NCBI GenBank assembly: GCA_025360445.1
Contig: JANYCE010000026.1
Span: 1 to 37,716 of the forward strand
DNA length: 37,716 bases
Reading direction: 5' to 3'
Source: Betaproteobacteria bacterium
GTDB lineage: Bacteria; Pseudomonadota; Gammaproteobacteria; Burkholderiales; SG8-41
Shown here: one piece after another, positions 1 to 37,716 of the stretch
Layout: each line of letters starts with the position of its first letter
How positions within the stretch are numbered: the stretch's first letter is position 1
Translations under genes and position numbers: made by a program
The notes under the pieces: model-generated
Seen by the model: the letters and a program-made list of their open reading frames with translations, nothing else
Databases searched by the model: none
Told to the model about the DNA's origin: nothing

Positions 1-1
1 G

Positions 2-565
2 CCGGGCAGCCGGCAGAGCGAGCTCCAATACATGGCGGATCTCTTCATACGAACCGCCAAGCTGCTGCACGCACGCTTACCCAATGTTGTGTTTCTCGCG
101 CCATTGACCACGCGTGAAACCCGCGTAATGTTTCAAACCGCGCTGTATCACAACAATGCCGAAGACCTGCCGCTAACCATTCTGTTCGGCCATGCGCAGA
201 GTGCGATGGCAGCGGCCGATGTCGTGCTCGTGGCTTCAGGAACGGCGACGTTGGAGGCCGCGCTTCTCCATAAACCGATGGTAATCACATACAAGATGCC
301 ACCGGCAACGTATTGGCTGCTGCAAGGCAAAGGCTACCTGCCGTATTACGGATTGCCGAACATTCTTGCGCGCGAGTTTATCGTGCCTGAATTCATACAG
401 GACGACGCCACGCCCGAAAATCTCAACCAGGCGCTGATCAATATGCTTGCGGACGTTGCGACTCGCGATCGAATCGCGAGCAAATTCGCCGCGATGAGCA
501 CAAGCCTAAACCGCGGCGCGGCCCGGCAGGCGGCACTCGCAGTGTTACCGGTGCTGCAGGGTTAG
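2..565 (+). CDS. lpxB: Lipid-A-disaccharide synthase, C-terminal part (5' end outside window)
   Basis: LpxB joins UDP-2,3-diacylglucosamine and lipid X into the lipid A disaccharide at the inner face of the cytoplasmic membrane. The reading frame is open from base 2, so the gene enters from the left edge and the ATG at base 32 in the ORF track is internal. The first residues, PGSRQSEL, match the conserved LPGSR-x-SE nucleotide-binding loop of the family. The segment [11 protein letters not shown] and the following [10 protein letters not shown] are the typical donor-sugar site of LpxB, and YYGLPNILA is also characteristic. About 187 residues of a protein that is usually near 380 are present. 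The stop is separated from the rnhB start by one base, as expected for the lpxD-fabZ-lpxA-lpxB-rnhB operon. Identity is confident; the promoter lies outside the window. Confidence 0.95.
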
Positions 566-566
566 T

Positions 567-1151
567 ATGCGCTGCGGCGTTGACGAGGCAGGGCGCGGGC
601 CGCTCGCCGGGCCGGTGTTTGCCGCGGCAGTGATCCTGGGCGTGAGGCATGGCATCACGGGCTTGGCGGATTCCAAAACACTCAGCGCAGCGCGGCGAGA
701 TGCACTGGAGCCGAAAATTAAAAAGTACGCGATAGCATGGGCCATAGCGAGCGCGTCGGTCGAAGAAATTGACGCGCTAAACATACTGCAGGCAACGCTG
801 CTCGCGATGCGCCGCGCCGTAGAGGCGCTCGACAAGTTGCCGTCTGAAGTCTTGGTCGACGGACTTTTCTGCCCTGAGATTGCCATCCCTTCGCGTGCGA
901 TTGTCCGCGGCGACTCGCTGATCCCCGAGATATCCGCGGCGTCTATTTTGGCGAAGACCGCACGGGATGCGCTCATGGTGTCTCTGCATTCGCAATATCC
1001 CGGCTATGGGTTCGACCGGCATAAGGGCTATGGCACCGCCCGGCATCTGGAGGCATTGCGCCTGCACGGGGCCTGTGAGGTGCATCGGCGTACTTTCGCG
1101 CCCGTTAGAATCTTGCTTGGCGAGACCTGCCGCTCGACTGCTATTGTGTGA
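567..1151 (+). CDS. rnhB: Ribonuclease HII
   Basis: RNase HII cuts RNA of RNA/DNA hybrids and removes single ribonucleotides from DNA. The 194-aa protein opens with [15 protein letters not shown], the family signature. The four metal-binding acids can be placed at D6, E7, D98 (LVDG) and D116 (RGDS), followed by [12 protein letters not shown] and the [10 protein letters not shown] motif. The ATG lies one base after the lpxB stop and no better upstream start is seen. The N-terminus is therefore about ten residues shorter than in E. coli, as is common in this family. It is the last gene of the lipid A operon. Its 3' end overlaps the tail of the convergent senB gene by 11 bp, so no terminator fits between them. 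Confidence 0.95.
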
Positions 1152-2091
1152 ACTCGCGGATCAGTTTTTGTATCGCGGCTTTTTCACGAGCAGGCCAGGT
1201 CAAGCCGCAACGTGCAGCGCATTGACGTTTTAACTCGGCATAAAACTTTTCATCCGACTCGGCGCGCCACACTAAGCGAGCCAGGGCCCGTTCATTGCCC
1301 AGCGGAAAATATCCCGCGTAATCCTGCCCCAACATACCGACGTTTCCCGCGACCCGCGACGCGATGACCGGCACACCTGCGGCGAGCGCTTCAGTAACCA
1401 CATTGGCGCCGCCTTCCACGCGTGAACTGATGATCAAAAGCCGCGCACGCGCGAGGCGTCGCACTGCTGCGCCATGCGGCAATTCACCGATCCAGCGATA
1501 ACGTGGCTCGCGGCGCATCCACTGCTTTGCTTCCCGTTCCATAGTTTTTTTTATCGCACCGCCGATCTGGACTGCCCGCACCCGGCTGGCGGGTGGCAGG
1601 TGCGTCAACGCGGCCGCGAGGCGGAACGGGTCTTTAACCTCGCGTAGATGACCGCTGATGCAAATTTCAAATCGAGACTTAAGCGGTGAAGGTTTTTTCA
1701 TGGGTTTGGTCGACTGATAGATCACCCGCGTTTTTTGGAGCAGATGCGGCGGTAGCTCTTTAACTCCTTCGCTTTGCAAAACGATCAGGCGAGTCGCAAG
1801 ATTAAGCGAGAGTTGGGCATCGGCATCCACCCGTATGTCGCCGTAAAGATCGGTACCCGTCAGCATCAGCACGAGCGGTCGATCGGGAAATGCAGCGGCG
1901 AAGCGCGCGATCGAATCGTGACTGCGCCGGGCGTGCAGCGCAATCATGACATCGGCGTTGGCGCCGTCCCACGCCGTTTGCACACGAATCCGATGACCGA
2001 GCTCGCGCAGCAGCATGGACCAGCGTAATGCCGTATTGCGATTACCGGAGTGCGCAACGGGCCGCGCCGGCGTGATGAGTGCGATTTTCAT
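1141..2091 (-). CDS. senB: Selenosugar synthase SenB (TIGR04348-type GT-B glycosyltransferase)
   Basis: SenB is known to make a 1-selenosugar from a UDP-sugar and selenophosphate, the first committed step of selenoneine synthesis. The 316-aa product starts [11 protein letters not shown] and has the residues I recognise for this family: [10 protein letters not shown] near the N-terminus, [42 protein letters not shown] and the donor-site segment [23 protein letters not shown]. This is a two-domain GT-B fold without membrane segments. The ORF track start at 2133 is upstream and would overlap senA; I prefer the ATG at 2091 because the family begins with MKI. It is divergent from senA with only 27 bp between start codons, which supports the assignment. 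No selD-like selenophosphate synthetase (SenC) is in the window. Assignment rests on remembered family motifs, not a search. Confidence 0.85.
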
Positions 2092-2112
2092 GCGTTGCCG
2101 TTGAGCTAAAAT
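2085..2112 (+). promoter_or_regulatory. Candidate sigma70 promoter of senA
   Basis: A possible -10 TAAAAT (2107-2112) lies 16 bp after a weak -35 TTTTCA (2085-2090). Transcription would begin at about 2119, on the senA ATG itself, giving a leaderless or nearly leaderless mRNA. There is no Shine-Dalgarno sequence before that ATG, which is consistent. The -35 overlaps the senB start codon. This is prediction by eye only. Confidence 0.35.
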
Positions 2113-2118
2113 GTCACC

Positions 2119-3459
2119 ATGGATGCAGGGCAAACTATAGCAGAGGTCGAATCACGCAGATTGATCGCGGCTACGCCTGCGTCGGTGTTGGCCAGCCGCC
2201 TGCGCGCGGCACGTGAGCGCACATTGTTGCTTTCATGCGACCTCACTGGCGAGCAATTGCTGGGGCCCAGGCTGGCGACAGTAAATCCGCCGCTGTGGGA
2301 GATAGCCCACCTCGCGTGGTTTCAGGAGTATTGGTGCCTGCGATATCGCGATAAAAATCTGTGCGCCCCCTCGCTCATTGCGACTGCAGACTCGCTTTAC
2401 GACTCGGCGCGGGTACCGCATGCCACGCGCTGGAATCTGTCGCTGCTGCCGTTGGATACAGTACTGCACTTTCTCGATGATGTGCTCACGCGCGTGCTCG
2501 AGCGGATCGAGCTTGAGCCTGACAATGAAAGTCTGCGTTACTTCGTCGAACTTGCAGCCGCGCATGAGGAGATGCATGACGAAGCCTTTACGTATACCCG
2601 CCAGACTCACGGCTACGCCGCGCCGCGACAGAAAGACATGACGAGTCCGCAGGCAAGCGCATCCGCGGGTGATGCGGCAGTGGCGGGCGGGATCTACCTG
2701 TTGGGCGCAAAACCAGGAACCCAATTTGTTTTCGACAATGAAAAGTGGGAACACCCGGTTGTTTTAAAGCCATTTGAGATCGCGCGTGCGGCGGTGACCA
2801 ATGGCGAATTCGCGGAGTTCGTCGACGATGGCGGTTACGCAAGGGCTGAATGCTGGTGTGAAGCCGGGCGGCAATGGCGTCAAGAGGCCGCCGCACTCGC
2901 ACCGGTTTACTGGGTTAAGCAAGGCGGTGAGTGGTATCACCGCGTCTATGACAACGTCGTTGCTTTGCCATCTGAGACAGCAGTCATCCACATAAACTGG
3001 TATGAAGCCGACGCGTGGTGCCGGTGGGCTGGTCGCCGGCTGCCGTCCGAGGCCGAGTGGGAGCAAGCAGCGGCGACAACTGCAATAGATGCCGAAGGTA
3101 CTGTAGCCAAGCGCGTATATCCGTGGGGACATCAGCCTTCGGATTTCTTACGTGCAAATCTCTATGGTGTGGCGGGCTCGGTCGCGCCGGTAGGCGCGTT
3201 TCAAACCGGCGACAGCGCATGGGGTTGCCGCCAGATGCTCGGCAACGTGTGGGAGTGGACCGCCGACTGGTTTAATCCATATCCGGGTTTCGTCCGCGAC
3301 CCGTATAAGGAATATTCGGAGCCATGGTTTGGCAGTCATAAAGTTCTGCGCGGCGGCTGCTTTGCAACGACCGCTGCGCTGTTGCGCAACACCTGGCGAA
3401 ATTTTTATATGCCGGACAGGCGCGACGTGTTCGCCGGCTTTCGCACGTGCGCGCGATGA
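2119..3459 (+). CDS. senA: Selenoneine synthase SenA (EgtB-like non-heme iron enzyme)
   Basis: SenA couples hercynine with the selenosugar made by SenB in an O2-dependent C-Se bond-forming reaction. It is a paralogue of the sulfoxide synthase EgtB of ergothioneine synthesis. The 446-aa protein has an N-terminal DinB_2-like domain (about residues 25-170) with EIAHLAWF (H64) and HEEMHDE (H149, H153), which fit the three-histidine iron site of EgtB. A C-terminal FGE-sulfatase domain (about 190-446) carries RLPSEAEWE, MLGNVWEWTADWF and LRGGCFAT. LYDSARVPHATRW resembles SenA more than classical EgtB. The neighbouring senB is the main reason for calling SenA rather than EgtB. The start is uncertain: TTG at 2161 and GTG at 2185 are in-frame options that would still leave the domain intact. 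The stop overlaps the next gene by ATGA. Confidence 0.8.
   Translation: MDAGQTIAEVESRRLIAATPASVLASRLRAARERTLLLSCDLTGEQLLGPRLATVNPPLWEIAHLAWFQEYWCLRYRDKNLCAPSLIATADSLYDSARVPHATRWNLSLLPLDTVLHFLDDVLTRVLERIELEPDNESLRYFVELAAAHEEMHDEAFTYTRQTHGYAAPRQKDMTSPQASASAGDAAVAGGIYLLGAKPGTQFVFDNEKWEHPVVLKPFEIARAAVTNGEFAEFVDDGGYARAECWCEAGRQWRQEAAALAPVYWVKQGGEWYHRVYDNVVALPSETAVIHINWYEADAWCRWAGRRLPSEAEWEQAAATTAIDAEGTVAKRVYPWGHQPSDFLRANLYGVAGSVAPVGAFQTGDSAWGCRQMLGNVWEWTADWFNPYPGFVRDPYKEYSEPWFGSHKVLRGGCFATTAALLRNTWRNFYMPDRRDVFAGFRTCAR
2134..2139 (-). promoter_or_regulatory. Candidate -10 element of senB inside senA
   Basis: On the minus strand TATAGT (5 of 6 to consensus) lies about 43 bp upstream of the senB ATG, inside the first codons of senA. 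No good -35 is visible 16-18 bp upstream. If real, the two sen promoters overlap face to face and each lies in or at the other gene. Confidence 0.3.
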
Positions 3460-4250
3460 AGAGGATAGTGTCCGCCGATAACCCGCGATTCAAGGCTTTG
3501 CTTAAACTTGCGGAGTCGTCGCGCGAGCGCAAGAAGCACGGTTTTTCACTGCTCGACGGCTCTCATCTTGTCGCGGCCTACAGCGAGCACATCGGTCTGC
3601 CGGAAGAGTTGGTCGTCAGTGATAGGGGAGCGGAGGACCCTGAAGTCAAGGCTCTCATTGAAGCACTGGCGCCCGTCGCGCCTTTGCTGCTCTCGGCTCA
3701 ACTTTTTCATCAGCTCTCGACCGTCGCCACGCCGACGGGCATTTTGGCGGTAGTCAAAACACCACGGCCACCGGCCATGCCGGCACAAATAGAAGCGTGC
3801 GTGCTGCTCGAGGATATTCAGGATCCCGGCAATCTGGGTTCGCTGTTGCGTTCGGCGGCAGCCGCTGGCATGAGGCACATTTTTCTTTCCAAGTCGTCGG
3901 TGCAGGCTTGGTCGCCGCGCGTACTGCGGGCCGGCATGGGGGCGCACTTCATGCTGAAAATCCACGAGCAATGCGATTTAATCAAGCTGATTCCGACACT
4001 GCAGGCGCGCGTGATCGCAACCAGTCATCGCGCGCAGACGTCAGTGTTCGAGACTAATCTAACGGGGCCGGTCGCATTGATGTATGGCAATGAAGGCACC
4101 GGGCTGTCGACGGAGCTGATGGCGACGGCGCATGAAATCGTTTCGATACCGATGGCGGGCGGGACTGAGTCGCTGAACATTGCCGCCGCTGCGGCGATAT
4201 GTTTGTTTGAGCGCGTCCGCCAGCAGCAGGTGGCGCGCCGGACTCAGTAG
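3456..4250 (+). CDS. SpoU/TrmH-family RNA 2'-O-methyltransferase
   Basis: This 264-aa protein is a SPOUT-class methyltransferase that uses S-adenosylmethionine to methylate a ribose 2'-OH of rRNA or tRNA. The exact substrate cannot be read from the sequence. The N-terminal part resembles the substrate-binding domain (NPRFKALLKLAESSRER, LLDGSHLV). The C-terminal knot has motif 1 DPGNLGSLLRSAAAAG, motif 2 YGNEGTGLS and motif 3 IPMAGGTESLNIAAAAA. I chose the ATG at 3456 rather than the GTG at 3447. It gives an ATGA overlap with the senA stop, suggesting translational coupling. In related genomes this gene normally follows rnhB directly, so the sen pair appears inserted between them. Its end overlaps the tail of ppsR by 7 bp. 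Confidence 0.9.
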   Translation: MKRIVSADNPRFKALLKLAESSRERKKHGFSLLDGSHLVAAYSEHIGLPEELVVSDRGAEDPEVKALIEALAPVAPLLLSAQLFHQLSTVATPTGILAVVKTPRPPAMPAQIEACVLLEDIQDPGNLGSLLRSAAAAGMRHIFLSKSSVQAWSPRVLRAGMGAHFMLKIHEQCDLIKLIPTLQARVIATSHRAQTSVFETNLTGPVALMYGNEGTGLSTELMATAHEIVSIPMAGGTESLNIAAAAAICLFERVRQQQVARRTQ

Positions 4251-5080
4251 ACGCGGCGTACGAGATTGGCCTGCTGCAGGATCGTTGTCGCAAGTTCCTC
4301 GACGGATTTGCTCGTGACGTCCAGGTAAGGAATTCCTTCCTGGCGCATCAGCGCTTCAGCTTCGCGTACTTCGAATTCGCAGTTGGTGCGCGTGGCATAA
4401 GTGCTGTTAGGGCGCCGCTCGGTGCGAATTTTTTCCAGCCGGTCGGGTTTAATCGTAAGGCCGAACAAACGCTTGCGCAGTGACTTGACCTGGCCCGGCA
4501 ACTGCATACTCGCGAAATCTTCGGGCACCAACGGATAGTTGGCGGCGCGAATGCCGAATTGCATTGCAAGGTACAGGCACGTAGGTGTTTTCCCACAACG
4601 CGACACGCCGACCAGAATAACGTCGGCGTCAGCCAGGTCGCGCGTAGATACGCCGTCGTCATGGCTTAGTGAATAATTTACCGCTTCCATTCGATAATGA
4701 TAATTGGCGACATCGGTTGCGCTGTGAGAACGACCCACCGCATGCGAGGCGAGTTCGCCGAGTTCTTTCTCCAGCGGAAGAATAAATATGTCAAAGCAAT
4801 CAAGGAATAGAGCGCTGGCAGTCGCCACGACGCTTGACACTTCCTGATTGACCAGTGTGCTGAATATGAGTGGACGAGTGCCATCTTTCGCGCCCTGGTC
4901 ATTTATTTGCTTGAGCGCAGCTCGCGCCTTTTCGATGGAATCAACGAAGGGCAAGGTCACTTCATTAAATGACACCATTTCAAACTGCGTGAGCAAACTG
5001 TGCCCGAGCATCTCGGCTGTAATTCCGGTGCGGTCGGAGATGAAAAAGGCAGAACGCTTTTGCGGCATCGCGATAGTCAA
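4244..5080 (-). CDS. ppsR: PEP synthase regulatory protein (bifunctional kinase/pyrophosphorylase)
   Basis: PpsR (DUF299) inactivates PEP synthetase by ADP-dependent phosphorylation of a threonine next to the catalytic histidine and reactivates it by Pi-dependent dephosphorylation. The 278-aa protein has the family start FFISDRTGITAE and the P-loop-like VGVSRCGKTPT around residues 157-167. It also has YPLVPEDF, LFGLTIKPDRL and the C-terminal PYLDVTSKSVEE. An alternative start at MPQKRS (5068) is equally reasonable. It is divergent from its target gene ppsA, the common arrangement in betaproteobacteria, with about 60-70 bp between the starts. Its tail overlaps the RNA methyltransferase tail. 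Confidence 0.95.
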   Translation of the reverse strand: MTIAMPQKRSAFFISDRTGITAEMLGHSLLTQFEMVSFNEVTLPFVDSIEKARAALKQINDQGAKDGTRPLIFSTLVNQEVSSVVATASALFLDCFDIFILPLEKELGELASHAVGRSHSATDVANYHYRMEAVNYSLSHDDGVSTRDLADADVILVGVSRCGKTPTCLYLAMQFGIRAANYPLVPEDFASMQLPGQVKSLRKRLFGLTIKPDRLEKIRTERRPNSTYATRTNCEFEVREAEALMRQEGIPYLDVTSKSVEELATTILQQANLVRRVY

Positions 5081-5142
5081 TCAAAATAGAACCGGTAAAA
5101 TAGCTTTTTTTGATGCTTTGCACAAATTTTATAGGCTGCCCA

Positions 5143-7539
5143 ATGAGTAACAATCCATATGTCATCCCATTCGAAAACCTTCGCATGCAAGACGTCGGGC
5201 GCGTCGGCGGCAAAAATGCCTCATTAGGGGAGATGATCGGTCAGCTGGCGGGCGCCGGCGTTCGCGTGCCAGGCGGTTTCGCGACAACGGCCGATGCCTA
5301 TCGCGAATTTCTTGCTCATGAGGGTCTCGACAAGCGCATAGAGCAAAAGCTTCTCAAATTAAACGTAGAGGATGTCAATGCGCTCGCGGCGGCAGGCCAA
5401 GAAATCCGCGCCTGGATCACAGCGCAACCTTTTCCTGGGCAGCTCGAGCAAGACGTCGCTGCGGCCTATCAGTCGTTGCAGCACGGTGCGAATGATGACT
5501 TATCAGTGGCAGTACGCTCATCGGCAACTGCGGAAGATCTACCGGACGCGTCGTTTGCCGGCCAGCAGGAAACCTTTCTGAATATCCACGGGCTCTCCAG
5601 TGTGCTTGATGCGGTCAAGCACGTGTTTGCATCGCTCTACAACGATCGCGCAATTTCATACCGCGTGCACAAAAATTTCATACACGCAGATGTCGCATTG
5701 TCCGCCGGCATTCAACGCATGGTGCGCAGCGATCTCGCAGCGAGCGGGGTTATGTTCACGCTGGATACGGAATCGGGATTCGACCAGGTCGTGTTCATTA
5801 CGTCCGCCTACGGCTTGGGGGAAACGGTGGTGCAGGGGCAGGTTAATCCGGACGAGTTTTACGTATACAAACCGGCGCTCATGCACGGCAGAAAGGCAAT
5901 CATCCGGCGCAACCTTGGCTCCAAGGCGTTGCGCATGACATTTACGGATTCGCGCGTCGCCGGTAGATCGGTGCGCACGGACGAAGTGCCCGAACAGGAA
6001 CGGCGCCGCTTTTCGATTAGCGATGCGGACGTCGAGGAGTTGGCGCGCTTCGGGCTCATCATCGAGCAGCACTACAAGCGCGCGATGGACATTGAATGGG
6101 GCCGCGACGGGATAGACGGGAAACTCTATATCTTGCAGGCCCGCCCGGAGACCGTGAAAGCCAGCGAGAAAGTCGATACCTTGCGCCGCTACCGGCTGAA
6201 GCAGCGGTCTGACGTCCTGGCATCCGGACGCGCAATCGGCCAACGAGTGGGGTCGGGACCGGTGAAGCTGGTGCAAAGCGCGGCCGAAATGGATCGCGTG
6301 CATCCAGGCGACGTGCTGGTGACGGATATGACTGATCCCGACTGGGAGCCGGTCATGAAGCGCGCGTCGGCAATTGTCACGAACCGCGGCGGGCGCACCT
6401 GTCATGCCGCAATTATTGCGCGCGAACTTGGCATTCCGGCAGTGGTCGGTTGCGGCGACGCCACCCGGGTGTTGAAAGAAGGGCGATCAGTGACGGTATC
6501 CTGCGCGGAAGGCGATACCGGCTATGTCTATCGCGGCATTCTTGAAGTAGAAATTATCGACCTATCGCTAGAAGCGATGCCGAAAGCGCCTCTCAAAATA
6601 ACGATGAACGTCGGCAACCCGGAACTCGCGTTTGAGTTTCAGCGCCTGCCCAACGACGGGGTGGGCCTGGCCCGACTTGAGTTCATTATTGCGCGCATGA
6701 TAGGCGTACACCCCAAGGCAATACTTGCGTATCCCGACTTGCCAGGTGATCTCAAAATTGCGGTCGAGCAGCACGCAGCAGGTTATGCGAATCCAGTCGA
6801 GTTTTACGTCGAGAAATTGTGCGAAGGCGTGGCCACGCTCGGCGCGGCGTTCTGGCCGAAGCCCGTAATCGTGCGTCTGTCGGATTTTAAATCCAACGAA
6901 TATTCGAGTTTGACCGGCGGCTCCAAATACGAGCCGCACGAAGAAAATCCCATGCTGGGTTTTCGCGGCGCGTCGCGCTATATCGCAGCGGCATTTCGCG
7001 ATTGTTTCGAACTCGAATGCCGCGCAATGAAAAAAGTGCGCGACGAAATGGGTCTAACTAACGTAGAGCTCATGGTGCCGTTTGTGCGCACGGTCGGGGA
7101 AGCCAGGCAGGTTATCGAGTTGCTGGCCCACAACGGCTTGCGGCGCGGTGAAAACGGGTTGCGCATTATCATGATGTGCGAGATACCGTCGAACGCGATT
7201 CTCGCCGACCAGTTTCTCGAACACTTCGACGGCTTCTCGATAGGATCCAACGACATGACGCAGATGACGCTCGCACTCGACCGCGACTCAGGCATCATCG
7301 CGGAAGGCTTCGACGAGCGTGATCCCGCGGTCAAGCACATGCTGCATCTTGCAATCCAGGCCTGCCGCAAAGCGGGCAAATATGTTGGCATCTGCGGGCA
7401 GGGTCCATCAGACCATCCGGACCTCGCAAAATGGTTGATGGAAGAGGGGATCGGCAGCTTGTCACTTAATCCCGACACGGTGGTTGAAACCTGGCTCTAT
7501 CTTGCGAATGAAGCCAAGAAGTCGGCGGCTCCGACATGA
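5143..7539 (+). CDS. ppsA: Phosphoenolpyruvate synthase
   Basis: PpsA converts pyruvate, ATP and water to PEP, AMP and phosphate, feeding gluconeogenesis. The start at 5143 ([10 protein letters not shown]) is preferred to the TTG at 5110 in the ORF track because it matches the family N-terminus and length: 798 aa against 792 in E. coli. The N-terminal ATP-binding domain contains [11 protein letters not shown] and [26 protein letters not shown]. The swivelling domain has [22 protein letters not shown] with catalytic His421. T419, the residue PpsR phosphorylates in E. coli, is at the same number. The C-terminal PEP/pyruvate domain has [11 protein letters not shown] and [14 protein letters not shown] weak TAAAAT (5096-5101) in the ppsR-ppsA gap could be its -10. 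It is an isolated transcription unit, followed by the pyrG promoter. Confidence 0.97.
7396..7403 (+). other. KOPS-like octamer GGGCAGGG
   Basis: Matches the FtsK-orienting polar sequence consensus GGGNAGGG. It lies on the + strand left of the dif site, so it points toward dif, the polarity expected for a terminus. It is within ppsA. Confidence 0.45.
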
Positions 7540-7558
7540 TGTGTGCAGGCGAATTGCA

Positions 7559-7587
7559 TTGAGTGGAAGATTTGATTGCGTTAGAAT
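7559..7587 (+). promoter_or_regulatory. Candidate sigma70 promoter of the pyrG-kdsA-eno-ftsB operon
   Basis: TTGAGT (7559-7564) is followed after exactly 17 bp by TAGAAT (7582-7587), matching 4/6 and 5/6 of the consensus. Initiation would be near 7594, about 19 nt before the pyrG ATG. It is the only clear promoter-like pair between ppsA and pyrG. Confidence 0.55.
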
Positions 7588-7606
7588 ATGAAAACGGCTC
7601 GCATGA

Positions 7607-9298
<1,692 letters not shown>

Positions 9299-9304
9299 CG
9301 CGTT

Positions 9305-11439
<2,135 letters not shown>

Positions 11440-11457
11440 CGCGTTGACAGGCACGGC

Positions 11458-11757
11458 GTGAAACTTGTCACCCTCGCGCTGCTTGCCCTGATCGTTCTGC
11501 TTCAACATCCACTATGGCTCGGCAAAGGCAGTTGGTTGCGGGTATGGGACATCGATCAGCAGGTGCGCGCGCAACGCGAGGCCAACCAAAAACTCGTGGT
11601 GCGTAACGCTGGGCTTGACGCCGAAGTCCGCGATTTAAAACAAGGGCTCGATGCGATTGAAGAACGCGCGCGCAGCGAACTGGGAATGATCAAGCGCGAC
11701 GAAATTTTTTTCCAGATTCTGGAGGAGCGCCAACCTCCCAAGGCCCCGCAACCCTGA
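11458..11757 (+). CDS. ftsB: Cell division protein FtsB
   Basis: FtsB is a bitopic inner-membrane protein that forms the FtsQLB complex and helps activate septal peptidoglycan synthesis. The 99-aa product starts at GTG with a very short cytoplasmic end. One transmembrane helix follows (about residues 3-20, [17 protein letters not shown]), then a periplasmic coiled coil (about 30-75) with [11 protein letters not shown] and an acidic/aromatic end. The motif [20 protein letters not shown] is typical. Its place directly after eno is conserved in many proteobacteria. There is no clear terminator before the convergent folD end, 10 bp away. Confidence 0.93.
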
Positions 11758-11767
11758 GCAGAATGCG

Positions 11768-12643
11768 TTATTGCGCCGGGTAAGGCACTTCAATGCCCAA
11801 ACTGCGTTCAGCCGCAGTTACAGTATTTGCAAGCAGCATCGCCACTGTCATGCGCCCGACGCCACCCGGTACCGGCGTGATGCGCGAAGCAACCTGACTG
11901 GCAGATGCGAAATCGACATCTCCCGCTAATTTTCCGTCCGGCATACGGTTGATACCAATGTCGATCACTACTGCGCCAGGCTTGATCATGGAACCGTCGA
12001 TGAGTCCCGGGCGCCCCACCGCTACCGCAAGAATATCGGCGATCGACGTGTATTGCCGAAGGTCGGTAGTTTTGGAATTGCACACGCTGACGGTTGCGCC
12101 ACGCGCAATCAACATGAGTGCCAGCGGCTTGCCTACCAGTGCGCTGCGTCCAATCACTACCGCGTTGCGGCCTTCGATCGGACTCCGCGCATAATCAAGC
12201 ATCGTCATCACACCCAGCGGCGTGCACGGCGCGAGCAGTGTGTGTCCGGCGACCATCGCACCCAGATTTACCCAGTTGAACCCATCGACATCCTTGGCGG
12301 GCGTAATCGCCTGCAGAATGCGCTCGGACCTCAGGTGCGCAGGCAGCGGTAGTTGAACGAGAATGCCGTGAATGCGCGAGTCCGCGTTTAACGCTTGCAG
12401 TTTCGAGAATATCTCGTGCTCGCTACAGTCCGCCGGAAACTCGAACATCTCCGAATGCACTCCGACCCTCGCGCACGCCCGCGCTTTGTTCTTCAAATAA
12501 ATCCGCGATGCGGAATTCTCCCCAATCAGAATCGCAGCGAGACCGGGTTGAATGCCGCGGACGTGCAGGCGTTGAATGCGCTCATGTAGCTGCGCATATA
12601 CATCTTGGGCGATGGCGGCCCCGTCGAGCAGTATGGCAGCCAC
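11768..12643 (-). CDS. folD: Methylene-THF dehydrogenase / methenyl-THF cyclohydrolase
   Basis: FolD interconverts 5,10-methylene-THF and 10-formyl-THF (NADP+-linked dehydrogenase plus cyclohydrolase), supplying one-carbon units. The 291-aa protein has the substrate-site segment SASRIYLKNKARACARVG, with the catalytic lysine in YLKNK. It also has GILVQLPLPAHL, KDVDGFN, PCTPLGVMTML, the dinucleotide-binding VIGRSALVGKPLALML and the C-terminal TPVPGGVGRMTVAMLLANT. Length is normal. It is a single leftward gene, convergent with the ftsB end of the eno operon. No convincing promoter was found in the roughly 220 bp upstream. Confidence 0.97.
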   Translation of the reverse strand: MAAILLDGAAIAQDVYAQLHERIQRLHVRGIQPGLAAILIGENSASRIYLKNKARACARVGVHSEMFEFPADCSEHEIFSKLQALNADSRIHGILVQLPLPAHLRSERILQAITPAKDVDGFNWVNLGAMVAGHTLLAPCTPLGVMTMLDYARSPIEGRNAVVIGRSALVGKPLALMLIARGATVSVCNSKTTDLRQYTSIADILAVAVGRPGLIDGSMIKPGAVVIDIGINRMPDGKLAGDVDFASASQVASRITPVPGGVGRMTVAMLLANTVTAAERSLGIEVPYPAQ

Positions 12644-12870
12644 GGTTAGTTTACTTCCGCCAAAACCTGCGCATTGATCGCAAGATGGGGAGGTACGGGG
12701 AGGGAGCCGTGCGGGCGGCGAAGCTCAACTGGTGAATCGGCTGACTGCAACTGAGTGGGCATTTCTTGATATGTTCGACGACGGCGGCAAGTATTGCATA
12801 TCCGGCGGCGGCATTGTTATCTGAGCAGCGCCGCTAGTGCGGTTTTAAATGGTGAACACCGAATGCGCAT
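12644..12870. other. Intergenic spacer upstream of folD
   Basis: No coding frame with family resemblance and no clear promoter pair is visible. It contains one KOPS-like octamer (12697-12704). At its right edge is the 12-bp palindrome GAATGCGCATTC (12861-12872), which overlaps the stop codon of the small membrane protein gene. Confidence 0.4.
12697..12704 (+). other. KOPS-like octamer GGGGAGGG in non-coding DNA
   Basis: Perfect match to GGGNAGGG on the + strand, left of dif and oriented toward it. Unlike the other matches it lies outside genes, so coding constraint cannot explain it. Confidence 0.5.
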
Positions 12871-13005
12871 TCAGCATGAAAAAATATTCGCGTAGCCGAT
12901 CAAAAAAGCGGGGTTCAGATACGCCGTAAAACTTAAATACACCAAATAAGCGAGCAGCGCCCCGAGCAGAATCCACCCCACCGGCCGGTGCGCTTGCATA
13001 ATCAT
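12871..13005 (-). CDS. Small single-pass membrane protein (44 aa), hypothetical
   Basis: I do not recognise a named family. The ORF track gives an 88-aa frame. The internal start MIMQAHRPVG at 13005 is preferred because the minus-strand sequence GAAAGG lies nine bases before it as a ribosome site, and the upstream half has no features. The 44-aa product has a short polar N-terminus, a transmembrane helix (about residues 9-28, WILLGALLAYLVYLSFTAYL) and the tail NPAFLIGYANIFSC. It sits alone between folD and a poorly conserved islet. Function is unknown. The ribosome site and the clean topology are the reasons to call it a gene. Confidence 0.5.
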   Translation of the reverse strand: MIMQAHRPVGWILLGALLAYLVYLSFTAYLNPAFLIGYANIFSC

Positions 13006-13224
13006 CGTAGACCTTTCACTCTTCAACGAGCCGCAATTGATATGACCGCGATCACAGGCGTCGAACATACCATGTGCCTGGAAATATTCCAATATGAAGT
13101 CGGCGATAGCGCGTCGATTGATCGAAGTGAAGCACAATGTTTAACCCAATACGTTTTGAATGCTCCCGACGTGTGCGAACGTTAAAAACTTTATTAAGAA
13201 TGCAGTTGAGGCGATTCGCCCTGT

Positions 13225-13515
13225 ATGTCCGACGGTATCCTACTGATGAATTTGGTGTCTTCGTATGAAAAGCCATTCAGAATTTGCGGAACGTCTGCCG
13301 CCATCTTCGCAATCGCGAGGACTAGGACTATTTCGAGAAGATACGCGCAGTCCTCCGGCGGCAGTGGAACAAGCGGAACCAGTAGAGGCGGTTCGGGGGC
13401 TTCCGGAGGTTCTCCACCTCGAGCGGGGGGGGGCAGTGGAAGCGGTGGCATGGGAGGGAAGTCAGGCGACTTGACGACCTTCGTGCTCCGGCAATCGCGG
13501 TTCACGGTAAAATAA
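13225..13515 (+). CDS. Hypothetical Gly/Ser-rich ORF (doubtful)
   Basis: This is a 96-codon frame. The first half has no recognised domain (IRICGTSAAIFAIART-like hydrophobic patch) and is followed by a low-complexity Gly/Ser/Thr stretch (GGSGTSGTSRGGSG, GGGSGSGGMGGKSG). A G9 tract at about 13425-13433 lies in the low-complexity part, so single-base slippage would change the frame. No good ribosome site is seen: GAGG lies about 13 nt upstream. The opposite strand has a proline-rich frame of similar length, which the repeat composition produces automatically. It may be a gene, a remnant or non-coding. The rest of 13006-13571 holds nothing I can name. Confidence 0.25.
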   Translation: MSDGILLMNLVSSYEKPFRICGTSAAIFAIARTRTISRRYAQSSGGSGTSGTSRGGSGASGGSPPRAGGGSGSGGMGGKSGDLTTFVLRQSRFTVK

Positions 13516-13571
13516 ATTTAGACAACACACGAACGGCATATCTGAAGTTCTATATCTTACGATGTAGACGC

Positions 13572-14038
13572 ATGCGACACTGGCAGGCCACGATCCAAGG
13601 CGCGGCCAGTGTTGCGGCAACCTTTGTCCTGTTAGCGGGGTGCGACCCCGGCCCGGCCAATCGTGCCGACGTGAATCCCGTTGTTAACGGCATACGGTCC
13701 GCTCAACAAACTCAGTCACAATCTGAAACTTCCGAAGTTACGGTTGATAAAATCGCCCGGGATATCGTGGGTAAGGTCGTGCGCGTCTCACAGTCGTCCG
13801 GGATGGGGGGCTCGACCATGACGAATTTCGCCGCATCGTGATTCTTGAGTCAAAAAACGCGCTCAGCGGAAAAATATTAGTCATATATCTCACTACGCAA
13901 AACAATCCTGCCGCCAATGAAGAGCACGTGCAGGTTTCGGGAAAGCTCAATCTAATTTATGCCCGGCAAGCCGGCAATTGGGTTTTAACCGGCGTTGAAA
14001 ACTTGAGCTTTCTCTATACGGTGGGCGTCAGTACATAG
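13572..14038 (+). pseudogene. Lipoprotein gene split by a one-base frameshift at a G6 tract
   Basis: Two ORF-track entries (13572-13841 and 13838-14038) form one gene. The first encodes a lipoprotein signal peptide: positive start, hydrophobic AASVAATFVL, lipobox LAGC with Cys24. A polar linker and KIARDIVGKVVRVSQSSG follow. The second frame continues upstream of its ATG as LDHDEFRRIVILESKNALSGK and ends EHVQVSGKLNLIYARQAGNWVLTGVENL, a plausible globular domain. Adding one G to the run at 13805-13810 joins them into an uninterrupted protein of about 155 aa. So the gene has a one-base deletion, a sequencing or assembly error, or a slippage site. I do not recognise the family; a periplasmic or outer-membrane-anchored protein is inferred from the lipobox. 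Confidence 0.55.
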
Positions 14039-14392
14039 TTTGCAAGGACGCCGGCCGGCACATATGCGGCGCGACAGTTAGCGTGTCTGGTAATTCAGGT
14101 GCGTATTCAATCGTCATAATGGGCAACGGTTAACGGCTGGATCTATGCGCGTCGCCGGGCTACTTGCCTTGCGCTCCCGATCGTGCCAAAACTCAGGTTA
14201 ATTTTGTTTGGCCCAAAAGCGGTTGAGCCAACAACAGTGCAGGGCGTATCGGAGCCACCGAAGCACTGGCACCGTGAACTCCCATCTGACTTTGATGTCA
14301 AAACTGTGCTCTGCACGTTTATATTCTGTGAAATAAAACGGAGGCGTCACGCTGGAAGCTTAGATGTCGGCACACGGCGGGCGATAAAAACT
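14039..14392. other. Spacer / possible upstream extension of the next gene
   Basis: The frame of the following gene stays open back to a GTG at 14183, but that segment has no recognisable features and no ribosome site. No terminator, repeat or promoter pair was identified here. Confidence 0.3.
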
Positions 14393-14845
14393 ATGATGCG
14401 AGAAATTGTGGGCGTAGTTCAAGGAGAGCCTGTAACACGTCGCCGGTGGTTCCATGACGAATATTTCGATTTGTTCGTATGGCAAAACAGCGCCAGTGAG
14501 ATCGAGTCATTTCAATTATGTTACGGCATCGATTCAAGTGAACGTGCGCTCGAGTGGCGCAAGAATCGCGGTTTTTTTCATGACGGCGCCAAAGTAGGAA
14601 CACCGGTCCCGGGCGGCATACTAGATGGGCGGGAGGCGGGCGCTGTGGATAAAACGGCTCAGACGATCAGTTCGAGGTTCGATTTTGCTGCCCGTGCCTT
14701 GCCGGACGAAGTTCGCACCGCGGTAGCTGCTCGAATCCGGGAGTATGCAGAAAAAATGCCATCGGTTCCCATGCGTCGCCGCCAAGTACGCCGGGCTGCA
14801 TGGCAAAAACAAGGTACAGAAACCGGCGGGCGAGAGCCGCATTGA
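14393..14845 (+). CDS. Conserved-looking hypothetical protein (RRRWF...FQLCY type)
   Basis: The ORF track begins at GTG 14183. I prefer the ATG pair at 14393/14396 (MMREIVGVVQGEP) because the recognisable part starts there, giving about 150 aa. The core TRRRWFHDEYFDLFVWQ, SEIESFQLCYGID and ALEWRKNRGFFHD resembles short hypothetical proteins I associate with betaproteobacteria (pattern RRWF-x-D-x(2)-DL-x-VW ... FQLCYD ... L-x-W). It has no signal peptide or membrane helix, so a cytoplasmic location is inferred. The C-terminus is basic (MRRRQVRRAAWQKQ). There is no enzymatic motif I can name. The start is uncertain and the function unknown. Confidence 0.55.
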   Translation: MMREIVGVVQGEPVTRRRWFHDEYFDLFVWQNSASEIESFQLCYGIDSSERALEWRKNRGFFHDGAKVGTPVPGGILDGREAGAVDKTAQTISSRFDFAARALPDEVRTAVAARIREYAEKMPSVPMRRRQVRRAAWQKQGTETGGREPH

Positions 14846-14881
14846 GGGCGGCGCGGCACTAGTGCCTCACTCGGGAGGCGC

Positions 14882-15184
14882 TTAACTTTTGTCGACGGTC
14901 TTCGCAGCGTCGACGGTCTTCTCAGGGTCGATCGTCGGCAGGCTTTCGGGTTCGACTGAAAAATAGCCTTCTATTACGCCGTCATTGCGTGTGGCGCGCA
15001 ATTTTCTCGTTTGCCACCACAGTCGGCCGAACATTATCGTGGCCATTAGCGCGCCAACGACTAATGCGAAGACGAGAAAAAACATTCCTAGTACCACGAC
15101 AACCGCAATGACGAGCAATGCGAATAAGCGACGTAGCCATGTCGATGAGAGAATGACTTGTATAAAACGGCTTTGAAAATGCAT
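14882..15184 (-). CDS. Small inner-membrane protein, hypothetical
   Basis: This is a 100-aa frame with an amphipathic start (MHFQSRFIQVILSSTWLRR). A long hydrophobic stretch (about residues 20-52, LLVIAVVVVLGMFFLVFALVVGALMATIMF) is probably two close helices or a hairpin. A basic WWQTRKLRATR follows, then an acidic cytoplasmic tail. The last residues repeat (KTVDAA, KTVDKS) because of an 18-bp tandem duplication. No family name can be given. It is transcribed leftward, alone, with no strong ribosome site. The membrane character and the charged flanks support it being real. Confidence 0.5.
   Translation of the reverse strand: MHFQSRFIQVILSSTWLRRLFALLVIAVVVVLGMFFLVFALVVGALMATIMFGRLWWQTRKLRATRNDGVIEGYFSVEPESLPTIDPEKTVDAAKTVDKS
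14891..14926. repeat. 18-bp imperfect tandem duplication
   Basis: Two copies of an 18-bp unit beginning GTCGACGGTCTTC (14891-14908 and 14909-14926) differ at two positions. A degenerate third start (GTCGATCGTC) follows. They encode the repeated hexapeptide at the C-terminus of the small membrane protein. Confidence 0.7.
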
Positions 15185-15396
15185 TGAGGACTTTGGATCA
15201 ATGCTGAAGCACGAAGTTCATTTAGACAGTTCTGCAGCCCAGAACTTCAGGGGCATCGACGGCGCAACTACAGCGACGTTGGTAGAGGCCGGGTAGCAAC
15301 AGTTAAGCTGACGCATTTAGCGACCAAGTTTTTCCGCTTGATTGCCGTCATCGAGTGCTGTGCTTCGCTGAACGCTAATTAAGCCTCGATGGGCGG
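15185..15396. other. Intergenic spacer between rne terminator and small membrane gene
   Basis: No gene is seen. A small stem AGTTCTG/CAGAACT (15228-15246) has no T-tract on either strand. No promoter pair is convincing. Confidence 0.35.
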
Positions 15397-15426
15397 AAAA
15401 ATGCCGGGAAATTTCCCGGCATTTTT
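15397..15426 (-). terminator. Rho-independent terminator of rne (perfect palindrome)
   Basis: A 30-bp perfect inverted repeat of AAAAATGCCGGGAAA with its complement starts three bases after the rne stop codon. Read on the minus strand it gives a GC-rich stem (GCCGGG) followed by TTTTT. The flanking A and T runs make it work in both directions, but no + strand gene ends here. Confidence 0.9.
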
Positions 15427-15429
15427 AAG

Positions 15430-18078
15430 TTACTTCCTTGTTTCCACCTGTTCAAGCGGGAAATCGTTAACTGACAGGGGCGGTGGCCGTACGCGCGCGA
15501 CTCGAGACTCAGGCGCAGCATCGACCTTGATTGCTGCGACGCGTACTTTTTCGGCGTTAGTCTCAATCTGTTCGAGGTCGGACGACAGCATTACGGACGC
15601 TTGCGGGGGGGGCATGGCAGGCGCCATCACCGGGACCTCAGCATCGACGTGCCCGGCGACGGGTTCGGTTACTACCGGTGGCTGCGAATTGTGTCGCGAC
15701 AGAGCTTCTGTATCTGCGGTCGCCTGCTGCATCTCGTATGGAGCAGGTGGCGTCAGCACTTCCGCCACGTTCGGCTGATGAGTTAACGAAGACTCGGTTT
15801 CTAGCAGCGGAGCGACGTCTGCAGAATTCACTTGATCAGCACCATTGTTGCCTGCGGCAGTAATTGGCTGCGCGCCCTCAGCATTTGTTGACGACTCGTG
15901 CCGTTCGGCCCGATCACGACCGCCACGGCCGCCCCGACGGCGGCGACGCCCGCCTTCACGACCCTCGCGCGCTTCGCCTTCAATACGAGGTGTCTGTTCG
16001 CGCGCGGAGACGGGTTCGTCACCCGCTTCCGAAGGCACTTGCTCAAGGCGTTCAGGGCGCGGCTGACGTGGTGGCTGACCTTCGCGTCGCGATTGCTGCT
16101 CTTGACCATCTCGCGGCGGTCGCGGCTCGCGCGGTTCACGCGGCGGACGCGGCTCGCCGGTGCGGCCGCGCTGCGGTTGACGCTGAGCGCCTTCTGGACT
16201 CGCTTCACCACGTGCTGTTTGTGTTGGACGCTCGCCACGCGGTTCGTCGCGTTTTTGATCACGACGCTGACCGTTTGGGCGTCCCCGGCGTTGACCGCGT
16301 TCACCGCGGTCTGTGCGCTCACGCGTGACAGCCGGCGCTTTTACCTCCGCTACTTCAGCAACCGGTCGCTTGAACCACCCGAAAATTTTGCTGATTATGG
16401 AAACTTCCGCTTGGGGGGCGGCGATCACCGGCGTGGCTTTGGGCGTATGGTCGACGATAGGCGCAGGTTGCGACGGCGTTATACCTTTCACTGCCGCTTC
16501 CGGGCGCGGCGGCGCAGTTTCAGTCTGGGCGGATGGCAACGTCCCATCGTTCTTCTCAGGCACAGCCACCATCTCATAGCTTGGCGGCGGCAAGTCAGCC
16601 TGATTAAGTTCTTCATGCTTGAGGCGCGTGACCGTATAGTTTGGCGTCTCGAGATGAATGTTTGGAATCAGCACAACGTTAACTTTTAAGCGCTGCTCGA
16701 TTGAGTGAAACTCGGCGCGTTTTTCGTTCAACAGGTAAGTTGCGACATCAACCGGCACCTGCGCGTGTACCGCACCGGTGTTTTCCTTCATCGCTTCTTC
16801 CTGCAGGATGCGCAGTATGTGCAGGGCGGTGGATTCGATGCCCCGTATATGGCCAGTGCCGTGGCAACGCGGGCACGGGATATGGCTGCTCTCGGCCAAC
16901 GCCGGGCGCAGGCGCTGACGCGAAAGTTCGAGCAAGCCGAAGCGCGAAATTTTGCCGGTCTGAACACGCGCGCGGTCAACGTGCAAAGCATCGCGGAGGC
17001 GATTTTCCACTTCGCGCTGATTGCGCCCGCTTTCCATGTCAATGAAGTCGATGACGATCAATCCGCCGAGGTCGCGTAAACGCAACTGTCGCGCGAGTTC
17101 GTCCGCGGCTTCAAGGTTGGTGCGAAATGCAGTCTCCTCAATATCCGCACCGCGCGTCGAGCGCGCGGAGTTGACGTCGATGGACACCAGCGCTTCAGTA
17201 TGGTCGATGACGATCGCGCCGCCGGAGGGTAGCGTGACCTGGCGCGAAAACGCAGTTTCGATCTGATGCTCGATTTGAAAACGCGAAAAGAGCGGCACGT
17301 CGTCTTTGTATAGTTTGACGCGATTCACATTCGCCGGCATCACGTGGCCCATGAAGGCGCGAGCCTGCTCGTAGATGTCTTCGGTATCGATAAGGATCTC
17401 GCCGATGTCCTGGGAGAAATGATCGCGGATCGCGCGGATGACCAGGCTTGATTCCTGGTAAATCAGGAATGCGCCATTCTGACCGGTCGAAGCGTTTTCG
17501 ATTTCGCGCCACAGCTGGAGCAGGTAGTTCAAATCCCAGCCGAGTTCCTCGGCGTTACGGCCGATGCCTGCGGTACGCGCGATTACGCTCATGCCGGCAG
17601 GCACTTCCAATTGGTCTATTGTTTCGCGCAGCTCCGCGCGCTCCTCGCCTTCAATACGGCGCGATACACCGCCGCCGCGTGGATTGTTCGGCATTAAAAC
17701 CAAATAACGGCCGGCCAGGCTGATAAAGGTAGTAAGCGCGGCGCCTTTGGTGCCGCGTTCGTCCTTATCGACTTGGACGATGAGCTCCTGGCCTTCATGC
17801 AGCGCGTCCTGAATGCGCGCCCGGGCCGCGTCCACGCCGGCCTTGAAATAGGTTCGGGCGACTTCTTTGAAGGGGAGGAAGCCGTGGCGTTCGCTGCCAT
17901 AATCGACAAAGGCCGCTTCGAGGCTGGGCTCGACGCGTGTAATCACGCCTTTGTAAATGTTGCTTTTCCGCTGCTCTTTGCCGGCAGACTCGATATCCAG
18001 ATCCAGCAGTTTTTGACCATCTACTATCGCGACGCGAAGTTCTTCAGACTGCGTCGCATTAAACAACATGCGTTTCAT
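15430..18078 (-). CDS. rne: Ribonuclease E
   Basis: RNase E is the essential endoribonuclease for mRNA decay and rRNA/tRNA processing, and it scaffolds the degradosome at the inner membrane. The 882-aa protein has the catalytic half: [21 protein letters not shown], the S1 domain (about 38-120), DNase-like [12 protein letters not shown] with D301, VIDFIDM with D344, and the Zn-link [12 protein letters not shown] with C402 and C405. Residues from about 520 to the end are low-complexity. They begin with an [12 protein letters not shown] segment that could be the amphipathic membrane helix, followed by Arg/Pro/Gly-rich RNA-binding tracts ([14 protein letters not shown]). Length is that of RNase E rather than RNase G. 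A poly-C8 run encodes part of the tail. It is divergent from rluC, as in E. coli. Confidence 0.97.
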
Positions 18079-18564
18079 TTTTTTCTTCTCCCGCGCTCAG
18101 TGTCACGGGATGGGCAAACTCACGCGCGGAATCAAATCGCGCCGCGCGCTAATGCTTAATCATTCAGTCACGAAAAATATTCATATGTGTGGGTGACTAG
18201 GTAAAAATGACTTTGCTGTTTGCCGTCAAAATTCGTCAGTGAGCAGCGGGAAACTTCGGCGTTCGGTGCATCGCGCCGAGATCGCCATTCGCTGCGTCAA
18301 CAAAGGTTTTCGTGTGCTGTGAGCGCGTAATTCGACTACCATCGCTGCTTTATTTGGTGAGCGACATTAACCATTGGGTTTCGATACTGTTTATCTCACC
18401 AACGGGCAACATCTCCCGAGCCTCGATTCACCGTACCTGGCCAGAGACTACATGGCGCTGGGCCATCTACCCGGCGTCACCTGCGGCAACCGCCGCGGTG
18501 GACTGCCTGAGTTGGGGACAACGCTGTCCTTAAAGTCTTCTAACCGTCGAATAGTATAAGCACA
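18079..18564. other. rne-rluC divergent intergenic region / probable long rne leader
   Basis: 486 bp without a convincing gene. In E. coli the same intergenic position holds a long rne 5' UTR through which RNase E controls its own mRNA, and a similar role is inferred here. On the minus strand TTGACG near 18220 (5/6 to -35) lacks a good -10, so the rne promoter is not settled. GGGAG lies about ten bases before the rne ATG. Short + strand ORFs at 18312-18559 have no ribosome site or family resemblance. Confidence 0.5.
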
Positions 18565-19518
18565 ATGAAGGATTTGGGCAAAAATACGGTGTCTCGTCAC
18601 TTGGTCGGAGAAGAAACCGGCGGACAACGCGTCGATAATTACCTCGTAAAGCTGCTCAAGGGCGTGCCGAAGAGCCATATTTACCGCATCCTGCGCAGCG
18701 GTGAAGTGCGGGTAAACGGGGGCCGCGCTAAACCCGACTACCGCATTAAAACCGGCGATGAATTACGAATCCCTCCAGTGCGAGTAGCCGCGGCCAGTGT
18801 CCGGGCCGCGCCGCCAGTCAGCGCCGAACTCGAGCGAGCGGTGTTATTCGAGGACGAGCACTTCCTGGCGCTTAATAAGCCGTCAGGGCTGGCGGTGCAT
18901 GGCGGCAGCGGTTTAAGCTTTGGTGTGATCGAGCAATTGCGGGGACAGCGGCCACAAGCGCGATACTTTGAACTCGTGCACCGGCTCGATCGCGACACGT
19001 CGGGCGTGCTGTTGATCGCCAAAAAACGCAGCGCCTTGACCGCCATGCACGCTGAGTTGCGTGAGGGGAACATCAAAAAGTTCTACTTGACGCTTGTCAA
19101 GGGTGTCTGGCGCAACAAAAAGCAGGCCGTCAAACTTAATCTGCATAAGTATTTGTTGGCGTCAGGCGAGCGGCGAGTGGCGGTGCACGACGACGGGCAG
19201 GAATCCCACACTGTGTTCGAGCTGAATCAGACGTGGGGCGCCTATAGTTTATTGCGCGCCGAGTTGAAAACCGGGCGCACACACCAGATCCGCGTGCATC
19301 TGGCGCACTTGGGATTTCCCATCGCAGGCGATGACAAATATGGCGACTTCGAGCTCAATAAACAACTTGGGCGAAACGGATTAAAGCGCATGTTCTTGCA
19401 TGCTGCGAGTGTGGGCTTCAGGCATCCGGCCAGCGGCGCCAAATTGGTCATAGAGGCGCCGTTGCCTGCCGAATTGCAATATTTTGTTGAAAAACTTAAC
19501 TCGGAAAAGTCGGAATAA
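18565..19518 (+). CDS. rluC: 23S rRNA pseudouridine synthase, RluC-like
   Basis: RluC isomerises uridines 955, 2504 and 2580 of 23S rRNA in E. coli. The 317-aa protein has an N-terminal S4 RNA-binding domain (about residues 20-70: QRVDNYLVKLLKGVPKSHIYRILRSGEVRVN). The RluA-type catalytic domain follows, with LALNKPSGLAVHGG and HRLDRDTSGVLL, where D142 is the catalytic aspartate. RTHQIRVHLAHLGFPIAGDDKYGD is the C-terminal signature. The position divergent from rne supports RluC over RluD. It heads a rightward group rluC-gph-Rieske; only 4 bp separate its stop from the gph start. Confidence 0.95.
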   Translation: MKDLGKNTVSRHLVGEETGGQRVDNYLVKLLKGVPKSHIYRILRSGEVRVNGGRAKPDYRIKTGDELRIPPVRVAAASVRAAPPVSAELERAVLFEDEHFLALNKPSGLAVHGGSGLSFGVIEQLRGQRPQARYFELVHRLDRDTSGVLLIAKKRSALTAMHAELREGNIKKFYLTLVKGVWRNKKQAVKLNLHKYLLASGERRVAVHDDGQESHTVFELNQTWGAYSLLRAELKTGRTHQIRVHLAHLGFPIAGDDKYGDFELNKQLGRNGLKRMFLHAASVGFRHPASGAKLVIEAPLPAELQYFVEKLNSEKSE

Positions 19519-19522
19519 TCGA

Positions 19523-20179
19523 GTGGGTAAACGCTTTAACCTGATCGTGTTCGACTGGGACGGCACTTTAATGAACTCGACCGCAGTCATCGTCGCCGCG
19601 CTCCAGGCATCGTGTGCGGACGTTGGCCTGCCAGTTCCGGCTGACGAGCGTGCCCGGCACATCATCGGCCTTGGACTTCACGACGCGCTGGCCTATGTTC
19701 TGCCCGGCGTCAATCCAGCCGTGTATCCGCAGGTCGTAGAACGCTATGGCCACCATTTCCGCTTGCGCGAACCGCAAACGCCGCTGTTTACGGGTGCTGA
19801 AGCGTTGTTGCAGGATCTGCATGCCGCTGGTCATCGACTCGCGATTGCCACGGGTAAGAGCCGACGAGGTCTCGATAGAGCTCTCGAGAAAACGGGTCTC
19901 GCGTCGTACTTTCACGCGACGCGATGTGGTGAGGAGTCGGCAAACAAGCCAGCGCCACAGATGTTGCTCGATCTGACGAGCATGCTTGGCGTGGCAGGTG
20001 GCGAAACTGTGATGATAGGCGACACTACGCACGATTTGCAGATGGCGGCTAATGCTGGAATTGAAAGTGTCGCGGTCACTTACGGTGCACACCCGCGCAG
20101 CCAGCTTCTAAATTTCAAACCGATCGCCTGCCTGGATCAACCACGGGAATTATGGCAATGGCTTCGCAGCAACGCTTGA
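19523..20179 (+). CDS. gph: HAD-family hydrolase, phosphoglycolate phosphatase-like
   Basis: A haloacid-dehalogenase superfamily phosphatase of 218 aa. The start chosen is GTG 19523 (VGKRFNLIVFDWDGTL), four bases after the rluC stop, because the TTG at 19484 would extend back into rluC. Motif I is DWDGTL with D11 and D13, motif II is IATGKS, motif III is the lysine in NKPAPQM, and motif IV is MIGDTTHDLQMA. The cap domain is the alpha-helical subclass I type. This subfamily next to rluC is usually annotated phosphoglycolate phosphatase or generic HAD-IA hydrolase. The true substrate cannot be deduced. Its 3' end overlaps the Rieske gene. Confidence 0.85.
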   Translation: MGKRFNLIVFDWDGTLMNSTAVIVAALQASCADVGLPVPADERARHIIGLGLHDALAYVLPGVNPAVYPQVVERYGHHFRLREPQTPLFTGAEALLQDLHAAGHRLAIATGKSRRGLDRALEKTGLASYFHATRCGEESANKPAPQMLLDLTSMLGVAGGETVMIGDTTHDLQMAANAGIESVAVTYGAHPRSQLLNFKPIACLDQPRELWQWLRSNA

Positions 20180-20514
20180 TTTGCGCGAGCGCCGGGTTAA
20201 CTGACGGCGGTCCCGGTGTGCGATTCATAATGCAAAAGAACGGCCGGGATGCCCCCGCATTTGCAATTCGCTATGACGGCCGAGTTTATGGCTACCTCAA
20301 TAGTTGCGCGCATATACCAGTAGAACTCGACTGGATGGAGGGCGAGTTCTTCGATAAAGCTGGGTTATACTTAATTTGCGCAACGCATGGCGCAACTTAC
20401 GAGCCCGATACCGGTCACTGCATTATGGGGCCGTGCAAAGGTGAACGACTTATAGCGGCGCCCGTAGAAGAACGCGATGGCAGCGTTTTTCTGGTGGAGC
20501 GCCACATATCGTGA
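20152..20514 (+). CDS. Small Rieske [2Fe-2S] protein
   Basis: A 120-aa soluble Rieske-type ferredoxin. The cluster ligands are C52-x-H54 (SCAHIPVELD) and C76-x-x-H79 (ICATHGATYEPDTG), followed by GPCKGERL. The fold is complete but there is no oxygenase or cytochrome domain and no membrane anchor, so electron transfer in the cytoplasm is inferred. The redox partner is unknown. The start overlaps gph by 28 bp; the ATG at 20158 (MASQQR) is an equally good choice with 22 bp overlap. A Rieske gene between gph and sppA is common in betaproteobacteria, which suggests a conserved but uncharacterised role. Confidence 0.88.
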   Translation: MAMASQQRLICASAGLTDGGPGVRFIMQKNGRDAPAFAIRYDGRVYGYLNSCAHIPVELDWMEGEFFDKAGLYLICATHGATYEPDTGHCIMGPCKGERLIAAPVEERDGSVFLVERHIS

Positions 20515-20589
20515 TGCAACACTTTTGCGCGATTTAGAAAACCTCTCTCACAATTTTATCACCCGCATTCAATAAGAAAGAAACTCGCA

Positions 20590-21552
20590 ATGGCTGATTT
20601 GGATCCGCGCAATACCGGGGACGGCTGGGAGCGCAGTGTCCTTGAAAAAGTTGCGCTCGCGGCCGTCGCAGAACAGCGCACTGCGCGACGCTGGGGCATG
20701 GCGTTCAAGATGCTGGTACTGATTTACTTGTTTGTCGTGCTGTTTTTGGGCATGGGATGGCTAAAAAAAGCCGGCGAAAAATCTTCCGGCAAGCACACTG
20801 CGATGGTCGAGCTCCGCGGCGTCATTGCGTCCCAGGGGCAGGCCAGCGCTGACAATGTCATGGCCGGCTTGCAGGCTGCGTTCAAAGACAGCAATACGCA
20901 GGGCGTCATCCTGCGCATCAACAGCCCGGGCGGCAGTCCGGTGCAAGCGGGCTATATCAATGACGAAATTAAGCGCCTCCGCGGCTTGTATCCCAACATT
21001 CCGGTTTATGCGGTCGTGGAGGACATTTGCGCCTCCGGCGGCTACTACGTGGCGGCGGCCACCGACAAAATTTACGTCGACAAGGCGAGCATCGTTGGCT
21101 CGATCGGCGTGGTCATGGACAGTTTCGGCTTCACCGGTACGATGGAAAAACTGGGCGTCGAGCGACGTGCAATTACCGCGGGGGAGAACAAAAAATTTCT
21201 GGATCCATTTTCACCGGTGAATCCCGCCCACAAGGCGTTTGCGGAAAAAATGCTTTCTGAAATTCATGAACAATTCATCGCCGTCGTGCGCGAGGGGCGT
21301 GGCAAGCGCCTCAAAGAAACGCCGGAACTTTTTAGCGGGCTGGTATGGGTTGGGCCGAAAAGTATCGAGCTCGGATTGGCCGACGCCCTCGGCAGCGTCG
21401 ACTCGGTAGCGCGCGATGTGATCAAGGCGGAAGATGTCGTCGACTTCACACCGCACGAGAACATTGCTGAAAGAGTCGCGCGACGATTTGGTGCGGCGAT
21501 GGCCGAGGCGCTCGTAAAAGTAACGGCGTCGAGCGGCGCGCAGTTGCGCTGA
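20590..21552 (+). CDS. sppA: Signal peptide peptidase SppA-like, S49 family
   Basis: S49 peptidases cut signal peptides and membrane protein fragments within or next to the inner membrane. The 320-aa short-form protein has a polar N-terminus, one transmembrane helix (about residues 40-57, KMLVLIYLFVVLFLGMGW) and a periplasmic catalytic domain. RINSPGGSPVQAG and CASGGYYVAAATDKI place the nucleophile at S149. The general-base lysine is expected at about K201-202 in ENKKFLDPFSP. VGPKSIELGLADALG follows. The C-terminus, with VARRFGAAMAEAL, is amphipathic. It is separated from the Rieske gene by 75 bp without a clear promoter. The stop abuts the end of the convergent methyltransferase gene. Confidence 0.93.
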   Translation: MADLDPRNTGDGWERSVLEKVALAAVAEQRTARRWGMAFKMLVLIYLFVVLFLGMGWLKKAGEKSSGKHTAMVELRGVIASQGQASADNVMAGLQAAFKDSNTQGVILRINSPGGSPVQAGYINDEIKRLRGLYPNIPVYAVVEDICASGGYYVAAATDKIYVDKASIVGSIGVVMDSFGFTGTMEKLGVERRAITAGENKKFLDPFSPVNPAHKAFAEKMLSEIHEQFIAVVREGRGKRLKETPELFSGLVWVGPKSIELGLADALGSVDSVARDVIKAEDVVDFTPHENIAERVARRFGAAMAEALVKVTASSGAQLR

Positions 21553-22275
21553 TCACCGCGCGTAGAGCAGGAAAACGCTGGGCCGCCTGCCGATTTCTCC
21601 CACGTTAGCTTTCCATTCGTTAATAGTTGCGCTACGCACAGATTCGGTCGCAAGCGTTAAGTCGCTCGCGATACACAGCCGGGAGGCTCCCGCACACACG
21701 GCAAGAAAAATCTGCAGCAACTGATCGTTGCGATAAGGCGTTTCTATAAATATCTGCGTCATGTTCTGTGCACGTGATTCGTTTTCCAGCAGGGCTATGG
21801 CGCGGCGGCACTCATCTTTCGGCACCGGCAGATAGCCGTGAAATGCAAATCGCTGGCCGTTAAATCCCGACGCCATTAACGCGAGCATCATTGCGGAAGG
21901 GCCGATATGCGGCACCACGCGAATACGCAATCGATGCGCGGCGGCTACCAGCAATGCACCCGGATCTGCGATAGCCGGACAGCCAGCCTCAGACAAGACC
22001 CCGGCACTGCGTCCGGTGGAAAGCGAGTGCAATAGCTCGGTGGCGCGTTCAGGACTGCTATCTTTGTCGAACAATTCTATTTTCAGATCTCTTAAAGCTT
22101 TTGGATGCCCGATGCTTTTTAAAAATCCTCGTGCGGTCTTGGCGTTTTCTGCCAGAAAATAATCGAGTGCGCATGCCGCGTGCAAGGCGGAAGGCGGCAA
22201 CGACATATGCGGGTCGGTGTCGCCCAGGGTGACCGGTATTAAATGCAATGCGCCGTGCGCCGTGCCCGCGTCCAT
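21553..22275 (-). CDS. SAM-dependent methyltransferase, RsmI-like (tetrapyrrole methylase fold)
   Basis: A member of the tetrapyrrole-methylase (TP) fold related to RsmI, the 16S rRNA C1402 2'-O-methyltransferase. It differs from RsmI itself: the N-terminus reads LHLIPVTLGD where RsmI has a VATPIGN-type start. The signature GVLSEAGCPAIADPGALLVAAA is clear, as are HIGPSAMMLALMASGFNGQRFAFHGYLP and IFIETPYRNDQLL. I chose the start MDAGTAHG at 22275, which leaves 10 bp after the yceF stop; the 22299 start in the track would overlap yceF. Length is about 240 aa. The substrate cannot be assigned. It follows yceF on the same strand and is probably co-transcribed with it. Confidence 0.85.
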   Translation of the reverse strand: MDAGTAHGALHLIPVTLGDTDPHMSLPPSALHAACALDYFLAENAKTARGFLKSIGHPKALRDLKIELFDKDSSPERATELLHSLSTGRSAGVLSEAGCPAIADPGALLVAAAHRLRIRVVPHIGPSAMMLALMASGFNGQRFAFHGYLPVPKDECRRAIALLENESRAQNMTQIFIETPYRNDQLLQIFLAVCAGASRLCIASDLTLATESVRSATINEWKANVGEIGRRPSVFLLYAR

Positions 22276-22285
22276 AGCCATGAAG

Positions 22286-22879
22286 TTAAGGCAGCTCAAA
22301 GCCTTCGTTGCGCAACATTTTGCACAACGCGATAAGCGGCAGGCCGATCAGCGCAGTGGGATCGTCGCCTTCCAACTTTTCCACCATCGCAATACCGAGG
22401 CCCTCGATGCGTGCGCTGCCGGCGCAGTCGAAGGGCGTATCGCTAAGAACGTAGCGCTCTATCTGCTCGTCCGAATACTCGCGCATATGAACGATGATCG
22501 TGACTAGCGCCGTCTGCTGAAGCGCGCTACGTGAATTTAGCAAGCACACTGCCGTATGAAATCGAACCCGCTCGCCGCGCATGCGCTTTAGCTGGCTGGC
22601 GGCATTGGTAAAATCGCCCGGCTTACCGATGATGGTGTTCCCGACGACTGCGACCTGGTCACTGCCGATGATCAACGCGTCGGGCCACGCGTGCCGGACG
22701 GCCTCAGCCTTACGGCACGCAAGGCGTAACGCGAGGGCCGGCGGCTTTTCACCCACCAGAGGAGCTTCATCAACCTCAGGCGCGGCGATTTTAAACGGAA
22801 TTTTCAGGCGCTCCAGAAGTTCGCGGCGATACGGCGAAGTCGAGGCCAGAACAAGTTCAGCGGGGGCAGGGTAATCCAT
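22286..22879 (-). CDS. yceF: Maf-like nucleotide pyrophosphatase (7-methyl-GTP type)
   Basis: Maf proteins hydrolyse non-canonical nucleoside triphosphates; the YceF branch prefers m7GTP. The 197-aa protein has LASTSPYRRELLERLKIPF, APEVDEAPLVGE, IIGSDQVAVV with the catalytic Asp, GKPGDFTNAASQL and the C-terminal GDDPTALIGLPLIALCKMLRNEG. These agree closely with YceF of E. coli rather than the dTTP/UTP pyrophosphatase YhdE. Its location divergent from yceD-rpmF-plsX matches the conserved neighbourhood. Intergenic distance to yceD is 88 bp and contains the yceD promoter. Confidence 0.95.
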   Translation of the reverse strand: MDYPAPAELVLASTSPYRRELLERLKIPFKIAAPEVDEAPLVGEKPPALALRLACRKAEAVRHAWPDALIIGSDQVAVVGNTIIGKPGDFTNAASQLKRMRGERVRFHTAVCLLNSRSALQQTALVTIIVHMREYSDEQIERYVLSDTPFDCAGSARIEGLGIAMVEKLEGDDPTALIGLPLIALCKMLRNEGFELP

Positions 22880-22929
22880 GGGTGAGCTTGCTAAGTCCCT
22901 GCGTTAAAGGGTTTTTCTGTTATCTTGTT

Positions 22930-22958
22930 TTGACAGACTAGAGCGAAAATATTATCAT
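22930..22958 (+). promoter_or_regulatory. Near-consensus sigma70 promoter of the yceD-rpmF-plsX-fab operon
   Basis: TTGACA (22930-22935, perfect) is followed after 17 bp by TATCAT (22953-22958, 5/6). The predicted start, near 22965, is only about 3 nt from the yceD ATG at 22968, and there is no ribosome site before it. The transcript would be leaderless or nearly so. Confidence 0.8.
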
Positions 22959-22967
22959 GCGCGGTTT

Positions 22968-23471
22968 ATGTCTGCACGACCTCTAATTGATAGCCTTGAA
23001 TTTGCGAGCGCTGGCGAGCAGTTAACCGGCAGCGTGCCGGTCAGCGAATTTGCGAGGCTAAGCGACAGCTTGCATGACGCGGATGGTGGATTGCAATTCG
23101 AGATTAGGGGCGGTCGTGATTCCCGGCAACGGTTGCGATTGCATATGACGGTCACGGGCAGCATCGATTTACTCTGCCAACGCTGTCTCGGCAAACTGAT
23201 TTACCCGCTGGCGGTCAAGACAAACTTGCTGCTTTTGACTAATGGCGCAGAAGCCGACGCAGGCGGGATTGATGATCTCGACGGCGTGCCGGCCACCGCG
23301 CAGACGGATGTGTGGTCGCTGGTGGAAGATGAAGTTTTGTTGGCAATTCCGCTTGCGCCGCGACATGCCGAGGGTCAATGCAGTCCGGCGGTCAAGGGAT
23401 CAGGCGACTCTGCGGCATCGCCATTTGCGGCGCTGGCTAAGCTGGCGCACGAACGTAGTATTAAGAATTGA
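22968..23471 (+). CDS. yceD: DUF177 family protein YceD
   Basis: YceD (DUF177) is a small conserved protein encoded next to ribosomal protein L32 in most bacteria and linked to 23S rRNA accumulation in plants and E. coli. The 167-aa product starts SARPLIDSLEFASAG, a normal family N-terminus. It contains GSIDLLCQRCLGKLIYPL, with the CxxC pair typical of the family. The C-terminal part has SLVEDEVLLAIPLAPRH and ends SPFAALAKLAHE. It is the first gene of the rpmF-plsX-fab operon. The perfect -35 and good -10 directly upstream leave almost no 5' UTR. Confidence 0.92.
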   Translation: MSARPLIDSLEFASAGEQLTGSVPVSEFARLSDSLHDADGGLQFEIRGGRDSRQRLRLHMTVTGSIDLLCQRCLGKLIYPLAVKTNLLLLTNGAEADAGGIDDLDGVPATAQTDVWSLVEDEVLLAIPLAPRHAEGQCSPAVKGSGDSAASPFAALAKLAHERSIKN

Positions 23472-23489
23472 ACGTAAAGGAGTTTCAAA

Positions 23490-23669
23490 ATGGCAGTTCA
23501 GCAAAACAAAAAGTCCCCTTCGAAACGCGGCATGCACCGCTCACACGATTTTCTTGTTGCGCCGTCGCTCGCTGTTGAGCCAACCACCGGCGAAATGCAT
23601 TTGCGCCACCACATCAGCCCCACCGGCTACTACCGCGGGAAAAAAGTCGTCAAAACCAAAGACGAGTAA
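23490..23669 (+). CDS. rpmF: 50S ribosomal protein L32
   Basis: Too short for the ORF track. The 59-aa frame reads [20 protein letters not shown] at the start and ends [15 protein letters not shown], the standard proteobacterial L32 of the large ribosomal subunit near the peptidyl-transferase region. It lacks the four-cysteine zinc site of some other bacterial L32 versions, as expected for this class. A strong ribosome site (AAAGGAG, 8 nt from the ATG) precedes it, in contrast to yceD. Located 18 bp after yceD. Confidence 0.98.
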
Positions 23670-23745
23670 GGTCGGCGAGGTTCGTGTCGAATCTTGTGGC
23701 TTTAAGCGCGCCAGCCAGTCCGGTGCGCGCCGGCGGGGACGGTAA

Positions 23746-24762
23746 ATGGACGTAACGGTGGCGGTCGATTGTATGGGCGGCGATCACGGCCCGCACGTAA
23801 CTGTCCCCGCTGCGCTCGACTTTCTACAGCGTTGCGAAGCGGTGAACGTCATCCTCGTCGGCCTGCAGGACGAAATTAAAGTCGAATTGCGCAAAGCAAG
23901 GCGCGAGTTGGCCGCGCGGACCGCGATACAGCATGCGAGTGAAACGGTCGGCATGGACGAGGCGCCCGCTAGCGCCTTGCGCGGAAAAAAAGACTCCTCC
24001 ATGCGCGTGGCGGTCAACCTGGTCAAAGACGGCGCCGCTCACGCCTGCGTTAGCGCCGGCAATACCGGCGCCTTGATGGCGATATCGCGTTTCGTGCTGA
24101 AAACCCTGCCTGACATCGAGCGTCCGGCCATCTGTTCGGTTCTACCGACGGTAAGTGGCCGGACTTACATGCTCGATTTAGGCGCCAATGTCGATTGCAC
24201 TGCCGAGCAACTTTTGCAATTCGGCGTAATGGGCGCAATGCTGGTCAGCGCGGTGGAAAACAAGGAGCGGCCGAGCGTCGGCCTCCTGAATATCGGCGAG
24301 GAAGAAATTAAAGGCAGCGAAGTCGTCAAGCACGCCGCAGAGTTATTACGTGCGAGCGGGCTCAACTTTTATGGCAATGTCGAGGGTGACGATATCTATA
24401 AGGGTACCACCGACGTTGTGGTATGCGATGGATTCGTCGGCAATGTCACTCTCAAAGCCTCCGAAGGGATCGCGCGGATGCTTGGCACTTATTTACGCGA
24501 AGAGTTTAACCGTAACTTATTGACGCGCGCAGCGAGTCTGGCAGCGCTGCCGGTGCTGAATGCATTTAAGCGACGCTTCGATCCGCGCAACTACAACGGC
24601 GCGACCCTGTTGGGACTGCGCGGCATCGTGGTTAAAAGCCATGGATCTGCCGATCGCACGTCGTTTCGGATTGCCATCGGCCGCGCGGCCGACGAAGCAC
24701 GCAGCGGTGTCCTCGCCAAGATTACGGATCGCATGCTGGTCATACAGGAAAATGCGGCGTGA
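23746..24762 (+). CDS. plsX: Phosphate acyltransferase PlsX
   Basis: PlsX converts acyl-ACP and phosphate to acyl-phosphate, the donor for PlsY in phospholipid synthesis. It is a peripheral membrane enzyme. The 338-aa protein starts [14 protein letters not shown] and has [31 protein letters not shown] and [27 protein letters not shown] and [15 protein letters not shown] follow. Family length is about 340. It follows rpmF by 76 bp and its stop overlaps the fabH GTG start as GTGA, so translation is probably coupled. Confidence 0.97.
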
Positions 24763-25718
24763 TTTATTCGCGCATTGTGGGTACCGGCAGTTATCTGCCA
24801 GCCAATGTCGTCAGCAACGACGAACTTGCGAACCGGATCGACACCTCCGACGAATGGATACGCACGCGCACGGGAATCCACCAGCGTCATCTCGCAGAGG
24901 CGGGGCAGATGTCGAGCGACCTTGCGCATCAGGCGGCGCTTCAGGCATTGAAGGCGGCGGGAATGGCGGCGTCAGATCTCGACTTAATCATAGTTGCAAC
25001 CTCAACCCCGGATTTTATTTTCCCGAGTACCGCATGCGTGCTGCAGGCCAAACTCGGCGCTGTACGCTGCCCGGCGTTTGACGTTCAGGCTGTGTGTTCG
25101 GGCTTCGTTTATGCGCTCGACATCGCGGATAAATTTATCCGCAGCGGGGCGTACAAACGCGCGCTGGTGGTCGGCACTGAAGTATTTTCCCGGATTCTCG
25201 ACTGGACCGACCGCGGCACGTGCGTATTGTTTGGCGACGGCGCCGGGGCGGTAGTCCTCGCGGCAGCTGACACGCCCGGCCTGCGCGCGAGTGTGTTACA
25301 TGCGGACGGTTCGCACTTGGGCATATTGTCGACGCCAGGTCAATTGTGCGGCGGCAAGGTTACCGGCGATCCGTTTTTACGAATGGATGGAAAGGCAGTG
25401 TTTAAACTGGCCGTGCGCGTGCTCGATGAAGTGGCGCGCGAGACACTCGCGTTGTGCGAAATGCAGCCCGCCGACGTCGACTGGTTGATTCCGCATCAGG
25501 CCAATGTACGCATTTTGGATGCGACCGCAAAAAAACTGGGCATCTCTACCGCTAAAACCATCGTGACCGTCGACCGTCACGCCAATACCTCCGCCGCCTC
25601 TATACCGTTGGCGCTCGACGTGGCGGTGCGTGACGGGCGCATTAAAGCCGGCCACAAAGTTTTGCTCGCAGGCGTCGGGGGTGGTTTTACGTGGGGCGCT
25701 GTGTTGGTTGAGATGTAG
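24759..25718 (+). CDS. fabH: Beta-ketoacyl-ACP synthase III
   Basis: FabH condenses acetyl-CoA with malonyl-ACP to start fatty-acid chains. The 319-aa protein starts at GTG ([20 protein letters not shown]). The catalytic triad is visible at C113 ([12 protein letters not shown]), H246 ([10 protein letters not shown]) and N276 ([10 protein letters not shown]). [11 protein letters not shown] and the C-terminal [11 protein letters not shown] are family signatures. It overlaps the plsX stop by 4 bp and precedes fabD by 8 bp. Confidence 0.97.
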
Positions 25719-25726
25719 GAGTCGAG

Positions 25727-26665
25727 ATGAAGCTTGCATTGGTTTTCCCGGGTCAAGGATCACAGACGGTAGGCATGCTGCAGAGTTTTGCCGATAGCAA
25801 ACCTGTGCGCGATACGTTTGCCGAAGCCGCCGACGTGCTGGGACAAAATTTGTGGCAGCTTGCGGCTGACGGTCCGGCGGAAGACCTTAACTCGACGGTC
25901 AATACTCAGCCGCTCATGCTGACGGCCGGCTACGCGATTTATCGCGCGTGGCTGGATGCCGGCGGGAGACAGCCTGCAATCGTCGCCGGGCATAGCCTCG
26001 GTGAATACACCGCGCTGGTGGTAGCGGGCGTGGTGAGTTTTCGCGATGCGCTGCCACTCGTGCGGTTGCGCGCTCAGGCAATGCAGGAGGCAGTGCCCGC
26101 AGGCACTGGCGCGATGGCCGCGATACTTGGTCTCGACGATGACGCGGTGCGTGTCGCGTGTGCGGAGGCTGCGCAAGGTGAAATTGTCGAAGCAGTCAAC
26201 TTTAACGCGCCAAGCCAAGTCGTCATCGCCGGTCACAAGGCCGCGGTTGAGCGCGCCGCTGACATTGCCAAAGCGAAAGGCGCCAAGCGTGCCGTGATGT
26301 TGCCGGTCAGCGCTCCGTTTCATGCTTCTTTGCTGAAGCCTGCCGCCGAACGTCTCGAGCAAGCGCTTGCAGGCGTCACCTTCAATGCACCGCAAATACC
26401 GATCATTAATAACGTAGACGTCGCCGTTGTAACAGATCCCGCGCAAATACAAGACGCGCTTGCACGTCAGGCGTGCAATCCCGTGCGGTGGGTCGAAGTC
26501 ATTCAGCACATGGCGCGTAGCGGCGTAACGCATGTAGGCGAATGCGGTCCCGGCAAAGTGCTGGCCGGCATGACAAAGCGCATCGACAATAGTTTGCAGG
26601 GGTTTGCCATCGCGGATGCGGCGTCGCTCCTGAAGTCGCTACAGATATTTTCACAGGCGGCGTGA
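25727..26665 (+). CDS. fabD: Malonyl-CoA:ACP transacylase
   Basis: FabD transfers malonyl from CoA to acyl carrier protein, supplying the extender unit for FabH and FabF. The 312-aa protein starts LALVFPGQGSQTVGM. It has the nucleophile S90 in VAGHSLGEYTAL, the conserved glutamine in the early GQGSQ and NTQPLML, R117 in the LRAQAM segment and the second catalytic residue H199 in SAPFHASLL. The C-terminal VGECGPGKVLAGM is typical. Its stop TGA overlaps the fabG ATG by one base (TGATG). Confidence 0.97.
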   Translation: MKLALVFPGQGSQTVGMLQSFADSKPVRDTFAEAADVLGQNLWQLAADGPAEDLNSTVNTQPLMLTAGYAIYRAWLDAGGRQPAIVAGHSLGEYTALVVAGVVSFRDALPLVRLRAQAMQEAVPAGTGAMAAILGLDDDAVRVACAEAAQGEIVEAVNFNAPSQVVIAGHKAAVERAADIAKAKGAKRAVMLPVSAPFHASLLKPAAERLEQALAGVTFNAPQIPIINNVDVAVVTDPAQIQDALARQACNPVRWVEVIQHMARSGVTHVGECGPGKVLAGMTKRIDNSLQGFAIADAASLLKSLQIFSQAA

Positions 26666-27405
26666 TGCTCAACGGACAAGTCGCATTAGTCACCGGCGCA
26701 ACACGCGGCATCGGCCAGGCGATTGCACTCGCGCTCGGTAAGCAGGGCGCCGTGGTGGCCGGAACTGCCACCACTGAAGCGGGCGCACAGACAATCAACG
26801 CCTACCTCTTTGCCGCCCAAATAAAAGGCGCGGGTTTTGCGATGAACGTCAACGATGCGACGCAGGTTGCGGCGACGCTCGTTGCCGTGCAGAAGGCGTG
26901 CGGCGATATTGCGATCCTGGTCAACAACGCCGGAATCACGCGCGACAACTTGTTACTGCGCATGAAAGATGATGAGTGGGATGACATCTTGTCGACCAAC
27001 CTGAAGTCGGTGTACCGGCTCTCCAAGCTGGTGCTACGTCCGATGATGAAAGCGCGCCACGGCCGCATCATTAACATTACGTCGGTGGTTGGCGTGATGG
27101 GCAATGCCGGACAGACAAATTACGCCGCGGCGAAGGCCGGCATGATCGGATTCAGCAAATCCCTCGCGCGCGAAATAGGCAGCCGCAATATTACTGTAAA
27201 TTGCGTGGCGCCCGGGTTCATCGATACTGATATGACGCGCGAACTCGATGCAAACCAGCGTGCGTCGCTCATCGGGCAGATTCCGCTGGCGCGCCTCGGC
27301 ACGGTCGATGAAGTAGCCGGTGCGGTGGCGTTTCTGGCAGGGCCGGCCGCGGGTTACATCACAGGCGCAACCTTGCATGTCAACGGCGGAATGTTGATGG
27401 ATTAG
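26665..27405 (+). CDS. fabG: 3-oxoacyl-ACP reductase
   Basis: FabG is the NADPH-dependent reductase of the fatty-acid elongation cycle. The 246-aa SDR protein has the nucleotide loop TGATRGIGQAIA and NNAGITRDNLL. The catalytic S140, Y153 and K157 lie in NITSVVGVMGNAGQTNYAAAKAG. The C-terminal GYITGATLHVNGGMLM is the FabG signature. I chose the ATG at 26665 (TGATG junction with fabD) over the GTG at 26662; both are possible. A promoter-like element lies in the 89 bp before acpP. Confidence 0.97.
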   Translation: MLNGQVALVTGATRGIGQAIALALGKQGAVVAGTATTEAGAQTINAYLFAAQIKGAGFAMNVNDATQVAATLVAVQKACGDIAILVNNAGITRDNLLLRMKDDEWDDILSTNLKSVYRLSKLVLRPMMKARHGRIINITSVVGVMGNAGQTNYAAAKAGMIGFSKSLAREIGSRNITVNCVAPGFIDTDMTRELDANQRASLIGQIPLARLGTVDEVAGAVAFLAGPAAGYITGATLHVNGGMLMD

Positions 27406-27422
27406 CGGATGAATTGCACTGG

Positions 27423-27452
27423 TTAGGTGCCACGCGCCGTATTTGGTAAAAT
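27423..27452 (+). promoter_or_regulatory. Candidate internal promoter for acpP
   Basis: TAAAAT (27447-27452) is a good -10; TTAGGT 18 bp upstream is a weak -35. acpP is usually transcribed at higher level than the rest of the operon. The acpP ribosome site AAGGGA lies 7 nt from its ATG. Confidence 0.4.
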
Positions 27453-27494
27453 ACTTTCCGCATAAAACCGGATCACTCCTTAAGGGAACTCTAG

Positions 27495-27731
27495 ATGGAA
27501 AATATAGAACAGCGCGTCAAGAAGATTGTTGCCGAGCAACTCGGCGTCAGCGAAGCCGATGTCAAGAATGACTCGTCATTCGTCAACGACCTTGGCGCCG
27601 ACTCGCTCGATACAGTCGAACTGGTGATGGCGCTCGAAGAAGAATTCGAGTGCGAGATTCCGGACGAAGAAGCGGAAAAAATTACCACCGTTCAACAGGC
27701 CACCGATTACGTCAAGTCCCACCTCAAGTAG
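27495..27731 (+). CDS. acpP: Acyl carrier protein
   Basis: AcpP carries growing acyl chains on 4'-phosphopantetheine. The 78-aa acidic protein has the attachment serine S37 in the invariant [18 protein letters not shown]. The N-terminal [16 protein letters not shown] and the C-terminal [10 protein letters not shown] are standard. It is placed between fabG and fabF as usual and preceded by a good ribosome site. Highly acidic composition and length agree with the family. Confidence 0.98.
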
Positions 27732-27761
27732 TCCTGATCAGGCTCGAACCGCGGAACTCCA

Positions 27762-29000
27762 TTGGCACGTCGCAGAGTAGTTGTCACCGGCCTGGGCATT
27801 ATTTCTCCGGTCGGCATCGGCATTCCAGAAGCGTGGGGAAACATCGTCGCGGGAAATTCCGGCATCACGCGCATTTCGCGTTTCGATACAACTACTTTTC
27901 CGACCCAGATCGCGGGCGAGGTCAAGGGGTTTGAGGTAGGAAAATGGCTTTCCCCCAAGGAAGCACGGCGCTTCGACACTTTTATTCACTATGGTCTTGC
28001 CGCGGCCATCGATGCGCTGCAAGACTCCGGACTCGATCTCGATCAGGAAGATCGTAACCAGATAGGCGTGTGCATAGGGTCCGGCATTGGCGGGTTGCCG
28101 TTAATCGAAACCACCCATGATGCAATGCTCGCCGGCGGCGTGCGAAAAATTTCTCCATTTTTTGTGCCCGGCACGATCATAAATATGATTTCGGGCCAGC
28201 TCTCAATTATGTACGGCCTCAAAGGCCCGAACATTGCGGTGGTGAGCGCATGCACAACGGCGAATCACTCCATTGGCGAAGCCGGCCGCTTCATCGAGTA
28301 TGGCGATGCCGATGTGATGATCGCCGGCGGCGCCGAATCCACGGTTTCACCGCTTGGCGTGGGTGGTTTCTGTGCGGCGCGCGCGCTTTCCACACGCAAT
28401 GATGCGCCTGAACTTGCGAGCCGCCCGTGGGACAAAGATCGCGACGGCTTCGTGCTTGGTGAGGGCGCCGGTGTACTCGTGCTTGAAGAGTATGAGCGCG
28501 CAAAAAAACGCGGCGCGCGAATTTACTGCGAGCTCTCGGGGTATGGGCTAAGTGCGGACGCCCATCACATCACTGCACCGTGCGAAGACGGGGAGGGGGC
28601 CGCGCGTTGCATGGTCAACGCACTGCGCAATGGCAGCGTCAACCCCGAGCAGGTCGATTACATCAATGCGCACGGCACCTCAACGCCGCTTGGCGACATC
28701 GCGGAAACCATCGCGGTAAAACGCTGCTTCGGCGACCATGCAAAAAAACTTGCGGTCAGTTCAACCAAGTCGATGACCGGTCATCTGCTCGGCGCCGCCG
28801 GCGGGATCGAAGCCGTATTTACCGCCCTCGCGCTGCACGAGCAAATTGCACCCCCGACGATCAATCTCGTTAATCAAGATCCGCAATGCGATCTGGATTA
28901 CGTGCCGAACGAGGCGCGCAGAATGCCGATCAAAGTCGCGGTATCGAATTCGTTTGGCTTCGGCGGGACTAACGGCACTCTCGTATTCCGCGCCGTCTGA
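27762..29000 (+). CDS. fabF: Beta-ketoacyl-ACP synthase II
   Basis: FabF elongates acyl-ACPs with malonyl-ACP and is responsible for temperature-dependent unsaturated chain elongation in E. coli. The 412-aa protein has the catalytic cysteine C164 in VSACTTANHSIG. The two histidines lie in NAHGTSTPLGD (about 304) and MTGHLLGAAGG (about 341). NSFGFGGTNGTLVF is at the C-terminus. The start codon is TTG (27762): the frame begins ARRRVVVTGLGIISPVG exactly as the family does, and no ATG or GTG is available near. The ribosome site is only GGAA. The weak start could lower FabF relative to AcpP. Confidence 0.96.
   Translation: MARRRVVVTGLGIISPVGIGIPEAWGNIVAGNSGITRISRFDTTTFPTQIAGEVKGFEVGKWLSPKEARRFDTFIHYGLAAAIDALQDSGLDLDQEDRNQIGVCIGSGIGGLPLIETTHDAMLAGGVRKISPFFVPGTIINMISGQLSIMYGLKGPNIAVVSACTTANHSIGEAGRFIEYGDADVMIAGGAESTVSPLGVGGFCAARALSTRNDAPELASRPWDKDRDGFVLGEGAGVLVLEEYERAKKRGARIYCELSGYGLSADAHHITAPCEDGEGAARCMVNALRNGSVNPEQVDYINAHGTSTPLGDIAETIAVKRCFGDHAKKLAVSSTKSMTGHLLGAAGGIEAVFTALALHEQIAPPTINLVNQDPQCDLDYVPNEARRMPIKVAVSNSFGFGGTNGTLVFRAV
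28590..28597 (+). other. KOPS-like octamer GGGGAGGG
   Basis: Perfect match to GGGNAGGG on the + strand, within fabF, left of dif and pointing toward it. Confidence 0.4.
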
Positions 29001-29049
29001 GGTCGCCGCTGCGCCGGTCGTCTGCGCGAATCTCTGCACCCACACTCGA

Positions 29050-29859
29050 ATGAATTTTATCAATGGCGTCGCCGGCGAAACGCTCAGCGTGCGTGACCGC
29101 GGCCTGGCTTATGGAGATGGCGTCTTTCGCACTTTCCCGGTCGTCGCCGGCAGGCCCGTGCTGTGGCAACGTCAATACGCCAAGCTCGCACACGACTGCG
29201 ATGCGCTCCAGATCGACTGCCCTTTGCGTGAGGTGCTTGAGCGTGACATTGCATTGCTCGATCCCGCCGGCTGCATAGTCAAGATTGTCGTCACGCGTGG
29301 TAACGGCCCCCGTGGATACGCACCGCCGCCTGGTGCGGTACCGACCCGTGTGATCATTACCGGCCCGCTGCCCGAATTTCCGGCCCGTTTCCCGGACGTT
29401 GGCATACGTGTCCAGGCATGCCGAATACGACTTGCTTCGCAGCCGCGCCTCGCTGGCATCAAACATTTGAACCGGCTCGAAAATGTACTCGCCCGAATGG
29501 AATGGAATGATCCGGCGATAGCCGAAGGGTTGCTATGCGACGCAGCCGACAACATTATCGGCGGCACGATGAGTAACTTGTTCATCGTCGAGGCAGGCCA
29601 GCTCGTGACGCCCGAATTGACTGGTTGCGGCGTGGCTGGCGTGATGCGCGGCCTCGTTATCGATCTTGCAAAGGCACATGGAATCGGCATGGAAATCGGG
29701 GCGGTTAGTCTCGCCAGGCTGCGCGCAGCCGAGGCTGTGTTTGTGGTCAATAGCGTCGTCGGCTTGTGGCCAGTGATTGCGCTCGAGCGCCAGGCCTGGC
29801 AAAAAGGCGCGCTCACGGCGCAGATACAGCATTGGATTGCAGATGCTCAACGTGCTTAA
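29050..29859 (+). CDS. pabC: Aminodeoxychorismate lyase
   Basis: PabC is the PLP enzyme that splits 4-amino-4-deoxychorismate into p-aminobenzoate and pyruvate for folate synthesis. The ORF track begins inside fabF; the true start is ATG 29050 (MNFINGVAGETLSVRDRGLAYGDGVF), giving 269 aa, the family size. The PLP lysine is K138 in AGIKHLNRLENVLAR. GTMSNLFIVEAGQLVTP and GVMRG are typical of class IV aminotransferase-fold enzymes. Its end overlaps mltG by 17 bp. The pabC-mltG-tmk-holB order is conserved in proteobacteria. Confidence 0.95.
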   Translation: MNFINGVAGETLSVRDRGLAYGDGVFRTFPVVAGRPVLWQRQYAKLAHDCDALQIDCPLREVLERDIALLDPAGCIVKIVVTRGNGPRGYAPPPGAVPTRVIITGPLPEFPARFPDVGIRVQACRIRLASQPRLAGIKHLNRLENVLARMEWNDPAIAEGLLCDAADNIIGGTMSNLFIVEAGQLVTPELTGCGVAGVMRGLVIDLAKAHGIGMEIGAVSLARLRAAEAVFVVNSVVGLWPVIALERQAWQKGALTAQIQHWIADAQRA

Positions 29860-30853
29860 ACGCGGGCTAAAAATAATCGCATGGTTTAGCGTCGCGCTGG
29901 CGGCCGCATTTGCCGGGTGGCTGATTGTTTACGGTTGGCTGGCCACCGCGTCATCGGCGCCACAACAATTTAGCCTAAAGCAAGGCAGCAGCCTGCGCAG
30001 CGCTGCGCGCCAGATGAGCGAGGGCGGGGTGATCTCGACGCCATGGCAATTCGAAGCGCTTGGCCGCTTGAGCGGGCACTCGACGCATATTCAGGCAGGC
30101 AACTACGAGGTGCGCGGCGCAGTGAGCGCGTTCCAGCTATTGACGATGATAACTTCAGGCGTGCGCGGTCAGGACAAGCTGACGGTTGTCGAAGGCTGGT
30201 CGTTCAGCCAGTTGCGGGCAGCACTCGACGCGCATCCGGCGCTAAAACACGAAACGAGCGGCGTTGCGGAAACTGAACTCGCTACGCGCCTGGGCATTGC
30301 GCAATCGTCAGTGGAAGGGTGGTTTTTTCCTGATACTTATTACTTTCCGAACGGTGCGACTGACACCGCCTTGCTCCAACGCGCTCACCGCGCGATGCGT
30401 GCGCAACTCGACTCGGTGTGGGCGACGCGCGCCGATGGGCTGCCGCTCGCGAGCCCGTATGAAGCGCTGATCCTCGCTTCGATTGTCGAAAAGGAAACCG
30501 GTCAGCCGGCCGAGCGATCAATGATTGCCTCGGTTTTTATAAACCGTCTCAAGATCGGCATGAGATTGCAGACCGATCCAACCGTCATTTACGGTATGGG
30601 GGTGGAGTTCGACGGTAATCTGCGCAAAAAAGATCTGCTGGCCGACGGGCCGTACAACACTTATGTACGAACGGGTTTGCCACCCACGCCAATCGCATTG
30701 CCGGGCCTGGCATCACTTTCCGCAACCCTTAATCCGGCGGTCGGCAAAATGCTCTATTTTGTCGCGCGCGGCGACGGTTCATCGCAGTTTTCGAATAACC
30801 TCGCGGAGCATGAGCGCGCCGTGACAAAATACCAGCGGCGCGGCGCACAGTAA
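29843..30853 (+). CDS. mltG: Endolytic peptidoglycan transglycosylase MltG
   Basis: MltG cuts nascent glycan strands in the periplasm and is thought to set their length. The start at ATG 29843 ([12 protein letters not shown]) is chosen; the track start at 29777 lies deep in pabC. The 336-aa protein has an N-terminal transmembrane helix (about 8-30), a LysM-like domain (about 44-110) and the YceG catalytic domain. [23 protein letters not shown] and [26 protein letters not shown] contain the catalytic glutamate around 216-218. [12 protein letters not shown] and [15 protein letters not shown] complete it. Confidence 0.95.
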
Positions 30854-30858
30854 AAATC

Positions 30859-31476
30859 ATGCACGGAAAATTCATCACTCTCGAAGGCATCGACGGCGCC
30901 GGCAAAACCACACACTTGGCGTGGCTTGCCGCATTCATCAAAGAGCGCGGAATTGAAGCTGTCGTTACGCGTGAGCCCGGCGGGACGGCCATCGGCGAAA
31001 AACTTCGCGCGTTGCTACTCGACAAAAACGAGGCAATGCATCTCGAGACCGAAGCCTTGCTTATGTTTGCAGCGCGCCGTGAGCACCTCGATAAAGTCAT
31101 AACGCCGGCCCTCGCAAGAGGCGACTGGGTGCTATGCGATCGTTTTACCGATGCAACGTTCGCTTATCAGGGCACCGGACGCGGCGTCGACTGGGCGCGA
31201 CTGCGCATCCTCGAGCAGTGGGTGCAGGCAGGTTTGCAGCCTGATCTCACTTTGCTATTCGATGTCGCGCCGGAAATCGGACGCCAGCGCACCGGCAGCA
31301 TCAAAACGCCGGATCGTTTCGAACTGGAACGCGACGATTTCTTCAAGCGAGTCCGGGAAGGTTATTTACGCCGCGCCCGCGAGTCGGCAACTCGCATGCG
31401 CGTGATCGACGCCACCACGCCGGTCGAAACCATTCAACGCGAGCTGCAGAAAATCGTGGAACCACTATGCCGATAG
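30859..31476 (+). CDS. tmk: Thymidylate kinase
   Basis: Tmk phosphorylates dTMP to dTDP. The 205-aa protein has the P-loop [11 protein letters not shown], the DR(Y/F)-type motif [33 protein letters not shown] and [12 protein letters not shown]. Length and motifs are normal. It starts 5 bp after mltG and its end overlaps holB by 10 bp. Confidence 0.97.
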
Positions 31477-32498
31477 AGGTGTATCCATGGCATCAGGCGC
31501 AGTGGCGAGAACTCCTGCAACGTCGTGAGACGTTGCCGCATGCTTTGTTGTTTCGCGGCCGGGAGGGGATCGGCAAGCTCGATTTTGTGCGCAAGCTCGC
31601 GCAATCACTTGCCTGCACGACCCCGGTTGAAAACGCTGCGTGTGGCGGGTGCCAGAGCTGCCGGTGGTTTGCGGCGGCGGCCCATCCTGATTATCGCGAA
31701 TTGTTGCCGGAAGTGATGCGACCATCGGGATCGGAGGAAGCGGCAGCCCAGGGTCGTACTAAGCCCAGGGAAGAAATCGTCGTAAATGAAGTGCGGAGCT
31801 TAGAAAGCTTTGTTCATTTAACGGCGCATCAGACCGGCGCCAAAACTATCGTGCTGTATCCGGCAGAAACTCTGAATGTCAACGCAGCCAATGCGTTATT
31901 AAAAAGTCTCGAGGAACCGCCGCCGAACACGCGCTTCATGCTGATTTCCCACCGGCCCAGTTACCTGCCCGCGACCATCATCAGCCGCTGCCAGCAAATC
32001 GTGCTGCCGACGCCGCCGGTCGCGGTGGCCGAGCAATGGCTGCGTGACCAGGGGGTCGCCGAACCTGCGCTAAGTCTCGCGCAAACAGGCAATGCGCCGC
32101 TGGCCGCGCAAGCGCTCGATGACGGAGCCTTTTGGCAGCAGCGCAAAACGTTATTCGGAGGCCTGGCCGCGCCGACTGTCGACGCGTTCATGTTGGCCGA
32201 ACACGTGCGTGAATTTCCAATACCCCGGTTGTTAGGCTGGCTGCAGCGCTGGAGCTATGACTTGCTGAGCGTTAAATCGATAGGCCTGATTCGCTACAAT
32301 CACGATTACTCAAAAGCGCTTGCCCAGATAGCCAGTGGCTTGCGCGCCGTCGATATTGCCCGCTTTCACCGCACATTGGTTCGTCAGCAACGCAGCGTTC
32401 ACCATCCGCTGAACGCACGTCTTTATATCGAACAATTATTATTTTCGTATACCGCACTTTTACGCGGCGAAGACCTGACCGCCAGCTATGCTCGTTGA
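31467..32498 (+). CDS. holB: DNA polymerase III subunit delta'
   Basis: Delta' is the stator subunit of the clamp loader that opens the beta clamp. The 343-aa AAA+ protein has [12 protein letters not shown] and [24 protein letters not shown], a degenerate Walker A in which the Thr/Ser after GK is replaced, fitting a subunit that does not hydrolyse ATP. A zinc-binding cluster follows (CGGCQSC with an upstream Cys), then [25 protein letters not shown] and the SRC motif in [11 protein letters not shown]. The start overlaps tmk and the end overlaps tatD by 11 bp. The small PilZ-domain gene often found between holB and tatD in this class is absent. Confidence 0.95.
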
Positions 32499-33258
32499 TT
32501 CGCATTGCCATCTTGATTTTCCGGAGGTCGCCGAACAACTTGATTCCGTGTTCGCGCTAATGCGGGAAAACAAGGTCGAACATGCGCTGTGTGTGTCTGT
32601 AACGCTCGAAGATTTTCCGCGCGTGCGCCAACTCGCCGAGACCTATGCGCATGTCCACGGTTCGGTGGGCGTTCATCCGGACTACGAAGCGGTCGATGTG
32701 GTATCGGTGCCGGAACTTCTCGCGCTTGCCGACAATCCCAGAATAATCGCCATCGGTGAAACGGGGCTCGACTATTTTCGGTTGAAGGGCGATCTGGAAT
32801 GGCAGCGCGAGCGTTTTCGCACGCACATTCGGGCCGCGCGCGAGTGCGGAAAACCGCTGATCGTTCACACCCGCGCGGCAGCCGAAGACACTTTGCGGAT
32901 CATGCGCGAGGAGCGAGCGGAGCTGGCCGGAGGGGTTATGCATTGCTTCACCGAGTCAGCGGACGTTGCAAAGGCGGCGATGGATTTGGGGTTTTATATA
33001 TCGTTTTCGGGGATAGTCACGTTTAAGAACGCAAAAGGCATCAAGGCTGTTGCAACCGAGGTTCCGATGGAAAGCATGCTGGTTGAGACGGATTCGCCGT
33101 ATTTGGCGCCGGTCCCATATCGGGGACGCACCAATCAACCTGGCTATGTTAAGCACGTAGCTGAGGAAATAGGGCGCTTGAAAGGGTTGCCGTTTGAACA
33201 GGTGTGCGCTGTTACAACAACAAATTTCTTCAATCTATTCAAATCAATAAATAGTTAA
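32488..33258 (+). CDS. tatD: TatD-family metal-dependent deoxyribonuclease
   Basis: The 256-aa TIM-barrel hydrolase belongs to the TatD/YcfH group, Mg-dependent 3'-5' exonucleases. Metal ligands are visible as H6 and H8 in DSHCHLDF, Glu in AIGETGLDYF, His in IVHTRAA, His in MHCFTES and Asp in VETDSPYLAP. YRGRTNQPGYVKHVAEEIG is the family tail. Because it follows holB, the nearest E. coli relative is YcfH, although tatD is the generic symbol. It overlaps holB by 11 bp and is followed 4 bp later by the ankyrin gene. Confidence 0.93.
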   Translation: MLVDSHCHLDFPEVAEQLDSVFALMRENKVEHALCVSVTLEDFPRVRQLAETYAHVHGSVGVHPDYEAVDVVSVPELLALADNPRIIAIGETGLDYFRLKGDLEWQRERFRTHIRAARECGKPLIVHTRAAAEDTLRIMREERAELAGGVMHCFTESADVAKAAMDLGFYISFSGIVTFKNAKGIKAVATEVPMESMLVETDSPYLAPVPYRGRTNQPGYVKHVAEEIGRLKGLPFEQVCAVTTTNFFNLFKSINS

Positions 33259-33262
33259 TCTC

Positions 33263-33898
33263 ATGTTAACTACCAAGATTATCAGCGTGCTGACACTGGT
33301 GTTGGCAAGCCAATTCGCAGCCGCCGCCAGTAGTTTTGAACAGATGATGGACGCCGTAAAAACGGACAATGTCGAGGTGGTGAGTTCTCTGCTTAAGCGA
33401 GGCTTCGATCCAAATACGAGCGACCGTGAGGGCAATACGCTGCTCATGATGGCTGCTAAAGAAGGCAGCAATGGGGTCGTCAGGCAGCTTTTGGCAGCGC
33501 AGGCCAAGGTTCAGCCTGCCAATGAGTTCGGGGAGACGGCGCTCATGATGGCCGCGATTGGCGGGCATGTCGATGTCGCTCGCAGCTTACTCGAGCGCGG
33601 CGCGGTATTAAATCGACCGGGCTGGTCTCCACTCATGTATGCCGCCGTGATGGGGCATGTGAACATGGCGCGTCTTTTGATTGCTTATGGCGCACAAGTT
33701 AACGGTCCTGCTGACAACGGTGTCACTTCTCTGATGCTGGCCGCGCGCGAGGGTCACACTCAGATGGTCAGTTTTCTTTTAGCTAATGGCGCCGACCCAA
33801 ATCTTAAGTCAGACGCCGGAGCGACCGCGGCCGGCATAGCCCGTGAGAAAAATCATTCAGGTGTTGTCGAGATATTGGCCAAAGGCGCGAAAGAATAA
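33263..33898 (+). CDS. Exported ankyrin-repeat protein
   Basis: A 211-aa protein with a Sec signal peptide (about residues 1-21, ISVLTLVLASQFAAA) and about five ankyrin repeats covering the rest. Recognisable units are DREGNTLLMMAAKEGSNGVV, FGETALMMAAIGGHVDVARSLL, GWSPLMYAAVMGHVNMARLL and GVTSLMLAAREGHTQMVSFLLANGADPN. A periplasmic protein-binding role is inferred; no enzymatic part is present. It is the last gene of the tatD operon and the last rightward gene before the dif site, whose left edge is 40 bp downstream. Confidence 0.9.
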   Translation: MLTTKIISVLTLVLASQFAAAASSFEQMMDAVKTDNVEVVSSLLKRGFDPNTSDREGNTLLMMAAKEGSNGVVRQLLAAQAKVQPANEFGETALMMAAIGGHVDVARSLLERGAVLNRPGWSPLMYAAVMGHVNMARLLIAYGAQVNGPADNGVTSLMLAAREGHTQMVSFLLANGADPNLKSDAGATAAGIAREKNHSGVVEILAKGAKE

Positions 33899-33938
33899 AA
33901 GCGCAGGCGGCATCGCCGGAATATTTCCTCAATATACC

Positions 33939-33966
33939 ACTTCGTATAATGTATATTATGTAAAAT
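33939..33966 (+). other. dif: dif-like chromosome dimer resolution site (XerCD)
   Basis: The 28 bp divide into a XerC arm ACTTCGTATAA, a central hexamer TGTATA and a XerD arm TTATGTAAAAT. Compared by eye with the E. coli dif sequence as I remember it, 23 of 28 positions agree. The centre is identical and only one mismatch falls in the XerD arm; the divergent positions are in the outer XerC arm. It lies in the 268-bp gap between the ankyrin gene and the alpha/beta hydrolase gene, exactly where gene orientation changes from mostly rightward to wholly leftward. XerC and XerD would resolve chromosome dimers here at division under FtsK control. Confidence 0.88.
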
Positions 33967-34020
33967 TTAATGCGTAAAGCCAGCAAAGCTTATGGACCGT
34001 TTCATAACACGATATCCGCA

Positions 34021-34090
34021 GCGCCATAGTGCGGGCGCCCCGCCTTTTTATTTTGAAATACTTACCGGCGAGGCGCCTGCGCTATGGGCG
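34021..34090. repeat. Imperfect inverted repeat beside dif
   Basis: A 19-bp arm (34021-34039, GCGCCATAGTGCGGGCGCC) is complementary at 14 of 19 positions to 34072-34090, with a 32-bp AT-richer centre. It lies 55 bp to the XerD side of dif in otherwise empty sequence. There is no T-tract after either arm, so it is not an ordinary terminator. Its function is unknown. Confidence 0.45.
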
Positions 34091-34166
34091 GCCACCCAAC
34101 GCGACAATTTAGAAACCATCGATTTGACGCGTCACACCGGCACATCGCTGCAACGATGAGAGAGCG

Positions 34167-35327
34167 CTAGACGTTCGCGGTTATCCAATCCGCAATGTAA
34201 TCGACGCCGACTTGGCGGTTATCGGCCTGAGCGTGATAGGTGCCGCCATCCTCAGGCGTCAGTATCTTCAACGTTTTGCGTTTGGAACCCACCGCAGCAT
34301 AAAGTTTATGTGCGGAGTCCACCGGCACGACTCTGTCCTCGGATCCATGCACTATCAGAAATGGGCGGTCGATCTGTCCCGCGACCTCAGCCAGCGAAAA
34401 CTTCCGCGCTTTTTCGATCGCCGCATCGCCGTCATCAATGTGCCCCATGATCCAGCGAAAATGAAACGCCGACTGTGCGGTGTTCTTCGGATCGATTTCA
34501 AGTTTGCGTTTAATTTCGCGCTGCCATCCGGCGAGATCCCAATGCAGCGCAGCAAACGCGACACCGGCCGCATAGCGTTTTTCGAATGCAGCGACACGTG
34601 AAGAGTAATACCCGCCGAAGCTGTAACCCATGACCGTCACTTTTTTCGCGTCGACGTCGGGTCGACGCGAAACGTAATCGTAAGCCGCGCTGCCTGCTAC
34701 TTCGTAGTCATGGCGAGCATAAAGACCGCGCAAACGCAGAGATTCCCCTTGTCCGGGTCCATCAATGGCAAGCGTATGCCAGCCGCGCGCCGCAAATTCG
34801 AGTCCGTTGAACAGAATGCTCATTTCTTTGCAGTTGTCCATGCCATCGAATACAACGACCGTGGGTGCGGGCCCGGTTACACCGGGTGCTTTCAAAAATA
34901 TCGCGGGCAACGTCGTGTTCTCATACGGGACTTCAACGAATTCCATGTTCGGATAACGGCGTTCGAGTCCCGCGCGCTGGCACTCCAGCGACTTGCGGCC
35001 AACCTCGAGCTTGGCCGGTCCCGGATATATGAAGCGTTCACCAGTAAAGTAATACATGCCGGCACGCAGATAATAATTTCCGGCGGTATGCTGGCGCCCT
35101 TCTGCTGCTGCTTTTGCGGCGACTGATTCGAGCCGCTGCGCCATTGCGCACCATTCCTCCTGCCACGCATCGGGTTCAGTTTGCCGCGTCTTCAGGCGCT
35201 CGCACACCTCGTCAATTTCACCCAATGCGACCGCCCCGTAGGGCGCCATGCCTTTGGTCACCAGCGCGGCATTCGACCACGTCATGTTGCCGGGAAACTG
35301 TTCAATCCATGTACTACTCGCTGCCAT
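34167..35327 (-). CDS. Alpha/beta hydrolase (FrsA / dihydropseudooxynicotine-hydrolase-like)
   Basis: The 386-aa protein has a helical N-terminal region of about 135 residues followed by an alpha/beta hydrolase core. GYSFGGYYSS holds the nucleophile S236, D331 lies in VHGSEDRVVP and H365 in GGTYHAQAD. DGPGQGESLRLRG is also characteristic. The long N-terminal part and motif spacing resemble enzymes that cut C-C bonds, such as 2,6-dihydropseudooxynicotine hydrolase. The substrate is not known here. A ribosome site AGGACAGG precedes the ATG. It is the first gene right of dif, transcribed leftward, 33 bp downstream of the TctC-like gene, so the two may share a transcript. Confidence 0.8.
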   Translation of the reverse strand: MAASSTWIEQFPGNMTWSNAALVTKGMAPYGAVALGEIDEVCERLKTRQTEPDAWQEEWCAMAQRLESVAAKAAAEGRQHTAGNYYLRAGMYYFTGERFIYPGPAKLEVGRKSLECQRAGLERRYPNMEFVEVPYENTTLPAIFLKAPGVTGPAPTVVVFDGMDNCKEMSILFNGLEFAARGWHTLAIDGPGQGESLRLRGLYARHDYEVAGSAAYDYVSRRPDVDAKKVTVMGYSFGGYYSSRVAAFEKRYAAGVAFAALHWDLAGWQREIKRKLEIDPKNTAQSAFHFRWIMGHIDDGDAAIEKARKFSLAEVAGQIDRPFLIVHGSEDRVVPVDSAHKLYAAVGSKRKTLKILTPEDGGTYHAQADNRQVGVDYIADWITANV

Positions 35328-35360
35328 TACCCTGTCCTTGTCGTAAGCGAAAATGTTGCC

Positions 35361-36332
35361 TCACTCAATCGTGATCCCGACTTCCTTGATGACCCTGGAC
35401 CACGTCGCGATTTCTTTCTTAATGAATGCGCCGAACTCTTCTGGCGAACTACCGACCGGGTCGGCGCCCAGCGCAAGAATGCGTTCTTTGACCTCCGGAA
35501 TTCCCAGCGCCTTGTTGATGGCCTGGTGCAGGCGCGAGACGACCGCGGGTGGTGTGCCCGCCGGTGCCATAACGCCATTCCACTCAATTGCCTCATAGCC
35601 GGCAACACCGGTCTCGGCAATGCTCGGAATATCCGGCAGCGCGGCATTTCGTTTCGGACTGGTCACCCCAAGTGGAATCAACCGGCCGCTTTGAAAGTGC
35701 TGGATCGACGACGGTATGGTCGCCATCAAGATCGCAGTTTCACCACTGACGATAGAGATGACCGCAGGCCCGCCGCCTTTATATGGAATGTGGACCATCT
35801 TGATGCCGGTCATGTAACTAAAGCGCTCGGTGGCGAGGTGGTTGGCGCTGACGTTTCCTGCGGAGCCGTAATTGAGGCTGCCGGGTTTGCTTTTCGCAAG
35901 CGCGATTAACTGCTTCACCGAGCGCGCCGGCACGGAAGGATGCACGGTGAGCACCAGCGTCACGATGGACACAAGGCTGACCGGCAGCAAATCTTTTTCG
36001 CTGTCGAAAGGCATTTTCTTGAACAGGCTCGGATTGGCGCCGAACGAGATATTCGCAACACCAAGCGTATAACCGTCGGGCGGTGATTTGGCGGCGACAT
36101 CGAGACCGATCGTGGAAGAGCCACCGGGCCGGTTTTCAACAACCACTTGCTGGCCGAGCGATTCAGACATACGCGGGGCGACGATACGCATGACAACGTC
36201 CGTCGAGCCGCCGGGTGCGTACGGCACGATGACGCGTATCGGCTTGACCGGATAGGTCTGCGCCGCGACCGGCCCTGCAACAGTAAACGATGCGGACACG
36301 AGACACGCGAGTACCTTACGCTGTGAGATCAT
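35361..36332 (-). CDS. Tripartite tricarboxylate transporter-type (Bug/TctC) substrate-binding protein
   Basis: Bug proteins are periplasmic ligand-binding proteins, extremely numerous in Burkholderiales. The 323-aa product has a signal peptide (residues 1-24, ending PVAAQ). The family pattern follows: YPVKPIRVIVPYAPGGSTDVVMRIVAP, VVENRPGGSSTIG, VAKSPPDGYTLG-type segment, YGSAGNVSANHLATE, HIPYKGGGPAV and WNGVMAPAGTPPAVVSRLHQAIN. The ligand cannot be deduced. No TctA/TctB membrane genes are nearby, so it is an orphan binding protein. It lies 24 bp downstream of the stop-proximal side of the leftward dehydrogenase gene, and co-transcription is likely. Confidence 0.92.
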   Translation of the reverse strand: MISQRKVLACLVSASFTVAGPVAAQTYPVKPIRVIVPYAPGGSTDVVMRIVAPRMSESLGQQVVVENRPGGSSTIGLDVAAKSPPDGYTLGVANISFGANPSLFKKMPFDSEKDLLPVSLVSIVTLVLTVHPSVPARSVKQLIALAKSKPGSLNYGSAGNVSANHLATERFSYMTGIKMVHIPYKGGGPAVISIVSGETAILMATIPSSIQHFQSGRLIPLGVTSPKRNAALPDIPSIAETGVAGYEAIEWNGVMAPAGTPPAVVSRLHQAINKALGIPEVKERILALGADPVGSSPEEFGAFIKKEIATWSRVIKEVGITIE

Positions 36333-36356
36333 CCGGTTTTTCCCCTGTGGTACTAA

Positions 36357-37556
36357 CTAGTTAAAAGCCGATATGCCGGTTTGGGCCCGGCCAAGCACGA
36401 GCGCGTGAATGTCGCTCGTGCCTTCGAGCGTGTTGACCGTTTCCAGATTCATCACATGACGGATGACGTGAAACTCATCCGAGATGCCGTTGCCGCCATG
36501 CATGTCCCGCGCAACCCGCGCGATGTCGAGCGCCTTGCCGGTTGAATTGCGTTTCATCAGAGACACCATTTCAGGCGTTGCCCTGCCCTGTTCGCGCAGT
36601 CGGCTCACATGCAGGCACGCGAGCAGGCCGATCGCAATTTCGCTTTGCATGTCGGCCAGCTTTTTTTGAATCAGCTGATTCGCCGCCAGCGGACGTCCGA
36701 ACTGCTTGCGGTCGAGCGAGTACTGGCGCGCCGCATGCCAGCAGAACTCCGCCGCGCCGAGCGCCCCCCAGCAAATACTGAAGCGCGCGTTATTAAGACA
36801 ACCGAACGGACCTTTGAGTCCCGTCACATTGGGCAGCAGGTTTTCTTCCGGCACAAATACCTGGTCCATCGCGATCTCGCCGGTCGGCGATGCGCGCACC
36901 GAAAACTTTCCTTCGATTTTTCGCGTCGTCAAACCTTGCATGCCGCGCTCGAGTATGAAGCCGCGGATGACGCCGCCGTCATCTTTCGCCCACACCACCA
37001 TGATGTCTGCTATCGGCGCGTGCGTGATCCAGAGTTTGGTACCGGTCAACGTATAACCGCCGTCGACCTTGCGCGCGCGCGACGTCATGCTGCCGGGATC
37101 GGAACCGTGATCGGGCTCAGTCAAACCGAAGCAACCGAGCAATTCGCCCGTCGCCATCTTCGGCAAATATTTTTCGCGCTGGGCTTCGCTGCCGTAAGCG
37201 TATATCGGCGTCATCGCGAGCCCGCTTTGTACCGAGCACGCCGACCGGTAGGCGGTATCGACGCGCTCGAGTTCACGCATGATAAGCCCGTAGGCGACAT
37301 ATCCGATGCCTGAACAGCCATAGCCTTCGAGCGTCGAACCGAGAAATCCAAGCGCCCCCATCTCGCGCATGATCTCGACGTCGAAGGTTTCATTGCGGTT
37401 CGCCATCACGATGCGAGGCATCAGCTTGTCCTGCGCATAAGCGCGCGCGGTGTCGCGAATCATGCGCTCTTCGTCGGTCAGTTCCTGCTCGATCAACAGC
37501 GGATCCTGCCAATCGAAGCGGCCGCCAGTCAGCGTTACGGAGGAAGTCTCTGCCAT
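36357..37556 (-). CDS. gcdH: Acyl-CoA dehydrogenase, glutaryl-CoA dehydrogenase-like
   Basis: A 399-aa FAD enzyme that closely resembles glutaryl-CoA dehydrogenase, which oxidises and decarboxylates glutaryl-CoA to crotonyl-CoA in lysine and aromatic degradation. Shared segments include [82 protein letters not shown] and [22 protein letters not shown]. The catalytic base is E378 in [18 protein letters not shown]. The residue before it, Leu377, is Tyr in human and typical decarboxylating enzymes (TYEGT). The Glu, Arg and Ser positions of the ELERVD-x-x-YRS element are kept. It may be a GcdH variant or a related dehydrogenase. A terminator lies upstream, so it starts its own unit. Confidence 0.85.
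36581..36588 (-). other. KOPS-like octamer on minus strand (CCCTGCCC on +)
   Basis: Reads GGGCAGGG on the minus strand. It lies right of dif and therefore also points toward it. Within gcdH. Confidence 0.4.
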
Positions 37557-37576
37557 GATGGGTGGTCCAATCCGGA

Positions 37577-37612
37577 AAATAAAAAGGCCGGCAGCGATTG
37601 CGCCACCGGCCT
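37577..37612 (-). terminator. Rho-independent terminator of the thiolase gene
   Basis: On the minus strand, stem AGGCCGG / CCGGCCT with a 14-base loop is followed by TTTTATTTT. It starts about 20 bp after the thiolase stop and ends about 20 bp before the dehydrogenase start, so it separates the two transcription units. Confidence 0.85.
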
Positions 37613-37631
37613 GCGATAGATCGTCAGCCGA

Positions 37632-37716
37632 TCAAACTCTTTCGATGATCGCGGCCATGCCCTGCCCGCCGCCGATGCACAGACTGACGAGCGCATATCG
37701 TCCGCCCGTGCGCTGC
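37632..37716 (-). CDS. Thiolase (acetyl-CoA C-acyltransferase), last 28 codons
   Basis: Too short for the ORF track and cut by the right edge. The reverse strand reads QRTGGRYALVSLCIGGGQGM and ends AAIIERV. This contains the C-terminal catalytic Cys region CIGGGQG of thiolases, in the form usual for degradative enzymes (GGRYALVSLCIGGGQG). The minus-strand stop is at 37632-37634. The reaction would be CoA-dependent cleavage of a 3-oxoacyl-CoA or its reverse, which fits the acyl-CoA dehydrogenase beside it. Which thiolase class (acetoacetyl, 3-oxoadipyl or long-chain) cannot be decided from 28 residues. Confidence 0.92.
   Translation of the reverse strand, partial: QRTGGRYALVSLCIGGGQGMAAIIERV
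37660..37667 (-). other. KOPS-like octamer on minus strand (CCCTGCCC on +)
   Basis: Reads GGGCAGGG on the minus strand, right of dif, pointing toward it. It lies in the conserved GGGQGM-coding part of the thiolase gene, so coding constraint may explain it. Confidence 0.3.

Follow-up and report, generated by a model that had tools for sequence, protein, structure and literature searches.

The closest described counterpart of the locus analysed here is the selenoneine (sen) pathway of Variovorax paradoxus, which comprises SenA, SenB and SenC (Kayrouz 2022, as cited in PMC13188914; PMC10702425; PMC10903977). Residues of SenB have been probed by mutagenesis or structure (PMC10891094; PMC10702425). 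Two other enzymes invite comparison: EgtB, the ergothioneine sulfoxide synthase (TIGR03440; PDB 4x8b), and OvsA of the ovoselenol pathway (PDB 8u41, 8u42 and 8ux5). The stretch of DNA analysed, hereafter the window, is a whole contig (C225, 37,716 nt) from a metagenome-assembled genome that totals 3.19 Mb, is split into 431 contigs and has an estimated completeness of 84%. Like the Variovorax locus, it holds homologues of SenB and SenA with their catalytic residues, encoded divergently; unlike that locus, it has no gene adjoining the pair that plays the part of SenC, the genome instead having a shared, probably selenocysteine-containing SelD on another contig. It differs also in that egtD lies elsewhere in the genome and in that the pair has a housekeeping location, with the following layout.

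567..1151, plus strand: rnhB, ribonuclease HII (NF000596, 268 bits)
1141..2133, minus strand: senB, selenosugar synthase (Se-glycosyltransferase), assigned by a match to the TIGR04348 profile
2092..2118, no strand: intergenic gap of 27 bp separating the start codons of the divergently oriented senB and senA, read from the sequence with inferred starts and assuming the ATG start of senB
2119..3459, plus strand: senA, selenoneine synthase (non-haem iron selenoxide synthase, EgtB superfamily), 446 aa, assigned by a match to the NF041186 profile
3456..4250, plus strand: SpoU-type RNA 2'-O-methyltransferase gene (spoU; TIGR00186, 110 bits, cut-off of 160 not reached, hence named by class only)

Both genes and their rnhB and SpoU flanks lie where the original prediction had placed them, the flanks now identified by profile match. 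The senB reading frame reaches a TTG at 2133, but the ATG at 2091 is the likelier start, giving a protein of 316 aa, the usual length for SenB; spoU has an alternative start, a GTG at 3447. The genes are tightly packed: rnhB and senB are convergent with 3' ends overlapping by 11 bp, and the stop codon of senA shares an ATGA with the ATG of spoU. GC content is 0.59 for both senB and senA, and 0.62 and 0.59 for their neighbours. Positions 5110-11439 and 18565-32498 of the window carry ordinary housekeeping genes, among them ppsA and genes for CTP synthase, a DAHP-type synthase, enolase, a pseudouridine synthase, an S49 peptidase, fatty-acid synthesis, YceG and DNA polymerase III delta'.

The glycosyltransferase had been assigned to the TIGR04348 group from its motifs, and the profile search bears this out: SenB scores 416.3 bits (E=6e-125) on this curated equivalog model, which has a cut-off of 300, and 233 and 232 bits against the SenB entries in the PDB. 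Aligned with Variovorax SenB, to which it is 46% identical, it keeps all of the sugar-donor and catalytic residues (N20, T23, R155, K158, E231 and E239, Variovorax numbering) and the whole selenophosphate pocket (H58, R61, T83 and T85, same numbering); the EGGAHV motif reads EGGANV. The divergent neighbour scores 487.7 bits (E=3e-146) on NF041186, the SenA equivalog model, with a cut-off of 420, and 99.6 bits on TIGR04373, with a cut-off of 71. It has a DinB_2 and an FGE-sulfatase domain, and its H64, H149 and H153 align with iron ligands, as expected from its earlier description as an EgtB-like iron enzyme with a three-histidine pattern and an FGE-sulfatase domain. Variovorax SenA, about 42% identical, lacks about 50 residues that lengthen the catalytic domain of both the window SenA and OvsA.

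The window itself lacks selD and egtD because both are on other contigs of the genome. EgtD is encoded on C195 (396 bits, cut-off 291), in a location separate from senA; selD is on C54 (420-425 bits), divergent from mnmH, which agrees with the earlier expectation that selenophosphate must come from outside a window without selD or senC. The selD reading frame contains a TGA (context GGG(U)GCK), and selD genes with one internal TGA are present in all 10 family members examined (L226, L228, L231, L233, L235, L237-L239, L241 and L242); the codon is likely read as selenocysteine, making SelD a likely selenoprotein. The genome search proposed earlier also recovered selA, selB and tRNA-Sec, which lie together on C359. 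With selD, the selenocysteine genes and mnmH all present, the genome encodes a supply of selenophosphate, the insertion of selenocysteine and the selenation of tRNA, and its one shared SelD could serve the senB/senA pair as well. C359 also has a thioredoxin-reductase-like gene (L107:2088-2990; TIGR01292, 243 bits, cut-off of 343 not reached), placed between tRNA-Sec and selB.

We propose that the intact pair is, very probably, a SenB/SenA route to selenoneine, and so a further case of an already known pathway, in an uncultured bacterium. SelD, encoded elsewhere in the genome, would supply selenophosphate, which SenB would couple to a UDP-sugar, breaking the Se-P bond to yield a 1-selenosugar; EgtD would convert histidine to hercynine; and SenA, with its non-haem iron, would place the selenosugar on C2 of hercynine as a selenoxide, from which loss of the sugar and then reduction would give selenoneine. 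With no SenC of their own, the sen genes would use the same SelD as the selenocysteine and selenouridine systems. We infer the activity, product and expression of the pair from gene identity, key residues, pathway genes and synteny. The glycosyltransferase matches TIGR04348, the EgtB-like protein falls apart from EgtB and the genome has both selD and egtD, so that none of the findings named beforehand as contrary to the original prediction was obtained; equivalog cut-offs, residues, tree and pathway genes agree in pointing to a selenoneine pathway.

The alternative that survives best is that the selenosugar made by SenB also feeds another, undescribed product, selenoneine being only one of its outlets. 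In our sample of the order (399 genomes), SenB scores above its cut-off in 116 genomes and SenA in 89. By a hand count from the two lists, about 16 SenB genomes, mostly near complete, lack any SenA-like match stronger than about 1e-60; selD is present in all 16. Several of these genomes, moreover, hold senB in the same slot between rnhB and spoU, an arrangement without senA that we found at ten loci (L243, L244, L246, L249, L250, L254, L256, L259, L260 and L262); in the tree, SenBs from this senA-less slot lie among or near the senA-linked SenBs of the same locus. Either senA has been lost from the SenB-only genomes or the selenosugar has another use in them. The orphan senB genes would need no new product to explain them if senA had been lost from beside them, and the window genome has an intact senA adjoining senB, together with egtD; we consider a second outlet unlikely, and favour selenoneine. 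Nonetheless, the SenB genomes without SenA turn a further, selenosugar-dependent product into a testable idea.

Several of the senA-less loci have, when read by eye, a pentapeptide-repeat-like gene between senB and spoU, with no evident role in selenium metabolism. At two other loci (L245 in G043 and L255 in G261), selD directly follows senB and there is no senA nearby; both genomes are rated 100% complete, and their best matches to the SenA model reach only 1.8e-7 and 7.5e-7, respectively. On the basis of gene content, these senB-selD pairs are candidates for an undescribed selenosugar product.

The position of the pair had originally been taken to point to acquisition or relocation, on the grounds that rnhB and spoU are adjacent in many relatives. 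Such adjacency without sen genes does occur, but at only 4 of the 30 spoU loci examined, the others having senB/senA or senB alone near spoU; since it occurs within the order, the sen genes must have been gained or lost at some point. By contrast, the order lpxB-rnhB-senB<>senA-spoU is shared by 10 of the 11 family members in the order sample, with ppsR and ppsA next in most, and recurs, complete or largely so, in genomes from six further families (f11, f13, f17, f27, f37 and f48). Of 74 family genomes, 64 have a SenB that exceeds the cut-off. A tree in which the SenAs of the housekeeping locus and two allied rows were constrained to group together had a log-likelihood 10 units above that of the free search (p-AU 0.62), meaning that a single clade for these SenAs is not rejected, which falls short of proof. 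The exception within the family is a genome of the same genus (G293) in which the sen pair is on an 8.8-kb contig (C208; L109) without these neighbours and SenA groups with another family in the tree; this pair could reflect exchange or contamination, and its contig context and SenA grouping lead us to accept that exchange does occur.

A recent horizontal origin of the pair in the window, or the relocation of a cassette in this lineage, has the four empty loci and G293 in its favour; against it stand the occupation of the same slot in most sampled genomes of the family and in genomes from six more families, an unrejected single clade with a likelihood above that of the free search, GC content like that of the neighbours and overlapping gene ends. 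We consider it quite improbable, and reject recent acquisition on conserved synteny, the unrejected clade and GC content; the earlier reading of the position does not hold. An ancient insertion is possible, whereas a recent one does not fit, and the sen genes would have resided in this housekeeping locus for a long time. A dedicated selenium-metabolite pathway would, on this reading, be a stable and widespread trait of an uncultured betaproteobacterial family, not a mobile curiosity.

A further alternative would make the EgtB-like protein an enzyme of ergothioneine synthesis that uses a sulfur donor, with the glycosyltransferase adjoining it by chance. The two enzymes have their superfamily and domains in common, including the DinB_2 and FGE-sulfatase domains, the three iron histidines and an aligned tyrosine, and the genome has egtD but no intact EgtB that we could find. 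The window protein scores 335.8 bits on the EgtB model TIGR03440, under its cut-off of 360, whereas relatives with both enzymes have a separate EgtB at 565-579 bits; EgtBs of the family are about 31% identical to the window SenA. At positions 101, 105 and 400, the seven EgtB proteins in the comparison have R/G/N, but the SenAs and OvsA of the same set read H/W/S, as does the window protein (H101, W105 and S400). H101 aligns with the arginine counted as R87 of M. thermoresistibile EgtB (PDB 4x8b), and R104 with R90; we take R87 and R90 to be the gamma-glutamylcysteine-binding arginines of that enzyme. The phylogeny proposed earlier as a check places the window protein in a clade of 12 SenAs (starred in the tree), all of them senB-linked, and apart from bona fide EgtB. 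An ergothioneine synthase was accordingly rejected on EgtB cut-off, tree and residues, and the conserved divergent pairing with senB further argues against chance adjacency; we regard this alternative as very improbable and retain SenA as the identity of the enzyme.

What has become of EgtB itself is suggested by the only other EgtB-like match in the genome, an 87-aa open reading frame on C148 (L106:5002-5265). This frame fuses the N-terminal end of EgtB, which its first part follows as far as about residue 64, to the C terminus, which its last residues match; the genes on either side of it correspond to the neighbours of intact egtB in two genomes of the same genus. Because the ends of the frame match the EgtB termini and the flanks match intact egtB loci, about 1 kb of egtB appears to be missing in frame. 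The deletion could be an assembly error, and in a genome that is 84% complete and in 431 contigs the absence of an intact egtB elsewhere is not certain. Given the internal deletion of egtB, selenoneine is probably made in this genome in place of ergothioneine. Of the 18 family genomes examined, 5 have a true EgtB that passes the cut-off of the EgtB model, whereas all 18 have SenA-like matches to that model, at 316-343 bits.

These observations lead us to a broader suggestion, which we offer tentatively and would put at somewhat under an even chance: that the default histidine-derived chalcogen metabolite of the family is selenoneine, not ergothioneine, with the sen pair inherited vertically in a housekeeping locus and egtB often absent or lost, and with senB lacking senA in sister lineages reflecting another use of the selenosugar. 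Genomes with SenA and no intact EgtB provide a natural comparison for what selenoneine does beyond ergothioneine.

Lastly, the best PDB match of the window SenA is OvsA (305 bits, against 272 bits for the SenA entry), with which it has in common the H/W/S sites and the extra length of the catalytic domain that Variovorax SenA lacks, and this raised the alternative of an OvsA-type enzyme giving a C5-selenated histidine on the route to ovoselenol. The tree and three residues of the pocket led us to reject it as highly unlikely: the window reads Y399/N428/F429, like Variovorax SenA, and not the natural OvsA form M/Q/A, OvsA and its relative L127 form a separate clade, and the genome has egtD, which is needed for the use of hercynine. 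The deposited OvsA sequences differ at these three sites, with M/Q/A in 8u41 and Y/N/F in 8ux5; L127, a natural relative 59% identical to OvsA, carries M/Q/A, and 8u41 is therefore probably the natural form. Judging from the PDB sequences and this relative, the three sites would set the position of the reaction; the fold, evident from the sequence, would not tell SenA from OvsA. They are not wholly fixed in SenA, because a gammaproteobacterial SenA linked to senB and egtD (L128) reads T/Y at the last two.

One SenA-like clade (L053, L069, L075, L077 and L078) scores above the SenA cut-off, is allied with OvsA in the tree and has no senB within several kb, most of its genomes having senB elsewhere; the SenA model may thus include a functionally distinct group. 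Another genome (G615, contig C4; L127/L149) has adjacent genes for the OvsA homologue (59% identical), SelD and a SenA-like protein, and this organism may, judging from its genes, make both ovoselenol and selenoneine.
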